DNA of 64,000 nt from Occultella glacieicola (GTDB taxonomy: Bacteria > Actinomycetota > Actinomycetes > Actinomycetales > Beutenbergiaceae): assembly GCF_004353825.1 (NCBI RefSeq), contig NZ_SMNA01000007.1, forward strand, positions 1-64,000, in the 5' to 3' direction. This document shows, one piece after another, positions 1 through 64,000 of the stretch. Each line of letters starts with the position of its first letter. The stretch's first letter is position 1. Position numbers and translations under genes: made by a program. A model generated the notes under the pieces. The model was not told the DNA's origin. It worked only from the letters and a program-made list of their open reading frames with translations, and did not search any database.

Positions 1-513
1 GTGGGACGGTTCGCTCAGGTGCTCGCGGAGGCAGGGCTCCGGCTGGCGGTCGTCGACGAGACGGGACGGGAGGTCGAGCCGGTCCCGACCCAGGAGGTCA
101 GGGACAACGGCGGCCGCCGGTTCCCGGCCCACCTGGACGTGTTCCCGCCGGATCAGGTGCCATCGCACCGGTCATCCCATCCGAGGTACGACCGGATGCC
201 GGCCAGGGCCTGGTACCACCACCGACAGATGCGGGACAGCTTTCGCGCGGTCCGCGCCGTCGACATCGATCACCCGACCGTGGTCGAACTCGGACAGCGT
301 CGCTGGGTGCTCATGTGCCGCCCGAGGCGGGCGCGCTCGATCCGGATGGCGGAACGGAGGCTGCGGGCCGCGGCCTACCTGGTGTGGTCGACCGGGACCT
401 GGGCCGCGATCCTGAGGCATCGGGAGGACCGGGAGCGTGCGTTCCGGCGGTCGCTCGGCCGTTCGGCGCTCGGATCCGCCGGCTCGATCCGAGGCGGCCC
501 GGACATCGCGTGA
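1..513 (+). CDS. C-terminal part of a probable XRE-type helix-turn-helix regulator (5' truncated)
   Basis: The frame is open from the first base of the window, so the true start lies outside and the DNA-binding N terminus is missing. The visible 170 residues include a stretch with VRDNGGRRFPAHLD and a basic, Trp/Tyr-containing segment (MPARAWYHHR). From memory this resembles the region that follows the HTH in actinobacterial XRE-type regulators. No catalytic motif is seen. The assignment rests on family resemblance only; an unknown actinobacterial protein is the alternative. About 120 bp without a gene separate it from the convergent ald gene. Confidence 0.5.
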   Translation: MGRFAQVLAEAGLRLAVVDETGREVEPVPTQEVRDNGGRRFPAHLDVFPPDQVPSHRSSHPRYDRMPARAWYHHRQMRDSFRAVRAVDIDHPTVVELGQRRWVLMCRPRRARSIRMAERRLRAAAYLVWSTGTWAAILRHREDRERAFRRSLGRSALGSAGSIRGGPDIA

Positions 514-633
514 CCTCACGCGGTCCGCAACGGCCCCGTAACCGCCCGCACGGCCGGCACGTCCCACATCGGTGGTCCGGTTGGCGGAACTGCATCGGCG
601 GTCCGCGTGTCGGACGCGGGCGAACGGACGGGC

Positions 634-1749
634 TCAGTCGCTCGGGACCGCCAATGGCTCGTGCGGCAACCCGTGCGCGTTGGCCACCGGTTCACTCGTG
701 AGCCGTCCGCGGGTGGTGCTGACCCCGGGCAGCAGTTCCGGGTGACGGCCCAGGGCGGATTCCCAGCCGTTCGCGGCGATCGCGGCCACGTACGGCAGCG
801 TCACGTTGGTGAGCGCGACCGTCGACGTGATCGGGACCGCACCGGGCATGTTCGCGACGCAGTAGAACGTCGAGTCGTGCACTCGGAAGGTCGGCTCGGC
901 ATACGTCGTGGGGCGGGTGCCTTCGAAGCACCCGCCCTGGTCGACGGCGATGTCCACCAGTACCGAGCCGGGATTCATCTGCGTCACCATCGCTTCGGTG
1001 ACGAGTTTCGGGGCTCGGGCACCGGGAACCAGGACGGCGCCGACGACCAGGTCGGCGGTGCGGGTCTCCTCGGCCACGGTGTAGGGGTTGGAACGCAGGG
1101 TGTGGACCCGAGGACCGAACCGGGCCTCGAGGGCACGAAGCCGCGGGACGGACACGTCGAGTACGGTCACGTCCGCCAGCATCCCGATCGCGACCTCCGC
1201 CGCGTGCTCGCCCGCGACCCCGCCGCCGATGATGACCACCTTCGCCCGCGGTGTGCCTGGGACCCCGCCCAGGAGCACCCCGCGGCCGCCCTCGTCCTTC
1301 ATCAGTTGGTACGCGCCGACCTGCACGGACAACCTGCCGGCCACCTCGCTCATCGGGGCCAGCAGAGGCAGCGAGCGATCCGGCAACTGCACGGTCTCGT
1401 AGGCGATCGCAGTAGTGCCGGCGCCGAGCAGGGCGCGGGTGAGTGCCTCGTCCGCGGCCAGGTGCAGATACGTGAACAGCACGAGGTCCCGGCGCAGCAG
1501 CGGGTACTCGGAAGCGACGGGCTCCTTCACCTTCAGAAGGAGTTCGGACCACCCCCAGACGTCGGCCGCCGCGGGTGCGATCCAGGCACCGACGTCGGCG
1601 TAGGCGTCGTCCGGGAAGGCCGAGCCGATGCCCGCGCCCTGCTGGACCGCCACCTCGTGGCCCGCGAGGATCAGCTCATGGGCACCCGCCGGGGTGAGTG
1701 CGACCCGGAACTCGGAGTTCTTGACCTCCGTGACCACGCCGATCCGCAT
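634..1749 (-). CDS. ald: Alanine dehydrogenase
   Basis: NAD-dependent L-alanine dehydrogenase (L-alanine + NAD + water to pyruvate + ammonia + NADH), cytosolic. The 371-residue length is normal for the family. The N terminus MRIGVVTEVKNSEFRVALTP carries the conserved substrate-binding Arg; KVKEP (about 74-78) holds the conserved Lys, and His96 lies in LFTYLHLA. A Rossmann NAD site is seen at VVIIGGGVAGEHAA (about 170), and NMPGAVPITSTVALTN near the C terminus is typical. The ATG start at 1749 gives the usual N terminus. It is transcribed divergently from the copper operon; the shared region holds a CsoR-like operator nearer to the copper genes. Monocistronic as seen. Confidence 0.95.
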   Translation of the reverse strand: MRIGVVTEVKNSEFRVALTPAGAHELILAGHEVAVQQGAGIGSAFPDDAYADVGAWIAPAAADVWGWSELLLKVKEPVASEYPLLRRDLVLFTYLHLAADEALTRALLGAGTTAIAYETVQLPDRSLPLLAPMSEVAGRLSVQVGAYQLMKDEGGRGVLLGGVPGTPRAKVVIIGGGVAGEHAAEVAIGMLADVTVLDVSVPRLRALEARFGPRVHTLRSNPYTVAEETRTADLVVGAVLVPGARAPKLVTEAMVTQMNPGSVLVDIAVDQGGCFEGTRPTTYAEPTFRVHDSTFYCVANMPGAVPITSTVALTNVTLPYVAAIAANGWESALGRHPELLPGVSTTRGRLTSEPVANAHGLPHEPLAVPSD

Positions 1750-1832
1750 CCTTGCTCCTTCCCGTCGTCCGGCACCAGCCTCCCCTGTTCTTCGCGGGCG
1801 CGCTACCGAGCATCCTCCACGGTTGGCGCTAG

Positions 1833-1849
1833 ATACCCCCTAGGGGTAT
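1833..1849. promoter_or_regulatory. CsoR-like copper operator
   Basis: The 17-bp inverted repeat ATACCCCCTAGGGGTAT has arms ATACCCC and GGGGTAT around CTA. It matches the G/C-tract pseudopalindrome bound by CsoR-family copper repressors (TACCC...GGGTA type). It lies 30 bp upstream of the exported His/Glu-rich protein gene and its coupled copA, so copper-induced derepression is expected. No csoR gene is in the window, so the regulator must be encoded elsewhere. Binding is inferred, not shown. Confidence 0.75.
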
Positions 1850-1878
1850 GATCTGAGCATGCCTCGGGGAGGAATGTC

Positions 1879-2907
1879 ATGCGAGTGCCCGTGAAGTTGT
1901 CGATCTTCGCAGCCGGACTGGTCGTGCTGTTCGGAGGTGCGTTCGCCATCGGGTCCGTCTCCGGCTTCCCGGTCGCGGAGGATCAGCCGTCGGCCCACGA
2001 GCCCGGCGGGGGCGACAGGGGCGACGAAGATGTCGAGCACGAAGAGGATGGTCAGCAGGAGGCCGGGCACGGAGAGGACGGTCAGCAAGAGGCAGGACAC
2101 GACGGTTCCGGGCAGGAGGCCGGACACGGCGGGTCCGAACCGGGAGCCGGGCACGACGCACCCGCGGAGACGCCGGGCGGTGTTCTCATGGCCGAGGGCG
2201 GGTACCGGCTCGACTCGTTGTCCGTTCCGGACACCACCGGCGAGGTCGGCTCGCTGACCTTCCGCGTGCTCGACGCCCACGGGGACCCCGTCACCGAGTA
2301 CACAGCCCAGCACGAGCGCGATCTGCACCTGATCGTCGTCTCCCAGGACACCAACGAGTTCCGTCACGTCCACCCGACCCTCGGTGCGGACGGCACCTGG
2401 AGCATCGACTGGACCTGGAACGCAGCGGGAAGTTACCGCGTCTACGCCGACTTCCTCCCGGCGGCGGCCGAGGCAGGGCTGACCCTCGCCCAGGACGTCA
2501 CCGTGCCGGGTGCCGTGACCGTCGAGCCGCTCCCAGAACCGAGCCACACCGACACCGTCGACGCCCCCACGGCCCGCTCCTCCACCGGTGCCCCCTACAC
2601 GGTCACCCTCACGGGGCACCTGACCACCGACGGTGGCCCGCTCACCTTCGAGATCGCGCAGGACGGGCGGCCGGTCACGGACCTGGACCCCTATCTCGGC
2701 GCGTACGGTCACCTCGTCGCCCTCCGGGTCGGGGACCTGGCCTACCTGCACACCCATCCCGAGGGTGAGATGGACGAGAACGAGCCCGGTCCGGCGGTCG
2801 AGTTCGTGAGCACCGCCCCCAGCCCCGGCACCTACCGGCTGTTCCTCGACTTCTCCCACGACGGTGTCGTCCATACCGCCGACTTCACCGTGGAGGTGAC
2901 AGAGTGA
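1879..2907 (+). CDS. Exported or membrane-anchored His/Glu-rich metal-binding protein linked to copA
   Basis: The 342-residue protein has one hydrophobic N-terminal segment (about 6-28, [18 protein letters not shown]), a signal anchor or signal peptide. Residues about 38-95 are low-complexity and rich in His, Glu, Asp, Gly and Gln, with imperfect GQQEAGH units. About 100-342 form a folded extracytoplasmic region with His motifs [14 protein letters not shown] and YLHTHPEG that look like Cu ligands. A Shine-Dalgarno GGGGAGGA lies just upstream of the ATG. Its stop overlaps the copA start by four bases, and a CsoR-like operator precedes it, so a role in periplasm-side copper binding or delivery is likely. 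It resembles actinobacterial proteins annotated as heavy-metal-binding; exact function unknown. Confidence 0.75.
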
Positions 2908-5180
2908 CCCACGTCGGCGCACCCGGCACCACGGCCGGATCGGACCTGCAGCGGATCGAACTCGGCATCGGGGGGATGACCTGCGCGTCCTGCGCTGCCC
3001 GCGTCGAGAAGCGCCTGAACAAACTCGAGGGTGCCACCGCCACGGTGAACTACGCGACCGAGAAGGCGCGCGTCTTCGTGCCGCCCACGATCAGCACGGC
3101 CGAGCTCATCGAGGCCGTGGAGAAGGCCGGGTACACCGCGCACGAACTGAACGTCTCGGCACCCGCCGCGGGTGACGCCGTCGACCCCGCGGACGCCGAG
3201 CGGGAGCGGGAGCTGCGGATCCTGCGGAACCGAGTGATCGTCTCCGCGGCACTGAGTCTGCCCGTGATCGTGCTCGCCATGGTTCCGGCCTGGCAGTTCA
3301 CCTACTGGCAGTGGGCCTCGCTGGTGCTGGCCGCGCCGGTCGTGGTCTGGGGCGCCTGGCCGTTCCACCGGGCCGCCTGGGTCAATCTTCGCCACGGCGC
3401 CGCCACGATGGACACGCTGATCTCGATGGGCACGCTCGCCGCGTTCGGCTGGTCCCTGTACGCCCTGTTCCTCGGGACGGCCGGCATGCCCGGCATGACC
3501 CACGAGTTCGAGCTCACGATCGCCCGCGGCGACGGCGCAGCGAACATCTACCTCGAGGTCGCTGCCGGCGTCACCACGTTCGTGCTCGCCGGGCGCTACT
3601 TCGAGCTGCGGGCCCGCCGTCGCGCCGGCGACGCACTCCGCGCGCTCCTCGATCTCGGCGCAAAGGAGGTCACCCTCCTCCAGGGTGGTGTGGAGCTGCG
3701 GGTGCCGGCCGACGACCTCCGGGTCGGCGACGAGTTCGTGGTCCGTCCGGGTGAGAAGATCGCGACCGACGGCGTCGTGATCGGCGGGCGCTCCGCCGTC
3801 GACAACTCCATGCTCACCGGTGAGTCCGTGCCCGTTGAGGTGGCCGAGGGCGACGACGTCGCCGGGGCCACGATCAACGCCGGCGGGCGGCTGGTGGTCC
3901 GCGCGACGCGGGTCGGCTCGGACACGCAGCTCGCGCAGATGGCCGCACTCGTCGAGGACGCCCAGAACGGCAAGGCGCAGGTGCAACGGCTCGCCGACCG
4001 GATCTCCGGGGTCTTCGTGCCCGTCGTGCTGGCGATCGCCGTCGTCACCCTCGGCTTCTGGCTCGGCACCGGCAATCCGGCACAGGTCGCGTTCACCGCC
4101 GCGGTGGCCGTGTTGATCATCGCCTGCCCGTGCGCGCTCGGCCTCGCCACTCCGACCGCCCTGCTCGTCGGGACCGGCCGGGGGGCCCAACTCGGAATCC
4201 TGATCAAGGGACCCGAGGTCCTCGAGTCGACGCGACGGATCGACACGGTCGTCCTCGATAAGACCGGCACCGTCACGACCGGCCGGATGACCCTGTTGGA
4301 GGTGGTCCCGGCCGCCGGTGAGAACGCCGAAGACGTGCTGCGTCGGGCCGGTGCCGTTGAGCACGCCTCCGAGCACCCGATCGCCCGTGCCGTGGCGCGC
4401 GCCGCCGCGCAGGCCGGCGCGCTGCCCGACGCGCACGCGTTCGAGAACCTCGAAGGCCGGGGCGTGCGGGCCACCGTCGACGCCACTCAGGTGTGCGTGG
4501 GTCGCCCCGGCTGGGTCGGCGACGAGTTCGGAGCGCTGCCCGCCGAACTGACCGTAGCCATCGACGCCGCACACGATGCGGGCCGGACGGCCGTTGTCGC
4601 CGCCTGGGCGGGACGGCCCCGCGGCGTCGTCGTGGTCGGCGACACGGTCAAGGACACCTCCGCGGAGGCGATCGGGCTGCTGAGGCGGCTTGGTCTCACG
4701 CCGGTGCTGCTCACCGGGGACAACCAGCAGGCCGCCGAGCAGATCGCGGCGCAGGTGGGCATCGACCGGGTGATCGCCGAAGTGCTGCCCGCGGACAAGG
4801 TCGACGTGGTCACCTCGCTGCGGGCCGAGGGCAAGGTGGTGGCGATGGTCGGGGACGGCGTCAACGACGCCGCGGCGCTCGCCGCCGCCGACCTCGGGAT
4901 GGCGATGGGCACAGGCACGGACGTGGCGATCGAGGCGAGCGAGATCACGCTCGTGCGCGGCGACCTACGGGCTGCAGCGGACGCCGTCGCCCTGTCCCGC
5001 CGGACCCTGCTCACGATCAAGGGCAACCTGTTCTGGGCGTTCGGGTACAACGTGGCCGCGATTCCCCTCGCCGCGGCCGGGCTGCTGAACCCGATGCTGG
5101 CCGGTGCCGCGATGGCGTTCTCGTCGGTGTTCGTCGTCGGCAACAGTCTGCGGCTGCGGCGGTTCCGCTCGCTCGGCTGA
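2904..5180 (+). CDS. copA: Copper-exporting P1B-type ATPase
   Basis: Integral membrane Cu(I) efflux pump, 758 residues. An N-terminal heavy-metal-associated domain carries GMTCASC (Cys27, Cys30). Membrane helices follow, with the transport motif CPC at 408-410 ([13 protein letters not shown]), the phosphorylation site DKTGT at Asp452, an HP motif ([11 protein letters not shown]), and the hinge [15 protein letters not shown] plus a GMTCASC domain indicates the Cu(I)/Ag(I) subgroup (P1B-1). The GTG start at 2904 overlaps the upstream stop (GTGA), implying translational coupling. Control is probably by the CsoR-like site at 1833. A short ctgagc/gctcag stem at its end faces the convergent next gene. 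Confidence 0.95.
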
Positions 5181-5193
5181 GCCGTGCGCGAGC

Positions 5194-6126
5194 TCAGTGG
5201 CGCAGGTCCGCCAGTACCTGCGCGAGTTCGCACGGACCGATCTCATTGACCGAGCGGACCGTGGCCACGCAGTCGGGCGGCAGCACGGAGCGTCCGTTGA
5301 TCGCGCCGGCCATCGCCGTGGCGAGCGCGCCGATCGCGGTGCTGGAGCCGCCCAGGTTCGCGGCCAGCGTGGCGACCCGGAACGGGATGCCCTCGCCGCG
5401 CACGAGGAGGCCGACCGCGGCCGGGACCACCTCGGTGGCCGCCGGGGTGGTGCCGATGACGTCGTAGAGGTGTTGCAGGAAGCTCGCGTCGCTCTCGGCG
5501 TTCATGGCGATCTCCCGGGCCAGCAGGGACCGCTGGATCACCGACGGCGCGGCCACCGGAGCTCCATGCGTGAACCCGACCTCCGCGGCCCGGAATCCGA
5601 TCTCCAGGTGAGCCGGGATGAACACCGCTCCGGTGGCACCGGCGGGTGCGTCCAGCGCGGACGTGATCACGCCGGTGACCAGCGCGGCCGCGGCGACCGT
5701 TGCGTTCGAGAGGTGATGCCCTCCGGCGGTGACCAGGATGTCCTCGACCAGGGCGTCGAGATCGAGTCCGGTGTGCACGATCCCCAACGGGACGAACCGG
5801 GAGATGTGTACCGGGCGGCGGGGCCGGTCGCCCGCCGCGTCCATCCGTTCGGCGACCGCTTCCGGCGTGGCTCGGCCCGCGCCGTCGCGCAGTGCCTCGG
5901 CGACCGCGATCGCCTCCAGGGTGCCAGCGCTCACGTGCCCGGCCCGTCGGGTCCGGTCACCGGTGCGGGCCGGAAGGAGCTGGTCGATCCAGCCGTAGTG
6001 GGTCCGCAGCCGCGAGTGCGGCCAACGGTCACCGGGCAGGCCCATGGCGTCACCGACGGCCAGGCCGGTGAGCGCGCCCCTGGCGCGATCCATGAGGAGG
6101 TCACGCGCCTGCAGCGTCGACGTCAC
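5194..6126 (-). CDS. ADP-ribosylglycohydrolase-family protein with atypical metal site
   Basis: The 310-residue all-helical protein begins with RARGALTGLAVGDAMGLPGD, the family signature (usual GxxxGxxxGDxxGxxxE). Normal DraG-type enzymes bind two Mg ions through a TDDT motif and a C-terminal GxDTDT motif. Here the corresponding stretches read HVSAGTLEAIAVAEAL and LGGSSTAIGALATAMAGA, so the metal-binding Asp residues are replaced by Ser, Ala and Thr. The protein may therefore act on another substrate, for example as a nucleoside-type hydrolase, or be a non-catalytic member. It is convergent with copA and has no functional link to its neighbours. Confidence 0.8.
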   Translation of the reverse strand: MTSTLQARDLLMDRARGALTGLAVGDAMGLPGDRWPHSRLRTHYGWIDQLLPARTGDRTRRAGHVSAGTLEAIAVAEALRDGAGRATPEAVAERMDAAGDRPRRPVHISRFVPLGIVHTGLDLDALVEDILVTAGGHHLSNATVAAAALVTGVITSALDAPAGATGAVFIPAHLEIGFRAAEVGFTHGAPVAAPSVIQRSLLAREIAMNAESDASFLQHLYDVIGTTPAATEVVPAAVGLLVRGEGIPFRVATLAANLGGSSTAIGALATAMAGAINGRSVLPPDCVATVRSVNEIGPCELAQVLADLRH

Positions 6127-6270
6127 AGCGATCCTTCCGACAGTGGCGACCCTGCCCTGGCTGCATTGGGGGAATGAGATCGCGGCCGATCGACGAGTGC
6201 CTGGTGGACATCGTAAGCGTGATCGCGCCGGGCCGTGGATCGATCCGTGGGTGGACTCCGCGGAACCGAT

Positions 6271-7275
6271 TCAGCGGCGATCCACCGGTCCGGAATCGGA
6301 GCGGATCGACGGCACCCGGACCCGCAGGGCGCCCGGCATCACCACGACGCGCAGTGCCACCACCTTGCCGAGGTACTCGCCGTCGATCTGGAAGTCCTCG
6401 CCGTGCCGCACGGTCAGACGCACCTCCTGGGTCCGTGCCATCAACACCGATTCACCACGGGGGACGTCGCTGCGGTGTCCGTTCGTGCGCCGGATCCGTT
6501 GGACGAGACCGTTCTCCGTGAAGAACCACCTCGCCAGGTCGCGCCACCCGCTGGCGCCCTCGGGCCGCAGCAGCAGCACGTCCAGCTCGCCGTCGTCGAT
6601 CACCGCGTCCGGAAGCAGGGTGAGCCCGGCCGGCAGCGACCCGCCGTTGCCGATCGCGAACGTGTGGGCGCGCACGGCCCGGGGCTCGGCGCGATCCAGG
6701 CTGTAGGTGAGCTCGAACCGGTCCGACCGGGTGACGCCGCGGCGCACCCCGTCCACGTAGGCGAGCCACCCGAACTGCCGCTTCATCGCCATCGACGTGT
6801 GCACCACCATCTGGGCGTCGACGCCGAACCCGGCGAGTACCACGAACACCTTCCGGAGCCGGCGGCCATCGGTGAGGTCCGCCGTCAACCTTCCGACGTC
6901 GACGGCTCGCTCCACGGTACCGAACGCGGCGCGGAGGGCGGCGCCCGGGTCGAGCATGCTCAGCCCGAGGTTCCGCGCGGCCAGGTTCGTGGTGCCGACC
7001 GGCCACAGCCCGAGCGGAAGCGACTGTCCGATCACCGCCTCCACGGTGGCGCGGACCGTCCCGTCGCCGCCGACGGCGATGACGACGTCGGCGGGCTCGG
7101 CCAGGATCCGCTCCCGCAGCGAGTCGGTGCTCTCCTCCGGTGCGGTGGCCACGAGCCGGCTGGCGGCCCACCCCGCGCGCGACTCCTCCCGGGCCAGGGC
7201 CCGAGCCAGCCGGGCCGGGCTCATCTTCAGCGGGTTGTGCACGACGACGGCACGCGACTCGCTCACGCCGCCCAC
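6271..7275 (-). CDS. Diacylglycerol kinase-like lipid kinase
   Basis: A DAGK catalytic-domain protein (DgkB/YegS/LCB5 family) of 334 residues that would phosphorylate a membrane lipid (diacylglycerol or a related lipid) with ATP at the inner membrane face. The nucleotide-binding motif VIAVGGDGTVRATVEAV lies near residue 65-80, followed by PVGTTNLAARNL, the GTxN motif. The C-terminal half has the second beta-sandwich domain (FAIGNGGSLPAGL, IDDGELDVLLL). The GTG at 7275 gives MGGVSESRAV; a GTG at 7266 is an alternative start. It diverges from arfB, with only about 55 bp between starts. Confidence 0.85.
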   Translation of the reverse strand: MGGVSESRAVVVHNPLKMSPARLARALAREESRAGWAASRLVATAPEESTDSLRERILAEPADVVIAVGGDGTVRATVEAVIGQSLPLGLWPVGTTNLAARNLGLSMLDPGAALRAAFGTVERAVDVGRLTADLTDGRRLRKVFVVLAGFGVDAQMVVHTSMAMKRQFGWLAYVDGVRRGVTRSDRFELTYSLDRAEPRAVRAHTFAIGNGGSLPAGLTLLPDAVIDDGELDVLLLRPEGASGWRDLARWFFTENGLVQRIRRTNGHRSDVPRGESVLMARTQEVRLTVRHGEDFQIDGEYLGKVVALRVVVMPGALRVRVPSIRSDSGPVDRR

Positions 7276-7330
7276 CTCCCTCTGCCGCCCGGTGTGCTCA
7301 GATTACGTGGGCACCGGCACACTGGTGACC

Positions 7331-7762
7331 ATGGCGAGCGTGGCGGGACTTCGGGTCGGTCCGACCCTGACCGTCCCCGAGAGTGAGCTCTCGTGGCGGT
7401 TCTCGCGGTCCTCCGGGCCCGGCGGCCAGGGTGTCAACACGGCCGACTCCCGGGCGGAGCTGAGTTGGGACGTGGCCGCCTCGACGGCGGTCACCGACCA
7501 CCAGCGTGATCGGATCATGAGCCGCCTGGCGTCGCGGATCACCGGTGGGGTCCTGACCATCGCCGCGTCCGAGTACCGCGCGCAGCTGCGCAACCGCGAC
7601 GCCGCCCGGGCCCGGATGGCGGCGCTGCTGATGGATGCCCTGGCCCCGCCGCCCCGGTCCCGACGGGCCACCAGGCCCACGCGTGGTTCCAAGGAACGCC
7701 GGCTGGCCGCGAAGAAGCAGCACGGGCAGACGAAGGCGCTGCGCCGCCGCCCCGCGGACTAG
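7331..7762 (+). CDS. arfB: Peptidyl-tRNA hydrolase ArfB (alternative ribosome rescue)
   Basis: Release-factor-like rescue protein of 143 residues that enters stalled non-stop ribosomes and hydrolyses the peptidyl-tRNA. The catalytic GGQ motif is in RSSGPGGQGVNTADSRAEL (about 28-45). The C terminus is strongly basic (SKERRLAAKKQHGQTKALRR), as expected for the tail that sits in the empty mRNA channel. Full-length RF1/RF2 domains are absent, which separates it from prfA/prfB. The ATG at 7331 was chosen because homologues begin just before the GGQ domain; the frame is open further upstream. Confidence 0.9.
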   Translation: MASVAGLRVGPTLTVPESELSWRFSRSSGPGGQGVNTADSRAELSWDVAASTAVTDHQRDRIMSRLASRITGGVLTIAASEYRAQLRNRDAARARMAALLMDALAPPPRSRRATRPTRGSKERRLAAKKQHGQTKALRRRPAD

Positions 7763-7828
7763 GGGCCCGGTCGACGTTCGCACCGTGATGTAAGCGGCGT
7801 GTAAGCGGCTGCGGCGACCGTGGTCACC

Positions 7829-9457
7829 ATGTCACAGGGAACGAGCGCGGCCACGCCCGCGCTGAGCGCAGTCCGCACCGGCGTGATCTGCCTGGCGCTG
7901 CTGCTGGAGGGGATGAGCTCGTCGAGCATCAACGTGCAGATCCACGCCATGGCGACGGATCTCGGCCTCGGGGGAGCCGAGGTGCCGATCGCGGTCGGGG
8001 CGTTCCTCCTGGCCTACGCGGGATGCCTCCCGGTGGCCGGACGTGTCGCCGACGTCTGGAGCCGCCGGGAGGTGTTTCGGCTCGGAGTGGCGCTCTTCGG
8101 CGCGGGCTGCCTTGTCTGCGCGCTCGCGCAGGGCCCGGGCCTGATCGTCGCCGGCCGGTTCGTCCAGGGAGCGGGAGCGGCCCTGAGCGCCCCGGCTGCC
8201 CTTGCCCTGATCACGGCCGGCCTGGGGGAGGGTCCGGCCCGCAACCGCGCCGTAGCGATCTACGGCGCGATGGGCGCGGCCGGGTTCTCGCTCGGCCTGG
8301 TACTGCCGGGTTTCGTGGTCGCGCAGGTCGGGTGGCGGTGGAGTTTCGTGCTGCTCGTCCCGATCGTGGCCGCCGTACTGGCCGTGACCGCGCGGCTGCA
8401 CACGAACCTGCCCTCGGGCGGCCGGTTGGACGTGCGCGGCGCACTCGGCCTGACCGGGGTCCTCATGCTCGTCATGCACGCGCTCGGTGGAATCGGGAGC
8501 ACCGGCGCCGGGACCCTCGCGATCGAGCTCGGCCTTGCCGGGGCGCTGGTCGCGTGGCTGATCCGGCGTGGCGGCGTCGGTGACTACCCGACGGCGGTGC
8601 TCGCCTCCGCGCCGATCCGTGCCGCCTGCCTCGGGCTGGCCGGGGTCTACGCGGCGGTGCTGTCCTCGATGCTCGCGCTGAGCCTCGGGCTGCAGGGCCA
8701 GGGTGACCTCGACGCGTTCGCGCTCGGCCTGCTGATCCTGCCGCAACCGGTCGCGTTCACCCTGACCGCGGGTCTCGGCTCCCGGCTGGTCTCCCGGCTC
8801 GGACCGGCGCGGGTCATGGCTGCCGGCGCGCTGGTGCTCGCCGCGAGCCTGGGGTACCTGGTGGTGGTCGGGGCCCAGCAGCCGTGGACGGCGACCATGC
8901 TGCCCGCCATGGCGGGCGTCGGGATAGCGCTCGGGCTGGCGTTCCCGGCCGCGTCGATCGCCGTGGTCGACGCCGCCGCGGAGGGGGACCGGGGCACGGC
9001 CTCGAGCCTGCTCACCACCGCGCAGAACGTGGGGGGCGCGCTGGGGGTGTCGGCCCTGACGGCGTTGGCGCTGTTGCCGAGTACCGAGAGCGAGGGCGGC
9101 AGTGCCGCCGAGGCCGCGGTGCTGGCCGAGGGGGAACCCGTGGTGGGCACCGCCCTGGTCGCCGGGATCGCGATGCTGGCGGTGGCGTTCGTCCTCGCCG
9201 GCGCTGCCCTGGTCCGGCCGGCCTGGGTGGCGCGGGCGGGAGGGATGCACGGGCGACGGGCGCATGGGCGACGGATGCACGGGCGACGGCCGCTCGCACG
9301 ACGGGCGCTCGCGTCGGGCCGTCGCGGAGCGGCACCGCCGCCCGCGAGTGCCGACGTGGTCGGTACGAGGGTGGCACGTCTGGGTCCGACGGGCGACTGG
9401 GTCGCAGAGCCGACCGGCGCGCCGGCGCCGACGACGCGGGCCGGTGGCCGGAGATGA
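7829..9457 (+). CDS. MFS transporter, DHA2-like, with basic HGRR-repeat tail
   Basis: Polytopic inner-membrane transporter of 542 residues. Many hydrophobic helices and the motif A-like GRVADVWSRREVFRLG after helix 2 mark a drug:H+ antiporter-like MFS protein; the long core suggests a 14-helix DHA2 type. Helix 5 carries AIYGAMGAAGFSLGLVLPG (motif C-like). The last 75 residues are unusual: a cytoplasmic, Arg-rich tail with repeated HGRR units (GMHGRRAHGRRMHGRR). Start ATG 7829; a GTG nine bases upstream is also in frame. The stop overlaps the ATG of the HAD gene (ATGA), so the pair is probably one operon. Substrate unknown. Confidence 0.85.
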   Translation: MSQGTSAATPALSAVRTGVICLALLLEGMSSSSINVQIHAMATDLGLGGAEVPIAVGAFLLAYAGCLPVAGRVADVWSRREVFRLGVALFGAGCLVCALAQGPGLIVAGRFVQGAGAALSAPAALALITAGLGEGPARNRAVAIYGAMGAAGFSLGLVLPGFVVAQVGWRWSFVLLVPIVAAVLAVTARLHTNLPSGGRLDVRGALGLTGVLMLVMHALGGIGSTGAGTLAIELGLAGALVAWLIRRGGVGDYPTAVLASAPIRAACLGLAGVYAAVLSSMLALSLGLQGQGDLDAFALGLLILPQPVAFTLTAGLGSRLVSRLGPARVMAAGALVLAASLGYLVVVGAQQPWTATMLPAMAGVGIALGLAFPAASIAVVDAAAEGDRGTASSLLTTAQNVGGALGVSALTALALLPSTESEGGSAAEAAVLAEGEPVVGTALVAGIAMLAVAFVLAGAALVRPAWVARAGGMHGRRAHGRRMHGRRPLARRALASGRRGAAPPPASADVVGTRVARLGPTGDWVAEPTGAPAPTTRAGGRR

Positions 9458-10206
9458 GGGCGATCGTCACCGACCTCGACGGCACCATCGCGTTCGGCGG
9501 GCGCCGCCCGGCCCGGTCGATCCGGTCCGCGCTGCTGCGCCTCGCGGTCGCTCCGGACACGAGGGTGGTGCTGGCCACCTCACGCACGCCGCGGTGCATC
9601 GGCGACTGGTTCGGTCCCCGGGCCCACCGGTTCGACCTGGTCTGCTGCAACGGCGCGCTCGTCGTGCCGCGTTCCGGCGCCACCGCAACGGTGACCCGGA
9701 CCGCGATCCCGCCCTCCGCCGTCGAGCAGATCGTGGCGGCGCTCGGCGCCGCCGGTGCCGCCTACTGCCTGGAGTACGGGCACGAGTTCGTCGCCACAGA
9801 CCACGACTCGCTGCCCTGGTGGGGGACCCGGCACCGCCGGGTTCTCGGCCCCGGACGGGTGCCGGACCCGGTCGGCGTGGTCAAGGTGACCGTGGCCCGG
9901 GCGCAGGAGTGGGCACGGATGTTGGACCCGGTCGAGGGTGTGGACGTGTTCCCCCACGAGACCGGGGACCTGGACGTCGTCGCCCGCGGTGTGGACAAGG
10001 CGGCCGCCCTCGTGCGGCTGCTCGACGGCACCCGCACGGCCGTGCTGGCGCTCGGCAACGATCGCAACGACCTGGCGCTGCTGCGGGCGGCGGACCGGGC
10101 CTTCGTGGTCGGCGCCGGGCTTCCCGAGCTGGACGGGCTAGCCGCCGTGCGGCGTGTCGCCGCGAGCCCTGGCGCGGTGCGTTCCGCTCTGCGGACCGGG
10201 GCCCCG
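9454..10206 (+). CDS. HAD-superfamily phosphatase (Cof-like), without a stop codon at the expected end
   Basis: HAD hydrolase with nucleophile motif VTDLDGTIAF at residue about 5-14, motif II VVLATSRTP, and the C-terminal LALGNDRNDLALLRAADRAF that binds Mg. A C2-type cap lies between, as in Cof/sugar-phosphate phosphatases. The recognisable domain ends about residue 250 (SALRTG), and the end given here marks that point: no stop codon occurs in this frame until 11343, so the frame runs about 1.1 kb antisense through the convergent SARP gene. A lost stop, an assembly error or a real extension are all possible. Translation is coupled to the MFS gene by an ATGA overlap. Confidence 0.7.
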
Positions 10207-13200
10207 TCAACTCGTGGACGTCCTCCCGGCCGAGCGGGCCGGGACCCGCTCCGGCGTGGGGCCGCCGACCGCCGCTGCGGTCAACGCCGCCAGTCGCGCG
10301 GCGGCCAGGTCCGGGTAGCGGCCCACGCGCTCGTAGGCCGCGTACTGCTGCACCGCGCGGGCGTAGTGGCGGGCTGCCGCCCGCGGGTCCCCGAGCGCCT
10401 CATAGGTGCGCCCCAGGTGTCGGTGCCCGTGGGCGTGCTCCGGCAGGGTGCGGGCCCGGGCGGCCAACGCGAGCGCCTCCTGGTGGCGGGCCAGGGCGGT
10501 GCCGTGGTCGCCGCGACGGGCATCGACCATGCCCCGGACGTTGATCATCCGGGGCACGGACCCCGTCAGCTGGATCTCACGCGCAAGGCTCAGGCCCCGC
10601 TCGACGTACCTCTCGGCGGCATCGAGATCGCCGTCCTCGGCGGCGAGGATGCTCTGCCAGCAGAGCGCCGCCGGCTCGGTGCGTCGCAGTTGGCGATCGC
10701 ACACGAGGGTGTGCAGCTCATCGGCGTACCGTCGCGCGGACGCCAGGTCCAGCCATTCGACGGCGTATTCGGCCAGCTGGTCGAGCATCGTCGCGAGTTC
10801 GTCGTCCTGGCGCTCGGTGCGGGCCATCGCGGTCGCCTCCATCATCAGGGCGTGGCCGTCCGCGATCCTGCCGAGACCCATGACGGTGGCGCCGAGCTGG
10901 CCGAGCACGTGGGGCCGGTGTCGGGTGTGACCGGACTCGTCGAAGAGGGCGAGCGCCTCACGGTACAAGTCCTCGGCCCGGCTGCAGTGGCCGAGCTCGG
11001 ACTCGTAGCTTCCGAGGTTGCACACGGCGACCGCCTGCCGGTCGGGGGATCCCTCGGAGCGCAGCGCGATCAAGGCGTTCTCGGTGCGACGCACGGCGTC
11101 GTCGACGCGACCGACGTCGTCGAGCAGCGCTCCGAGCGAGACCTCCATGATGGGGATCCGGTCGGGGTCCTCAGCACTCGACTCGACGGTCTGGGTGAGC
11201 AGCTCGACCGCCTCGTGGAGGTAGCCCTGCGGATGCAGCAGCGGCGCCACGGCCTGTGCGAGGTCGACCAGTCCGGGGACGCCGAGCGTGCGGGCGGCCC
11301 TCGCCAGTGCCACGACGTTCGAGCGCTGCCGCACGGCCCATGAGGCGGCCAGAGCCGGGGTCGTGAAGGGGCTCTCGTAGCCATCGGTGACAGCGGCGCG
11401 GTGGGGGGCCCGCGTCGGTGCCCAGGTGTCGCACGCCAGGAACCCGGTGCGGGTCAGGTGCCGGATCAGGCGGCTCAGCGACTCCCGCCGCGCGTCATGG
11501 CTCAGTTCGTGTTCTGCGAGTTCGCGGGTGTAGGCCGCGAGCAGGTCGTGCTGGGTGTATCGGCCGTCGGCCGGTTCGACCAGGTGCACTCGTCGGAGCG
11601 TCTCCAGGCCACGTCGCGCGGTGGCGCCGTCGACGTCCGCGAGCGCGGCCAGGTCCGCCGCGTCCAGGTCCGCCCCCGCGTGGACACCGAGGTGCTGAAG
11701 CAGTCTCCGGTCCGGCTGGGTCAAGCTCTCGTAGGACCAGCTCAACACCGAACGGATGCCGGCGTCCGGGTCCCCGGCGGCGTCGAGGAGGTCCAGGCGG
11801 GTGCGATGATCGTCCAGCTCGGCGAGCAGCTGCGCCATCGGTTGCGTTCCGGTGCCGATCTGCTCGACGAGCAGGCGGAGTGCCAGGGGAAGGTAGCCGC
11901 ACCGTCCGGCCAGCGCCGGCAGCAGCTCGCGGTCCTGCGTGTGGGTGGCAAGCAGGCTGACGGCGTCCGCCTCGGTGAGTCCGCCCAGGTCGACCCGGGG
12001 TACGCCGTCGCGTCCGACGAGCCCGGGCAGGGCGTGCCGGCTGGTCACCAGCAGCACCGACGTACCGTCGCCCGGCAGCAGCGGGCGCACCTGGTCGGGC
12101 TCACCGGCGTTGTCCGCGACCAGCAGCAGCCGCCGTTCGACGGTCAGCGAGCGCAGCAGCGCGGAGCGGCCGTCGAGATCACGCGGGATCAGTTCGTTGC
12201 TGACCCCGAGGGCGAGCAGCCACGAGGTGATCACTGCGCCGGCCGTGAGTGGCGGCCTGGCGCTGAACCCGCCCAGGTCGGCGTACAGCTGGCCGTCCGG
12301 GTACACCTCGCGGTGCTCGTGCGCCCACTGGAGGGCGAGGGAGGTCTTGCCGGCGCCCGCAGGTCCGGCGATCAATGCGGTCCGGGCCCCCGAGCCGAGG
12401 GCGTGGTGCAGGGCCGAGAGTTCGGCCCGCCGCCCGACGAACCCGGTGACGGCGGGCCGGAGCTGGTTCGGGCGCGGCGGCGCGCTGCTGGGTGCGACGG
12501 CAGCCTCACCGGAAAGCACGAGGGCGTGCACCCCGCGTAACTCCGGCCCGGGCTCCACCCCCAACTCCTCGGCGAGCGCACGATGGGTACGGCGGTAGTG
12601 CTCGAGCGCATCGGCCTGCCGTCCCGCGCGGTACAGACCGGTGATGAGCAAGCCCTGCAGACGTTCCCGCAGTGGGTGCCCGGCCGCCAGCGCGGCGAGG
12701 TCGCTGAGCACTGCGGCATGGTTGTGGTGGCCGAGCTCCACCGTGTACCGGACCTCGAGGAGCTCCAGGTCGAGCTCGGTCAGCCGCCACGCCTCCGCCC
12801 GGACCGCGTCGCCGTCGAGACCCTCGTAAGCCTCGCCGCGCCAGAGCGCCTGCGCCGCGTGCGCGAGCGGGATCATCCGGGTGTGGTCGAGGCCGGGTGC
12901 GAGGGCCTGGTTCCGCAGCGACTCGAACAGGGTCGCGTCGAACTCATCGGTCTCGGCGTGCAGCACGTACCCGTCCGGCCCGTGGGTCAGCCGGTCCGCC
13001 GTGTCGAGCAGCTTGCGGAGCCGGTGCAGGTGCACCTGGAGCCGGCCCGGCCCGCCCTCGCGCAAGCCGGGCCAGGCGGCGTCGGCGAGCACACCAGCGG
13101 TCACGGGCCGGTTCACGTGGGCGAGCAGGTGCGCGAGCAGGGTGCGCTGAAGCCGGCCCGACGGCGTCACCTCGGTTTCGCCGTCGAGAACCTGCAACGG

Positions 13201-13221
13201 GCCCAGTACCCCAAACCGCAT
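10207..13221 (-). CDS. AfsR/SARP-family transcriptional regulator with NB-ARC and TPR domains
   Basis: Large 1004-residue regulator. The N-terminal OmpR-like winged helix starts at MRFGVLGPLQVLDGETEV, followed by a BTAD domain (about 95-250). An NTPase module follows, with Walker A LIAGPAGAGKTSLALQW near 290. The C-terminal half is TPR-like (PRAAARHYARAVQQYAAYER). This order is that of AfsR-type SARPs, which bind direct repeats upstream of secondary-metabolite or stress genes and recruit RNA polymerase. The ATG at 13221 places the winged helix at the N terminus; the frame is open to an upstream ATG at 13317. No obvious biosynthetic cluster is adjacent, so the target is unknown. Confidence 0.88.
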   Translation of the reverse strand: MRFGVLGPLQVLDGETEVTPSGRLQRTLLAHLLAHVNRPVTAGVLADAAWPGLREGGPGRLQVHLHRLRKLLDTADRLTHGPDGYVLHAETDEFDATLFESLRNQALAPGLDHTRMIPLAHAAQALWRGEAYEGLDGDAVRAEAWRLTELDLELLEVRYTVELGHHNHAAVLSDLAALAAGHPLRERLQGLLITGLYRAGRQADALEHYRRTHRALAEELGVEPGPELRGVHALVLSGEAAVAPSSAPPRPNQLRPAVTGFVGRRAELSALHHALGSGARTALIAGPAGAGKTSLALQWAHEHREVYPDGQLYADLGGFSARPPLTAGAVITSWLLALGVSNELIPRDLDGRSALLRSLTVERRLLLVADNAGEPDQVRPLLPGDGTSVLLVTSRHALPGLVGRDGVPRVDLGGLTEADAVSLLATHTQDRELLPALAGRCGYLPLALRLLVEQIGTGTQPMAQLLAELDDHRTRLDLLDAAGDPDAGIRSVLSWSYESLTQPDRRLLQHLGVHAGADLDAADLAALADVDGATARRGLETLRRVHLVEPADGRYTQHDLLAAYTRELAEHELSHDARRESLSRLIRHLTRTGFLACDTWAPTRAPHRAAVTDGYESPFTTPALAASWAVRQRSNVVALARAARTLGVPGLVDLAQAVAPLLHPQGYLHEAVELLTQTVESSAEDPDRIPIMEVSLGALLDDVGRVDDAVRRTENALIALRSEGSPDRQAVAVCNLGSYESELGHCSRAEDLYREALALFDESGHTRHRPHVLGQLGATVMGLGRIADGHALMMEATAMARTERQDDELATMLDQLAEYAVEWLDLASARRYADELHTLVCDRQLRRTEPAALCWQSILAAEDGDLDAAERYVERGLSLAREIQLTGSVPRMINVRGMVDARRGDHGTALARHQEALALAARARTLPEHAHGHRHLGRTYEALGDPRAAARHYARAVQQYAAYERVGRYPDLAAARLAALTAAAVGGPTPERVPARSAGRTSTS

Positions 13222-13334
13222 GCGGTGCGATTCCGTGCGATTCACCCCCGGTCGGTGCGCCCCCGGCGCGTATCCGCTTCGGATCATGCTCCTGTACGGG
13301 GGATTGGGGAAGGGCAATTCTCCGGAACGCCCGC

Positions 13335-14333
13335 TCAGATCCCGATCGTGAGCGTCGAGACGTAGCCGTCGGAGACGTCCCCGGTGACCGTCGCGAGCTG
13401 GGTGATCCCGCCGTCCTCACCGAACACGTTGTCGCGGGTGAGGCTGGTCCCGGACAGGTTCGCGGTGCTGCCCGGGTAGTCGGCCCGGCCGTACACCGCC
13501 TCGCAGACCTCCTGGGGCAGCGCGATCTGCGACGTCTTGAGGATCCGGCCGGCGCTGGTCGCGTTCGCCAGGGACTCGTACACCTCGAAGTGGATGTGCG
13601 GCCACCGGCCGGAGTAGCAGGCCGGGAAGATCGAGGTGAACGTGACAGTGCCCTGGGCGGAGGTCTCCTGCACCCCGCGCAGGTAGTTCTCGTTCTCGAC
13701 GCCGTCGGAGTAGAGGGAGTACTTCCCGTCGGCGTCGCAGTGCCATGCGTAGACGGCCAGTCCCGGCATCACGAGGCCGGTCGCAACGTCTCGAACGGTC
13801 AGCGAGAACGTCAGCGGGACCCCCTCGGCGGTCGTCGTCGAGGCGCCGAAGCTCGACCGGATGTCCGAGCGCACGATGCCGGAGTCGTCCAGCACGTTCG
13901 CACCGTTCGAACCGTCGGCTGGGTAGGGGCCCTGGGTCTCGTCGGGGACCTCGGTGACGCTGACGGAGTCGCCGGTCGTCGCGCCCGTGGCCGGCTCGTT
14001 CGTGCCCGACGGCGTCGCGGAGGAGGGCGTGCCGGTCGCCTCGCTGCTGGGGCCGGCCGTGCAGGCCGCGAGCAGGCCGACCCCGGCCGCCCCGAACAGC
14101 CCGAGGGCGGTGCGCCGGTCGAACAGGGTCTCCAGGTCGTAGACGAGGCCGCGGTCCTCCTCGTCGGTGACGTTGCCGTCCGCGTCGAGCCACTGCTCCT
14201 GCGGCGGCCGGGTAGCCCCGCTCGGGCGCCGGTCCGCCGCCGGCTGACCGGTCACCCGGATCGGGCTCGGGCGGCTCGTCCGCGTGGTCCGTCGCAGGGG
14301 TCCGAGGATCGTGCTTCGTCGCCGGTTGAACAT
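13335..14333 (-). CDS. Lipoprotein-type intradiol ring-cleavage dioxygenase
   Basis: Fe(III) intradiol dioxygenase-like protein (catechol or protocatechuate 1,2/3,4 type), 332 residues. A long N-terminal region leads to a hydrophobic stretch ending in a lipobox (LFGAAGVGLLAACTAG, about 80-95), so the enzyme is probably anchored outside the membrane. After a Ser/Thr-rich linker comes the catalytic domain: TEVPDETQGPYP, YAWHCDADGKYSLYS, then ACYSGRWPHIHFEVY, which supplies the second Tyr and the His-x-His iron ligands. Many actinobacterial secreted homologues are annotated the same way, with substrates rarely known. It diverges from the reductase at 14529; no aromatic-degradation genes are nearby. 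Confidence 0.85.
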   Translation of the reverse strand: MFNRRRSTILGPLRRTTRTSRPSPIRVTGQPAADRRPSGATRPPQEQWLDADGNVTDEEDRGLVYDLETLFDRRTALGLFGAAGVGLLAACTAGPSSEATGTPSSATPSGTNEPATGATTGDSVSVTEVPDETQGPYPADGSNGANVLDDSGIVRSDIRSSFGASTTTAEGVPLTFSLTVRDVATGLVMPGLAVYAWHCDADGKYSLYSDGVENENYLRGVQETSAQGTVTFTSIFPACYSGRWPHIHFEVYESLANATSAGRILKTSQIALPQEVCEAVYGRADYPGSTANLSGTSLTRDNVFGEDGGITQLATVTGDVSDGYVSTLTIGI

Positions 14334-14528
14334 GAGTGCTCGCCTTCTCGTCAGGGGGCGCGGTTGGGGGTCCGCTCCGCCGAGTGTCGGGCGGCCGGCT
14401 GACGCGATCCTGACCGGACCCTTGGTGGGGGCTGGGAGCGGGCGCCGCGTATCACGGACACCCGCCGGTGCCTCCTCCCTGCTACCCGGCCTGCACCGGA
14501 TCCCCCGAGACCCGAGAGGACCCCGTCG

Positions 14529-15614
14529 ATGAGCGACGCCTCCTTCGCCTTCCTGGTCCACCCCCGCGCCCACCTGGCCCCGGACTTGGGCCTGGTCTGG
14601 GCGCCGCTCGCCCGGGTGCCGGAGCGCTACTACGACCTGGCCCTGCGCAAGCTGCCGCTGCGGCCGTTCACGATGGCCGCGGTGCACATCGACGGCCGCC
14701 GGGTCGGGCGCATCGTGATGGTGCCCTATGGTGCCCGGCACCTGCTCGAGGATCCGGTCGAGGGCCGCGCCCGGGTGCACCGGGCCGTCGACGTCGCGGC
14801 CCGTGCCGGTGCCGACGTGGTGGGCCTCGGAGCGCTCACCGCCACCGTGACCCGCGGCGGGCTGAGCCTGACCGGCCGCACCGACATCGGGGTCACCAAC
14901 GGCAACGCGTTCACCGCGGCCACCGTGGACAGCCAGGCCCGCCGACTCCTGGACGGCCTGGACGGCCTGAACGGCCTGAACGGCACCGCCGGTGTGCTCG
15001 CCACGGCCGGCCGGCGGGTGGCCGTGGTGGGGGCCAGCGGTAGCGTCGGTGCAGCGGTCAGTGAACTCCTGGCCGCGGATGGTGGTCTCGACCACCTCAG
15101 CCTCATCGCCAGGTCCCGCCCACGCCTGGAGGCGCTCGCCGAGCGGATCGCCGGACGGGTACCGACCACGATCGGAACGGACCTCAACGGCCTCGCCGAG
15201 GCCGACCTGGTCATTCTGCTCACGGCCTCCGCCGACGCCCTGGTGCGGCCCGACCACCTCGCACCGGACGCCGTCGTCCTGGATGCGACGCAACCACGCA
15301 ACACGGCACCCGACCTGCTCGAGGCTCGCCCGGACGTGCGGGTCGTCGACGGCGGCATCGTGTCCATCCCGAGCCTGCGGCTGACCGGCGGCGACCTCGG
15401 CCTGTCGCACGGTCGCGCGTATGCGTGCTTCGCCGAGACCGCGCTGCTCGCGCTGACCGGTCACACCGGGCACTTCTGCCTCGGGGTGCCGACCCTCGAG
15501 CAGGTCGCCCACGTCCGCGCCCTGGCCGCGGACCTGGCCCACCTCGGTTTCACCCCCGCCGAGCCGACCTCCTTCGGCAGGCCGCTGGCCACCGCGGCGA
15601 CGGTGCCGGCATGA
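14529..15614 (+). CDS. Acyl-ACP-reductase/shikimate-dehydrogenase-like NAD(P) oxidoreductase
   Basis: A 361-residue protein with a central Rossmann motif RVAVVGASGSVGAAVSELL (about 160-178) and an N-terminal domain beginning FAFLVHPRAHLAPDLG. The arrangement resembles the COG5322 'predicted amino acid dehydrogenase' group that includes cyanobacterial long-chain acyl-ACP reductase. A Cys near CFAETALLALTG may be relevant to catalysis. A short in-frame repeat encodes GLDGLNGLNG before the Rossmann domain. The stop overlaps the ATG of the flavoprotein gene (ATGA at 15611), so both are co-translated. Substrate uncertain: fatty acyl thioester or amino-acid-like compound. Confidence 0.6.
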   Translation: MSDASFAFLVHPRAHLAPDLGLVWAPLARVPERYYDLALRKLPLRPFTMAAVHIDGRRVGRIVMVPYGARHLLEDPVEGRARVHRAVDVAARAGADVVGLGALTATVTRGGLSLTGRTDIGVTNGNAFTAATVDSQARRLLDGLDGLNGLNGTAGVLATAGRRVAVVGASGSVGAAVSELLAADGGLDHLSLIARSRPRLEALAERIAGRVPTTIGTDLNGLAEADLVILLTASADALVRPDHLAPDAVVLDATQPRNTAPDLLEARPDVRVVDGGIVSIPSLRLTGGDLGLSHGRAYACFAETALLALTGHTGHFCLGVPTLEQVAHVRALAADLAHLGFTPAEPTSFGRPLATAATVPA

Positions 15615-16891
15615 ACGCCCGCGTGGTGCTCCTCGGCGGCGGGTACGTGACCCTGTTCGCCTACCGTGCCCTGATGAGGCGGCTCGGGCACCAGGTGCGC
15701 TCGGGCCGCCTCGAGGTCGTCGTGGTCAGCCCCGACGACGCCCACAGCTTCCACGGCTTCACGGGTGAGGTGATCGCCGGCATCCTCCCGTTCGAACGCA
15801 CGCGCACGCCGCTGGCGGAGGTCATGCCGCAGGCCCGGATCCTGCGCGCGCGGGCAGTCCGGATCGACCGGCGGCAGCGGCTGGTCGAGATCGAACGGGC
15901 CGACGACGGCGTCCGGTCCGATCTGTCGTACACGGCCCTCGTGGTGGGTACCGGCGGGCGCGAGCCCGTGGGGATGGTTCCGGGGATGGCCCGCCACGGG
16001 TGGACGTTGCGGGGCCCGGGGGACATCCGGGCGCTCACCGACCGGATCGCCGCGGCCGTGCACGCGCCGGCCGGGACCGCGGGTCGGCGGGTCGTCGTGG
16101 TCGGTGGTGGCCTGGCCGGGGTGGAACTCGCCGCGGCCGCCGCCGACCGTGGCGCCGGCGACCTGCAGGTCACCCTGGTGCACTCCGGGCCACGGTTGCT
16201 GCCGGAGCTGGACGACCAGCCCCGACTGCGCGAGCGCGCGGAGGCCGAACTGGCTCGGCTCGGGGTCGCCGTGCGGACCCGGGTCCGGGCCGCCGAGGTC
16301 GACTCCGGTGGTACGCGGCTGGCCGACGGGACCTACCTGCGCGCCGGCACCGTGATCGCCACGGTCGGGCAGGCCCCGGTGGGCCTCGCCGGGCTCGAGG
16401 AGTTCCGCGACGAGCGGGGACGGCTCACCACGGGGCCCGACCTGTCCGTGACCACCGGCATCTGGGCGGCCGGGGATGCCGCCCGGGTGGTGCGGCCCGG
16501 CACCCGCGAGGCGGTGCCGGCGAACGCGCTCTGGGCGATCAAGGCGGGCGCGCACGCCGGGGCGAATGTGGCCGCGTCGCTGCATGCCGGGCTCGGGCTC
16601 CCGGGGCGCGCCGCCCGTGCGGCGCGGCCGTTCACCTACCGCGGGCTCGGCCGGGCCGCGTCGTTCGGTCTCGGCCGTTCGATCAGCGAGCTCTACGGCA
16701 TCCCGTTCACCGGCGCCCTCGCCTGGGTGCTGCGACTGGTGTTCTTCCTCCGCTTCATGCCGTCCCGACGGCGGGCGCTCGCGGTACTGGGAGACCTCGC
16801 CGCGGGTCGTGGTCGCGTCACCGGCGCCGGGCGGGCGTCATCGGGCGTTGTCCCAGTGTTCGCATCGCGTTCGCCCGAGGTGGTGCCCTGA
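15611..16891 (+). CDS. NDH-2-like FAD-dependent pyridine nucleotide-disulfide oxidoreductase
   Basis: A 426-residue two-dinucleotide-domain flavoprotein. The FAD motif VVLLGGGYVTLFAYRAL is at the N terminus; the NAD motif VVVVGGGLAGVELAAAA is near 160; VTTGIWAAGDAARV (about 285) contacts FAD. A hydrophobic amphipathic C-terminal stretch (ALAWVLRLVFFLRFMP) could attach it to the membrane, as in type II NADH dehydrogenases. The redox-active CxxC of disulfide reductases is absent. The upstream coupled reductase suggests a shared redox pathway, possibly lipid or quinone related; that is inference. Confidence 0.78.
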   Translation: MNARVVLLGGGYVTLFAYRALMRRLGHQVRSGRLEVVVVSPDDAHSFHGFTGEVIAGILPFERTRTPLAEVMPQARILRARAVRIDRRQRLVEIERADDGVRSDLSYTALVVGTGGREPVGMVPGMARHGWTLRGPGDIRALTDRIAAAVHAPAGTAGRRVVVVGGGLAGVELAAAAADRGAGDLQVTLVHSGPRLLPELDDQPRLRERAEAELARLGVAVRTRVRAAEVDSGGTRLADGTYLRAGTVIATVGQAPVGLAGLEEFRDERGRLTTGPDLSVTTGIWAAGDAARVVRPGTREAVPANALWAIKAGAHAGANVAASLHAGLGLPGRAARAARPFTYRGLGRAASFGLGRSISELYGIPFTGALAWVLRLVFFLRFMPSRRRALAVLGDLAAGRGRVTGAGRASSGVVPVFASRSPEVVP

Positions 16892-16939
16892 GGGGGTGGG
16901 ATCGAGGTCCGGCGACTTCGACCAGAACGGGATCTCACC

Positions 16940-17797
16940 ATGCGCATCCATCGACTCGTCAGCGTCCTGTCCGCGACCGCGCTCGCGGCCACGGCGGTCC
17001 TGGTGCCCGTCACGGCGGCCACGGCCGACCGGCCCGGCGCCGACCTCCCCACCGCGCACGACCAGGCCCACGCGCACAACGACTACGAGCACGACCGCCC
17101 GCTGTACGACGCGCTGGCGCACGGCTTCACGAGCGTCGAGGCGGATGTGTGGCTCGTCGACGGTGAGCTGCTCGTGGCCCACGACGCCGAGGATCTCGAT
17201 CCGGAGCGCACCTTCGCGAGCCTGTATCTGGAGCCGCTCCGGGACCTCGTCCGGGGCCGCGGGCGCAGCGTGTTCCCGCACTGGGACGGGACGTTCCAGC
17301 TTCTCATCGACATCAAGTCGGAGGGCGAGAGCACCTACGCCGCGATCGAGTCGGAGCTGGCCCAGTACCGCCCGGTGTTCGCGCAGTACGTCCGCGGCCG
17401 GGTCCTCGACGGTCCCGTGCAGGCGGTGATCAGCGGGAACCGGCCGCTGGCGACGATGGCCGACGCTGACCGGCGGTACGGGTTCTACGACGGGCGCTCC
17501 GGCGACCTGGACTCGGGGATCCCGGCCGCACTGATGCCACTGGTCAGCGACAACTGGGCGAACCTGTTCACCTGGTCCGGTACCGGTGAGATGCCCGCCG
17601 ACGAGCGGGAGCAGCTGCATGCCTACGTCGCCGCCGCCCACGCGGCCGGCTACCGGGTGCGGTTCTGGAACACCCTGGACGTGGCGGGACCGGCCCGCGA
17701 CGCGATCTGGACGGAGCTGCTCGACGCCGGCGTCGACCACCTCAACACCGACGACCTGGCCGGCCTGGACCAGTTCCTGACCGCCGGGGGGCGCTGA
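16940..17797 (+). CDS. Secreted PI-PLC/GDPD-superfamily protein
   Basis: A 285-residue exported protein with a clear Sec signal peptide (LVSVLSATALAATAVLVPVTAATA). The mature part is a TIM-barrel of the phosphatidylinositol-specific phospholipase C/glycerophosphodiester phosphodiesterase superfamily: AHAHNDYEHDRPLYDAL, SVEADVWLVDGELLVAHD (metal and catalytic His/Glu/Asp) and LLIDIKSEG. The C-terminal VRFWNTLD and DHLNTDDL complete the barrel. A phosphodiesterase acting on phospholipid headgroups outside the cell is the best guess. Monocistronic; a TetR-like operator for the next gene begins about 40 bp downstream. Confidence 0.75.
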   Translation: MRIHRLVSVLSATALAATAVLVPVTAATADRPGADLPTAHDQAHAHNDYEHDRPLYDALAHGFTSVEADVWLVDGELLVAHDAEDLDPERTFASLYLEPLRDLVRGRGRSVFPHWDGTFQLLIDIKSEGESTYAAIESELAQYRPVFAQYVRGRVLDGPVQAVISGNRPLATMADADRRYGFYDGRSGDLDSGIPAALMPLVSDNWANLFTWSGTGEMPADEREQLHAYVAAAHAAGYRVRFWNTLDVAGPARDAIWTELLDAGVDHLNTDDLAGLDQFLTAGGR

Positions 17798-17837
17798 GCG
17801 CACCCGCGTGCGGAGCCGTGGCAAGGGGTCGCCATAG

Positions 17838-17866
17838 GTACGATCGTACACATCGCGGGGTACGAT
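17838..17866. promoter_or_regulatory. Probable TetR operator
   Basis: A perfect 12-bp palindrome GTACGATCGTAC (17838-17849) is followed ten bases later by a half-copy GTACGAT (17860-17866), ending just before the acetyltransferase ATG at 17873. A TetR regulator is encoded as the second gene of the same operon, so autorepression is the simplest reading. Binding is inferred. Confidence 0.65.
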
Positions 17867-17872
17867 TGCCCC

Positions 17873-18457
17873 ATGACACCCACCGACCACTTCGCGGGCG
17901 ATCCGCGCACCAACCGCGAGCGGATGCTCGCCGGTGACCTCTACATCGCCGACGATCCGGACAACGCCCGGCTGGCCGAGCGTGCGGTCCGGCTCCAGGA
18001 CGCCTACCACCGGGCCACCGTCGCCGGCGCGGCGTCTGCGCGGGAGATCCTCGCGGATTTGCTCGGCTCCCTCGGAGCCGACGCCTACGTCAAGCCGCCC
18101 CTGTTCGTCGACTACGGCGAGAACCTCCATGTCGGTGCCCGCACGTTCGTCAACTACAACCTGGTCGCGCTGGACGTCGCGACCATCACGATCGGCGCGG
18201 ACTGCCAGATCGGACCGAACGTCCAGCTGCTGACCCCGACCCACCCGGTCGAGCCCGGACCCCGGCGGGACCGGCTCGAGGCCGCGCGGCCGATCACCAT
18301 CGGGGACAACGTCTGGCTCGGCGGCGGTGTCATCGTGTGCCCGGGAGTGAGCATCGGGGACGACTCCGTGATCGGCGCCGGCGCGGTCGTCACCAAGGAC
18401 ATCCCGCCCGGGGTGGTCGCGGTCGGGAACCCGGCGCGGGTGATCCGCCATGTCTGA
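17873..18457 (+). CDS. Maltose/galactoside O-acetyltransferase-like (left-handed beta-helix)
   Basis: Acetyl-CoA-dependent O-acetyltransferase of the Maa/LacA/NodL group, 194 residues. The N-terminal cap (TNRERMLAGDLYIADDPD) is the maltose acetyltransferase domain. Hexapeptide repeats follow (ATITIGADCQIGPNVQLLTP, ITIGDNVWLGGGVIVCPGVS), with the catalytic His in LLTPTHPVEPGPR. The C-terminal VVTKDIPPGVVAVGNPARVI is typical. Its coding end overlaps the tetR start by eight bases, and both probably answer to the palindromic operator upstream. Acceptor sugar unknown. Confidence 0.88.
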   Translation: MTPTDHFAGDPRTNRERMLAGDLYIADDPDNARLAERAVRLQDAYHRATVAGAASAREILADLLGSLGADAYVKPPLFVDYGENLHVGARTFVNYNLVALDVATITIGADCQIGPNVQLLTPTHPVEPGPRRDRLEAARPITIGDNVWLGGGVIVCPGVSIGDDSVIGAGAVVTKDIPPGVVAVGNPARVIRHV

Positions 18458-19028
18458 GGCCGCGGGCCCGGCCCGGGTGGATCGCGGGCCGGCCCGGCGC
18501 TACGACCCGGACCGACGTCAACGGATCATCGCCGCCTGCCTCGACGTGATCGCGGAGCGGGGCGTCGCCGGGACGAGCCACCGCAGGGTCGCGGCCGCGG
18601 CCGACGTCCCGCTCGGCTCGATGACCTACCACTTCGCCGGGATGGCCGAACTCCTCCAGGAGGCGTTCGGGGCCTTCACCGGGACGGTCGCGGCCACCTT
18701 CGAGCGACGGATGGCACCGGCCACCGATGAGGAGTCCGCCAGGGCCGCCGTCGTCGCCCTCATCTGCGACGACCTGCTCGGGGTGGACCGGGAGCTGGTG
18801 CTCACGCACGAGCTGTACACGCTCGCGGCGCGCGAGGAGAGCTACCGCGAGCTCACGAACGCCTGGATGCGGGCCAGCCGGGCCGCGCTCGAGCGCCACT
18901 TCGACCCGGCGACCGCGCGGATCCTGGACGCCCTGATCGAGGGCCTGACCATCCACCGCGCACTCGACACCGTGCCACACGACCGGGCGCTCGTGGTCGA
19001 CGCGGTCGAGCGAGCCTGCGCCGGCTGA
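18450..19028 (+). CDS. TetR-family transcriptional regulator
   Basis: A 192-residue repressor-like protein. The N-terminal HTH reads RQRIIAACLDVIAERGVAGTSHRRVAAAADVPLGSMTYHF (about 24-63), the TetR_N signature. The C-terminal ligand domain is helical with no family-specific motif noted. Overlap with the acetyltransferase gene, and the palindrome upstream of the pair, point to autoregulation by an unknown, perhaps sugar-derived, ligand. Convergent with the pyruvate oxidase gene, about 17 bp away. Confidence 0.9.
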   Translation: MSEAAGPARVDRGPARRYDPDRRQRIIAACLDVIAERGVAGTSHRRVAAAADVPLGSMTYHFAGMAELLQEAFGAFTGTVAATFERRMAPATDEESARAAVVALICDDLLGVDRELVLTHELYTLAAREESYRELTNAWMRASRAALERHFDPATARILDALIEGLTIHRALDTVPHDRALVVDAVERACAG

Positions 19029-19045
19029 CCCGGTGCCGCGGCGGG

Positions 19046-20785
19046 TCAGGGGCGCGGGATGTTGCGCAGGTTGGACCGGGCCATCGACATCACCTCGGCG
19101 CCACCACCGCCGAGCACGGCCTTGGTCATCGCGGTCGCGAACCCCTTGATCTGCTTGCCGGTGATGCTCGGCGGGATCGACAGCGCATTCGGGTCGGTGA
19201 CGATGTCGATCAGCGCCGGACCGGAGCGCTCGAAGCCACCGGCGAGTGCCTTGCGCAGATCCTTGGGGTGCTCGACCCGGACGGCCGGGATCCCCATCGC
19301 CGTCGCGATCGCGGCGTAGTCGACGGAGGGGGAGTCGGTGAACGCGGACGGGAGGCCCTCGACGAGCATCTCCAGCTTCACCATGCCGAGGCTCGCGTTG
19401 TTGAAGACCACGACCTTCACCGGCAGGTCGAAGTGCCGGATGGTGATCAGGTCGCCGAGCAGCATGGACAGGCCGCCGTCACCGCACATGGCCACCACCT
19501 CACGGCCGGGGTCGGCGAACGCGGCGCCGATCGCGTGCGGCATCGCGTTGGCCATCGACCCGTGCAGGAATGAGCCGATCACCCGGCGACGGCCGTTCGG
19601 CGTCAGGTAGCGGGCCGCCCACACATTGCACATGCCGGTGTCCACGGTGAACACGGTGTCCGCACCGGCGGTCTCGTCGAGTTGCACCGCCGCGTACTCC
19701 GGGTGGATCGGCGTGGTTCGCTCCACCTTCTTGGTGTAGGCGCCGACCACCTTGGTCATGAGGTTCTCCTGCTTCTTGAGCATGGAGCTCAGGAACCGGC
19801 GGTTGGACTTGCGCCGCACCAGCGGTGCCAGGGCGAGCATGGTCTCGCGGACATCGCCGACCACGCCGAGGTCGAGACGGGTCCGCCGGCCCAGGTGGCT
19901 CGGCTCGATGTCGATCTGGGCGGTGCGGACGTCGTCGGGCAGGAACTGGTCGTACGGGAAGTCGGTGCCGATCAGGACCAGGAGGTCCGCGTCGTTCATC
20001 GCGTCGAAGCAGGCGCCGTACCCGAGCAGTCCGGACATGCCGACGTCGAACGGGTTGTCGTACTGGATGACCTCCTTGCCGCGCAGCGAGTGGCCGATCG
20101 GCGCCGCGGCGGCGTCGGCCAGCGCGATCACCTCGTCGTGGGCCCCACGCGCCCCCGCGCCGACGAAGAACGTCACCTTCTTCGCGGCGTTGATCGCGTC
20201 GGCCAGGTCGGCGACGTCCTCCGTGCAGGGGACCACCCGCGGCGAGCGGCTCGTGACGCAGATGACCGGGGCGTCGGCGGAGACCTCCTGGTCGGCCACG
20301 TCCCCGGGCAGGGTCAGCACGGCCACGCCGGGGCCGCCGAGCGCGTGCTCGATCGCGGTGTTCGCGATCCGTGGCATCTGGGCGGCGCTGGAGAGCATCT
20401 CGGAGTAGACCGAGCACTCGGTGAACAGCCGGTCCGGGTGGGTCTCCTGGAAGAACTGGGTGCCGATCTGGTTGGTGGGGATGTGCGAGGCGATCGCGAG
20501 CACGGGCACTCGGGACCGGTTCGCGTCGTACAGCCCGTTGATCAGGTGCAGGTTCCCGGGTCCGCAGGAACCGGCGCAGACGGCGAGCTGCCCGGTCACG
20601 GTGGCCTCCGCGGCGGCCGCGAACGCCGCGACCTCCTCGTGGCGCACGGACACCCAGTCGATCCCGGCGGTGCGCCTGACCGCGTCGACCACAGGGTTCA
20701 GGCTGTCCCCGACGATCCCGTAGATCCGCCTCACCCCAGCCGAGACGAGTTGGTTCACGAGCTGTTCGGCGACGGTCACGGCCAT
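19046..20785 (-). CDS. poxB: Pyruvate dehydrogenase (quinone)/pyruvate oxidase, ThDP-dependent
   Basis: Thiamine diphosphate and FAD-dependent enzyme converting pyruvate to acetate and CO2 with electrons to quinone, peripheral at the membrane. The 579 residues contain the N-terminal pyrimidine-binding domain (RHEEVAAFAAAAEA with the catalytic Glu), the central domain, and the ThDP/Mg motif MCGDGGLSMLLGDL...NNASLG near 430-460. The ATG at 20785 was chosen for its strong Shine-Dalgarno (GGAGGG) and normal N terminus MAVTVAEQLVNQL; the frame is open 177 bp further upstream. Acetolactate synthase is the main alternative, but the N-terminal sequence and isolation from ilv genes favour poxB. Confidence 0.88.
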   Translation of the reverse strand: MAVTVAEQLVNQLVSAGVRRIYGIVGDSLNPVVDAVRRTAGIDWVSVRHEEVAAFAAAAEATVTGQLAVCAGSCGPGNLHLINGLYDANRSRVPVLAIASHIPTNQIGTQFFQETHPDRLFTECSVYSEMLSSAAQMPRIANTAIEHALGGPGVAVLTLPGDVADQEVSADAPVICVTSRSPRVVPCTEDVADLADAINAAKKVTFFVGAGARGAHDEVIALADAAAAPIGHSLRGKEVIQYDNPFDVGMSGLLGYGACFDAMNDADLLVLIGTDFPYDQFLPDDVRTAQIDIEPSHLGRRTRLDLGVVGDVRETMLALAPLVRRKSNRRFLSSMLKKQENLMTKVVGAYTKKVERTTPIHPEYAAVQLDETAGADTVFTVDTGMCNVWAARYLTPNGRRRVIGSFLHGSMANAMPHAIGAAFADPGREVVAMCGDGGLSMLLGDLITIRHFDLPVKVVVFNNASLGMVKLEMLVEGLPSAFTDSPSVDYAAIATAMGIPAVRVEHPKDLRKALAGGFERSGPALIDIVTDPNALSIPPSITGKQIKGFATAMTKAVLGGGGAEVMSMARSNLRNIPRP

Positions 20786-20876
20786 GGTGATGTTCCCTCC
20801 GAGCGGAGTGGGGTGGACCTCGTCCATTCTCCCGGGATCCGCCACCCGCGCCACCGGCGCCGGTGGCCGAAGGGCG

Positions 20877-21347
20877 CTAGCCGCGTGCTCGGGCCCGGCG
20901 ATCGCCGCCGCCGGCCAGTTCCTCGAGAGCGTCGGCGAGCTCTCCCACCGGGTCCCGACCATCCAGTTCCACGGTCGCGCCGGCGCGCAGGAGCGGTTCG
21001 ACGGTCTCGGTGTAGTGGGCGATCTCGGCGCGCTGCTCCGGCGTGGCGCCGTACGGGTTCTCGGTGCGGCGCCGGACCCGGTCGAGCATCACCTCGAGCG
21101 GCGCGCTCAACAGCACCACATGGTCGAGCCGGTCGTAGAAGCGGCCCTGGTTCTCGACGGTGCCGGAGAGGAACAGATCCGGGTGCTCCTCCAGCAGCGC
21201 GCCGATGCGGGGCTCGTCCCAGGTGGCGTCCGGCAGCACCCAGCCGTCCTCGTCGGTCTCGACGGTGAGGTGGCCGCGACGGCGCAGTTCCGCCAGGACC
21301 GTGGTCTTGCCGGTGCCGGACATGCCCGTGATCAGGATCCGTGCCAT
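20877..21347 (-). CDS. Small P-loop kinase-like ATPase
   Basis: A 156-residue nucleotide-binding protein of the AAA/shikimate-kinase-like fold. Walker A is GMSGTGKTTVLAEL at the N terminus (8-21). TVETDEDGWVLPD and LDRVRRRTENPYG resemble substrate-binding and lid regions of small-molecule kinases. No specific substrate can be assigned. The ATG at 21347 gives the usual MARILITGMSG start. It diverges from the amidohydrolase, with 115 bp between starts. Confidence 0.75.
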   Translation of the reverse strand: MARILITGMSGTGKTTVLAELRRRGHLTVETDEDGWVLPDATWDEPRIGALLEEHPDLFLSGTVENQGRFYDRLDHVVLLSAPLEVMLDRVRRRTENPYGATPEQRAEIAHYTETVEPLLRAGATVELDGRDPVGELADALEELAGGGDRRARARG

Positions 21348-21462
21348 CGCCCCATTGTGGCCCGCACCGTGGTGTGGCCGTGGTCGGCGCGGCCGGTCAG
21401 GCGCCCACGGTGGGACGGCGGGGCGCAGCCCGAGGCGTGGCCACGAGGTCCAAGATGTGACC

Positions 21463-22326
21463 ATGAAGATCGACGCCCACCACCATGTGTGGGACCTGGC
21501 CGTGCATCCGCAGGACTGGATCAGCCCCGAGTTCGCACCGGTGATCGGCCGTGATTTCGACACCGGCGATTGGCGGGCGGTCGCCGAACCCGCCGGGGTG
21601 ACCCACGCCGTCATCGTGCAGACGGTGCCGCAGGACTCCGAGACGCCCTACCTGCTCGACCTCGCTGCGCAGCACCCGCACGTGCTCGGCGTGGTCGGCT
21701 GGGTGCAGTTCGGTGCGACGGACCTGACCGCGCGCCTCGACGCCTTGTCCGACCACCCGGCGTCGGACCTGCTCGTCGGTCTGCGGGACCTGAGCGAGCA
21801 GCGCGAGGACGCGGCCTGGCTCGCCGGCCCGGAGGCGGCCCGGACGTTCGCCGCGGCCGGGGAGCGTGACCTGACCATTGATCTGCTCATACGCGAGGAA
21901 CACCTGGCGGCCGCGGCCGAGGCGGTCCGGGCCCACCCGGACACCTGGTTCGTGGTGGACCACCTCGCGAAGCCGGATCTGGACCGGACCACGCCGGGGG
22001 AGTGGGCCGCGTCCATGGCGCCACTCGCCGAGGCCCCGAACGTGGCCCTGAAGTTCTCCGGCTACGCCACCCTGACCGCGGATCTGGCCGCCGCCGACCT
22101 GACCCTGGCCGGGTACCTCAACGCCGCCCTGGAGAAGTTCGGGCCGAGGCGGGTGATGTTCGGTAGCGACTGGCCGGTCAGCCTGGTCGGCGGGTCGTAC
22201 GCGCAGGTGGTCGCGGCTGCGGAGGCGGCGCTGGCCGTGGTCGATGCCGACGACGGGCTGCGCGGCGAGTTCTTCACCGGAGCCGCCACCCGCTGGTACG
22301 GACTGGAGCCGCCGACGGCGGCATGA
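21463..22326 (+). CDS. Amidohydrolase (fuconolactonase/PDC-lactonase-like, COG3618)
   Basis: Metal-assisted TIM-barrel hydrolase of 287 residues. It starts MKIDAHHHVWDLAVHPQDWI, with the metal-binding HxH and the HxW pattern of L-fuconolactonase and 2-pyrone-4,6-dicarboxylate lactonase. Other motifs are FVVDHLAKPDL (about 165), NVALKFSG and MFGSDWPVS (about 240), which supplies the catalytic Asp. A sugar lactone is a plausible substrate, but no sugar operon surrounds it. An inverted repeat follows the stop codon directly. Confidence 0.82.
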   Translation: MKIDAHHHVWDLAVHPQDWISPEFAPVIGRDFDTGDWRAVAEPAGVTHAVIVQTVPQDSETPYLLDLAAQHPHVLGVVGWVQFGATDLTARLDALSDHPASDLLVGLRDLSEQREDAAWLAGPEAARTFAAAGERDLTIDLLIREEHLAAAAEAVRAHPDTWFVVDHLAKPDLDRTTPGEWAASMAPLAEAPNVALKFSGYATLTADLAAADLTLAGYLNAALEKFGPRRVMFGSDWPVSLVGGSYAQVVAAAEAALAVVDADDGLRGEFFTGAATRWYGLEPPTAA

Positions 22327-22362
22327 AACGAGTCCCGGAACCCTCACGGTGGCCGACTCGTT
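22327..22362. terminator. Inverted repeat after the amidohydrolase gene
   Basis: AACGAGTC (22327-22334) and GACTCGTT (22355-22362) form an 8-bp perfect stem with a 20-nt loop immediately after the stop codon. No T-tract follows, which is common in high-GC actinobacteria. It may also act in the leader of the gene at 22401. Confidence 0.4.
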
Positions 22363-22400
22363 GAGCAGAGGGAGACTCCCCCAGCTCGGAAGGACGCACC

Positions 22401-23177
22401 ATGGGCCTGCTCGACCGACTTCTCGGCCGCGAGCCGAACGAATACGACCCGTACCGCGGGAACCAGCAACCCGGCGGCGCGCCGTACGGTCGGCAGCAGG
22501 CCTACGGGCAGCAGCCGGCCGGTCCCGCCTACGGGCAGCAACCTGCCGGTCCCGCCTACGCACAGCAGCCCGCCGGTCCCGCCTACGGGCAGCAGCCCAC
22601 GGGTCCCGGCCACGACGGGCGGCCGGCCCAGCGCACCCCGGACGAGGTGGCGATCGACCGCTACCGGTACCTGGTCCGGACCGCACCGCCGGAGGCGGTG
22701 GAACAAGCGCACGCCGAGGCGTTCTCGAGCCTCACACCCGCGCAGCGGCGCCAGGTGCTCGACGACCTGGGTGCGGCCGTGCCCCCGACGGAACGGGCGC
22801 CGTCGGACTCCCCACAGGACCTCGCCCGGATGGCCACCCGGGCCGAGATGCGCGAGCCGGGCACGGTCGAACGCACGCTCGGCGGCCAGCGCGGCGCCGG
22901 CCCCGGGATGGGCGCCATGATGGGATCGAGCCTGCTCGGAACCGTCGCCGGTGTGGTGATCGGGTCGGCGGTCGCGAACGCGCTCTTCGGGCCGGCGTTC
23001 GGTGACCCCACCCAGGCCGCACCGCAGGACGCGGGTGCCGACGGCGGCGCGGATGGCGGTGGTGGTGACGCTGGTGCCGGCGATGCGGGCGGGTTCGACG
23101 CCGGTGCCGGCGACGGCGGCGGACTGGGCGACTTCGGGGGCGGTTTCGCCGACTTCGGGGGCTTCGGCGACTTCTAG
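22401..23177 (+). CDS. Unknown protein with YGQQPAGPA repeats and Gly/Asp-rich C terminus
   Basis: A 258-residue protein not assigned to a named family. After MGLLDRLLGREPNEYDPYRG, residues about 30-68 hold four imperfect 9-residue repeats of the type YGQQPAGPA (27-bp DNA units). A predicted helical region with RYRYLVRTAPPEAVEQAHAE and LTPAQRRQVLDDLG follows (about 80-125), then a Gly/Met-rich possible membrane segment (GAMMGSSLLGTVAGVVIGSA, about 172-194). The last 50 residues are Gly/Asp/Phe-rich (DFGGGFADFGGFGDF). The middle region resembles uncharacterised actinobacterial proteins that start with MGLLDRLLGR. Convergent with the patatin genes; the stop codons are within a few bases. Confidence 0.65.
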   Translation: MGLLDRLLGREPNEYDPYRGNQQPGGAPYGRQQAYGQQPAGPAYGQQPAGPAYAQQPAGPAYGQQPTGPGHDGRPAQRTPDEVAIDRYRYLVRTAPPEAVEQAHAEAFSSLTPAQRRQVLDDLGAAVPPTERAPSDSPQDLARMATRAEMREPGTVERTLGGQRGAGPGMGAMMGSSLLGTVAGVVIGSAVANALFGPAFGDPTQAAPQDAGADGGADGGGGDAGAGDAGGFDAGAGDGGGLGDFGGGFADFGGFGDF

Positions 23178-24826
23178 GTGACGAGCCGGGGCTCGGCCGT
23201 CGGCAGGTCGTCCGTCCAGCTCGGCTGCTCACCGATACCGAAGCCGTGCCGCTCCCAGGTGCGCCACCACGACGACGCACCCGACGGCAGGGTTGCCGGG
23301 TCATCCTCCTCGAGGAGCTCGCGCAGCCGGAGCTTGAGCTCGACCAGCTCGGACATGGGCGGCCGAGGCGTGGCCGGGTCATGGACCGGGTTGAACATCT
23401 CGTCCTCGGTGGTCCAGATGAGTCGGCGAAGGTTGATCACGTGGCGGGTGTGCTCATGGACCTCGGGAGGGGCCTCGGTGTAGAGGTCCCGGGCGCGCAG
23501 GTAGCCGTAGTCCATCGAGATGGAGACCAGGCCCGGCTCCACCGTGAGCAGGTCGTGGATGTCCAGCTCGGGCTGGATGATCATGGCGCCGGCGGACTTG
23601 GCCCGCCGGATCTCGTCGAGCTGGATCTCGTCGGTCATAATGCCGAAGCCACTGCGCATCACGATCTCGAGCATGTCCTTGTCCCCGTAACCGCCGTCCC
23701 ACGGAAGCCCCACGGGCGAGGCGACCACCGCGTAACAACGGGTCACCCCGAGTTGGGACACCGCGATCTCGACGGGCAGGGACTCTCGCGCGCCGCCGTC
23801 GACGTAGTGCTGGTCGTTCAGGCGGACCGGCGCGAACACGGCCGGGATGGCGCACGAGGCCCGGATCGCGTCGAGGAGCTCGACCGGGTCCTCCTCCGGC
23901 AGGAGCTCGTCGGTGCGATCGTGCATGCGGCCGAGCTCGTCGACGTAGCGCAGTTCGCCGGACTCGAGCGCCACCACGGCCGCCCGGAACCGGACCCCGG
24001 AGTCGGCGAGCCGCGCGGCGTCGAACAGCCGTGGGTCCGAGATCCGGTCCACGAGCGGGCCCGGGCGGAAGGCGGCGCGCTCGGTCTGGGCACCGTTCAG
24101 GATCGACTGCACGTCGGTGCTGGTCCGTCCGGCCTCCCAGATCGTGGCGAGGGTGTCCAGGACGTTGCCCGAGGTCCACAGCGGCGAGTGCTCGGGCGGG
24201 GTCTGGTCGTGTTCGACGGTCTGCACCGCCGTCTGGCTCGCCGTCGCCGGATCGGTTGCGGCCTCGCCGTGATCGTTCTGGCGGGCGGTGAAGCGTTCCA
24301 CGGCCTTGATCGGCCCCTGCAGCACGGAGGTGAGGCTGGCGGTCAGGGAGGTGCGGTTGCCGGGTCGGTGCCGCAGCGCCATGACCTTGCGCCAGGTCGG
24401 CATGTGCTCGCGCAGTTTGGTGAACCAGGGCAGCTCCTCGAACAGGTCCGAACTGCTGCGCATCCCGAGCCAGAGCCGGCGCAGGTCCTCCACTGCCTCG
24501 CGCTGGCCGGCCTGGTCCGGGTACTGGGCGAGCATGCCGGTCAGGATCGAGCCCGCCGACGTGCCGGTCATCACCTGGGGTGCGAAGCCGTCCTGCTCGT
24601 AGAGGTAGGTCAGGGCGCCGATCTGGAAGCTGGACCGGGCGCCACCACCGGAGGCGACGAGCCCGATGACCTCCTCCTGGTGCGGTTCCGGGTCCGGTTC
24701 CGGTTCTGGCTCCGGAGCCGAAGCCGGTCCGGGGTCGGGCTCGGGTAGGTCCGGAACCGGCTCACCGCCGAGCAGGCGGATCAGCCCATGGCGCAACTTC
24801 GTGGCCACCCCTGGTGCACCGGTCAT
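23174..24826 (-). CDS. Patatin-like phospholipase (downstream paralogue)
   Basis: Ser/Asp dyad lipid acyl hydrolase of 550 residues. The oxyanion motif ASGGGARSSFQIGAL is at about 58-72; the nucleophile elbow GTSAG places catalytic Ser90; the Asp lies in YVDGGARESLP. An acidic Pro/Glu-rich linker (about 25-50) precedes the domain, and a poorly conserved insertion sits between the Ser and Asp halves. The C terminus is shared with the upstream paralogue (WWRTWERHG). Its ATG overlaps the TGA of that gene (ATGA), so the two are co-translated. No signal peptide is seen, so a cytoplasmic or membrane-surface role is likely. Confidence 0.88.
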   Translation of the reverse strand: MTGAPGVATKLRHGLIRLLGGEPVPDLPEPDPGPASAPEPEPEPDPEPHQEEVIGLVASGGGARSSFQIGALTYLYEQDGFAPQVMTGTSAGSILTGMLAQYPDQAGQREAVEDLRRLWLGMRSSSDLFEELPWFTKLREHMPTWRKVMALRHRPGNRTSLTASLTSVLQGPIKAVERFTARQNDHGEAATDPATASQTAVQTVEHDQTPPEHSPLWTSGNVLDTLATIWEAGRTSTDVQSILNGAQTERAAFRPGPLVDRISDPRLFDAARLADSGVRFRAAVVALESGELRYVDELGRMHDRTDELLPEEDPVELLDAIRASCAIPAVFAPVRLNDQHYVDGGARESLPVEIAVSQLGVTRCYAVVASPVGLPWDGGYGDKDMLEIVMRSGFGIMTDEIQLDEIRRAKSAGAMIIQPELDIHDLLTVEPGLVSISMDYGYLRARDLYTEAPPEVHEHTRHVINLRRLIWTTEDEMFNPVHDPATPRPPMSELVELKLRLRELLEEDDPATLPSGASSWWRTWERHGFGIGEQPSWTDDLPTAEPRLVT

Positions 24827-26877
24827 GACTCCAGCGTAGAAGAGGACGCCGGATCGTTGTCGAGCCAGTGGGGTGCGGCGGTGACCGGGTTGGCGTGCCG
24901 CTCCCAGCCCCGCCACCAGTCCCGCGCTCCGGGAGGCAGCCGCTCCGGGGGAACCCCGGCGACCAGGTCGCGCAGGCGGAGCTTCATTCCGGCGAGATCG
25001 TGTCCGCCGGGATCCAGGACGGCATCCGGCCCGACGGTGGCGCCCCCGCCGCCGGTCGCCGGACCCGGGGTGGACGCGGCCCGGGGCATCGTGGCCGCGC
25101 CGGGCGCAGAGGCGAACAGATCGTCCTCGACGGTCCAGATCAGGCGGCGGAGATTGATGAGGTCCCGGGTGTGCTCGTGCTCGGCTTCGGAGGCGTTCGC
25201 GCACACGTCCGCGGCGCGGAGGTAGCCGTAGTCCATCGCGATCGCGATCAGGCCGGGCTCGATGGTGACGATGTCGTGGATGTCCAACTCCGGATCGATC
25301 ACGGTCGCACCGAGGGCCCGGGCGCGTTCGACCTCGTCGGCCTGGATCTCGTCCGGCATGATCTCGGAGGCCGCGCGCATGACGATCTCCAGCAGGGCCT
25401 TGCCGGCGAAGTCCTCCGCGGGGGGCAGCCCGACCGGGTTCGCTGTGACGACGTAGCAACGGTCGACCCCGAGATGTTCGTAGGCGATGGCGACGGGCAC
25501 GTTCTCGCGAGTACCGCCGTCGACGTAGGTGCCGTCGTTGAGGCGGACCGGTGGGAGCCCGGCAGGGATCGCGCAGGAGGCGAGGATGGCCCGGTCGAGG
25601 GTGACCGGCTCGGCGTCGAGCAGGCGGTCGTTGGCATCCCGGAGCCGTCCCGCGGCGTCGACGTAGCGCAACTCACCGGACTCCAGGTGCACGGTGGCCA
25701 GGCGCAGCTCGATGCCGGACGTCGCTGGCAGCGACGGGTCGAACACGGCCGGGTCGAGCAACTCCTCGATGATCGGCCCGACCACGAAGGCCGACTGCTC
25801 GCGGGCGGCGCCCCGGACGACGGCGTTGACATCGGGCCCGGTGCGGCCCACCTCCCAGAGTGCTGCGATGAGTTCGAGCGGACCGGACCCCAAGGTCGCC
25901 AGGTCGCGCTCGGGAGGAACACGTTCGCCCGTGCCACGCCTGCCGGTGGTGCTCGCAGTGGCCCTCACGGCCGCCCCGGTGACCGCGGCAGTCGTGCTCG
26001 GTCCGGTGGCGCTCGGTCCGGTGGCGCTCGGTCCGGTGGCGCTCGGTCCGGTGGCGCTCGGTCCGGTGGCGCTCGGCTCGGCGTGGCTCGGCTCGGTGTG
26101 GTTCGGCCCGGATGGGCTCGGTCCGGTGGCGCTCGGTCCGGTGGCGCTCGGACCGGTGGCGCTCGGACCGGTGGCCCCCGGTCCAACCGCCCGGTCGGGG
26201 CCGGCCGCGGCCTCGTCGGTTGGCCGGTTCGCGGCCGCGCGCTCGTCGACGGCAACGGCCCGCGCCCGCTCGGCCAGCCGGTCCACGGCCCGGCGTGGCC
26301 CGGCGAGCACCGCGGCGAGGTTCTCGGTCAGGGACGCCCGGTTGGCGCTCCGCTCGTGGATCGCGGCGAGCTTGCGCCATGCGGGCATGTCCTCGCGCAG
26401 CGCGGTGAACCATGGCAGTTCGGTGAACATGTCCGAGCTCGCCGTCATGCCGAGCCAGATCCGGCGGAGTTCGGCGACCGTGCGCTGCTGCCCGGCGAGG
26501 TCGCCGTGCTGGGCGAGGACTCCCGCCAGGATCGAGCCGGCGGACGTGCCGGTGATCACCGACGGTGTGATCCGTTCCCGCTCATAGAGATAACTGAGTG
26601 CCCCGATCTCGAACGACGACCTGGCTCCGCCCCCGCCGAGGACGAGGCCGACCACAGGTTCGGCCGCCGCATCCTGCGGCTCCCCGGTCCCCGCACCATC
26701 GCCGGTCCCCGCGTCCCCGCCGACACCTACACCCGCGCCGTCACCGGACCTCGTCAGGCCGATCCCGTGGGCACCGGCGGGCGTTGGCCCGCCGGGAGCC
26801 GCTGGTGCTGGAACACCCCCGAGGATTCGGATCAGTCCATGGCGTACGGAGCGCAGCAGGTCAGCCGGGGTCGCCAT
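24823..26877 (-). CDS. Patatin-like phospholipase with SATGP repeat insertion (upstream paralogue)
   Basis: Paralogue of the next gene, 684 residues. The glycine-rich LGGGGARSSFEIGAL, nucleophile elbow GTSAG (Ser112) and YVDGGTRENVP (catalytic Asp) are all present. Between the two halves lies a low-complexity insertion of SATGP pentapeptides. The C-terminal part shares DIHDIVTIEPGLIAIAMDYGYLR with the paralogue (there DIHDLLTVEPGLVSISMDYG), so the pair arose by tandem duplication. The ATG at 26877 matches the paralogue's N terminus (LRHGLIRLLGG against VRHGLIRILGG). It diverges from the WXG100-like gene at 27106, and the regulon motif at 26929 lies between them. Confidence 0.88.
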   Translation of the reverse strand: MATPADLLRSVRHGLIRILGGVPAPAAPGGPTPAGAHGIGLTRSGDGAGVGVGGDAGTGDGAGTGEPQDAAAEPVVGLVLGGGGARSSFEIGALSYLYERERITPSVITGTSAGSILAGVLAQHGDLAGQQRTVAELRRIWLGMTASSDMFTELPWFTALREDMPAWRKLAAIHERSANRASLTENLAAVLAGPRRAVDRLAERARAVAVDERAAANRPTDEAAAGPDRAVGPGATGPSATGPSATGPSATGPSPSGPNHTEPSHAEPSATGPSATGPSATGPSATGPSATGPSTTAAVTGAAVRATASTTGRRGTGERVPPERDLATLGSGPLELIAALWEVGRTGPDVNAVVRGAAREQSAFVVGPIIEELLDPAVFDPSLPATSGIELRLATVHLESGELRYVDAAGRLRDANDRLLDAEPVTLDRAILASCAIPAGLPPVRLNDGTYVDGGTRENVPVAIAYEHLGVDRCYVVTANPVGLPPAEDFAGKALLEIVMRAASEIMPDEIQADEVERARALGATVIDPELDIHDIVTIEPGLIAIAMDYGYLRAADVCANASEAEHEHTRDLINLRRLIWTVEDDLFASAPGAATMPRAASTPGPATGGGGATVGPDAVLDPGGHDLAGMKLRLRDLVAGVPPERLPPGARDWWRGWERHANPVTAAPHWLDNDPASSSTLES
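25994..26178 (-). repeat. 15-bp minisatellite encoding SATGP
   Basis: About a dozen in-frame copies of a 15-bp unit (plus strand GCTCGGTCCGGTGGC) with some variants in the middle. They encode SATGP, SPSGP and SHAEP-type pentapeptides inside the upstream patatin. The unit length is a multiple of three, so copy-number change would lengthen the linker without a frameshift. Confidence 0.85.
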
Positions 26878-26928
26878 GCGGCCAACCTTAGGCGCACCGT
26901 CCCTGATCGTCCTGGCGCGAGCGATGGC

Positions 26929-26954
26929 GGAAGGTTCCACCCACGACGCGCTGG
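26929..26954 (+). promoter_or_regulatory. T7SS-regulon motif upstream of the WXG100-like gene
   Basis: GGAAGGTTCC (26929-26938), then ACCC, then CGCTGG (26949-26954), with the same spacing as the boxes at 34411 and 34811. The -10-like TAG expected near 26976 is weak here (TGACGA). It precedes the gene starting at 27106. Confidence 0.55.
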
Positions 26955-27105
26955 TCAGGTGCGGGCCGGGCGCTGACGATGGTCAAGCGCCGATTGCTCG
27001 TGGCGTCCACGACCTGCCGACAACCCTGAACGACGCCGCGGCACCCGAATCACGCTGCGACATCCGAACAACACTCCGTTGACTGAACCACTCTGCGAGG
27101 ACCTG

Positions 27106-28023
27106 ATGAGCACTGTCACCCACGGCGGCGACGTCGATGCCCTGATCGCGACCGCGAGGGCCTACGCCGCCGGGGCGGAGCAGATCCGCACGATCTGCGT
27201 GCGTATCACGGTCGGACTGTGCCACACGATGATCTGGAACGGGCCGGACGCCCTGGCCGCACGCACCGCGTGGGAGCACGAATGGTCGCCGGCTCTCATG
27301 CGGGCGTCCGGCGCCCTGGTCGACGCCGGCCTGGAACTGGTCGGCCAGGCCGAGGACCAACTCCGCGCGAGCGGGGCGGACACGGCGGGATCGGGAAGCG
27401 GGGCCGGTGTTGCCGGCGCGACCACTGCCGCTGGTGTGTCCGGTGCGGCCGGGCCGGGCGACGGTGATGCCGGTACGGCCGTACCGGGCCGGTTCGGTGA
27501 CCTGCGGACGAACCTCGAGCGGCTACGTTCGTTCGCCATGAGCCTGCCGGAACTGGCGCTGCAGGCTCGCGCGCTGCGAACCTTCGGCGCCGTGGCGAAC
27601 AATCTCGCCACCGCGGACGTCGCGCGGGAGTTCGTCGAGGCAGGGCTCACCGGCGCCGAGCGTGTGGGCCTCGACGGACTGTCCGTCGTTGGCACTGTCC
27701 TCGACGCGGACGGGTTCGTGACCGGCATCGAGGAGCGGGACGTGACAGCGATCGTCCAGAACGGCACCTCCCTCGGCATCACCGCGGCAGCCCCGTGGAT
27801 CGGCTCGGCAGTCTCGGGCGGGGTGGGCGTGGCCTGGGGTGTCGGGAGCCTCGCCGGCGACATGATCTACGACGGTATCCAGGGCACCAGGTACAACGAG
27901 ATCCTCACCGAGATGACCGACGGGGCGTTCCGTGACAACGGGGCTCTCGGCATCGCACAGGTGCCAGGTCTCCTGGCGTTCGCCGCCTGGGAGGCGCTGA
28001 CCGAGGACGACACCGGCGAGTGA
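27106..28023 (+). CDS. Orphan WXG100-like protein with hydrophobic glycine-rich C-terminal region
   Basis: A 305-residue protein. Residues about 1-90 look like a WXG100-type helical hairpin with the turn motif MIWNGPDALA (W-N-G) and WEHEWSPALM. Residues about 91-130 are a Gly/Ala linker. About 135-230 are helical (LRSFAMSLPELALQARALRTFG). Near 230-260 is a glycine-zipper-like hydrophobic segment (AAPWIGSAVSGGVGVAWGVG) that could insert into membranes. No known toxin domain was recognised. The ATG at 27106 has GAGGACC upstream. The cluster motif at 26929 links it to the secretion cluster; a secreted effector or substrate is plausible but unproven. Confidence 0.65.
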   Translation: MSTVTHGGDVDALIATARAYAAGAEQIRTICVRITVGLCHTMIWNGPDALAARTAWEHEWSPALMRASGALVDAGLELVGQAEDQLRASGADTAGSGSGAGVAGATTAAGVSGAAGPGDGDAGTAVPGRFGDLRTNLERLRSFAMSLPELALQARALRTFGAVANNLATADVAREFVEAGLTGAERVGLDGLSVVGTVLDADGFVTGIEERDVTAIVQNGTSLGITAAAPWIGSAVSGGVGVAWGVGSLAGDMIYDGIQGTRYNEILTEMTDGAFRDNGALGIAQVPGLLAFAAWEALTEDDTGE

Positions 28024-28164
28024 GGTCGGACCGATGAGCGAGTTCCCGAGTTGGGTCGGCGGCGGCCGTCGGCAGGGCGCGAGCCCGCCGATCGCAGACC
28101 GCGGCAGCGTCCCGACCGCTGCGCCGCCCCAGTGAGCCGGACCTGTGCGCGGCGCGCCGGGTGG

Positions 28165-30276
28165 TCAGAAGGGTGGTTCCTCGTCGGGGTCCGGGGGTGG
28201 TGTCGGGCTGTGGTAGCGGGTCTTGCCGTGGTTGGCAGGGAGGTGGAGGTCACGGTGGAGCTTGGTGATCCTGCCGTCGGGGTCGCGTTGGTAGGTGTGT
28301 CCGGTGGCGGTGTGCCAGGTGATGGTGCCGTCGGAGGCGCGTTCATAGGAGAACTTGCCGTGGGTCACCAGGATGTGGTCGCGGCGGCACATCGGGTCGA
28401 GATTGTCGTCCCTGGTGGGCCCGACGGGGTAGGGGATGCGGTGGTTGAGTTCGGTCTGGCGGGCGGAGGCGGAGCAGCCGGGGCTGATGCAGTGGGGTTC
28501 GTTCGCCTTGATCCGATCGATCATGTTCTGGGGTGGGTGGTAGCGGGTGATGCCGTAGTCGACGACTGTGTCGGTGAGGGGGTCGGTGACCAGCCGGGTC
28601 CAGGTGCCTCCGGCGGCGATCGCGGCGGCGACGTCAGCGGGGACGGGGCCGAGGTGTTCGATGTTGCCGGGTTCATCGCCGCCGAGCAGGGTCGACAGCG
28701 GCACGTGGACCACGATCTGGGCTTTGTGTCCGCCGAGGATCCCGATCGGCCAGGTCCTGGGTGCGCCACGGTCGGCCGGGACGGCCAGGTTCGGGTCCCC
28801 CGGTCCCGGGCCGTCGGCGGCTCCGGCATCGGCTCCGGCTCCGGCATCGGATCCGGAATCGGCATCGGCCCCGGCACCGGCGCCGGGTGCCGAACGTGCG
28901 GCACCCGCGCCGACCACCGAATCGGTGTCAGTGTCGGTGTCGGGTTCGGCCTCCGGCTTGGGGTCGGGGTTGGCCTCGGGCTTGGGGTTCGGGTCGGCCT
29001 CGGGCTTGGAGTCGGGTGCCGGGGCAGGGTCGGTGGGGGTCGATGTCGGGCCGCGTCCGGTGTCGCCGCTGATGGGTACCGGGTGGTCGGCGCTCGTCGG
29101 GTCGGCGGCCGGCGCGGGTGCGGTGATCGTGCTCGCCGCGGCGCCGACGGGCTGCTCGGAGACGGTGTCGGCGGTGGAGGCGGTCGCCGGGTCACCGGCT
29201 CCGGCGGTGTGGTCCGGCGGCGCGGGGTGGGGGCCGATGCGTCCGGTGGTGAGGTGGTGGGCGGCGAGGTCGGCGAGGATGTCGGGGCGTAGTTGTTCCA
29301 GGGTGCGGGGGTCGCCGGCGGCTTTCGCGGTCGCGGCGGCGGCGTCGAGGGTCAGATCCAGGGTGAGGGCGTCGGCGGCGGGCCAGTACAGGGTGTGGGT
29401 GGCCATCCCGTCGGCGACCATCCGGGCCCGGGACACGTACCGTTTCTGGGAGGCGTTCCGGGCGCGTTGGGTCAAGTGGGCTGGGTCGGCCTCGGCGACG
29501 GCGGTCGCGATCTCCTTCTGCAGGCGGTGCCGGGTCCACCCGGATGCTTTGGGCAGGATCTGGGTTTGCACGGCCAGGGCGGGCTCGGCGTCCAGGACCG
29601 CGACCGCGGTCGCGATCAGGTCGGCCTTGACCGCGTCGATGGCCCCGGCCGCCAGCGCGTCCCCGGTGGGGGCGGCGATGGTGTCCTGGAGGTGTCCGAC
29701 GTTGATGAGCCGGTTCGCTTCTCGTTTCGAGCAGCCCAACCGCGGGGCGATCTCCTCGGCGGCGATGCTGGTACGGAAGTTGGTCCTGCGGTCCAGCACG
29801 GCGGGTTTGTCCATGCTCATCGGGACCCGCCCGGCGAGTTCCGCGGCCGCGGCCCTCACCCCGGCCGCACACACCGATTCCAGCTGCCGCCATAGCGCGG
29901 CCAGCTCCACGAGGTCGTACTCGTCGACTCCGGACAGGTCCCGCACCGGCCCGTGCAGGCGTTCCAGCTCCGACAGGGTGAACGAATCCGGCACCGCCCG
30001 AGCGGCCAGGGCTTCCAGGTTCACCGGTGCCATCTCGGTGGGGTCACCGAACCCGCCCTCGAGTCCCTCCGGGTCCTGAGGGTCGACGACCGGCGCCTCG
30101 ATGGCCCGGTCGAACAAGGCGTAGGTGGCCTCCAACCAGGCCGGGTCGGCGGCTCCCGCGGCTTCCAACCAGGGTGGGTCGGTGGCCAGGTCGGACTCGC
30201 CCCAGGGAAGGGTGTCGGGCTCGCCCCGCTCCCCGGGCCCACCCCCGACCCTGTCCCCACCCCCAGCCTCGTACAT
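28165..30276 (-). CDS. HNH endonuclease, DUF222/13E12-repeat family
   Basis: A 703-residue member of the dispersed actinobacterial DUF222-HNH family. The N-terminal DUF222 region (about 90-360) contains RLGCSKREANRLINVGHL. The middle is a long disordered insertion of PEADPNPKPEANP-type units and Ala/Gly/Asp runs. The HNH nuclease follows: CISPGCSASARQTELNHRIP, DDNLDPMCRRDHILVTHG, with the Cys pair and His residues of the family. Members lie in many copies in Micrococcales genomes, and their role is unknown. ATG 30276 was chosen; the frame stays open 36 bp upstream. Confidence 0.85.
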   Translation of the reverse strand: MYEAGGGDRVGGGPGERGEPDTLPWGESDLATDPPWLEAAGAADPAWLEATYALFDRAIEAPVVDPQDPEGLEGGFGDPTEMAPVNLEALAARAVPDSFTLSELERLHGPVRDLSGVDEYDLVELAALWRQLESVCAAGVRAAAAELAGRVPMSMDKPAVLDRRTNFRTSIAAEEIAPRLGCSKREANRLINVGHLQDTIAAPTGDALAAGAIDAVKADLIATAVAVLDAEPALAVQTQILPKASGWTRHRLQKEIATAVAEADPAHLTQRARNASQKRYVSRARMVADGMATHTLYWPAADALTLDLTLDAAAATAKAAGDPRTLEQLRPDILADLAAHHLTTGRIGPHPAPPDHTAGAGDPATASTADTVSEQPVGAAASTITAPAPAADPTSADHPVPISGDTGRGPTSTPTDPAPAPDSKPEADPNPKPEANPDPKPEAEPDTDTDTDSVVGAGAARSAPGAGAGADADSGSDAGAGADAGAADGPGPGDPNLAVPADRGAPRTWPIGILGGHKAQIVVHVPLSTLLGGDEPGNIEHLGPVPADVAAAIAAGGTWTRLVTDPLTDTVVDYGITRYHPPQNMIDRIKANEPHCISPGCSASARQTELNHRIPYPVGPTRDDNLDPMCRRDHILVTHGKFSYERASDGTITWHTATGHTYQRDPDGRITKLHRDLHLPANHGKTRYHSPTPPPDPDEEPPF

Positions 30277-30390
30277 GCGTTCTACACTACGCCGTGATCT
30301 GACGATCCGCAAGATTTCAACGAAAATGTGGACAACCGGGCATCAGCGCACACCCTGTGGACAGGCCACCCTCGCCGTTGACGGACGGCC

Positions 30391-31980
30391 TCACCCAGTA
30401 CCCCGGGAGGCGCCCGCCGCCGTCCGGGTCGCGATCAGCGCGGCCACGCAGGCCGCGCCGGCGAGGATCGCGAACGTGGTCGGGTAGGAGCCGGTCACGT
30501 CGGTGAGGAAACCCGCGGCCCACGGCGCTACCGCCATCGCCAACATGTTCGGTGCGTTGAAGATCCCGTACAGGGTCCCGAATCCCTCGGCCCCCCACCG
30601 GTCACTGATGGCGGTCGACTGGAGCAGCGTGAACGCCCCGCGGACCACGCCCAACGCGATGGCCGCGCCGATCAGGGCCGAAGCCGGTCCGGGCAGCAGG
30701 CCCACGGCAGCGATCCCGAGGCCGGCGACCGCGAGCGTGCCGGCGGCCCGGCTCACCGCGGTCGTGTGCCGGGCGAGGGGCGCGTACCCCAGCCGTCCCA
30801 GGAGCTGGCCGGCGCCGGACAGTCCCAGCCCCCACGCCGCCGCGGTCGCCGTCAGACCGCGCCAGGTCAGCATCGGGACCAGGTGGATGGTCGCGGCGAA
30901 CATCGCGAAGGCGCCCAGGGCGGTGGCCGCGGTCAGTAGCACGAAGGAGCGTGAGCGGGCGATCGCGTGCCAGCCCTCGGACCGGCGCCGTGCCATCCGG
31001 GCGGTCCCGGCGCTCGGGCCCCGCCGCGGGGTCGGCGGGAGGGCGCCGGCGCGGTCGGTCAAAGCGCCCTCGGGTGCGGACGCGGGCTGGTCGGTCGGGT
31101 CGAGCGCCCGGTTCTCACCGTTCTCGGGTGCGGACGCGGGCTGGTCGGTCGGGTCGAGCGCCCGGTTCTCACCGTTCTCGGGTGCCGTCGCGGGCTGGTC
31201 GGCCGCGTCGAGCGCCCGGTTCTCACCGTTCTCGGGTGCCGACGCGGACTCATCGGGGTCGAGCGCACGGTTCCGATCGTCCTCCGGTGCCGGCGGGACC
31301 TCGGCCGTCGGACCGGGCGTCCGGTCCCGACCGTGGTCCGGGCGGGCCAGGTCGGGCTGGTTCCGGTGCTCGGGCGGCCAGGGCGCACGCAGCCCGACGG
31401 CGTGGGCCGGGATCGTGGTCACGGCCAGGAGGGCGGCGAGCACCAGATAGGTGCGCCGCCAGCCGATCTCCTCGACGAGCGCCGTCGTGAGCGGTGCGAA
31501 GATCGTGCTGGACAGGCCGGCCACGAGGGTCACCGTGAGCAGGGCACGGGTGCGGGTCGCCGGGCCGAACCAGCGCGTGATCGCCGTGAACGCCGGCGCG
31601 TACAGGACCATCGACTGCGCCAGGCCGGCGAGCACCCAGCCGCCCACGAACCAGGCGAACTCGGGTGCCCAGGCGATCACGACCACGGCGACGGCGCCGA
31701 GTGCCGAGCCCGCCGACATCAGCAGCCGTGGCCCGTGCCGGTCGATCACCCGGCCGACGGCCACGCCCGCGAGGGCAGCCACCACGAGCGCGGCGGAGAA
31801 CGCCGCCAACGCGGGCGTCGCTCCCCAGCCGGTGTCGGCCGCGATCGCCGCGAGCGACACCAGGAAGGAGTAATAGAGGACACCCCAGCCGACGATCTGG
31901 GTCAGGCACAGGACCCTGACCACGCCCCACGGCCCGGTGCCCCCGGTCGCGGGCGTCGCCGATTCCCCGGTGCGGTCCAC
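30391..31980 (-). CDS. MFS transporter with repeat-bearing cytoplasmic loop
   Basis: A 529-residue major facilitator, probably 12 helices; the first half begins VVRVLCLTQIVGWGVLYYSF and has GVAVGRVIDRHGPRLLMSAG (motif A). Between the halves is an unusually long hydrophilic loop (about 205-330) with 18-residue repeats PENGENRALDPTDQPASA. The second half carries LLGRLGYAPLARHT and GIFNAPNMLAMAVAPWAAG. There is no ATG near the hydrophobic start, so GTG 31980 (MDRTGESATP) is proposed. It diverges from the FHA gene. Substrate unknown. Confidence 0.8.
   Translation of the reverse strand: MDRTGESATPATGGTGPWGVVRVLCLTQIVGWGVLYYSFLVSLAAIAADTGWGATPALAAFSAALVVAALAGVAVGRVIDRHGPRLLMSAGSALGAVAVVVIAWAPEFAWFVGGWVLAGLAQSMVLYAPAFTAITRWFGPATRTRALLTVTLVAGLSSTIFAPLTTALVEEIGWRRTYLVLAALLAVTTIPAHAVGLRAPWPPEHRNQPDLARPDHGRDRTPGPTAEVPPAPEDDRNRALDPDESASAPENGENRALDAADQPATAPENGENRALDPTDQPASAPENGENRALDPTDQPASAPEGALTDRAGALPPTPRRGPSAGTARMARRRSEGWHAIARSRSFVLLTAATALGAFAMFAATIHLVPMLTWRGLTATAAAWGLGLSGAGQLLGRLGYAPLARHTTAVSRAAGTLAVAGLGIAAVGLLPGPASALIGAAIALGVVRGAFTLLQSTAISDRWGAEGFGTLYGIFNAPNMLAMAVAPWAAGFLTDVTGSYPTTFAILAGAACVAALIATRTAAGASRGTG
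31066..31290 (-). repeat. 54-bp tandem repeat in the MFS loop
   Basis: Three near-identical and one or two diverged copies of a 54-bp unit encoding PENGENRALDPTDQPASA (18 residues). The two best copies begin at 31082 and 31136. The repeat is in frame and lies in the predicted cytoplasmic loop between the two transporter halves. Confidence 0.85.
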
Positions 31981-32116
31981 GGGACGTGAACCTATCGAAG
32001 TGCGATCGGGCGTCGGTCGCGGCCCGTCCGGCACCGCCACGCGGCCGCTGCCGGCCCTCGCCCAGCCGGCCCGGGAGATCCCATAGGCTGACGGCAACAC
32101 AGGGGAGGGGCGCCGG

Positions 32117-32971
32117 ATGCTACGCGTGACGCTGCGGGGGTCTGGGGTGCCGACGGTGGTGCTCGGCAGCGGCGACACCCTGCTCGTGGGCCGGTCCCCG
32201 GACAGTGCGCTGCCCGAGGTCGACGCGGACACCCAACTGCATCTGACCGCCCTCGCGCTGCCCCGCGTCGCGCCGCACGTCTCCCGCGTCGTCGGCGAGG
32301 TGCAGGTCGGCGACGAGGTCGTGCGGCTGCGCTGGCGCGGCAGCACCGGGGCCCAGCTCTCCTCCCTTTTCGACGCCCCCGGTGGGGCCCGCCGGGTCGC
32401 CCTCTCCGAGGGCATGGCCGCCCTGTTGGACGAGGGCGAGAACCACCTGCTCATCCTGCGCGGGCGCCAGACGCCCACGGGCTCCTTCACCGACCTGGTG
32501 CTCGTCGTGGACGTCGAGGAGGTCCGCGACGAGCCCGCGCCGGTGCCGCTGGTCGCCGAGGGTGATCCCGACGGCGCCGCGACCGCCGACGCCCCGCACC
32601 TGGAGCGCTGGTCGCGCGAGTGGTACGTCGCGCTGGCCCTCGCCGAGCCCTGGCTGACCGGCGCGGACGACTACCCCCGGCCGCCGTCGAACCGGGAGAT
32701 CTACGAGCGGATCCTGCACTGGCGCGGCCACGCCTGGAACCTCGAACGCGCGCAGCGCGTGGACGACGCGATCCGCTCCGTGGCCCGCCTCGCGTTCGGC
32801 CCCGACGACGACCCGTTCACCGTGACGGAAGGCCGCGTGCAGAACGTGCGGTTCGCCGTCGGGCGCCGTGCCGCGGAGGTACGACTGGTGACGACGGCGG
32901 ACCTCGAGGCCGTCCACGAGGCCCGGTCAAGGGGCGCCGGTCTCAATCCCGAGGCTCCGACCGCGCCATAG
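32117..32971 (+). CDS. FHA-like protein at the start of the secretion cluster
   Basis: A 284-residue soluble protein. The first about 110 residues look FHA-like (LLVGRSPDSALPEVDADTQL, then LPRVAPHVSRVVGEVQVG with the conserved Ser/His region), suggesting phosphothreonine recognition. The C-terminal half has a winged-helix-like part (PPSNREIYERILHWRGHAW and VDDAIRSVARLAFG). An FHA partner next to a Ser/Thr kinase is a standard PFNA and type VII arrangement. A -10-like CATAGGCTGAC lies upstream of the Shine-Dalgarno GGGGAGGGG. The last 167 bp of the gene, with the first bases after it, are repeated at 34239. Confidence 0.7.
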   Translation: MLRVTLRGSGVPTVVLGSGDTLLVGRSPDSALPEVDADTQLHLTALALPRVAPHVSRVVGEVQVGDEVVRLRWRGSTGAQLSSLFDAPGGARRVALSEGMAALLDEGENHLLILRGRQTPTGSFTDLVLVVDVEEVRDEPAPVPLVAEGDPDGAATADAPHLERWSREWYVALALAEPWLTGADDYPRPPSNREIYERILHWRGHAWNLERAQRVDDAIRSVARLAFGPDDDPFTVTEGRVQNVRFAVGRRAAEVRLVTTADLEAVHEARSRGAGLNPEAPTAP

Positions 32972-32984
32972 CGGCGGAACGTTC
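32804..32984 (+). repeat. 181-bp direct repeat, left copy (FHA gene 3' end)
   Basis: This segment, from GACGACGACCCGTTCACC through the FHA stop codon to CGGCGGAACGTTC, recurs at 34239-34419 with a constant offset of 1435 bp and about eight mismatches by eye. The left copy is the real 3' end of the FHA gene. Confidence 0.9.
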
Positions 32985-32986
32985 GA

Positions 32987-33163
32987 ATGGCCCAGAAGGC
33001 CCAGGAGGGCGCCGACTGCGCGAGGATGAGGCTCGCGGTCAAGGCGCTCCGCGCGACGAGTTGGACCGGCTGGGCAGCCGCGTTCGCCAACATCCTCAAG
33101 GCCGCCTCGGCGTCGAAGGCCGTCAGCGGCGACTCGCCGTCGGTCTCGTCCCGATCTACGACC
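32987..33163 (+). pseudogene. Decayed copy of the WXG-like secreted protein gene (34960)
   Basis: The segment reads MAQKAQEGADCARM, VKALRATSWTGWAAAFAN, ILKAASASKAVSGDSPSVS, matching residues about 15-105 of the protein at 34960 with deletions. The larger deletion removes the bases between two TTCGCCAAC repeats of the intact gene, so recombination between them explains it; a smaller one removes about 15 bases after the first block. The frame then runs into unrelated sequence. No functional product is expected. Confidence 0.8.
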
Positions 33164-33274
33164 ATGGGTGCACCTCGGGCGCGACGGAGCGTTTTCGGCG
33201 ATCCCTTCCCGATGGTCGACGCATTCGTCCAGGGTCCGCGATGCACGCGACACGGTCCGCGAACGGCGAGATCA

Positions 33275-33465
33275 GCCATAGCGCATGACTCGAGCCGCGT
33301 GCCGCCAGTTCCTCACGGAGGACTCGGATCGCCTTCGGCCCGACCCATGAATGTCCAGGAGTTCTGCTTCGGGCAACTCGGTCAACTGCTCGCAGCGTGT
33401 GATCCCGTTGACGGCCAGTTCTCGCGGGGCTGCCCAGTCGGCGGGGGTTGTCGTCGCTCCCGAGG
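33275..33465 (-). pseudogene. Frameshifted helix-hairpin-helix domain protein remnant
   Basis: On the minus strand the pieces RRLGSPART, then LAVNGITRCEQLTELPEAEL...IHG, then VGPKAIRVLREELAARG read as a small HhH protein of the type 'LGSPA-ALA-NGIT-LEQL-E--LLALHGVGPKAI-VLREALA-RG'. The pieces lie in two alternating frames, so at least two frameshifts are present, one consistent with loss of a G in the run before VGPKA. Intact homologues are about 70-100 residues and nucleic-acid-binding-like. The rest of 33164-33481 holds nothing recognisable. Confidence 0.6.
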
Positions 33466-33481
33466 TCGCCAGCGGTGGGGC

Positions 33482-34042
33482 TCAGTGACCGACGACGCCC
33501 TGGATCTCCACCATCACCTGGATCGCGGCGATCGTCTCCCGCTTCTTCAGGTTCTCCACCTTCTCCGGCCCGCCCAGCGAACGCAGCGGCACGAAGGTGA
33601 ACGACTGATCGTAGGGCAGCTCACCGTGCGCCTCCACGGCCCGTGGGAAGATGCCCCAGTTCAGCGTCCGGGACAGGTAAAACGTCCCCGCAATCTTCAG
33701 CATCTCTAGGAACCCGTTCAGTTCGCTGTTGAGACCAGCGACACGACCCTCACGGTACTTGATGCCCACGAAACCGACGCTCGGCTCCCACGTGATGAGG
33801 TCGGCAAGCCCCGTCACCATGATGGGAATCGCTATGCCGTCCCCCTGGGTCTTGCCGATGCATTCGGCCAGCTCCGTCTCGTACACGGCGGGGTTGATCA
33901 CGCGTAGGAAGCCCGATGCGAAGGTGCCGTACCCGTAGGTCTCCCACAGGTCGATCACGTCGTCGGGAACACGGCCCCGGTAGGCCTCGATGACCCCCGG
34001 TTCAACCGGTCCGTGCGGCACGAAGTCCGTAATCTCGATCAT
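33482..34042 (-). CDS. GAD-like/DUF1851 protein, Tdi1-type immunity-like
   Basis: A 186-residue soluble protein. The first half (PVEPGVIEAYRGRVPDDVID, WETYGYGTFASGFLRVINP) matches the GAD-like domain; the second half (FGVNSELNGFLEMLKIAGT-like region, DQSFTFVPLRSLGG, VENLKKRETIAAIQVMVE) matches the DUF1851/Tdi1 C-terminal domain of T6SS immunity proteins. Known Tdi1 neutralises a secreted DNase/ADP-ribosylating toxin; family membership alone does not give the partner. Two sampled 60-base lines here are 55 and 60% G+C, well below the neighbours, suggesting transfer. It lies in the segment bounded by the 181-bp repeats, opposite in strand to the secretion genes. No cognate toxin is adjacent. Confidence 0.78.
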   Translation of the reverse strand: MIEITDFVPHGPVEPGVIEAYRGRVPDDVIDLWETYGYGTFASGFLRVINPAVYETELAECIGKTQGDGIAIPIMVTGLADLITWEPSVGFVGIKYREGRVAGLNSELNGFLEMLKIAGTFYLSRTLNWGIFPRAVEAHGELPYDQSFTFVPLRSLGGPEKVENLKKRETIAAIQVMVEIQGVVGH

Positions 34043-34238
34043 GGTCCCACCCTATTAGAGGTGAAGGTTCATGAAGATGGCGCTGAGGTCGACCCCTGGG
34101 TTCTGCCGTCGTGAAGTCGATCACCGCCGGAGCAGCTCCGCTGAGACCAGCTCCATCCGTCCGAGCACTCGGACGCCGCGCCCGGCCGCGGCGGCGACCA
34201 CGTCGCCGTCGGGGTCGCCCCAAGGTGCGCCCGGTCCG
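34043..34238. other. Non-coding or degraded sequence before the right repeat copy
   Basis: No intact gene. On the minus strand, 34121-34230 reads GDPDGDVVAAAAGRGVRVLG then RMELVSAELLRR and a stop, which has the look of a protein C terminus but matches no family I recognise. On the plus strand an ATG at 34071 opens a frame that runs into the repeated FHA 3' end (to 34406); it is probably fortuitous. Confidence 0.35.
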
Positions 34239-34419
34239 GACGACGACCCGTTCACCGTGACGGAAGGCCGCGTGCAGAACGTGCGGTTCGCCGTCGGGCG
34301 CCTTGCCGCGGAGGTACGACTGGTGACGACGGCGGACCTCGAGGCCGTCCACGAGGCCCGGTCACAGGGCGCCGGCCTCAATCCTGGGGCTCCGACCGCG
34401 CCGTAGCGGCGGAACCTTC
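34239..34419 (+). repeat. 181-bp direct repeat, right copy (FHA gene 3' fragment)
   Basis: Second copy of the FHA gene 3' end, with the coding sense of the original kept up to its TAG at 34404-34406. It runs into the promoter motif GGAACCTTCC at 34411. It lacks the rest of the FHA gene and is a truncated duplicate. Confidence 0.9.
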
Positions 34420-34463
34420 CACCCCCTGTTCGCTGGCTTGCGCGGCGGCGGCGCTCCTAGCGT
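34411..34463 (+). promoter_or_regulatory. T7SS-regulon promoter motif before the first WXG100 gene
   Basis: GGAACCTTCC (34411-34420), ACCCC, CGCTGG (34431-34436) and CCTAGCGTC with TAG at 34458-34460. The ATG follows 50 bases later. The same elements with the same spacing occur at 34811. The inverted repeat GGAAnnTTCC looks like an activator site upstream of a -10. Confidence 0.65.
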
Positions 34464-34509
34464 CGAAGGCAGGTCGGCACCTCGTCGACGAAGCCTTCAG
34501 GAGGACACC

Positions 34510-34788
34510 ATGACGTACGACCGCTCGCAGTTCTACGGCATCGACCCCGAGTACTCCCGGGACGCGTCCCGGAACATGGATACCGGCGCCCAGGATCTCA
34601 AGTCCATGGTCGGCAACGTCTCGGCGATGCTCGACTCCGTGCTCTGGATCGGGCCCGCCGCGGCCAAGTTCAAGCAGGACTGGGACGGCTCCCTGCGGCC
34701 CGAGCTCGAGGCCGCCACCGACTCCCTCAGCGAGAACGCCGCCGAGCTGCGCCGCCGCGCCGACCTCCAGGACGAGGTCTCCAGCTGA
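34510..34788 (+). CDS. WXG100 (ESAT-6-like) protein
   Basis: A 92-residue helical-hairpin protein of the ESX/WXG100 family, secreted by type VII systems as dimers. The turn motif is VLWIGPAAAKFKQDW (W-I-G, about residue 46-48), central as usual; helices flank it on both sides (DLKSMVGNVSAML, AATDSLSENAAELRRRADL). No YxxxD/E signal is visible at its end. Strong Shine-Dalgarno AGGAGG. It has its own promoter motif and is followed by the Gly/Ser-rich protein gene. It may pair with the WXG100 protein at 36355. Confidence 0.9.
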   Translation: MTYDRSQFYGIDPEYSRDASRNMDTGAQDLKSMVGNVSAMLDSVLWIGPAAAKFKQDWDGSLRPELEAATDSLSENAAELRRRADLQDEVSS

Positions 34789-34810
34789 CCCCACGGGCCG
34801 CCGTCGGGCC

Positions 34811-34866
34811 GGAAGTTTCCACCCCCACGGCGCTGGCCCCGGCCACCACCGGCTGCCTAGCGTCAT
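34811..34866 (+). promoter_or_regulatory. T7SS-regulon promoter motif before the WXG-like Gly/Ser-rich gene
   Basis: GGAAGTTTCC (34811-34820), ACCCCC, CGCTGG (34831-34836), then CCTAGCGTCATCG with TAG at 34858-34860. The spacing is identical to the 34411 copy although the spacer bases differ, which argues for selection rather than recent duplication. Confidence 0.65.
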
Positions 34867-34959
34867 CGACCAGCAGCACCGGCGGCACCGGCAGGACCGG
34901 CAGAGTCCGCTGGGCCGCACCCCACACCAGACCAGACCGACAGCAGAAGGGAGTTTCCG

Positions 34960-36234
34960 ATGAGCGGGTTCCAGGGCGCCGACGTCAGTGGCCTCGACGA
35001 GATGGCCCAGAAGGCCCAGGAGGGCGCCGACTACGCGAAGATGATCGCGAAGGCGCTGAAGCTCGTGGTCAAGGCGCTCCGCGCGATGAGCTGGACCGGC
35101 TGGGCGGCCGCGTTCGCCAACTACCTCGAGTTCACCGTCATCCCGTGGATCGAGACCACCGGCGAGGCGCTCGAGCGGTTCGCCAACATCCTCAAGGCCG
35201 CCTCGGCCCTGCAGAAGGCCGTCAGCGGCGACTCGCCGTCGGTGTCCATCCCGGCCAGCGCCTACACCAGCCCGACCATGCCGGCCGGCACGGCGGTCAA
35301 CCCGCCGATGCTGTCCGCGCCGCTGCCGGCCATCTCGAACTCGCAGATGCCGACCGGGGCCGCCGGCGACGGCGCCGTGGTCATCACCCCGACGGGCGTC
35401 GGCAGCCGCTCCAGCTCGCTCGGCAACACCGGCGCGAGCGGCGGCGGCGCCACGATCGTCACTCCGGACGGGCTGACCATCCGGTGGGACGGCGCAGGCA
35501 CGCTCGGGCTGTCCACCGGCGGGTCGGCGGCCGGCTCGACCGGCCTGCCCGCCGCGCTCACCACCCCGGGCGCGGCCTCGGCCGCACTCGGCGGTGGAGC
35601 CGCGGCGATCGCCCCGGTGGCCGCCGCGGCACTCACCTCGGGTGGCGCTGCTTCCGGCTCCGGCCCGACGGCGGCCGGTGGCTCGGGCAGTTCGGGCTCG
35701 CTCGGCGCCGGGTCGCTCGGGTCGACCGCATTCGGGTCCGGCTCGGGCGGCGGGTCCGGCTCAGCTGGCGGGTCCGGCTCGGGCGGCGGCCTCGGCTCGG
35801 GCGGCGGCTTCGGCTCGGGTGGCGGCGGGCTCGGCTCGGGTGGCCTCGGCTCCGGCTCGGCCGGTCCCGGCGGCTCGACCGGCTCCGGCGGCGCGAGTGG
35901 ATCCGGCGGTTCGACCGGCGCCGGCTCGACCGGCTCCGCCGCGGGCCTGGGCTCCGGGTCGCTGGGCCGCGGTGGCCCGAGCATCGCCGCGGGTGACCCG
36001 GCCACGTCGTCGGCTCCCGTCACGTTCGGCGGCGTCGGCGGGTCGAGCATCGGCACCGCAACCGGCGGGTCCGCCCCGATCCTGGGCGCGGACACCGTCT
36101 CGGGCGGCTCCTCGACGAACCCCGCCCTCCTCGCGGCCCCGCTCGGGCTCGCCGGACTGGGCACCGCGGCACTCGGTGCCCTGCGCCGGAGGGACGGTGA
36201 TCTGCCCGAGGGGCTCGATGACGACGAGGACTGA
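34960..36234 (+). CDS. WXG-like Gly/Ser-rich protein with C-terminal membrane anchor
   Basis: A 424-residue protein unassigned to a named family. Residues about 1-95 are helical with AMSWTGWAAAFANYLEF (a WxG-like turn), resembling an ESX substrate N terminus. About 100-210 is a mixed Thr/Gly region (GATIVTPDGLTIRWDGAG). About 225-340 is almost only Gly and Ser with some Ala. The C terminus holds a hydrophobic stretch (LLAAPLGLAGLGTAALGAL) then RRR and an acidic tail (LPEGLDDDED), fitting a membrane anchor. It follows its own copy of the cluster promoter motif. A decayed copy lies at 32987. A type VII substrate displayed at the surface is plausible. Confidence 0.65.
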   Translation: MSGFQGADVSGLDEMAQKAQEGADYAKMIAKALKLVVKALRAMSWTGWAAAFANYLEFTVIPWIETTGEALERFANILKAASALQKAVSGDSPSVSIPASAYTSPTMPAGTAVNPPMLSAPLPAISNSQMPTGAAGDGAVVITPTGVGSRSSSLGNTGASGGGATIVTPDGLTIRWDGAGTLGLSTGGSAAGSTGLPAALTTPGAASAALGGGAAAIAPVAAAALTSGGAASGSGPTAAGGSGSSGSLGAGSLGSTAFGSGSGGGSGSAGGSGSGGGLGSGGGFGSGGGGLGSGGLGSGSAGPGGSTGSGGASGSGGSTGAGSTGSAAGLGSGSLGRGGPSIAAGDPATSSAPVTFGGVGGSSIGTATGGSAPILGADTVSGGSSTNPALLAAPLGLAGLGTAALGALRRRDGDLPEGLDDDED

Positions 36235-36354
36235 CCCGTACGACCAGCGGGACGGCGCCGATCGCCGGCCGCGAGCACGACCAGCGTCACCGCTACAACC
36301 AGATCCGAACAACCACACCGCTGACCTGACTCAGCACCGACGAAAGGACACATC

Positions 36355-36624
36355 ATGAGCACCACCGTCTACGGGATGGACATCACCGCCGCGCGCGACC
36401 TGGTCAGGGTGATGAACTCCGACGCCGACGTGATCAACCAGCTGACGGCCCAACTGACCCAGCAGCTCGAGGCGACCCCCTGGTTCGGCCCGGACGCGCA
36501 GCGGTTCACAAGTGACTGGCAAGGCCAGTACGTGCCCGCCCTGCAGAACGTGGTCCAGGCCCTCCAGGAGAACGCGACGATCCTCAGCCAGCAGGCCGAC
36601 GACCAGGAGCGCGCCTCCTCCTGA
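36355..36624 (+). CDS. WXG100 (ESAT-6-like) protein
   Basis: An 89-residue WXG100 protein with turn motif TPWFGPDAQRFTSDWQGQ (W-F-G, about 42-45) and flanking helices (INQLTAQLTQQLEA, LQNVVQALQENATILSQQ). It ends ERASS, as the 34510 protein ends EVSS. The 120 bp between it and the Gly/Ser-rich gene lacks the GGAAnnTTCC motif, so it is probably transcribed from the 34811 promoter. Two hairpins follow directly. Confidence 0.9.
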   Translation: MSTTVYGMDITAARDLVRVMNSDADVINQLTAQLTQQLEATPWFGPDAQRFTSDWQGQYVPALQNVVQALQENATILSQQADDQERASS

Positions 36625-36631
36625 CCCGACC

Positions 36632-36695
36632 CCCGCCGTCCAGCACGGCGGGCCACGGCCGACGGCCGGCTCCCCTCCCCCGGGAGCCGGCCGTC
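36632..36695. terminator. Double hairpin terminator after the WXG100 genes
   Basis: A stem CCCGCCGT/ACGGCGGG (36632-36639 with 36645-36652) is followed by a 14-bp perfect stem, GACGGCCGGCTCCC (36661-36674) with its complement at 36682-36695, loop of 7. No T-tract. Position between the last WXG100 gene and a convergent gene fits a bidirectional terminator. Confidence 0.7.
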
Positions 36696-36756
36696 GTGCT
36701 GTCCGGCACGCCGTCGACCGCTGGTGATCCGCCGGCGGCGGTGGCAGGTGCGCCCC

Positions 36757-37257
36757 TCAGCCGGCCGCCCTCGCGACGACACGAGCCAGTTCCCGCCACG
36801 CGGCCTCGGTCGGTTCGGTGAGTGCGAACGAGGTCGGCCAGAGACCGCTGGCGTCGTCGAGGTCCGCCTGCACGCTGAAGCCGAAGGTCGAGTACCGCTC
36901 CTTGTCCTGCTGGCCGCTGCGGAAGAAGCACAGCACCTTCCCCTTCTTCGCGTAGCCGGGCTGGCCGTAGTACAGCTTCGGCGCCAGGTCCGGCGCGGCC
37001 TCCCTCACGATCGCGTGCACGCGCTCCGCCAGCAGCCGGTCGGACTCGGGCATCTGGGCGATCTTGGCCAGCAGGTCCGCCTCGTCGGCCGCGGCCTTGT
37101 CGGTGCGGCTGCCACGCTTGGCCTGGGTCTTCAGTTCCGCGGCGCGTTCCTTGACCGCGGCCCGTTCCTGGGCGGACAGGCCCGCTTCTGTGCCCTTGCT
37201 GCCCTCGCTGCCCTTGCTGCCCTTGCCCTGCGTGCCGTTCGTCGACTTGGTGGCCAT
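36757..37257 (-). CDS. DUF1801 (YdhG-like) protein
   Basis: A 166-residue soluble protein. A Lys/Ser/Gly-rich N terminus (NGTQGKGSKGSEGSKGTEAG) is followed by the DUF1801 domain: VHAIVREAAPDLAPKLYYGQP and KGKVLCFFRSGQQDKERYST, with FGFSVQADLDD. The family is related to phage or iron-chaperone-like proteins of uncertain function. ATG 37257 was chosen over a GTG one codon upstream. It faces the WXG100 genes across the terminator, and its presence inside the secretion region is probably incidental. Confidence 0.8.
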   Translation of the reverse strand: MATKSTNGTQGKGSKGSEGSKGTEAGLSAQERAAVKERAAELKTQAKRGSRTDKAAADEADLLAKIAQMPESDRLLAERVHAIVREAAPDLAPKLYYGQPGYAKKGKVLCFFRSGQQDKERYSTFGFSVQADLDDASGLWPTSFALTEPTEAAWRELARVVARAAG

Positions 37258-37387
37258 CACTGATCCTCTGCTCGGTGGTGATGGTCGCGGTCTGCGACCC
37301 CTGACTCCACGGTAGGGACCTCGGAGCGGCCGGGGCTTCTCGATTCCTGCTCGACGGGGACTGGCGTCCAGTGGAGCCGGAAGTCGC

Positions 37388-38212
37388 CTACGCCGCGGTG
37401 ACCGGCGCAGGCTCCGCGTGGTCTAGGGCCCACTCCAATGCGTAGTCGGCGACCTCCTGCCAGCCCGGTTCCGCGCAGATCCAGTGCGAGCGTCCCGCGA
37501 ACTCGTGGTACTCGGTGAGGGAAGGGGACTTGGCCCAGTGCTTCGCATTGGACCTGTTCACCGAGGGCGGCATGATGTGGTCCTCGCTACCGCCGATGAA
37601 CAGCAGCGGGGAGCGTTCGATCGAGTAGTCGACCCAGGTCTCCTGCCGACCCGGCTTGAGGTTGGCGATGAGCCCGTAGGCCCACACCCAGTTGCCGGGC
37701 GCCGCGATGGCGTACTTCTCCCACACCGCGTCGGAGTCCTCCCTCGACAAGGTGTTCGCGAACGCGTAGTGGAACTCCTCCTGGGTGAACGCGACGGCCT
37801 TGTGAAAGTTGGCCGGGTTCTTCAGGGCCGGGAAGAGGGAGCGCACCTGCGACAGCGGGCTCACCCGAACTCCCTCCGTCGGGGCGGAGTCGACCACGAC
37901 GCCCGCCGCGCCGAGGCCGCGCGCGAGGAGCAACTGGGTCAGCGCGCCGCCGAAGGAGTGGCCCATGATGATGGGCGGCCGGGGCAGTGCCTCGATCTGG
38001 GCCGCGAGGTGGTCGACGGTCTCCGGAACGGTCAGGTTCGCGATGACGTCGGGGTTCTTGCGGAGCTCCTCCACCTCGATCTCGAAGCCGGGGTAGGCGG
38101 GCGTGAGCACGGTGAATCCCTTGGCTTCGAAGTGCTCCCTCCAGCCCTCCCAACTGCGGGGGGTCATCCACAAGCCGTGCACGAGCACGATGGTGTCCGG
38201 GGTGGTCGACAT
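37388..38212 (-). CDS. Alpha/beta hydrolase
   Basis: A 274-residue alpha/beta hydrolase. The oxyanion region is TIVLVHGLWMTPRSWEGW; the nucleophile elbow GHSFGGAL gives the catalytic Ser at about 105; the acid is in FIGGSEDHIMPP and the His in FAGRSHWICAE. No signal peptide. Substrate not assignable. Third gene of a minus-strand run (LuxR regulator, haloperoxidase-like hydrolase, this gene), 28 bp after the previous one. Confidence 0.85.
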   Translation of the reverse strand: MSTTPDTIVLVHGLWMTPRSWEGWREHFEAKGFTVLTPAYPGFEIEVEELRKNPDVIANLTVPETVDHLAAQIEALPRPPIIMGHSFGGALTQLLLARGLGAAGVVVDSAPTEGVRVSPLSQVRSLFPALKNPANFHKAVAFTQEEFHYAFANTLSREDSDAVWEKYAIAAPGNWVWAYGLIANLKPGRQETWVDYSIERSPLLFIGGSEDHIMPPSVNRSNAKHWAKSPSLTEYHEFAGRSHWICAEPGWQEVADYALEWALDHAEPAPVTAA

Positions 38213-38240
38213 GGTCTCTCCTTGCGTAGGGACGGGGCAG

Positions 38241-39065
38241 TCAGGCCTCGATGAAGGCCAGTAGATCCGCGTGCAGCCGATCGCGGTCGGTGTCGGGCAG
38301 GCCGTGTGCCCCGCCCTCGTAGACGGTCAACGTCGCGCCCGGGATCAGCGCGGCGGAGCGCTTTCCGCCGACCTCGAACGGGACGATCTGGTCGTCATCG
38401 CCGTGGATGACGAGGGTCGGTATGTCGACCGTGGCGAGGTCCGGACGGAAGTCGGTCGCGGAGAAGGCGGCGATGCACTCGTACGCGGCCCGATGTCCGC
38501 ATGCCATGGACTGCAGCCAGAACGCGTCGCGGATCCCTTGGGAGACGTCGTTGTTGCGGTTGTTGCCGAAGAAGGGCCCGTCGGCGAGATCCCGGTAGAG
38601 CTGGGAACGATCGGCTGCCTCGCCGGCGCGGATCCCGTCGAAGACGGCGACGGGCAGCCCTTCGGGGTTGTCGTCGCCCGCCAGCATGAGTGGCGGCACC
38701 GCCGAGACGAGAACGAGTTTCGCGACGCGCTCGGTGCCGTGTCGGCCGATGTACCGGACGATCTCCCCACCGCCGGTGGAGTGGCCGACCAGGGTGATGT
38801 CGTTCAGGTCGAGGTGATCGATGAGTCCGGCGAGGTCGTCGGCGTAGGTGTTCATCTCGTTGCCGTGCCAGGTCTGGCTGGAGCGTCCGTGTCCGCGGCG
38901 GTCGTGAGCGATCGCGCGGTGCCCGTTCTCGGCGAGGAAGCGGGCGGTGGCCTCCCAGGCGTCGGCGTTCAACGGCCAACCGTGGCTGAGGATCACCGGC
39001 GAGCCGTCGATGCCCCAGTCCTTGTAGAAGATCTGGGCACCGTCCTCGGTGGTGACGAACGGCAT
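38241..39065 (-). CDS. Alpha/beta hydrolase, non-haem chloroperoxidase-like
   Basis: A 274-residue hydrolase close to the bacterial non-haem haloperoxidase/aryl esterase group: [15 protein letters not shown] (oxyanion HGWP), nucleophile [17 protein letters not shown], acid in [13 protein letters not shown], His in [10 protein letters not shown]. These enzymes are serine esterases that can also make peracids. The ATG at 39065 gives the typical [18 protein letters not shown]. It follows the LuxR gene by 98 bp on the same strand and may be its target. Confidence 0.9.
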
Positions 39066-39163
39066 GACGGCCTCCGCGCTGGAACAGGTGAGTGCGCTCA
39101 CCCACCGTGCCCGGCCCTGGCCACGAGCGAACCACGTGTTCCTCGTAGTCTGCTTCGGTCGCG

Positions 39164-41911
39164 CTACCCGTCGGCGGAACCGAGCATGTCGGCAAGCTGG
39201 CGACGGGAACTGACCCCGAGCTTCCGGAACACCTTCCTGAGGTGGTAGTCGACCGTGTTGGTGCTGATGAACAACGTGGCGCTGATCTCCTGGTTCGTGT
39301 TCCTGGCTGCGGCCATGCTCGCGATCGTCGCCTCCCGTGGGGTGAGTGAGTCGACCCCGGAGACCTCCGTGCGCGGCGCGTGTTCGCCGGTGGCGGCGAG
39401 CTCGTAGCGCGCACGGCTCGCGAACGCCGGCGCGCCGGCCCGTTCGAAGAGAGTCAGCGCCGCCCGCAGCTGCTCCCGGGCATCCCGTCGCCGCTTCATC
39501 CGCCTGAGCCATTCGCCGTACAGCAGGTGCGCTCGGCCCAGGTCACCGATCGCGGTGGACTGCTCCAGCCACCCGATGGCTGATCGGAACAGCCCTTCGG
39601 CATCGGCATCCGGTGCCAGCAGGGCGTCGCAGCGGTCCGCGATGCCACGGATCCACGGGGTGCCGCTGACCGCCGCGTGGACGCGCAGCTTCCGGGCGAC
39701 CGTGGCGGCCGCCTCGGTGTGGCCGCTTCGCGTCGCGGCCTCCACGTATTCCGGCCACTGCTGGTACGTGACCTGGAGGAACGGGCGCTCGATCATCGGG
39801 CTGAGTCGTTCGAACGCGTCGACGTAGTGGCCCTCGGCGATGTCCCGGATGCTCAGTCCGGTCATCGCAACCGTCCACGCCCCGCCGAATCCGGTGCCGA
39901 GCGTCGCCTCTGCGATCGCCTCGATCTGCGGCCTCGGGGCACCGACCCACGCGAGGTAGGAGGCGTTGATCACCTGCTCGCCCGGGTAGCCGATCGCGTG
40001 ACGCAGCTCGCGCACCTGTTGGACGTATCGCCCGGAGGCGATGGGGTCGCCCCGCACGAGCTCGAGGAGGCTGAGTACCCACAGCGCCGAGTCGAGGACT
40101 CGCAAGGAGCCGACGTCCCGCGCGACCCGAGCCGTGCGCTCGAGCAGTTCCACGCACCCGCGCTCGTCCCACAGGCCCATCGTGAGGGCGACGCCGTATC
40201 CGAGTTCGAGCAGCGCGGCGTCGTCACCTGCCTGCAGCATCTCGACCGCGGCGCGCATGGCCGGCACAGCCTCCTCATACGGGAGCAGGATGTGCGCGCT
40301 CAGCCCCCGCAGCGCGATGGCGAGGGGACCCTCCTGGACCTCCGCGCCCTCACGCAGCCGCTGCCCGAGCCGCTCGAGCGAGATGTCCTGCATCATCCAT
40401 TCGGTGGTGAGCGCGAACTCGAACGCCCGGATGAGCGTGCGCTGTTCCAGTTCCGGCACGACACCGTGGAAGGCGTCCGCCGCGGCCAGGAGGTCGGCCG
40501 CGGCGCGGGTGATCCCGTCCGGATCGCCGAGGAAGATTGCGAGCATCGCACGCAGGCTGATCGCCCGGCCCCGCCCGACCGCGTCGAGCGCCCGTTCGTC
40601 GAGGCCGTCCAGGAGCGAGATCGCGAACTGTGCGGCGCCGGCTCCCGCTGCGGACTCGGCTGCCGCGATGAGGCGGCCGTTCCGGACGCGATCGTCGGAG
40701 GTCAGTCCGGCGGCGCGTGCGAGCGAGTGGGCACGCGATGCCAGGCCGCCTCGCATCCCGGCACGATCCGCGGCGGCTTCGAGCCGGTCGGCCACCGCGT
40801 CGTCGGTGCCGGTGGTGGCGGCCGCGGCATGCAGTGCCTCGACGTCGGTCAGGCCGCGTTGGGTCGCGGCCTGCGCCAAGGCATCGTGGGCCCGGCGGCG
40901 GTCCGGTCCTCGGAAGGCGCTGTAGACGGCGGACCGCACGAGCGGATGCCGGAACCGAACGTGGCCGCGCCGCACCACGACGAGGGCCGAGTGTTCCGCC
41001 AGTTCGGCGCTCTCGCGATCCAAGCCGATCCGCTCCGCGGCGCCCTCGATCAGGTCGGTGGCACCGGTCGGTTCAGCGGCGGCCAGCAGCAGCCAGGTCT
41101 GCACCTTCGGCGGATGGGACCGCAGTTCCCGGATGTAATGGAGTTCGAGGTGATGTCCGATCGGGAAGGGCTGCTCGGCGAGGGCCGCGTCCGTCAACTC
41201 CTGAACCGTGAAGTCCTGCGTCAGATCGAGCATCGCCAACGGGTTGCCTCCCGTCTGCTCGGCGATCTGGGCCGCGAGATAGGGATCGAAGGTCCCGGGA
41301 GTCGACTCCCTCAGGAGTTGCACGGCCGACCGCGGATCGAGCCCGCGGAGGCGATGGGTGGGCACCCCGGCAGTGCTCAGGTCGATGGTGGCGTCGTCGC
41401 GCGCCGCGAAGAGAAGCACCACGGACTCGGCCTGAAGGCGTCGGGAGACGAACGCCAGGACGTCCAGGGACTCCTGGTCGAGCTGATGGGCGTCGTCGAT
41501 GGTGCACACGACGGGTCCGTTCTCGCCCGCCGCCGCGAGAAGGGAGAGCAGGCCGAGGCCCACCAGGTAGCGGTCCGGTGCGGGGCCCTCGGCCACTCCG
41601 GCCGCCACCCGCAGCGCTTCCTGTTGGTGTGCCGGCAGTGCTCCGAGGAACGGCTGTAGCGGCATGCCCAGACGCTGCAGGGCCGCATAGGGCAGTGCCG
41701 ACTCGGCCTGGAAGCCGTCCACCCGCAACAGCAAGGCGTTCGGAACCGACTCGGTGACGCTGCGCAGGAGCGCCGTCTTGCCGATCCCCGGCTCGCCCCG
41801 AAGGACGAGCGCCGCGCTCACGCCGTTGCGAGCACCCGTGATCAGGTGCTCGAGCAACTGGACGTCGTCGGCTCTCCCGAGCAGCGGCGCGGCGGATCGT
41901 TGCTGTTCCAC
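39164..41911 (-). CDS. LAL-type LuxR-family transcriptional regulator
   Basis: A large 915-residue ATP-binding regulator. The N-terminal NTPase has Walker [18 protein letters not shown] (about 35-50) and Walker [14 protein letters not shown] long TPR-like middle follows. The C-terminal LuxR HTH (about 850-905) reads [20 protein letters not shown] and [21 protein letters not shown] 41911 is proposed, with GGAAGGAGG upstream; no better ATG exists near the conserved N terminus. It diverges from eccC across 262 bp and precedes two hydrolase genes on its own strand, so it may regulate either side. Confidence 0.88.
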
Positions 41912-42080
41912 GGTACCCGTGCGACCTCCTTCCAGGGAGGCGCGGATGCTGGCTGTCGCGCCAAGAATGTCGGAGCGATGGAGCGCTTGTCGAGACCCTT
42001 CGGGTGCGGATCGGTGCGGCCACGCCTCGGCCCGACGATCGCCCGGTGGGGTTGTGCGGCGACCCGCTCGCGCAGGCGGC

Positions 42081-42135
42081 GGAAGTTTCCACCCCACCTC
42101 TCCTGGACCCTGCCCACCCCGCCTCATAGCGTCAT
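42081..42135 (+). promoter_or_regulatory. T7SS-regulon promoter motif before eccC
   Basis: GGAAGTTTCC (42081-42090), ACCCC, TCCTGG (42101-42106, one or two changes from CGCTGG), then CATAGCGTCATCGGC with TAG at 42127-42129. The TAGCGTCATCG part is identical to the 34811 copy. It lies 45 bases before the eccC start. Confidence 0.65.
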
Positions 42136-42173
42136 CGGCAGGACAGGATCCGGCCAGTGATGAGGAGCCCGCC

Positions 42174-45100
42174 GTGTGGCGAGTGAGTGTGCGACCGAGC
42201 GCGGAGAGCAAGCTCTCCCCGGTCGACGTGGTGGTCACCGCGGACGCCGGCGGCCGGGTCGGTGACCTCGCCGCGAGCCTCGGCAGCCACCTCGGCGGCG
42301 GTGCCGGACACCTGCTGCTCGCCCCGACCACGGGTGGGCGCCCCTGGTCCGCGGACACCCCGCTGGCCCAGGCGCCGCTGCGCGACGGTGACGTCCTCGA
42401 GGTCACCTCGGTTCCGGCGGAGTGGCTCACCCGGCCCGGCCGCACCGGCGCCGCCCGCGCGGTGGTGCACGTGGTCGCCGGTCCGGACGCGGGCACCCAG
42501 ATCCCGGTCACCGGCGAGGTGGCCACGATCGGCCGCTGCGCCGACGCCACGGTTCACCTCAACGACCCCCTGGTCAGCCGCACCCACGCGCAGATCCTGC
42601 TCACCGCCACCCCCGTGGTCGTGGACCAGGGGTCCGCGCACGGCACCCGGGTGGCCGGCCGGGCCGTGAACCGGCCCCGGGCCGTGGCCTGGGGCGAGCA
42701 GATCACTGTCGGCTCCTCGGTCCTGGTGGTCCGGCCCGCACGGGCCGGGACGGGCGCCGGGGCCGACGGCGGTCGTGACCGTGGCGTGCTGCGCTCACCC
42801 CGGTTCGGGGTCGCCGTGGAGGCCCACGAGCACGAGATCCCGGCGGCACCGGCGCCGGTCCGCAAGATCCAGGTGCCATGGCCGATGATGCTCATGCCGA
42901 TGCTCATGGGCGGCGCGATGTTCGCGCTGCTGCGCAACCCGTTCTCCCTGATCTTCATGCTCGGCTTCCCGGCCATGATGGGCGTCAACTACCTCATGCA
43001 GGTCCGCGCCGCCCGCAAGGAGCACGCCGAGCAGGCCGCGATCTGGCGCGAGGAGGTCGCCGGCGTCCTCGCCCTCCTCGACGCCGCCGCCCACGCCCAG
43101 GCCGCCCACGCCGAGGAGGACGAGCCCGAGCTCGACGTGGTCCTGGCCCGGGCCACCTCCCGCGACCACCGGCTCTGGACCCGTCAGCGCGACGATTCCG
43201 ACTTCCTCACCGTGCGCGCCGGCCGCGGCCCGCGCCCCGCGCTGGTCACCGCGAAGACACCCGGTACCCAGGGGGACCGGGTGCTGCGCGCCGAGGCCAC
43301 CGCGGCGATCACCGCCCGCGCGACCCTGGCGGACCTCCCGGTCCCGGTCCCGCTGGCGCAGGCGGCCCTGACCGCCGTCGTCGGCGCGAAGGCGGACGTC
43401 GACGCCTGGGTGCGTGCCGCCGTCGTCCGTCTTGCGGTGACCCACTCCCCGAACGAGGTGCGCGTGGCCGCGGTGCTCGGCGCCGACCGCGCCCAGGTCG
43501 AGTCGTGGCTGCGGTGGCTGCCGCACGCCGCGCCGCTGGCCGGCGGTACCGCGTGCGTGAGCGTCGGCGCCGGGGACGGGCAGGGCCTGCTCGAGGAGCT
43601 CGCGGTCGCCGAGCCTGCCGGTCTGCACACCGTGCTGCTGGTCGACGGCGGTGCCCAGGTCTCCCGCCGTCTCGTCGAGGCCGTGGCCGGGGTGGCGCAG
43701 GATCCCGAGCGCCGGCTGCACCTGGTCTGGATGGGGGAGTCCCTCACCGAGGTGCCCGCCGCGACCGACCTCGCCGTGGACCTGACCACCGCCACCCTGC
43801 AGCGCGCCGGCCGCGGCGGCGTCGAGGACCTCACCCGTTGCGACGCCCTCGACCTGACCACAGCCTGGCGTGCGGCCCGGGCACTGTCCGGGTACAAGGA
43901 CGAGGCCGCAGTCGTGGCCGCGGAGTCGATGCTGCCGCAGCAGGTGCGCCTACCCGAGCTGACCGGTGACCTCGCGGACCCCGACGACGTGGAGCGGCTC
44001 ATCGAGCGGTGGGCGGCCAGCACCGGGCTGCGCGCCCAGCTCGGCACCGGCGGTGACGGCGTGATCTCGATCGACCTGCGTGAGGACGGCCCGCACGGGC
44101 TGGTCGCGGGGACCACCGGCGCCGGCAAGAGCGAGCTGCTGCAGTCCCTGATCGCCTCGCTCGCGATCAACAACCCGCCGTCCCGGATCACGTTCCTGCT
44201 GGTGGACTACAAGGGTGGCGCCGCGTTCCGCGAGTGCGCGCAGCTGCCGCACTCGGTCGGCTACATCACCGACCTCACCCCGGCCCTGGTGCAGCGGGCC
44301 CTGACCTCCCTGCACGCCGAGCTCACGGCCCGCGAGCACCTGCTCGCCACCTACGGCGCGAAGGACCTGATCGCCCTCGAGCGCAGCCACCCCGAGGCGG
44401 CGCCGCCGAGCATGCTCATCTGCGTGGACGAGTTCGCGGCCCTGCTCGCCGAGGTCCCCGAGTTCGTGGACGGGATGGTCTCGATCGCCCAACGGGGCCG
44501 GTCGCTCGGCATGCACATGCTGCTCGCCACCCAGCGTCCCGCCGGCGTGGTCACCCCGCAGATCAAGGCGAACACGGACCTGCGGATCGCGCTGCGGGTC
44601 GCCTCCCCGGACGACTCCACCGACGTGATCGACGCCCCGGACGCCGCGCACCTGTCCCGCCGCACCCCAGGCCGGGCCTGGCTGCGGCGCACCGGGCACG
44701 GCACCCGCGAGCTCGTCCAGGTCGCGTTCGTGGGCGCCCACGAGGAGCTGCACGAGCTCGGTGACGTCGTGCGGGTGGCGCCGTTCACCGCCCGGGACCT
44801 GCCCGGCGCCGACAGCTCAGATCGGGCAGGCGCCACCCGGGTGCACCCGAGCAGCGACCTCGAGCGGATCGTCGCGACCGCCGGCACCGCGTTCCTGCGC
44901 ACCGGCCGGCCCGCCCCGAAGAGGCCCTGGATCCCGCCGATCGCCGCCGAGCTCCCGATGGTGTGCACCCGCCCCGGCGAGCTCGCCCTCGGCGCCGGCG
45001 CCCGCGACGAGGCCCTCGTGGCCGGTGGTGCCACCGACGTGGTCCGCGCGCAGCAGGCACCCGGTCAGGTCATCCTCGGCATGGTGGACCGCCCCGCGCA

Positions 45101-46751
45101 GCAGTCCCAGGTCCCGTTCGTGGTGGACTACGCCCGCGCCGGGCATCTGCTCGTGTTCGGCTCCTCCGGCGCCGGCAAGACCGAGCTCCTGCGCACCCTG
45201 GCCGCCTCCGTCACCGCCGGTACCCCGGGCGGTTCCGGCGAACCGGGCAGATCGGGCAGATCGGGCAGATCGGGCACCGCGCCCGACTGCGTCTACGGCA
45301 TCGACGCCGGCGGTGGCGGGCTGACCGTCCTGGAACGGCTCGGCTCGGTCGGGTCGATCGTCGTGGAGCAGCAGCTGGAGCGGATGCTGCGACTGATCCG
45401 GATGCTGCACCGCACCGTCACCGAGCGCAACGCCGCGCTGGCCTCACGCGGGGTCGCGGACCTGGCGGCGCTCGCCGCGACCGGGGTGGACCTGCAGCGC
45501 ATCCACCTGCTCATCGACAACCTGCCCGCCGTGATGGACGCCCTCGAGGGCGGCGGTGCGGTGCGCCGTCAGCACGGCGAGCAACTCCTCACGATCCTCC
45601 AGGAGGGGCGCCGTGCCGGCGTGCACATCACCGCGACCGCCCCGCAGCGGACCGGCCTGCCGAGCCAGCTGCAGGCCGCGTTCGGGCAGCGCCTCGTGAT
45701 GCGGATGACCGTGACCGACGACTACGCGATGCTCGGCGTCCCCGCCAATGTGCTCGACGGCGAGTCCCCGGCCGGGCGGGCGCTGTCCGGCAAGGACGAG
45801 GTCCAGATCGCGACACTCGGTGGCGCCGGGACCCCGCTGCAGGGTCAGCGCCTCGACGAGCTGATGGCCGTGGTCGCGGACCGGTACTCCGGCGAACCGC
45901 CTGCCTCGGTGCCGGTGCTGCCGACCCGGCTGCCGCAGCACATCCTGCCCGCCCCGACCGCGGACGAGTTGTGCCTGGGCGCGGAGGAGAGCTTCGTGGC
46001 CCCGGTCAGCGTGCCGCTGCGGTCGGCGCCGCTGCTGATCACCGGCCGGTCCCGGTCCGGTCGCACCAGTGCCCTGCTCGGCATCGCCCAGCTCGCCCGC
46101 CGCTCGAGCGCACCGCCCACGCGGATCGTGTTCGCCGGGCCGCGCGCGCAGGCCGCCGTGGCCGTGCCGGGCGGCACGCTGTCCCCGGCCGAGGTGGCCG
46201 ACGGCGTCCTGGCCACTGCCGAGGACCTGCTCGCCTGGGTAGAGGGTGGCGGCATGAACGGCATGAACGGCATGAACGGCATGAACGGCATGAACGACCC
46301 AGCCGCGAGCAGTGCCGGTGCGCACCCCGCGGCGGCCGACCGCGCGACCACCACCATGGACGCCACGGACGACGACTGGACTCTGCTGCTGCTGGACGAC
46401 CTGCACGAGTGGGAGCGCGCCTGGGAGGCCAACGGCCCCGAGCGGCGCGCGCTCGAGGCGCTCGCCGCCCACCTGACGTCCGGGACCGGCGCACGCACCG
46501 CCGTCGTCGGGGTCGCGGACCCGGACGACGCCCGCTCGCGTCAGCACATCCCGGGCCTGATCGCCCTGCTGCGGCGCTCGCGCCGCGCTGTGCTGCTGTC
46601 CCCGGAGATGGGCGACGGGTCGTTGGTGGCGGCGCAGATCCCGATGAACAGCCACGAGCCGCTGACCGGCGCCGGTCGGGGCCTTCTCGTGAACGGCGGA
46701 TCCGCGCACGTTCTCCAATTAGTATCGGCGTCGGTGGAGGGGGCCCGGTGA
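42174..46751 (+). CDS. eccC: FHA-containing EccC/EssC-like type VII secretion ATPase
   Basis: Membrane-bound motor of a type VII system, 1525 residues. An N-terminal ubiquitin-like region (about 1-85) leads to an FHA domain (about 95-180; ATIGRCADATVHLNDPLVSR). Two membrane helices lie at about 234-280 (PMMLMPMLMGGAMFALL). Three FtsK/SpoIIIE ATPase domains follow: D1 with GTTGAGKSELLQ (about 646) and Walker B ICVDEF; D2 with GSSGAGKTELLRT (about 996) and IDNL; D3 with degenerate TGRSRSGRTS (about 1289) and LLDDL. The N-terminal FHA recalls firmicute EssC. Short repeats SGR and GMN lie in D2 and D3. Start GTG 42174; the stop overlaps the next ATG (TGATG). Confidence 0.9.
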   Translation: MWRVSVRPSAESKLSPVDVVVTADAGGRVGDLAASLGSHLGGGAGHLLLAPTTGGRPWSADTPLAQAPLRDGDVLEVTSVPAEWLTRPGRTGAARAVVHVVAGPDAGTQIPVTGEVATIGRCADATVHLNDPLVSRTHAQILLTATPVVVDQGSAHGTRVAGRAVNRPRAVAWGEQITVGSSVLVVRPARAGTGAGADGGRDRGVLRSPRFGVAVEAHEHEIPAAPAPVRKIQVPWPMMLMPMLMGGAMFALLRNPFSLIFMLGFPAMMGVNYLMQVRAARKEHAEQAAIWREEVAGVLALLDAAAHAQAAHAEEDEPELDVVLARATSRDHRLWTRQRDDSDFLTVRAGRGPRPALVTAKTPGTQGDRVLRAEATAAITARATLADLPVPVPLAQAALTAVVGAKADVDAWVRAAVVRLAVTHSPNEVRVAAVLGADRAQVESWLRWLPHAAPLAGGTACVSVGAGDGQGLLEELAVAEPAGLHTVLLVDGGAQVSRRLVEAVAGVAQDPERRLHLVWMGESLTEVPAATDLAVDLTTATLQRAGRGGVEDLTRCDALDLTTAWRAARALSGYKDEAAVVAAESMLPQQVRLPELTGDLADPDDVERLIERWAASTGLRAQLGTGGDGVISIDLREDGPHGLVAGTTGAGKSELLQSLIASLAINNPPSRITFLLVDYKGGAAFRECAQLPHSVGYITDLTPALVQRALTSLHAELTAREHLLATYGAKDLIALERSHPEAAPPSMLICVDEFAALLAEVPEFVDGMVSIAQRGRSLGMHMLLATQRPAGVVTPQIKANTDLRIALRVASPDDSTDVIDAPDAAHLSRRTPGRAWLRRTGHGTRELVQVAFVGAHEELHELGDVVRVAPFTARDLPGADSSDRAGATRVHPSSDLERIVATAGTAFLRTGRPAPKRPWIPPIAAELPMVCTRPGELALGAGARDEALVAGGATDVVRAQQAPGQVILGMVDRPAQQSQVPFVVDYARAGHLLVFGSSGAGKTELLRTLAASVTAGTPGGSGEPGRSGRSGRSGTAPDCVYGIDAGGGGLTVLERLGSVGSIVVEQQLERMLRLIRMLHRTVTERNAALASRGVADLAALAATGVDLQRIHLLIDNLPAVMDALEGGGAVRRQHGEQLLTILQEGRRAGVHITATAPQRTGLPSQLQAAFGQRLVMRMTVTDDYAMLGVPANVLDGESPAGRALSGKDEVQIATLGGAGTPLQGQRLDELMAVVADRYSGEPPASVPVLPTRLPQHILPAPTADELCLGAEESFVAPVSVPLRSAPLLITGRSRSGRTSALLGIAQLARRSSAPPTRIVFAGPRAQAAVAVPGGTLSPAEVADGVLATAEDLLAWVEGGGMNGMNGMNGMNGMNDPAASSAGAHPAAADRATTTMDATDDDWTLLLLDDLHEWERAWEANGPERRALEALAAHLTSGTGARTAVVGVADPDDARSRQHIPGLIALLRRSRRAVLLSPEMGDGSLVAAQIPMNSHEPLTGAGRGLLVNGGSAHVLQLVSASVEGAR
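45245..45275 (+). repeat. 9-bp repeat encoding SGR in eccC
   Basis: Three copies of GGGCAGATC in frame within ATPase domain 2, encoding SGRSGRSGR in a predicted surface loop. Confidence 0.75.
46251..46295 (+). repeat. 9-bp repeat encoding GMN in eccC
   Basis: Five exact copies of GGCATGAAC in frame, encoding GMN five times in ATPase domain 3 between Walker A and Walker B. The unit keeps the frame, so copy number could vary between strains. Confidence 0.9.
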
Positions 46752-49700
46752 TGGCACGGTCTGAGAAGGCGCGGAGCAGGCGCGCTCCGTTGGGCTGGTG
46801 GCGTTCACGCACCGCGGGGCGCGGCCGTGACCGCGGCTTCGTGGAGGCCGGCGTGGCCGCCGCCGGCGGGCTGCTCGTGGTCGGCGCCGTGGTCGGCAAC
46901 GGCGTGGCCGCCGCGCTGATCGACATGTCCGACGGGCAGACCTGGCTGGCCGACGACGACGGCAGGGTGGTGCAGATCAACCCGGCCACCGGCCAGCCCG
47001 AGCGACGCCTGATCATCGGCGAACCCGGCAGCGAACTCGAGGTCTCCCAGCGGGACGGGCAGCTCATCGTCACCGAGCTGACCACCGGGATGATCACGGC
47101 CGTCGACCTCGCCAGCCTGGTTGCCAGCGGGGCCCGCGGGGTGGATCCCGACACCGAGGTGCTCGTCGGCGGCGGCCAGGTGGTCCTGGTCGACCTCGAA
47201 CCGGGCACCGTCCGGGCCGTGGACCCGCTCACGCTGACCGACCTCGGCCGCCCGTTCCGCACCGACGACCTGGCCGACGCCGTGATCGACGACGAGGGGT
47301 CGGTCTGGATCATCGGCATCGACGGCACCCTCACCGAGCTCGACTACTCCGCGGATGCCGCCGAGTTCGTCACGTCCGTGTCCCGGCCGGTCGCCGGGGC
47401 GGGGCCGCAGTCCCGGTTGGTGCCGCACGCAGCCGGCGTGACCGTGTTCGCCCCGGACCAGGGGTCCGTGGTGCAGGCGGGCGCCGGGCGGGACCTCGCC
47501 GTCAGCGTCGCCGCCCTCGAGGGCACGGTCGCCGAGGCGGACTTCGCCCCTGCCGACCTGGTGCCCGCCTCCGCCGAGGACCTCGGCAGGGTGTTCCTGC
47601 TCGCGGACGGGCGGATCCTGAACGTGGACGTCGGCGCCCTCGGCTGCGAGCGGCCCGGCAGCCCGGCGGTGTTCGCCGGCAAGGTGTACGTGCCCTGCCT
47701 GGGCACCGGGCGGGTCATCGTCCTGGACTCGGGCGGTGCCCGGGCCGGGGCGGACATCGTGGTCCCCGGTGGCGGCGACCCCACGCTCGTGGTCGACGAC
47801 GGCCGGCTCTACGTGAGCACGCCGGCCGACGGCCGGATCGTGGTCGTCCAGCCGGACGGCTCCACCCAGATGGTCGACGTCGCCGCCGCCGAGGTCCCGG
47901 TCCAGGACGTGGACCGGCCCACCCCGGTGCGGCCCACGGTTCCCGTGGTGGCCCCGCCGGTGAACGTCCCGCCGAACACGCCCACGCCCCCGGTGAACAC
48001 GCCGCCCGGCGTCCCGAACCCTCCGGAGACGCCGGACGACCCGACGCCGCCGGACACCCCGGGTACCGACCCCACGAACAACCCCGGCGGAGGCGACGAC
48101 AGCGACGACGACGGCACCGGGGGCAACAGCAACGACGCCGACAAGGCGCCCTCCGGGGTGGCCGCCCAGCTGCGTGCGGACGGGACCGTGGCGCTGACCT
48201 GGACGCCGCCGGTGACCACCCCCGAGACCGTCCGGGTGACCGGCTCGGACGGCGTCACCGACCGGGAGGTCGCCCCGGATGCGACCTCACTGGACGTCCC
48301 CGGCCTGTCCTGCGGCTCGATGATCACCCTCACCGTGACCGCCACCCACGCCGACGGCAGCACCGGCGTCGGCTCGACCGAGATCCGCACGGCGGACTGC
48401 GCAACCGGGGTGAACCCGGCCGACCTGGCGCCCACCGACGTGCAGGCGTCCCTGCGCGCGGACGAGAGCGTCCGGGTCACCTGGACGGCCCCCGTCGAGA
48501 CCCCGAACGAGATCCGGGTGACGAGCTCGGACGGCACCGCCAACGAGGTGCTCGCCGCCGGCGCCACCACCGTGGACCTGGCCGGACTCACCTGTGGACG
48601 GACCCTCACGTTCACCGTGACCGCCCACCACGACGGCGGGATCAGCGGCACCGACTCGGCTACCGCGGCGACCGTCGACTGCCCGGTGGACCCTGCCGAC
48701 CTCGCCCCGACCGGGGCGAGCGCGGCCCTGCGCGCCGACGAGAGCGTGCGGGTGAGCTGGACCGCGCCCGTGGTCGCGCCGAACGACTACCGGGTCACCA
48801 GCTCCGACGGCGCCGCCAGCCAGATGGTCGCCGCGGGTGCCACGTCGGTGGACCTGCCCGGTCTCACCTGTGGCCGGACGCTGACCTTCACGATCACCGC
48901 GAACCATGAAGGCGGTCAGACCGGTCAGGCGAACGCGAGTGCCCGCACCGCCGACTGCCCGACGACGCCGCCCCCCACGGTGGAGGCGACCGCCCCCACG
49001 AACGTGACCGCGACCCTGAACGGCAACAACACCGTCACCGTGTCCTGGACCGCGGCCTCCTCCGGCGCGGACGAGTACCGGGTCTCACCGAACGGCGGCG
49101 CGGCCACGTCCGTGACGGGGACCTCCGCGACACTGACCCTGGCCTCGGGCACCTACACGTTCACCGTCACCACCCAGCTCGACGCCACCAGCGCGACCTC
49201 CGCCGCGAGCAACGCGGTGACGGTGGCGGGGGCGCCCGGGGCCCCGGGGACGCCGGCCATCGGTGGCGTCACGAACGACGGCTCCCGGGTGCAGGCCAAC
49301 GCGTCCTGGGCCGCCGCCCCCGCGAACGGTGCCGCCGTCACCTACACGGTCACCTACACCGGCGGCTCGCTCACCACGACGAACACGTCGACGCCGATCA
49401 CGATCAACTGCTCCGGTGCGAGCCCGTGCGCCGCCGGCGGCACCCTGACCGTCACCGTCACCCCGTCGAACGCGATCGGCACCGGTCCCGCGTCGTCGTC
49501 GTCCGCGTCCGTGCCCGCGCCGCCGCCCCCGCCGCCGGCGAACGGGGACTCGGTGGTCAGTCGCATCCAGTGGTCGGAGCCCGGCCTCTACGACGAGAAC
49601 ATCCCGTTCAGTGTCTGGGTCTCCGCACCCGCCGGGTGGGCCGCGCACACCGGGACCTGCACCCTGTACGTCTCCGGCCCGGGGATCAACGACTCCCGGG

Positions 49701-50131
49701 TGATCGCGTGCAACTCGGGAGGGTCCGTGTACGGGAACGCCGCCCGCGGAATGGCCACGATCACCGCCTACGTCGTGGCCACCGGCGCGGGTGTCAACGC
49801 GACCTCGGCGACGGTCAGCGAGCAGTTGCCGTCCCGGGGCGACTGGGCGCATTGCACCCTCAGCCCGCGCATCTGCACCCAGCCCAACACCTTCGACCCC
49901 GACGATCCCGACGTCGAGGTGACCCCGATCCCGTGGACCCCGCCCGAGGTGCCCAGCCCGCCCGTGCTCGCGGCCGGTTTCGGCCTGCTCGGCGCCGCCG
50001 GCCTGCTGCGCACCCAGCGCCGCCTCGCCGACGTCCCCACCCTCACGACCACGGACGGCGCCGCGCCCACCCCGGCCGCGACCGCCGTCGTCCATGAACG
50101 CCCCGACTCGACCGGAGACCAGCCCCGATGA
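46751..50131 (+). CDS. Membrane-anchored beta-propeller/fibronectin type III protein (PFNA Fn3 protein)
   Basis: A 1126-residue surface protein. A basic cytoplasmic start is followed by a membrane helix (about 32-56, GVAAAGGLLVVGAVVGNGVA). About 65-390 look like a beta-propeller (DDDGRVVQINPATGQPERRL). A Pro/Thr/Asp linker (about 395-465) leads to about five Fn3 repeats (about 466-930), the first three with paired Cys (LTCGRTLTFTVTAHHDGG). A unique domain follows (SRIQWSEPGLYDENIPFSVW), then a C-terminal hydrophobic anchor (about 1069-1087) and an Arg-rich tail. In bifidobacterial PFNA clusters the Fn3 protein is a surface, ligand-binding protein. Coupled on both sides by overlapping stop and start codons. 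Confidence 0.85.
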   Translation: MARSEKARSRRAPLGWWRSRTAGRGRDRGFVEAGVAAAGGLLVVGAVVGNGVAAALIDMSDGQTWLADDDGRVVQINPATGQPERRLIIGEPGSELEVSQRDGQLIVTELTTGMITAVDLASLVASGARGVDPDTEVLVGGGQVVLVDLEPGTVRAVDPLTLTDLGRPFRTDDLADAVIDDEGSVWIIGIDGTLTELDYSADAAEFVTSVSRPVAGAGPQSRLVPHAAGVTVFAPDQGSVVQAGAGRDLAVSVAALEGTVAEADFAPADLVPASAEDLGRVFLLADGRILNVDVGALGCERPGSPAVFAGKVYVPCLGTGRVIVLDSGGARAGADIVVPGGGDPTLVVDDGRLYVSTPADGRIVVVQPDGSTQMVDVAAAEVPVQDVDRPTPVRPTVPVVAPPVNVPPNTPTPPVNTPPGVPNPPETPDDPTPPDTPGTDPTNNPGGGDDSDDDGTGGNSNDADKAPSGVAAQLRADGTVALTWTPPVTTPETVRVTGSDGVTDREVAPDATSLDVPGLSCGSMITLTVTATHADGSTGVGSTEIRTADCATGVNPADLAPTDVQASLRADESVRVTWTAPVETPNEIRVTSSDGTANEVLAAGATTVDLAGLTCGRTLTFTVTAHHDGGISGTDSATAATVDCPVDPADLAPTGASAALRADESVRVSWTAPVVAPNDYRVTSSDGAASQMVAAGATSVDLPGLTCGRTLTFTITANHEGGQTGQANASARTADCPTTPPPTVEATAPTNVTATLNGNNTVTVSWTAASSGADEYRVSPNGGAATSVTGTSATLTLASGTYTFTVTTQLDATSATSAASNAVTVAGAPGAPGTPAIGGVTNDGSRVQANASWAAAPANGAAVTYTVTYTGGSLTTTNTSTPITINCSGASPCAAGGTLTVTVTPSNAIGTGPASSSSASVPAPPPPPPANGDSVVSRIQWSEPGLYDENIPFSVWVSAPAGWAAHTGTCTLYVSGPGINDSRVIACNSGGSVYGNAARGMATITAYVVATGAGVNATSATVSEQLPSRGDWAHCTLSPRICTQPNTFDPDDPDVEVTPIPWTPPEVPSPPVLAAGFGLLGAAGLLRTQRRLADVPTLTTTDGAAPTPAATAVVHERPDSTGDQPR

Positions 50132-51111
50132 CCGAGAACCCCCTGGCCCCCACCGAGGCGGACGTCGCCCGGTTCCGCCTGCTCCACGACCAGGTGGTCG
50201 ACGCCGTGTCCGGCGCCCTGCAGGGCAAGCGGCCGGTGATCGAGCTCGCCACCGTGTCCCTGTTCGCGGGCGGGCACGTGCTCCTCGAGGACGTCCCCGG
50301 AACTGGCAAGACCACGCTGGCCCGGGCCATCGCCGCGGCCCTCGGCGGCTCCTCCCGGCGGATCCAGTTCACCCCGGACCTGCTGCCGGCCGACGTCACC
50401 GGCACCTCCGTGTTCGAGCCCGGCACCGGCGAGATCAGTTTCCGGCCCGGTCCGGTGTTCACGAACGTGCTGCTCGCCGACGAGATCAACCGGGCCGCCG
50501 CGAAGACCCAGTCCGCGCTCCTGGAGGTGATGGCCGAGCGCACCGTCACCGTCGACGGGATCGGCCACACCGTGCCGGACCCGTTCGTGGTGATCGCCAC
50601 CCAGAACCCGATCGACCTGGACGGCACCTACCGGCTCCCGGAGGCCCAGCTCGACCGGTTCCTGGTCCGGATCACGCTCGGCTACCCCGACGTCGAGCAC
50701 GAGCTCGCCGTGCTGCGGCCGGGGTCGCGCGCCGGAGTGGTCGAGGAGGTCCCCGAGGTCACCACCCCCGAGGCCGTGGCCGCCGCGTCCCGGCAGCTGC
50801 GGCACCTGCATGTCGCCGAACCGATCCTCGCCTACATCCGCGCCGTCGGGGCAGCCACGCGCGCGGACGACCGGCTCCGGCTCGGCGCGAGCACCCGGGC
50901 CCTGCGCGGCCTGGTCGCCGCCACCCAGGTCCACGCCGCCGCCCAGGGCCGCCACTTCGTGGTCCCCAGCGACGTGCAGCGCCTCGCCGGCCCCGTGCTC
51001 GTCCACCGCCTCGTGCCGACCCGGGACGCCCTGCTCGCGGGGGAGAGCACCGAGGCCGTGGTGGCCGACGCCGTCGGCAGCGTGGAGGCGCCGCGCCCGG
51101 TGCCCGCATGA
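50128..51111 (+). CDS. MoxR-type AAA+ ATPase
   Basis: A cytosolic AAA_3 ATPase of 327 residues. Walker A is EDVPGTGKTTLARAIA (about 52-67); Walker B VLLADEINRAAAKTQSALLE (about 110-130); sensor 1 ATQNPIDLDGTYRLPEAQLDRF. The C-terminal lid (RLRLGASTRALRGLV) is typical. MoxR ATPases act as chaperones with DUF58/VWA proteins, and a DUF58 gene follows. Its ATG overlaps the Fn3 gene stop (ATGA). It is the 'AAA' of the protein kinase-Fn3-AAA set. Confidence 0.93.
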   Translation: MTENPLAPTEADVARFRLLHDQVVDAVSGALQGKRPVIELATVSLFAGGHVLLEDVPGTGKTTLARAIAAALGGSSRRIQFTPDLLPADVTGTSVFEPGTGEISFRPGPVFTNVLLADEINRAAAKTQSALLEVMAERTVTVDGIGHTVPDPFVVIATQNPIDLDGTYRLPEAQLDRFLVRITLGYPDVEHELAVLRPGSRAGVVEEVPEVTTPEAVAAASRQLRHLHVAEPILAYIRAVGAATRADDRLRLGASTRALRGLVAATQVHAAAQGRHFVVPSDVQRLAGPVLVHRLVPTRDALLAGESTEAVVADAVGSVEAPRPVPA

Positions 51112-51166
51112 GGCTGGACCAGCCGCCGGCTCCCGATCCGGTTCTCGCCCAGACCGGCCCTCCTCG

Positions 51167-51290
51167 ACCGTGCGATTCTGCGGCTCATTCGCCCGATCTG
51201 CCGCGCAATTGCACGCTCGCGACTGAGTGCTCCGGTCGCGGGTGTGGTTCTGCGGCGCACGCCGGCTATCCGCCGCGGAGTCGCACCCTC
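51167..51290. repeat. Alternating 14-bp motif array in the moxR-DUF58 gap
   Basis: Four related 14-bp motifs occur in alternating orientation: GTGCGATTCTGCGG (51170), CCGCGCAATTGCAC (51201), GTGTGGTTCTGCGG (51242), CCGCGGAGTCGCAC (51273). They form two imperfect copies of an about 45-bp hairpin-like unit in an otherwise gene-free 229-bp gap inside the operon. A similar array lies at 57045. Confidence 0.65.
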
Positions 51291-51340
51291 ACGTGCGGTG
51301 GGATGGCCGGACGGAGCCATCGCTTGCTGGGGTCGGTCCG

Positions 51341-52510
51341 GTGCGGCTGACCGGGCGGGGGTGGGCCGTGCTCATCTCGACGGCGGCGCTGCTCGGGTTC
51401 GGGCTGTGGGCGAGGTACCCGGGTCTCGTCGGGCTCGGCGCCGTCCTCGCGGTCGCCCTGGGGTGCGCGCTCGTGACCGTGCTGGTGCCCGCGCCGCTGC
51501 GGATCCGGCGACGGGTCCGCCCGCCGCGGGTGGCCAGGCTCGAGGAGGCCTCGGCGCACGTCGAGGTCACGAACGCCTCGACCTGGCTGGCGCAGTCGGT
51601 CACCGGGCACGACCTGGTGGGCGGTCGGCGGACCCCGTTCCTGGTGCCGCGGATGGCGCCCGGGGCGACCGTGAGCACCGAGGTTCCGATCCCCACCACC
51701 CACCGCGGCGTCATCGGCTTCGGTCCGCTGACCCTGCACCGGTTCTCCTTCCTCGACCTGCTCGAGGTCCGCCAGGAGCACGGGGACCGGGCCTCCGTAC
51801 TCGTCGAGCCCCGGATCCTGGACGCACTCGGCCTGCCGGCCGGGGCGCGCCGCGGGCACGTCGGCGCGGACGAGCGGATCGCCCACGGCGGCACCGACCT
51901 GGTCGGGCTGCGCGAGTACGTCGCCGGGGACGACCTGCGCCGACTGCACTGGGCCACTAGCGCGCGCCGGGCGACCCTGATGGTCCGTGAGGACGCCGAC
52001 CCCTCCGCGCCGCACCTGACCGTGCTCCTCGACGACCGTGCCGACTCGTACGCCGGTGCCCACGACGCCGCCCTCGACGGTGAGGGTTTCGAGGAGGCCG
52101 TCGACGTCGCCGCCAGCCTGCTCACCGCGGCCGCCGGCGTCGAGAGCCCGGCCCGCGTGGTCACCATCGGCGGTGGTCTCGACGAGCAGATCCCCGCGCC
52201 GGCGCCCGCGGCCGGTCCGGCCGGGCTGGACCCGCACGTGCTCGGCGCCCTCGCCCGGCTCGAACGGTCCGACGGCGGGCACGGCTCCGGCCTGTTCGCG
52301 GGCTCCCCAGACGTGCTCGCCGTGATCACCGGTCCGAACAGCGACCTCGGCGACCTGCTGCTCACGGCGTCCGGGGCGCCGTCGGGCGTCGTGCTGGTGG
52401 TGGATCCGCGGCCCGAGGCCCTCGTCTCCGCCCAGCAGGGCGTGCTGGTCCTGCGTGGCCCGCGCGCCGAGGAACTCGTCCACGGCTGGCGGACGGCGGT
52501 GGCCCGATGA
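51341..52510 (+). CDS. DUF58 membrane protein
   Basis: A 389-residue protein with two N-terminal membrane helices (about 8-52, WAVLISTAALLGFGLWARYP and VALGCALVTVLVP) and a cytosolic VWA-like DUF58 region. The signature LVGLREYVAGDDLRRLHWATSARR is at about 185-210. DUF58 proteins work with MoxR ATPases on unknown substrates. GTG 51341 gives an N terminus just before the first helix; the frame is open upstream through the repeat array. The stop overlaps the ATG of the next gene (ATGA). Confidence 0.9.
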   Translation: MRLTGRGWAVLISTAALLGFGLWARYPGLVGLGAVLAVALGCALVTVLVPAPLRIRRRVRPPRVARLEEASAHVEVTNASTWLAQSVTGHDLVGGRRTPFLVPRMAPGATVSTEVPIPTTHRGVIGFGPLTLHRFSFLDLLEVRQEHGDRASVLVEPRILDALGLPAGARRGHVGADERIAHGGTDLVGLREYVAGDDLRRLHWATSARRATLMVREDADPSAPHLTVLLDDRADSYAGAHDAALDGEGFEEAVDVAASLLTAAAGVESPARVVTIGGGLDEQIPAPAPAAGPAGLDPHVLGALARLERSDGGHGSGLFAGSPDVLAVITGPNSDLGDLLLTASGAPSGVVLVVDPRPEALVSAQQGVLVLRGPRAEELVHGWRTAVAR

Positions 52511-54915
52511 TCCGGTTCGCCACGGCCGCCTGGTCCGCGCTCGTGCTGGCGCTGGCCACGCTCCCGCTCGCCGCCGGGTACTCCTCGCCGGTCGCCGCCG
52601 GGGTCCTGATCGGCTGCGCGATCGTGCCGTTCGGCATCGCCGCCCTGGGGCGGGTGGCCAGGGTCGGGCGCGGCTGGGTGGCCGTGGCGGGCACGGTACT
52701 CGCCGTCAGCGCGGCCCTGATCCTGCTCGACGGCGTGGAGGCCGAGGCCCAGGCACAGCCCGGGTGGCGGGCCAGCCCCGCACTGAGCCTGCTCGGGCCG
52801 CTCATCGACTCCGTGCCGCGGCTCCTCACCGCGCCACGCCCGGCCCCGGCCGACGTCGGCTACCTGGTACCGACGGCGTTACTCGTCTGGATCGTCGCGC
52901 TCGGTGTGGCCGTAGTGGCGGTCGGGCGCGCCCGGGCGACCGCGGCGCCGCTCGTCGGCGCGGTGGCCCTGCTCGTCGCCGGCGGCCTCCTGACCGCCGG
53001 GCGTGGGGATGCCACCGGCTGGATCGCCCTGGCCACCGCGGTGGTGCTGCTGCTCGGCTGGGTGCTGCTGCCCTCGCAGGCGCGGGCGTCGTCGCGGGTG
53101 GGTGGGGATGCGGACCCGGGCGGGGCCGGCGGCGGGACCCGTCCCGGCCTCTCGGGAGGCGGCCCCGACGGGTCGACCGGCGCCGCGCGGCGCCGCGTGC
53201 TGGTGCCCGCGGTCGCGGCCGTGATCCTCGGGTCCTTCGCGCTCACGGCGGTGGCCGTGCCCACCTCCCGGTCCTTCGAGCCGCGCACGCTGGTGCCGCC
53301 GCCGGAGCTGCCCCTGGCCGCCACGAACCCGATCCCCAACCTGGCCCTCTGGAACGCCCGGCCGAATTTCCCGCTGCTGAGCGTCAGCCCGGACGGTGCG
53401 AGGCTGCCGGAGCGGCTCACGGTCGCCGCGCTGCCGGATTTCGACGGCGCCGCCTGGACCATCGACGCCCGGCTGCGCGCAGTCGGGGTCGTCGACGAGC
53501 CCGACCTGCAGCCCGGCACCCGGCAGCGGGAGGTCGCCTACGTGCTCGCCGACGCCGCGCTCGCCGGCGTGTGGGTGCCGTCCGCCGGGATGGCCGCGGC
53601 GGTCTCCGGAGCGGACGTGCTCATGGACACCGACACCGGCGTCCTGGTGGCCCCCGACGGGCTCGGCAGCGACCCGGTCTCGGTGCGTGCCCTGGTGGAC
53701 GCGCCAACCGACGCCGAGATCGACCGGGCCGGGACGCCGATGGCCGAGGTCGCCGCCCGGTACCTGGAACTGCCCCGGATCCCGGCGTCCCTGCGTGAGG
53801 AGTCCGTCGCGCTGACGGAGGGCACCCACTCCCGTTGGGAGCAGGCGCTCGCGATCGCCGAGGGTGTGCGGGGCGAGCGAACCCTTGACGTGGGGGCACC
53901 GTCGGGATCGTCCTACGGGCGCATCCAGGAGTTCCTCTTCCTGCCGGAGGCCGATGGCGGCCAGGTCGGCACCTCCGAGCAGTTCGCCGCGTCCTTCGCC
54001 GTGCTCGCCCGGGCGGCCGGCCTGCCCACCCGCCTCGTGATCGGCTTCGACCTCACCGAGGCCGTGGCCGCGGCGGACGGTTCGGTGACGGTCACCGGCG
54101 ACGACGCCCGCATGTGGGCCGAGGTCTACTTCGCGCGCGCCGGCTGGGTCGCGGTCGACCCGAGCCCGGCCACCAGCATCGACACCGGCGACCTCCCGGA
54201 ACCGCCGACGGGCGAGGACCAGCCGGACCGTCCCGAGGACGTCGGCGCCGAGGACGATCAGGACGCCGAGGAGAACGTGGCCGAGCCCGGTGACGACGCC
54301 GACGGCCGGACCGGAATGAGCGTGGCCACGGGCCTGACCCTGCTCGCCGGGCTGGCGTTTCTCGGGGTGCTGGCCGTGGTCGCGCTGGCCATCGCCCGCG
54401 CGGTGCGCCGGCGCCGGTGGCGCGCCGCCGGGGCGGTGGGTGCCTGGGCCCTGGTGCTCGACGCGGCCGTGCTCGCCGGCCGGCCGGTGCCGCGCTCCAG
54501 TGCCGCACCGGAGGCGGCGCGCGCGTTGGCCGGCGCTGCCGAGACCGGACATTCCGCGCCGGACCGGAGCCCGGTACGTTCGGTCTCGGCGGCCCCGGAG
54601 GATCGGGGAACGGCCGCGCTGATGCTGGCCGAGCGCGCCGAGCGCGCCGCCTTCGGACCACAGCCACGCGCGGCGGGGAGCACCGCCGTCGGGCATTCGG
54701 CCCCAATCGGAGCACCAACCGAGGCGACGTCCGACTGGGAGTTGGCCACCGCCGTCGAGCGTGACCTGCGCGCGGGTGCGAGCACGTGGCGACGCGCGGT
54801 GTGGTGGGTCTCGCCGGCCGTGCTCAGGGGCCGTAGGGCCTCCGGTCAGGACGACCGGATGCGTGGCGAAAAGGCGGACCCGGTGGGTCGCCGTGAAAGT
54901 CAGGGTGACGAATGA
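52507..54915 (+). CDS. Transglutaminase-like membrane protein (TgpA type) lacking catalytic Cys and His
   Basis: An 802-residue membrane protein with about six N-terminal helices, an extracytoplasmic region (about 260-600) and a last helix (about 604-632) before a cytosolic tail. The transglutaminase core is recognisable at GTSEQFAASFAVLARAAGLP (about 488) and DDARMWAEVYFARAGWVAVD then PSP (about 530-552). Active family members have GxCEQFA with the catalytic Cys and HAWxEVY with the His; here these are Ser and Arg-Met. The Asp of DPSP remains. So it is probably catalytically dead or altered. Coupled upstream to DUF58 and downstream to the DUF4303-like gene, each by four bases. Confidence 0.88.
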   Translation: MIRFATAAWSALVLALATLPLAAGYSSPVAAGVLIGCAIVPFGIAALGRVARVGRGWVAVAGTVLAVSAALILLDGVEAEAQAQPGWRASPALSLLGPLIDSVPRLLTAPRPAPADVGYLVPTALLVWIVALGVAVVAVGRARATAAPLVGAVALLVAGGLLTAGRGDATGWIALATAVVLLLGWVLLPSQARASSRVGGDADPGGAGGGTRPGLSGGGPDGSTGAARRRVLVPAVAAVILGSFALTAVAVPTSRSFEPRTLVPPPELPLAATNPIPNLALWNARPNFPLLSVSPDGARLPERLTVAALPDFDGAAWTIDARLRAVGVVDEPDLQPGTRQREVAYVLADAALAGVWVPSAGMAAAVSGADVLMDTDTGVLVAPDGLGSDPVSVRALVDAPTDAEIDRAGTPMAEVAARYLELPRIPASLREESVALTEGTHSRWEQALAIAEGVRGERTLDVGAPSGSSYGRIQEFLFLPEADGGQVGTSEQFAASFAVLARAAGLPTRLVIGFDLTEAVAAADGSVTVTGDDARMWAEVYFARAGWVAVDPSPATSIDTGDLPEPPTGEDQPDRPEDVGAEDDQDAEENVAEPGDDADGRTGMSVATGLTLLAGLAFLGVLAVVALAIARAVRRRRWRAAGAVGAWALVLDAAVLAGRPVPRSSAAPEAARALAGAAETGHSAPDRSPVRSVSAAPEDRGTAALMLAERAERAAFGPQPRAAGSTAVGHSAPIGAPTEATSDWELATAVERDLRAGASTWRRAVWWVSPAVLRGRRASGQDDRMRGEKADPVGRRESQGDE

Positions 54916-55505
54916 GGGATCGGGCCCAGGACGCCAGTGCCGAACTCGAGGCGTGGGTCGGAGCGTTCGGCCACACCATCGGGATCGCGCTCGAACAAGC
55001 GATCGTCGCGGTGACCAGTCGGCTGCCCGCGGGGGACATCGTCGGCGTCGGCGTCGCGACAGATGCGGACGCCACGTCGATCGTCGCGCTCGCCAACTCG
55101 CGCCAGAACCTCGACAGGATGATCGCGGAGGAGCCCCAGTTCGCGGTCGATTCCACGTGGCACCTGGGCGAGTGGGACATGGACGTGACGCAGGTCGACG
55201 CGGATGATCCCTTGGCGCCGGTGCGCGCCGAGGCAGACCGGGTGAAGCGGCTCATCACGTCTCCGGGCGACGGTCGGGCGCCCTCCCAACACCTCGGCGA
55301 GTTCCGAGCGGCTCTCTGGGACGCCATCGCGCACGCGCTGGCGCAGTCCGCGACGCACGGATTCTTCGATCGGTGGCCGAGTGCCAAGCGGGTGTTCCTG
55401 CCGCTCGATGCCGACGTCTCCGAGGAACGGATCGCCGCCTGGAACACGCCGTTCAATCGTCCCGAAGACCTGGGCGAGCTCCGGGAGTTCCTTCAGCTCG
55501 ACTAG
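54912..55505 (+). CDS. DUF4303-like protein
   Basis: A 197-residue soluble protein. DIVGVGVATDADATSIVALANS resembles the start of DUF4303 domains; STWHLGEWDM and RVFLPLDADVSEERIAAWNTPFN match its middle and C-terminal patterns. DUF4303 proteins often accompany SMI1/KNR4-type and polymorphic-toxin immunity genes, so an immunity-like role is possible. The ATG overlaps the transglutaminase-like gene stop (ATGA), although its codon use and composition are less extreme than upstream genes. In bifidobacterial PFNA clusters a PP2C phosphatase is found; none is here. Confidence 0.6.
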   Translation: MRDRAQDASAELEAWVGAFGHTIGIALEQAIVAVTSRLPAGDIVGVGVATDADATSIVALANSRQNLDRMIAEEPQFAVDSTWHLGEWDMDVTQVDADDPLAPVRAEADRVKRLITSPGDGRAPSQHLGEFRAALWDAIAHALAQSATHGFFDRWPSAKRVFLPLDADVSEERIAAWNTPFNRPEDLGELREFLQLD

Positions 55506-55576
55506 CTGTACCCGGCCGGGCGGCAGTAGCGGGTCGCGCGCGTGCCGGCCGATCCGGCGGGTTCTAGGCTGTCCGG

Positions 55577-56983
55577 GTGACCCGACTCAACGCACCCAGC
55601 GTCCCGGCCGACCCGACCTCGAAGGAACGCCTCGCCGCCCGTGGTCTCGACTACCGCACCGTCGACACCGCCGACCGCGACGCCTTCCTGAACGCGATGC
55701 AGGCCGTCACGCGCGGTTTCCTCGGACCGGAGATCACCGGCGCGGCCGTCGCCGAGGAGTCCGAGCCGACCGACGGGCGGCGCTACCTCGGCATCTTCGA
55801 CGCCGGGCTCGCGCAGCCGCAGGTGCCGGTCGCGACGATCGACTCCTGGGTCACCCCGCTGAGCGTTCCCGGCGGCGACCTGGACATGTGGGCCATCAGC
55901 GGCGTCACCGTCGCCGGCACCCACCGTGGCCGCGGGATCGCGCGGGCCATGCTCGAGGGCGAGCTCCGCGCGGCCGCCGGCGCCGGGCTCGCCATCGCCG
56001 GCCTCACGGTGACCGAGACGACGCTGTACGGGCGGTACGGTTTCGGCGCCGCCGTGCCGATGAGCACCTGGACGATCGACACCCGCCGCGCCGGATGGGC
56101 GGGGCCGGAGGTCGACGGCCGGGTCGAGTTCGTCTCCCGGGAACAGCTCGCGACCGACCTCGGCGACGTTCACGAACGGGTGCGGACGCGCCGTGGCGGC
56201 GAGATCGCGGCCTGGCCCCGGCGCTGGCGGCAGGCCGCGGGCCTGTCGACGTCGGTGAAGGACGGCGACCACGTCCGTGGCGTGCGCTACGTCGACGCCG
56301 ACGGTGAGGTCCGCGGCGCCCTCGCCTACCGGGTGATCGAGAACGAGCGCGAGTTCACCCAGTCCCGGCTGAACATCGGCGTCCTCGTCACCGAGAACCC
56401 GGACGCGGCCGCCGCCCTGTGGGGCTACGCGGTGCAGCACGCGCTCGTCGCGGAGGTCACGGCGTCCTTGCGGCCGATCGACGACCCGGTGCGGTGGCTG
56501 GTGCGGGACGAGCGCGGCGCCGTCCAGACCATCCGCGACCACGGCTGGCTGCGGATCCTGGACCTGCCGCGGGCGCTGGAGTCGCGCTCGTACGCCACTG
56601 CCGCGGACGTCACGCTGGAGGTCACCGACCCGCTCGGGCTCACCAGTGGGACCTGGCGGGTACGGATCGCGCCCGACGGCGGGGCCGAGGTGACGAGACT
56701 GCCGGCGGCGGTTGCGGTGGGTGCGGCGGGCGCTTCGGGTGCGGCGGGTGCGGGGGATGCGGGCACTTCGGGTGCGGGGGATGCAGGCGCTTCGGGTGCG
56801 CCGGGCGCGATCGCCGCGGACATCCGCCTCGGCATCGCCGAGCTGTCCGCGGCCTACCTCGGTGGTACGCCGCTGACCGGGCTGCTCGCGTCCGGCCGGA
56901 TCGCGGGCGAGCCGGCCGCCGTCGCTGCCCTCGATGCGGCGCTGCGCCCCGCCCAGCCGCCGACCCTGAGCATCTGGTACTGA
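55577..56983 (+). CDS. Eis-like GNAT N-acetyltransferase
   Basis: A 468-residue member of the Eis family with two GNAT-like domains and a C-terminal SCP2-like domain. The acetyl-CoA motif is VTVAGTHRGRGIARAMLEG (about 115-133); TETTLYGRYGFGAAVPMSTW is also conserved; the C terminus is LSIWY, consistent with the Eis C-terminal carboxylate. The SCP-like domain carries a Gly/Ala/Ser insertion of GAGDAGTSGAG-type units. Eis enzymes acetylate aminoglycosides and protein lysines; the physiological substrate is unknown. GTG start at 55577 (MTRLNAPSV). Confidence 0.85.
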   Translation: MTRLNAPSVPADPTSKERLAARGLDYRTVDTADRDAFLNAMQAVTRGFLGPEITGAAVAEESEPTDGRRYLGIFDAGLAQPQVPVATIDSWVTPLSVPGGDLDMWAISGVTVAGTHRGRGIARAMLEGELRAAAGAGLAIAGLTVTETTLYGRYGFGAAVPMSTWTIDTRRAGWAGPEVDGRVEFVSREQLATDLGDVHERVRTRRGGEIAAWPRRWRQAAGLSTSVKDGDHVRGVRYVDADGEVRGALAYRVIENEREFTQSRLNIGVLVTENPDAAAALWGYAVQHALVAEVTASLRPIDDPVRWLVRDERGAVQTIRDHGWLRILDLPRALESRSYATAADVTLEVTDPLGLTSGTWRVRIAPDGGAEVTRLPAAVAVGAAGASGAAGAGDAGTSGAGDAGASGAPGAIAADIRLGIAELSAAYLGGTPLTGLLASGRIAGEPAAVAALDAALRPAQPPTLSIWY

Positions 56984-57044
56984 GCCCCCCAGCCCGCGCG
57001 GGCCGGCGCGGGCTCCGCGCGCCGCCGCCGCAGCGCCTCATCCG

Positions 57045-57122
57045 CCGCTGAGTTAGCACCTGTCGCCGTGAGCTCGCACCTCGGCGGGTCCGATCTCAGG
57101 GCGGCGGGTGCGATGTCAGCGG
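57045..57122. repeat. Inverted motif array between GNAT and kinase genes
   Basis: Two forward motifs, CCGCTGAGTTAGCAC (57045) and CCGTGAGCTCGCAC (57066), face two inverted ones, GGTCCGATCTCAGG (57087) and GTGCGATGTCAGCGG (57108). The shared core is CCGCTGAnnTCGCAC. It is related to the array at 51167. As the flanking genes converge, it may serve as a terminator or be a dispersed repeat. Confidence 0.65.
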
Positions 57123-57170
57123 GGGAGATGGTGAGTCGGCCTGGCGGAGGCGTGCGGGCCGGTCGGGCGA

Positions 57171-58943
57171 TCAGCGACAGAGCGTGTCGGTGGAGCCGGC
57201 TTCCAGGCCGGTCTCGATGAGGGCGTAGCCCACGACGGCGTAGCACTCGCCGGTCGCGTCCGGGTCGAGGCCCTCGACGACGAACTCGTCCGCGTCGGGC
57301 GTGAGTTGGCGGAGCACGGTGGGAGGCGAGCCGTCGGCCGGGACGCTCACGACGAGGAGGTAGTCGACCTCGGTCGCGGGCGGAGCCCAGGTGAGGAGCA
57401 CCGACGTGCCCTGCGGGGTGAGCACGGCGTTGACCGGTGCCAGGTCGGGGTTGCCGACGGTGGGTTGCGGCGGCGCGTCACCCGTCTGGACGTCGGTCGG
57501 GTCCACCGGCACCACCGCGTCGGTCTCCGTCGGCGTCGGGTCCGGTTCCTCCTCGCCGCCGAGCAGCGCGGACCCGATTCCGAATGCCGCGCCGACCAGC
57601 AGCGCGCCGCCGACGAACGCCACGATCCGGCGCCAAGTGGTCCCGGACCCACCGCCGGGTTCGGCGGGGGCGGCGTCGGGTGCCGCGGGCTCCGGATCCG
57701 GAGCCAGGCCGGTGGCGTCGTCGTCGACGGGGGTGGGCACCGGCTGGCGCTGGACGTGGGCGAGCACGGACGGGGCGAGTGGGGACGGCTGCGGCGCGGG
57801 CTCGGGCATCGCACCGGGCGAGGCGGCCATCGGGGCCTCTGCAGCGGACACGGCCGAGACGGCCGGTGACGAGGACTCACCGGCTGCGGTCGCCGGTGCT
57901 GCTGCGGCTCCCGCGGCCGTGACCGGCGCAGGGGTGGTGGACGACGTTGCCCCGGCCGCCGCCCCGGCCGACTCCGGATCCCAGGACCGGTCCTCGGTCC
58001 GGATCGAGCGCAGTCGCTCCAGCGCTTGTGCGGCAGTGGGGCGCCGCTCGGGGTCGGGGTGCAGGCCGGCCTCGATCAGGTCGTGCAACCCCGCGGGCAG
58101 GTCGCCCGAGTCCAGTGGGCGGCGCGCCCCGGTGCGGACCCGGCGCAGGTAGGACAACGCCGTGTCGTCGTGGGGGTCGAGCGCGGCGAACGGGGCGCGG
58201 CCGTCGAGGAGCGTGAACAGGGTGGAGCCGAGCGACCAGACGTCGTCCGCCTCGGTCGGGGACACGCCGTCGAGCACCTGGGGCGAGGCGTGCCGGTAGC
58301 TGAACCGCTCCACGGACGCGGTGTGACCGGCATCCGCCATCCGCGCGATCCCGAAGTCGCTGAGCACGTAGGACGTGGGCAGCAGCAGGACGTTCTGCGG
58401 CTTGACGTCCCGGTGCAGCACCCCGCGGGCGTGCGCGAACGCGAGGGCGTCGGCCACCGCGGTGCCGGCGGCCACCACCTCCGAGACCGGCAGCGCGCCG
58501 TGCGCACGGACCCGGTCGTGCAGCGAGCCGAGGTCGTGGAAGTCCATGATCAGGCAGGGGTCGCCCGCGGACGTCGTGGTGGTGTCCAGCACGTTCACGA
58601 TGTGTGGATGCTGGCGGCCCAGCGACACGGTGATCGCGAGTTCCCGCTCGAACCGGGCCGCCGCCGACGGCTCCGCGGTGATCACCTTGATCGCGACGTC
58701 CCGGTCGAGGCTGTCCTGGCGAGCCCGGTACACGACGCTGTCCCCGCCGGTCGCGACCTTGACCAGGTGGGAGTAGCCCGCGACGGACACGGAGACCGCT
58801 CCATCCGCGCCGTGGCCGGGCGGCTCACCGCGGGGACTCGTCGCGTCGTTCGGGCCCGCCGGGCCGGGCCGGCGGCCGGACAGCGCGCCCACAGCCTCCG
58901 CGAGCGGGCGTGGGGCCGCTGGTGCCCAGTCGTCATCGGACAC
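57171..58943 (-). CDS. Membrane Ser/Thr protein kinase with extracellular Fn3-like domain (PFNA kinase)
   Basis: A 590-residue Hanks-type kinase. The P-loop is VATGGDSVVYRA (about 63-74, GxGxxG relaxed); the catalytic Lys is in VAIKVIT; the loop is VLHRDVKPQNVLL and the Mg motif SDFGIARMAD. An Ala/Pro/Thr-rich linker (about 320-430) leads to one helix (about 437-460, IVAFVGGALLVGAAFGIGSA). The outside part (about 480-590) looks Fn3-like (PVNAVLTPQGTSVLLTWAPP). GTG 58943 has GGGGAGGGGG upstream. It lies opposite to the fn3-moxR-DUF58 operon and carries the cluster promoter motif. Likely targets are the FHA domains of the 32117 protein and of EccC. Confidence 0.92.
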   Translation of the reverse strand: MSDDDWAPAAPRPLAEAVGALSGRRPGPAGPNDATSPRGEPPGHGADGAVSVSVAGYSHLVKVATGGDSVVYRARQDSLDRDVAIKVITAEPSAAARFERELAITVSLGRQHPHIVNVLDTTTTSAGDPCLIMDFHDLGSLHDRVRAHGALPVSEVVAAGTAVADALAFAHARGVLHRDVKPQNVLLLPTSYVLSDFGIARMADAGHTASVERFSYRHASPQVLDGVSPTEADDVWSLGSTLFTLLDGRAPFAALDPHDDTALSYLRRVRTGARRPLDSGDLPAGLHDLIEAGLHPDPERRPTAAQALERLRSIRTEDRSWDPESAGAAAGATSSTTPAPVTAAGAAAAPATAAGESSSPAVSAVSAAEAPMAASPGAMPEPAPQPSPLAPSVLAHVQRQPVPTPVDDDATGLAPDPEPAAPDAAPAEPGGGSGTTWRRIVAFVGGALLVGAAFGIGSALLGGEEEPDPTPTETDAVVPVDPTDVQTGDAPPQPTVGNPDLAPVNAVLTPQGTSVLLTWAPPATEVDYLLVVSVPADGSPPTVLRQLTPDADEFVVEGLDPDATGECYAVVGYALIETGLEAGSTDTLCR

Positions 58944-58994
58944 GCGAACCCCCTCCCCGTTCCGGCGCCGCCGATCCCGGCGCACCTGGTTCCG

Positions 58995-59046
58995 AGGATA
59001 GGCGGTACGCCCCGAGCGCGAGGCGTGCCCGGCGGTGGAACGTTCC
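58995..59046 (-). promoter_or_regulatory. T7SS-regulon promoter motif before the kinase
   Basis: On the minus strand GGAACGTTCC (59037-59046, a perfect palindrome) is followed by ACC and, 37 bases on, by CCTATCCT with its -10-like core at 58995-59000; the kinase GTG follows 51 bases later. CGCTGG is missing. Because the palindrome is symmetric it could also act on the divergent gene at 59150. Confidence 0.55.
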
Positions 59047-59149
59047 GCAGGATCGCGCCGACAGGTCGCGCGTCGTCGGTGACGTCGCCAGGGCTCGTCG
59101 GTGCGGGGCAGGCCGGACGCCTTCTTGCGGGCCTTGTTACGGTGACCCG

Positions 59150-60085
59150 ATGGCGCGTCGTCCCCCGTCCCGGCCGTCCGAGTTCGTCGGGACGAGCCCC
59201 GACGAACGCATCCTGGCCTGGGTCTGCGACGCGCTCGGTCGTGAGGTTCGGGTCGCCGCGACCATCCCGTTGACCGGAGGCCTGTCGGAGGCGATGTTCC
59301 GTCTCGAGCTCACCGGCGCCGACGTTGCTGCCGTGGTACTCCGGCGCTGGCCGCACGACGGGGACTGGGAGCGCGACTCGGTACGCCGGGAAGCGACCGC
59401 GCTGGGACTGCTCGCCGGCAGCGGCGTCGGCGCCCCCGAACTGATCGCCAGCGACCCCGCGGGGGAGTCGACCGGTCGTCCCGCCAACCTGATGACCCAC
59501 CTGCCCGGTGCGGGAGAGCTGGATCCCGCCGACGTCGCGCGGTGGACCGGCGACCTGGCCGACCGGCTGGCGCTGGTCCACGACCAGCCGCGCGATCCGC
59601 GGCAGCAGACGAGCCCGAAGTGGGTCGACCTGGACGATGGGGACCGACGTGCCTGGCTGGCCGGCCTCCCCTACGGCGAGGAGGCACTCTCGCTCGCCGG
59701 TAGCGTCGGTGCGCCCGTGCGCGAGGTGTTCGGCCACGGCGACTACCAGCACTTCAACCTGCTGTGGTCCCGCGGGCGCCTCACCGGGGTGGTCGACTGG
59801 ACGATGAGTGGGGTGGCCGACGCCGGCCGGGATGTCGGCCACTGCGCACTCAACCTCGCCGTGCTGTACGGGCCGTCCCGGGCCTGGCGCTTCCTGGAGC
59901 GGTACGAGGCGATCACCGGGACCCGGGTCGACCGCGGCTGGCTGATCTCCGAACTGCTCGAGTTCTCCCCGGCCTGGCCGGAGTTCATACCCCGCCAGGT
60001 CGGCGGTCGCACTCCCGTCGACGGGGCCGGCATGCGCGGCCGCGTCGAGGAGCTGATCAGCAGGGTGCTGCGTTCCGCCGGCTGA
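59150..60085 (+). CDS. APH-family (aminoglycoside phosphotransferase-like) kinase
   Basis: A 311-residue APH/choline-kinase-fold protein. The catalytic loop is FGHGDYQHFNLLW (about 198-208) and the Mg motif GVVDWTMSGVADAGRDVG (about 214-230). The N-terminal lobe has ATIPLTGGLSEAMFRLE and VVLRRWPHDGDWERDS. Most chromosomal members phosphorylate small metabolites rather than antibiotics; the substrate cannot be assigned. ATG 59150. It diverges from the kinase gene. Confidence 0.85.
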   Translation: MARRPPSRPSEFVGTSPDERILAWVCDALGREVRVAATIPLTGGLSEAMFRLELTGADVAAVVLRRWPHDGDWERDSVRREATALGLLAGSGVGAPELIASDPAGESTGRPANLMTHLPGAGELDPADVARWTGDLADRLALVHDQPRDPRQQTSPKWVDLDDGDRRAWLAGLPYGEEALSLAGSVGAPVREVFGHGDYQHFNLLWSRGRLTGVVDWTMSGVADAGRDVGHCALNLAVLYGPSRAWRFLERYEAITGTRVDRGWLISELLEFSPAWPEFIPRQVGGRTPVDGAGMRGRVEELISRVLRSAG

Positions 60086-60173
60086 TCCTCCTCCCCAGCG
60101 GCCGACCCGAGCGACGCCGTCGCCCGCCGACGAGCCGAAGCCCGGCGGTCCGGCCCGCGGTCAGGCCTGGCGG

Positions 60174-60521
60174 TCAGGCCGGGTGGCCCGCCGGATCGGT
60201 CGCCGCGATCAGGTACCGGGCCGAGACCTCGGCGGCATCCGCCGTCGGGGCCTGCGCGGACCGCACCGCGAGATGCACGGACTGGGAGTCGCCGATGAGG
60301 TCGTCATCCGTGCGGATCTCAAGCCCCCAGGAACGGATCCGGGTGTGCTCGCCGCGGACCGCGTCCACGACCAGGACCAGGCGGCGGCCGTCGTCGAGGA
60401 ACGCCACGGGCACGGGCCGGCGCGGCAGGGTGGCCGCGTGGGCCAAGGCCCCGACGGCGTCCCGGACCGCCGCGATCGTGGGGTCGTCGGTATGGGTGGT
60501 GGTGTCGAACATGGTGGTCAT
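60174..60521 (-). CDS. Small protein of unknown function
   Basis: A 115-residue soluble protein not recognised. It starts MTTMFDTTTHTDDPTIAAVR with a good Shine-Dalgarno (AAGGAG) and has a predicted alpha/beta region (RPVPVAFLDDGRRLVLVVDA, RIRSWGLEIRTDDDLIGDSQ). The composition and third-position GC look coding. About 250 bp without a gene lie upstream; there an inverted repeat (GCGGCGC...GCGCCGC near 60560-60590) is the only structure noted. Confidence 0.6.
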   Translation of the reverse strand: MTTMFDTTTHTDDPTIAAVRDAVGALAHAATLPRRPVPVAFLDDGRRLVLVVDAVRGEHTRIRSWGLEIRTDDDLIGDSQSVHLAVRSAQAPTADAAEVSARYLIAATDPAGHPA

Positions 60522-60771
60522 GCAGGTCTCCTTCGAGTCGTGGTCCGGCGGCACCCACGATGCGGCGCGGCGTTGTGCGCCGCCTGCCGCATATGCCACG
60601 GCGTACGACATCGGCGCCGCGCGTGGAATGTCGCGCTTGCTGCCGGGCGTACTCGCCGCGATCGCGGTGCCGGGAGCGCAGCCGTCTGCGGTGCGTTCTC
60701 TCCGGTCGAAGTGGTCAACCCTACCCGGCCCTGGAACATTCCCCGAATCGTGTCCCGCGCCGGGCCGGCGG

Positions 60772-61734
60772 TCAGTAGCCGGCGTCCTGGTCCACCACGT
60801 TCCGTAGCGGCTCCCCGGCCGTGTACCGGGTCAGGTTCTCGACCATGATGTCGAAGCCGCGCGCGCCGGTGCCGGGACTGGTGGCCCCGTTGTGCGGGGT
60901 GATGATGACGTTCTCGAGATCCCAGAACGGGCTCTCGGGCGGGAGCGGCTCCTCGGCGTGGGCGTCCAGCCCGGCGCCGGCGATGATGCCCTCGCGCAGC
61001 GCCGCCAGCAGGGCGTCGTCGTCGGCGATGCCGCCGCGGGAGAAGCAGATGTAGAACGCGGACGGCTTCATCGCGGCGAACTCGGCCGCCCCCAGGAGGC
61101 CGCGGGTGGAGGGTGTGTACGGGGCGGTCATCACCACGAAGTCGCTCTCGGCGAGCAGGTCGTGCAACTGCTCGACGGCGTAGATCCGGTCCACGTTGTC
61201 GGCGCCGCCCGGGCGGGGCGTGCGGGCCAGGCCGACCACGCGCATGTGGCAGGCCTTCGCCTTCGCGGCCAGATCCATGCCGCTGTGGCCGAGGCCGATG
61301 ATGCCGACCGTCGACCCGGCGAGCTCGCCGTGGGTGAACCGCTCCCAGCGGCGCTCGCGCTGGGCCGCGAGCCACCGGAGCGCGTCCCGGTTCAGCATCA
61401 GCATCAGCATCAGGGCGTGCTCGGCGAGTGGGACCGCGCCGTTCCCGGCCGCCGAGGTGATCGTCAGTCGTCGCTCGAGCACCTCCGGCGTGAGCAGCGC
61501 GTTCACCCCGGCCGCGGCGCCGTGCACCCAGTCCACGTTCGGGAACGGGTCCAGGTGGGCCGGCCCGCCGGCGCCGAGCACGGCCCGGACGTGCGCCGGG
61601 TCGAAGTCGGCGCCGCCCGCCGTCGGGTCGGAGTGTGGCGCGAACCAGAGCGGCCGGCCGGCAGCGGCTGTGACCAGCCGCTCGCGGCGCTCCGGACCGT
61701 GCTCGCCCAGCACGAGAATGGCCGTGTCCTGCAT
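60772..61734 (-). CDS. D-isomer-specific 2-hydroxyacid dehydrogenase
   Basis: A 320-residue NAD(P)-dependent dehydrogenase. The Rossmann motif is VGIIGLGHSGMDLAAKAKA (about 145-163). The catalytic Arg is in FSRGGIADDDALL, the Glu in AEEPLPPES and the His in IITPHNGATSPG. It follows the two permease genes by two bases and appears to be the last gene of the ABC operon, so it may oxidise or reduce a product of the imported compound. Confidence 0.88.
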   Translation of the reverse strand: MQDTAILVLGEHGPERRERLVTAAAGRPLWFAPHSDPTAGGADFDPAHVRAVLGAGGPAHLDPFPNVDWVHGAAAGVNALLTPEVLERRLTITSAAGNGAVPLAEHALMLMLMLNRDALRWLAAQRERRWERFTHGELAGSTVGIIGLGHSGMDLAAKAKACHMRVVGLARTPRPGGADNVDRIYAVEQLHDLLAESDFVVMTAPYTPSTRGLLGAAEFAAMKPSAFYICFSRGGIADDDALLAALREGIIAGAGLDAHAEEPLPPESPFWDLENVIITPHNGATSPGTGARGFDIMVENLTRYTAGEPLRNVVDQDAGY

Positions 61735-61736
61735 GC

Positions 61737-62642
61737 CTACCCCTTCAGTCCGGTGGTCGTGATGCCCCGGATCAGGTACTTCTGCGCGAACGCGAAGAAC
61801 GCCATGATCGGGATCAAGGAGAGTACCGACATCGCGAGCAGCATGCCGATCCCGCTGTTGGACTCGGCGTCGACCATGGAACTCAGGGCCACCGGCACCG
61901 TGAACACCGACTGGTCGGTCAGGTAGATCAGCGGCGTGAAGAAGTCGTTCCAGGTCCAGATGAACGTGAAGATCGTGGTGGTGACCAGGGCCGGGCGCAT
62001 CAGCGGGAAGATGACGTACCAGAACGTGCGGAACGGCCCGGCGCCGTCGATCGCGGCGGCCTGGTCGAGCTCGCGGGGGATGCCCCGGATGAACTGGACC
62101 ATCAGGAAGATGAAGAACGCGTCGGTGGCCAGGAACTTCGGCAGCACCAGCGGCACGAACGTGTTCACCAGGTCGAACTGGGAGAAGATGATGTACTGCG
62201 GGATCACCAGGACGTGCATCGGCAGCATCACCGAGACCAGCACGATCCCGAAGTAGGCGTTCCGGGCCTTGAAGGTGAGCCGGGCGAGGGCGTACGCGGT
62301 CAGTGAGCAGGAGAACAGGTTGCCCACGATCGAGCTGATCGTGACCACGAACGAGTTGCCGTAGAACACCCAGAACGGGCGGGTCAGCGAGTTCCAGCCG
62401 GCCACGAAGTTCTCCAGCGTGAGCTCCTCCGGGATGAGCGGACCGGTGAGGATCTCGCTCTCCGGGGTGAACGCGCTCGTGACCATCCACACCAACGGGT
62501 AGAGCATGAACGCGACGAAGACCAGGAGGCCGGCGTGCCTGGCGACGGAGCGGGCCCGCCGGCGCGGCCGGCGCCGGGGCGGGGCGCCGGCCGCGGGTCC
62601 GGTGGTGGGGGCGGTGGGCGCGACGAGGTGTGTGGTCATCAT
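61737..62642 (-). CDS. Carbohydrate ABC transporter permease (MalG/UgpE-like)
   Basis: A 301-residue inner-membrane permease with six predicted helices after a Pro/Arg-rich cytosolic start. The EAA loop that binds the ATPase is QAAAIDGAGPFRTFWYVIFP (about 205-225). LYPLVWMVTSAFTPESEILT is the typical first helix with its following periplasmic loop. The ATG overlaps the stop of the partner permease by one base (TGATG). No ATPase gene lies in the operon, so it may use a shared MsmK/UgpC-type ATPase. Confidence 0.92.
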   Translation of the reverse strand: MMTTHLVAPTAPTTGPAAGAPPRRRPRRRARSVARHAGLLVFVAFMLYPLVWMVTSAFTPESEILTGPLIPEELTLENFVAGWNSLTRPFWVFYGNSFVVTISSIVGNLFSCSLTAYALARLTFKARNAYFGIVLVSVMLPMHVLVIPQYIIFSQFDLVNTFVPLVLPKFLATDAFFIFLMVQFIRGIPRELDQAAAIDGAGPFRTFWYVIFPLMRPALVTTTIFTFIWTWNDFFTPLIYLTDQSVFTVPVALSSMVDAESNSGIGMLLAMSVLSLIPIMAFFAFAQKYLIRGITTTGLKG

Positions 62643-63553
62643 CAGTCTCCGTAGAACACCCAGTACTTGGACAGCAGGAAGTGCAGCGCGGTCATCGCAC
62701 CGATGAAGACGAGCAGGACCCAGGCCAGCGCCGACGCGTAGCCCATGTCGAATGCGGTGAAGCCCTGCTGGTAGATGTACAGCGTGTAGAAGAGCGTCGA
62801 GTCCACTGGACCACCGGAGCCGCCGCTGACCACGTGCGCCTGCGTGAACGCCTGGAACGCCCCGATCGTCTGCAGGATGAGGTTGAAGAAGATGATCGGG
62901 GTCAGCAGCGGCACCGTGATGGAGCCGAACTGGCGTAGCACCGAGGCGCCGTCGACCCGGGCGGACTCGTACAGCTCCTCCGGGATCTGACGCAGGCCGG
63001 CCAGGAAGATCACCATCGGCGAGCCGAACGTCCACACGTTCAGGATCACGAGCGTCCCCAGGGCCGTCTGGGGGTTCTGCAGCCAGCTCGAGCCCTCGAT
63101 GCCGACCAGGGCGAGGGCCTGGTTGATCAGGCCCGCGTGGCCGAACAGTTCCCGCCAGAGCACCGCCACGGCGACGCTCGAACCCAGCAGCGAGGGCAGG
63201 TAGAACGCGCTCCGGTAGAACGTCAGCCCCCGCATGCCGCGGTCCAGGATCAGCGCGAGCAGCAGCGCGAACGCCAGCTGGAGCGGCACCGAGACCAGCA
63301 CGTAGGTGAGGGTGACCCGCACCGACTGCCAGAACCGGTCGTCGGCGAGCATCCGCTCGAAGTTCGCGATCCCGATGAACTCCGGGGTGGACAGGATGTT
63401 GTAGTCGGTGAACGCGAGATAGAGGGAGGCGAGGGTCGGCAGGGCGGTGATGCCGATCAGCCCCACCAGCCAGGGCAGCATGAAGACGTGGGCCGCTCGT
63501 CCCTGTCGGTTCAGGCGGCTCTTGCGCCGGTTCGGCGCGGTTGCGGTGGCCAT
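62642..63553 (-). CDS. Carbohydrate ABC transporter permease (MalF/UgpA-like)
   Basis: A 303-residue membrane permease with six helices. The first is VFMLPWLVGLIGITALPTLA; the EAA loop is ESARVDGASVLRQFGSITVP (about 205-225). FYRSAFYLPSLLGSSVAVAV is typical of the family. It lies between the substrate-binding protein gene and the second permease, in the standard order for CUT1 importers. Sugar unknown. Confidence 0.92.
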   Translation of the reverse strand: MATATAPNRRKSRLNRQGRAAHVFMLPWLVGLIGITALPTLASLYLAFTDYNILSTPEFIGIANFERMLADDRFWQSVRVTLTYVLVSVPLQLAFALLLALILDRGMRGLTFYRSAFYLPSLLGSSVAVAVLWRELFGHAGLINQALALVGIEGSSWLQNPQTALGTLVILNVWTFGSPMVIFLAGLRQIPEELYESARVDGASVLRQFGSITVPLLTPIIFFNLILQTIGAFQAFTQAHVVSGGSGGPVDSTLFYTLYIYQQGFTAFDMGYASALAWVLLVFIGAMTALHFLLSKYWVFYGD

Positions 63554-63577
63554 GGTCGAGTTCCGGTCCCCGGCCGT

Positions 63578-64000
63578 TCAGGCCGCGCGGTCGATGGCGG
63601 CCTGGAGCTCGTCGATCATGGCCGTCGCGGCGTCGATCGTGGTCGACTGCTCGAGGGCCACCTGCTCGGAGACCCGGGTGAGGATGGTGCGCCACGTGCT
63701 CGACCCGGCCGGCGCCTCGTAGCGCGGATTGCGCTCCAGGGCCCGGTCGTGGGCGACCGCGTCGAGCATCTGCTGCTCGTCCGGCGAGGCGAACTCGGTG
63801 ACCTCCTGCGCCACCCGGGGGTTGACCGGGGCGCCCATGGTCAGACCGGTGATCCGGAGGGTCTCGGTGTTGTTCACGCTGTAGTTCAGGAGGGTTCCGG
63901 CGGCCTCGAGGCTGCCCTCGTCGATCTCTCCGTAGACCGCCAGGCGTGGGGTGTAGAGGTAGGGGTGCCCGGGCGTCGCGTCCGCGGCCACCGGCATGTT
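63578..64000 (-). CDS. Extracellular solute-binding protein, C-terminal part (cut by window end)
   Basis: The frame is open to the window edge, so the signal peptide and N-terminal lobe are missing. The visible part (AVYGEIDEGSLEAAGTLLNY, APVNPRVAQEVTEFASPDEQ, WRTILTRVSEQVALEQ, then MIDELQAAIDRAA at the end) fits the C terminus of family 1 solute-binding proteins. It is followed 24 bp later by the permease genes, so it is the binding protein of this importer. Confidence 0.8.
   Translation of the reverse strand, partial: NMPVAADATPGHPYLYTPRLAVYGEIDEGSLEAAGTLLNYSVNNTETLRITGLTMGAPVNPRVAQEVTEFASPDEQQMLDAVAHDRALERNPRYEAPAGSSTWRTILTRVSEQVALEQSTTIDAATAMIDELQAAIDRAA

Follow-up and report, generated by a model that had tools for sequence, protein, structure and literature searches.

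The locus and its predicted products

The window, which is the whole stretch of 64,000 nucleotides of Occultella glacieicola DNA that was analysed, carries a gene for a transglutaminase-like protein in a row of forward-strand genes that also encode a DUF58 protein, a MoxR ATPase, a large fn3 protein, and a type VII secretion-like ATPase. The features are listed below, where L numbers denote loci of relatives.

34438–34788, forward strand: WXG100-like small protein (Pfam WXG100 19.3 bits, under the cut-off of 27.3; relative in L044)
34960–36234, forward strand: possible secreted substrate, second half Gly/Ser-rich (L044 has a relative in the corresponding position; Pfam gave nothing at E 0.01)
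36355–36624, forward strand: WXG100-like small protein (Pfam WXG100 16.9 bits, under the cut-off of 27.3; relatives in L044, L045, and L046)
42174–46751, forward strand: EssC/EccC-like type VII secretion ATPase with an N-terminal FHA domain, start approximate (Pfam FHA and FtsK_SpoIIIE)
46751–50131, forward strand: large surface protein with fn3 domains (Pfam fn3; a hydrophobic stretch near each end, seen by eye)
50128–51111, forward strand: MoxR AAA+ ATPase (Pfam AAA_3, 201.6 bits; overlaps the fn3 reading frame by 4 bases)
51227–52510, forward strand: DUF58 protein, which may actually start at a later codon (Pfam PF01882, 31.4 bits, cut-off 23.4)
52507–54915, forward strand: pseudo-transglutaminase (TgpA-like), open reading frame of 802 aa (overlaps the end of the DUF58 frame by 4 bases)
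53812–54162, forward strand: Transglut_core domain (PF01841) of that protein, holding S490, R535, and D551
53974–53976, forward strand: codon of S490
54109–54111, forward strand: codon of R535
54157–54159, forward strand: codon of D551
57171–58985, reverse strand: Ser/Thr protein kinase, convergent to the operon (Pfam Pkinase, 134 bits; a convergent kinase also in L043–L046)

No tRNA was found in the window. The gene order is identical across four genera (L043–L046), in which the EssC-like ATPase keeps its position; this ATPase matched the NCBIfam model T7_EssCb_Firm at 455 bits, under the model cut-off of 778, and NCBIfam gave no match for the transglutaminase-like, DUF58, or fn3 proteins. 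The MoxR ATPase shows a Walker A motif (GTGKTT) and DEIN by eye. It also matched bpMoxR at 39.6 bits (cut-off 27), but a MoxR-vWA conflict system was kept as a lead only, because its defining vWA-beta-propeller partner was not shown. The same genome retains an intact paralogue of the transglutaminase-like protein within its own MoxR-DUF58-TgpA row.

The window protein consists of predicted N-terminal membrane helices, an extracytoplasmic TgpA-like domain (about residues 273–559), and a predicted C-terminal helix and tail. Residues 436–552 matched Transglut_core at 62 bits (cut-off 23), and residues 487–554 align to the crystal sequence of Pseudomonas aeruginosa TgpA (PA2873; PDB 6G49), which is likewise a membrane protein with Transglut_core and a periplasmic fold. 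The predicted model of the core resembles TgpA with Z 23.1 and rmsd 3.1 over 256 aligned residues at 20% identity, and Foldseek matched the TgpA fold at a TMt of 0.71. The membrane domain TgpA_N (PF11992) was undetected in the window protein at E 0.001, unlike in TgpA, and was matched in the relatives L287 and L303. A second precedent for the fold is erythrocyte protein 4.2 (EPB42), a structural protein of eukaryotes from an unrelated context, whose structures 8cs9, 7uzs, and 8csw are among the fold matches of the model. EPB42 is catalytically inactive according to PMC10318531. TgpA, according to PMC3507681, conserves the triad and acts as a transglutaminase in vitro.

The active site and its evolution

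The window protein differs from TgpA in lacking the catalytic Cys and His. When aligned with intact relatives, which read TGFCVQFA ... DAHAWPE ... FEPTP, it reads VGTSEQFA ... DDARMWAE ... AVDPSP; Cys is replaced by Ser490 and His by Arg535, and the acid is kept as Asp551. The first-pass annotation had claimed this double loss, and the alignment bears it out; its statement that the fold and the DPSP acid remain agrees with a fold that is predicted intact (Z 23.1) and with Asp551 being invariant in 11/11 orthologues. The only Cys of the protein, C37, lies in predicted helix 2 of the membrane portion and is Val in 3/11 orthologues, and none of its three His residues (441, 682, and 730) is conserved. 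An intact Cys-His-Asp triad elsewhere in the protein, the finding that the same annotation had named as telling against its claim, is therefore impossible, and a hidden triad is ruled out.

The three congeners found all carry S/R/D like the window protein, which excludes a sequencing accident. Among the 11 orthologues, the Cys site is Ser in eight, Gln in two, and Arg in one, the last three being those of the fourth genus, while the His site is Arg in eight and Ala, Ser, or Thr in one each; E491, Q492, W537, E539, and D551 are invariant in all 11. Whether Ser and Arg are fixed in the lineage, a question raised in the first-pass annotation, can thus be answered positively for three of the four orthologue-bearing genera but not for the fourth.

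Once three short hits and a further 34 nearly identical rows had been removed, the sample comprised 237 relatives (139 Cys-less and 98 Cys-bearing). The triad is complete in 98/98 Cys-bearing relatives. The Cys-less relatives have a fixed motif of their own, G-[D/T/N]-x-E-Q-[YF]-A, with E and Q present in 139/139, and seven residues (S, D, G, E, A, Q, or R) occupy their Cys site. The His is kept in 16 of the 139, all with Asp at the Cys site, and in no Ser-bearing member. In a careful tree of 69 rows, with L042 left out, one branch (98/95) divides the two classes; in a quick tree of 158 rows the Cys label needs two changes, not one, and the long row L042 stands beside the window clade. Judging from these sequences, the loss of the triad is old and clade-wide. 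In 6/6 congener pairs, dN/dS is lower in the core (0.03–0.15) than in any other of four regions compared, and the poorly conserved C-terminal tail has values of 0.295–0.527; purifying selection thus persists, strongly so on the core. An open frame of at least 745 codons surrounds the core in 11/11 orthologues from four genera.

Gene neighbourhoods of Cys-less and Cys-bearing relatives

The catalytic state and the fn3 neighbourhood divide together in the loci examined. An fn3 match lies upstream in 112/113 Cys-less rows versus 0/48 Cys-bearing rows, and the single Cys-less row that deviates is on a contig that stops short of that position. The division is the same without near-copies (105/106 unique Cys-less loci versus 0/48), with 29/29 outside the named scan, and when FN3 is detected by profile (111/113 versus 0/48). 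Pfam fn3 was found in 37/39 C-terminal pieces, which are 39 of 108 and come from proteins preselected by a match to fn3 proteins. Conversely, mraZ/mraW neighbours occur in 0/113 Cys-less versus 36/48 Cys-bearing rows. Most Cys-less rows have their own MoxR (108/113) and their own DUF58 (111/113). The profile used for the genome searches (A1) was built from mostly Cys-less rows; the named scan covers the best 80 of 581 confirmed stretches (from at least 594 found) and used two patterns, one of which contains EQYA and favours the Cys-less motif.

Linkage to the secretion ATPase was counted for 65 transglutaminase rows among the matches listed, with loci placed by hand and four EssC candidates scored per genome. 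In EssC-bearing genomes, an EssC-like ATPase lies at most 20 kb from 19/30 Cys-less genes versus 0/35 Cys-bearing genes checked, and 19/19 of these EssC genes are on the strand of the transglutaminase gene; the other 11 Cys-less genes have no EssC-like match within 20 kb. The third triad position is D or E in 18 of the 19 linked members and N in the other one; in the 11 unlinked members it is D twice and N once. One relative has consecutive genes for fn3, MoxR, DUF58, transglutaminase, RDD+FHA, PP2C, kinase, EssC, and WXG100, and in another the pseudo-transglutaminase gene shares 4 bases with the EssC gene. No transglutaminase gene was found near the EssC genes of the same clade in L304 and L306. 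On the EssC tree the transglutaminase label needs 4 changes, a number as low as this being reached in 131/500 shuffles, so the clustering is not beyond that of the shuffles.

The order fn3-MoxR-DUF58-Tgm, contiguous at 46751–54915 in the window, is that of the PFNA operon of Bifidobacterium. The first-pass annotation was right to place these four genes in the PFNA frame; it makes no mention of the type VII-like ATPase that shares their operon. Tgm lacks Cys and His in 58/58 named Bifidobacterium loci among the matches listed, and its third acid is D in only 3/58 of them; these loci include B. saguini and B. aesculapii but not B. longum, the species in which the operon was elucidated. In PFNA texts, as in L040, the kinase gene (pkb2) comes first and prpC/fha follow tgm, whereas in the window EssC precedes the row, the kinase gene follows it on the reverse strand, and the Asp is kept. 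The Bifidobacterium loci examined showed no neighbouring EssC gene. On the EssC tree, which has no named TsdC reference, the EssC of the Bifidobacterium locus L305 lies apart from the window clade and the main transglutaminase-linked clades, and the linked EssC of L299 groups with it.

The window also resembles the type VII variants T7SSd and T7SSe (PMC11217815) in its FHA-bearing EssC, and may share with them the WXG100-like proteins, the Ser/Thr kinase, and a large Ig-like protein with hydrophobic stretches at its ends. The EssC with N-terminal FHA, a trait of T7SSd, is present (Pfam FHA and FtsK_SpoIIIE); the two small proteins compared with TsdA (WXG100) score under the Pfam cut-off, and the kinase and fn3 protein are likened to TsdD (kinase) and TsdI (Ig-like) by protein type alone. 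The words transglutaminase, MoxR, DUF58, fibronectin, and PFNA do not occur in the main text of that 2024 paper, and 'type VII secretion' is absent from the PFNA papers that were text-searched.

A possible role in type VII secretion

A decaying gene under relaxed selection might account for the lost triad and the higher dN/dS of the tail. This is extremely improbable and was rejected, since it is contradicted by the low dN/dS of the core; the long frames kept in all orthologues and a loss that is old and shared also speak against it. An active serine-type enzyme, with Ser490 as the changed nucleophile beside Arg535 and Asp551, would fit the Ser of 8/11 orthologues, the Asp of 11/11, and the position of Ser490 at the start of a helix (490–503) in the predicted model. 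However, the site is Q, Q, and R in the fourth genus and D, G, E, or A elsewhere, and no Ser-bearing member has the His. Because no conserved Ser is accompanied by a conserved general base, we rejected this highly improbable reading. Of the two roles offered in the first-pass annotation, the structural or peptide-binding one is thus favoured by dN/dS, predicted fold, and clade-wide motif, while the Ser nucleophile falls with its variable site and missing His.

Some members of the clade might have retained or gained chemistry, in that those with Asp at the Cys site plus His and Asp (D-H-D) would use an acid or metal site and the window form would be one step further away. This is suggested by the Asp at the Cys site in 16/16 His-bearing Cys-less members and by the acid at the third position of EssC-linked members; the window protein, however, has neither the His nor an acid at the Cys site, and we think this very unlikely and keep it as a lead only. 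The dead copy might instead be a decoy or dominant-negative regulator that draws the MoxR-DUF58 chaperone or the substrate away from intact TgpA and affects the enzyme, not secretion, and an intact MoxR-DUF58-TgpA triplet does exist in the same genome. Yet most dead copies have a MoxR, a DUF58, and an fn3 partner of their own, and the linkage to EssC would be left unexplained, which makes a decoy unlikely.

Since the shape of TgpA is kept, its chemistry is lost, and the loss is common to many actinobacterial relatives beside surface-protein genes and often secretion genes, the window protein probably has a structural or binding function and not an enzymatic one. We consider it fairly likely that the dead TgpA paralogue is a scaffold or binding module that serves an actinobacterial type VII secretion locus and couples the EssC-like ATPase and the fn3 protein. 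The membrane-anchored TgpA fold would act at the external side of the membrane as a scaffold or as a peptide- or cell-wall-binding module, and the cytoplasmic MoxR-DUF58 pair would assemble or remodel it, as presumably happens for the intact TgpA encoded beside division genes. The pseudo-transglutaminase would then connect the secretion ATPase in the membrane with the large fn3 protein outside, and the kinase and FHA domains may regulate this assembly. In EssC-unlinked loci (seen in Bifidobacterium and Cellulomonas), the same module might assemble the fn3 surface protein alone. We also propose, tentatively, that MoxR-DUF58-pseudoTgpA could be a core membrane module of an actinobacterial type VII subtype of which no description was found, with the Bifidobacterium PFNA operon as a module cut loose from the ATPase.

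The genes of such operons that are named transglutaminase, including Tgm in the 58 Bifidobacterium PFNA loci seen, cannot encode Cys transglutaminases. Their linkage with EssC joins the literature on PFNA with that on type VII variants and yields a set of candidate components of an actinobacterial secretion machine that can be tested. If the core-module reading is true, the transglutaminase and signalling roles proposed for Tgm would give way to a role in secretion or surface assembly.

Active site, fold and conservation

The transglutaminase-like product (TG) of the window gene at 52507-54915 (+) is a conserved TgpA paralogue that lacks the catalytic residues and is tied to an fn3 protein. 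In this 802-aa protein, the Pfam Transglut_core domain spans residues 436-552. Alignment with intact relatives bears out the first-pass annotation that the catalytic Cys and His have been lost: S490 replaces the Cys, R535 replaces the His, and D551 is retained. A Cys-His-Asp triad elsewhere in the protein is ruled out, since the sole Cys (C37) lies inside a predicted membrane helix and none of the three His is conserved. An AlphaFold2 model, built from 60 sequences (the window protein and 59 named relatives), gave a block pLDDT of 92-95 for residues 491-550 and 70 for 481-490. In the model, a predicted helix (490-503) begins at S490, R535 lies within a predicted strand (534-542), and another predicted strand (546-550) stops just ahead of D551. 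The top solved-structure match was TgpA (Z 23.1, rmsd 3.1, 256 residues, 20% identity; Foldseek TMt 0.71); the relative placing of the domains is unsure because the whole-model pTM was only 0.50.

Nei-Gojobori dN/dS among the window gene and three congeners was lowest in the core in every one of the six pairs: it ranged over 0.03-0.15 there, against 0.14-0.28 for the membrane part, 0.16-0.28 for the remainder of the outer domain, and 0.295-0.527 for the tail. With an E 1e-30 threshold, 11 of 24 family genomes (4 of 10 genera) have an orthologue, and E491, Q492, W537, E539, and D551 are invariant in all of these proteins. It had been asked earlier whether Ser/Arg is fixed in the lineage; the residues at the Cys site (S8 Q2 R1) and His site (R8 A1 S1 T1) show that the pair is fixed in three genera and absent from the fourth.

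Seven Transglut_core matches were found in the window genome. Five have a Cys at or beside the site. One of them, a TgpA-like protein, is encoded in a MoxR-DUF58-TgpA row on contig C22, next to genes that by eye look like mraZ, mraW, and division genes. The two Cys-less matches are the window gene and a paralogue on contig C1, which has A/T/F at the triad and is preceded by a 2036-aa fn3 protein. The seventh match (L007 1501-1749) reads GCCRDH, unlike the others.

Loss of the triad among relatives

Relatives were sampled from the family, order, class, and phylum, their loci were fetched, and a motif-based scan (best 80 of 581 confirmed stretches) was added. This yielded 274 core matches in 276 loci; after 3 short matches were removed and near-copies merged, 237 rows remained. 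Because mostly Cys-less rows went into the sampling model, the triad counts are not frequencies in nature: the Cys is present in 98 of 237 rows, all 98 of which also have His and D/E, and absent in 139 (S68 D26 G16 E16 A10 Q2 R1), of which 16 keep the His, always with Asp at the Cys site, and 47 have D/E at the third site. The residues around the lost Cys are themselves fixed in Cys-less rows. Position -1 is D/T/N in 139/139 Cys-less and Y/F in 98/98 Cys-bearing rows, whereas E at +1 (139/139 vs 26/98) and Q at +2 (139/139 vs 71/98) also occur in part of the Cys-bearing ones.

No Cys was found in the 80 loci of the scan, one of whose two patterns contains EQYA and favours the Cys-less motif. 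Bifidobacterium accounts for 58 of these best 80; all 58 lack the His, their Cys site reads S52 G3 D3, and the third site is D in 3. The 58 include B. saguini and B. aesculapii, both of which the available text of the PFNA paper names as bearing the eight-gene cluster (fn3-MoxR-DUF58-Tgm order, Tgm being its transglutaminase-like protein); B. longum is not among them. We found no statement of Cys/His loss in Tgm in open-licence texts without supplements. In Bifidobacterium moraviense (L108 8813-20374) the Tgm frame continues for ~3850 codons, a possible fusion or chance open frame.

A careful tree of 69 TG rows was computed without the triad positions and three neighbouring columns. All of its Cys-less rows fall on one side of a single branch (98/95; recovered in 99% of 200 bootstrap trees), where they form a PFNA-like clade (22 rows, 99/97) and a window clade (6 rows, 100/99). 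A quick tree of 158 rows needs two changes of Cys state and places the long row L042 next to the window clade; Bifidobacterium genome G042 also carries L042, a TG that has the Cys and whose branch is very long. Two Cys-less rows (L140, L147) come from other classes of the phylum. The simplest reading is a single old loss of the Cys followed by repeated losses of His and acid, a direction inferred on an unrooted tree.

Operon context and the type VII ATPase

In the 161 TG rows whose loci span at least 7 kb, an fn3-protein match lies upstream in 112/113 Cys-less vs 0/48 Cys-bearing rows, while mraZ/mraW neighbours occur in 0/113 vs 36/48. The lone exception, L068, has only 906 bases of room. With near-copies removed, fn3 was found in 105/106 Cys-less rows (29/29 outside the scan). 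Since Cys-less loci had supplied the fn3 references, we repeated the count with an fn3 profile from the same kind of protein, which gave 111/113 vs 0/48; L244, unlike L068, was missed by the profile only. Pfam fn3 was found in 37 of the 39 matched proteins tested (of 108).

The first gene of the window operon, assigned by Pfam/NCBIfam, and an immunity-like gene in the region upstream are:

42174-46751, +, EssC/EccC-like ATPase with FHA domain
33482-34042, -, GAD-like/Tdi1-type immunity-like gene

The EssC stop and the chosen fn3 start have one base in common, and 4-base overlaps join fn3/MoxR, DUF58/TG, and TG/next ORF. The row EssC-fn3-MoxR-DUF58-TG with a convergent kinase is kept in relative loci L043, L044, L045, and L046 (four genera), and a WXG100-like gene lies upstream in the three that reach far enough. 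The gap from this gene to EssC is about 0.2-2 kb in L044-L046; in the window, ~5.5 kb of other genes, mostly on the minus strand (36700-42100; a DUF1801-like gene, an alpha/beta hydrolase, and others), separate the two. A perfect 9-base tandem repeat (46250-46296, 5.2 copies) lies in the EssC frame as Asn-Gly-Met repeats. Pieces of a broken second copy of the 34960-36234 gene start and preceding stretch (32792-33100 and 34227-35130; 193 nt at 94%, 74 nt at 89%, 43 nt at 95%) flank the immunity-like gene, and the arrangement looks like a reshuffled toxin-immunity-type substrate region. Downstream of TG (54912-56983) lie DUF4303 and GNAT genes; among L043-L046, the GNAT gene recurs only in the congener L046 and the DUF4303 gene in none.

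Across a good part of the range sampled, TG is tied to a type VII ATPase. In the order sample (119 genomes searched with the ATPase; 65 TG rows of known Cys state come from genomes that gave a match), EssC lies within 20 kb of 19/30 Cys-less vs 0/35 Cys-bearing rows, rows from related genomes not being independent. All 19 linked EssC genes share the strand of TG; the other 11 Cys-less rows have no EssC match within 20 kb, and none was found beside the Bifidobacterium loci examined. For example, genome G265 has the row fn3/Big_9-MoxR-DUF58 (by blast)-TG-RDD+FHA-PP2C-kinase-EssC-WXG100. In G045, a TgpA_N/Transglut_core protein reading GDDEQYA, preceded by fn3, MoxR, and DUF58, overlaps EssC by 4 bases, and a WXG100-like gene follows. 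In G189 (L324), from another class, a Cys-less TG is separated by ~13-18 kb from EssC and WXG100-like genes, which lie on the other strand.

In an EssC tree of 25 rows, where "no TG" means none found, partly on short contigs, the window type (5 rows) is sister to the main TG-linked type (98 SH-aLRT; TG in 14 of its 16 rows), and these two clades mirror the two TG clades. Two results speak against this match: the TG label shows no clustering beyond that of shuffles (131/500 as low), and the TG-linked EssC of L299 falls elsewhere.

A possible role in type VII secretion

T7SSd, as far as the consulted text describes it (PMC11217815), has an FHA-EssC, a kinase, a WXG100 protein, and an Ig-like rod; the window locus carries an FHA-EssC, a kinase, WXG100-like candidates, and a large fn3 protein that may be the counterpart of the Ig-like TsdI. 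MoxR, DUF58, and TG, all present in the window locus, are missing from the five components listed for T7SSd. By eye, MoxR keeps its GTGKTT and DEIN motifs and the kinase its HRDVKPQN and DFG motifs; TG is therefore the one visibly dead enzyme among those checked. We infer that TG, with MoxR-DUF58 acting on it, probably serves a type VII machine as a scaffold or binding module.
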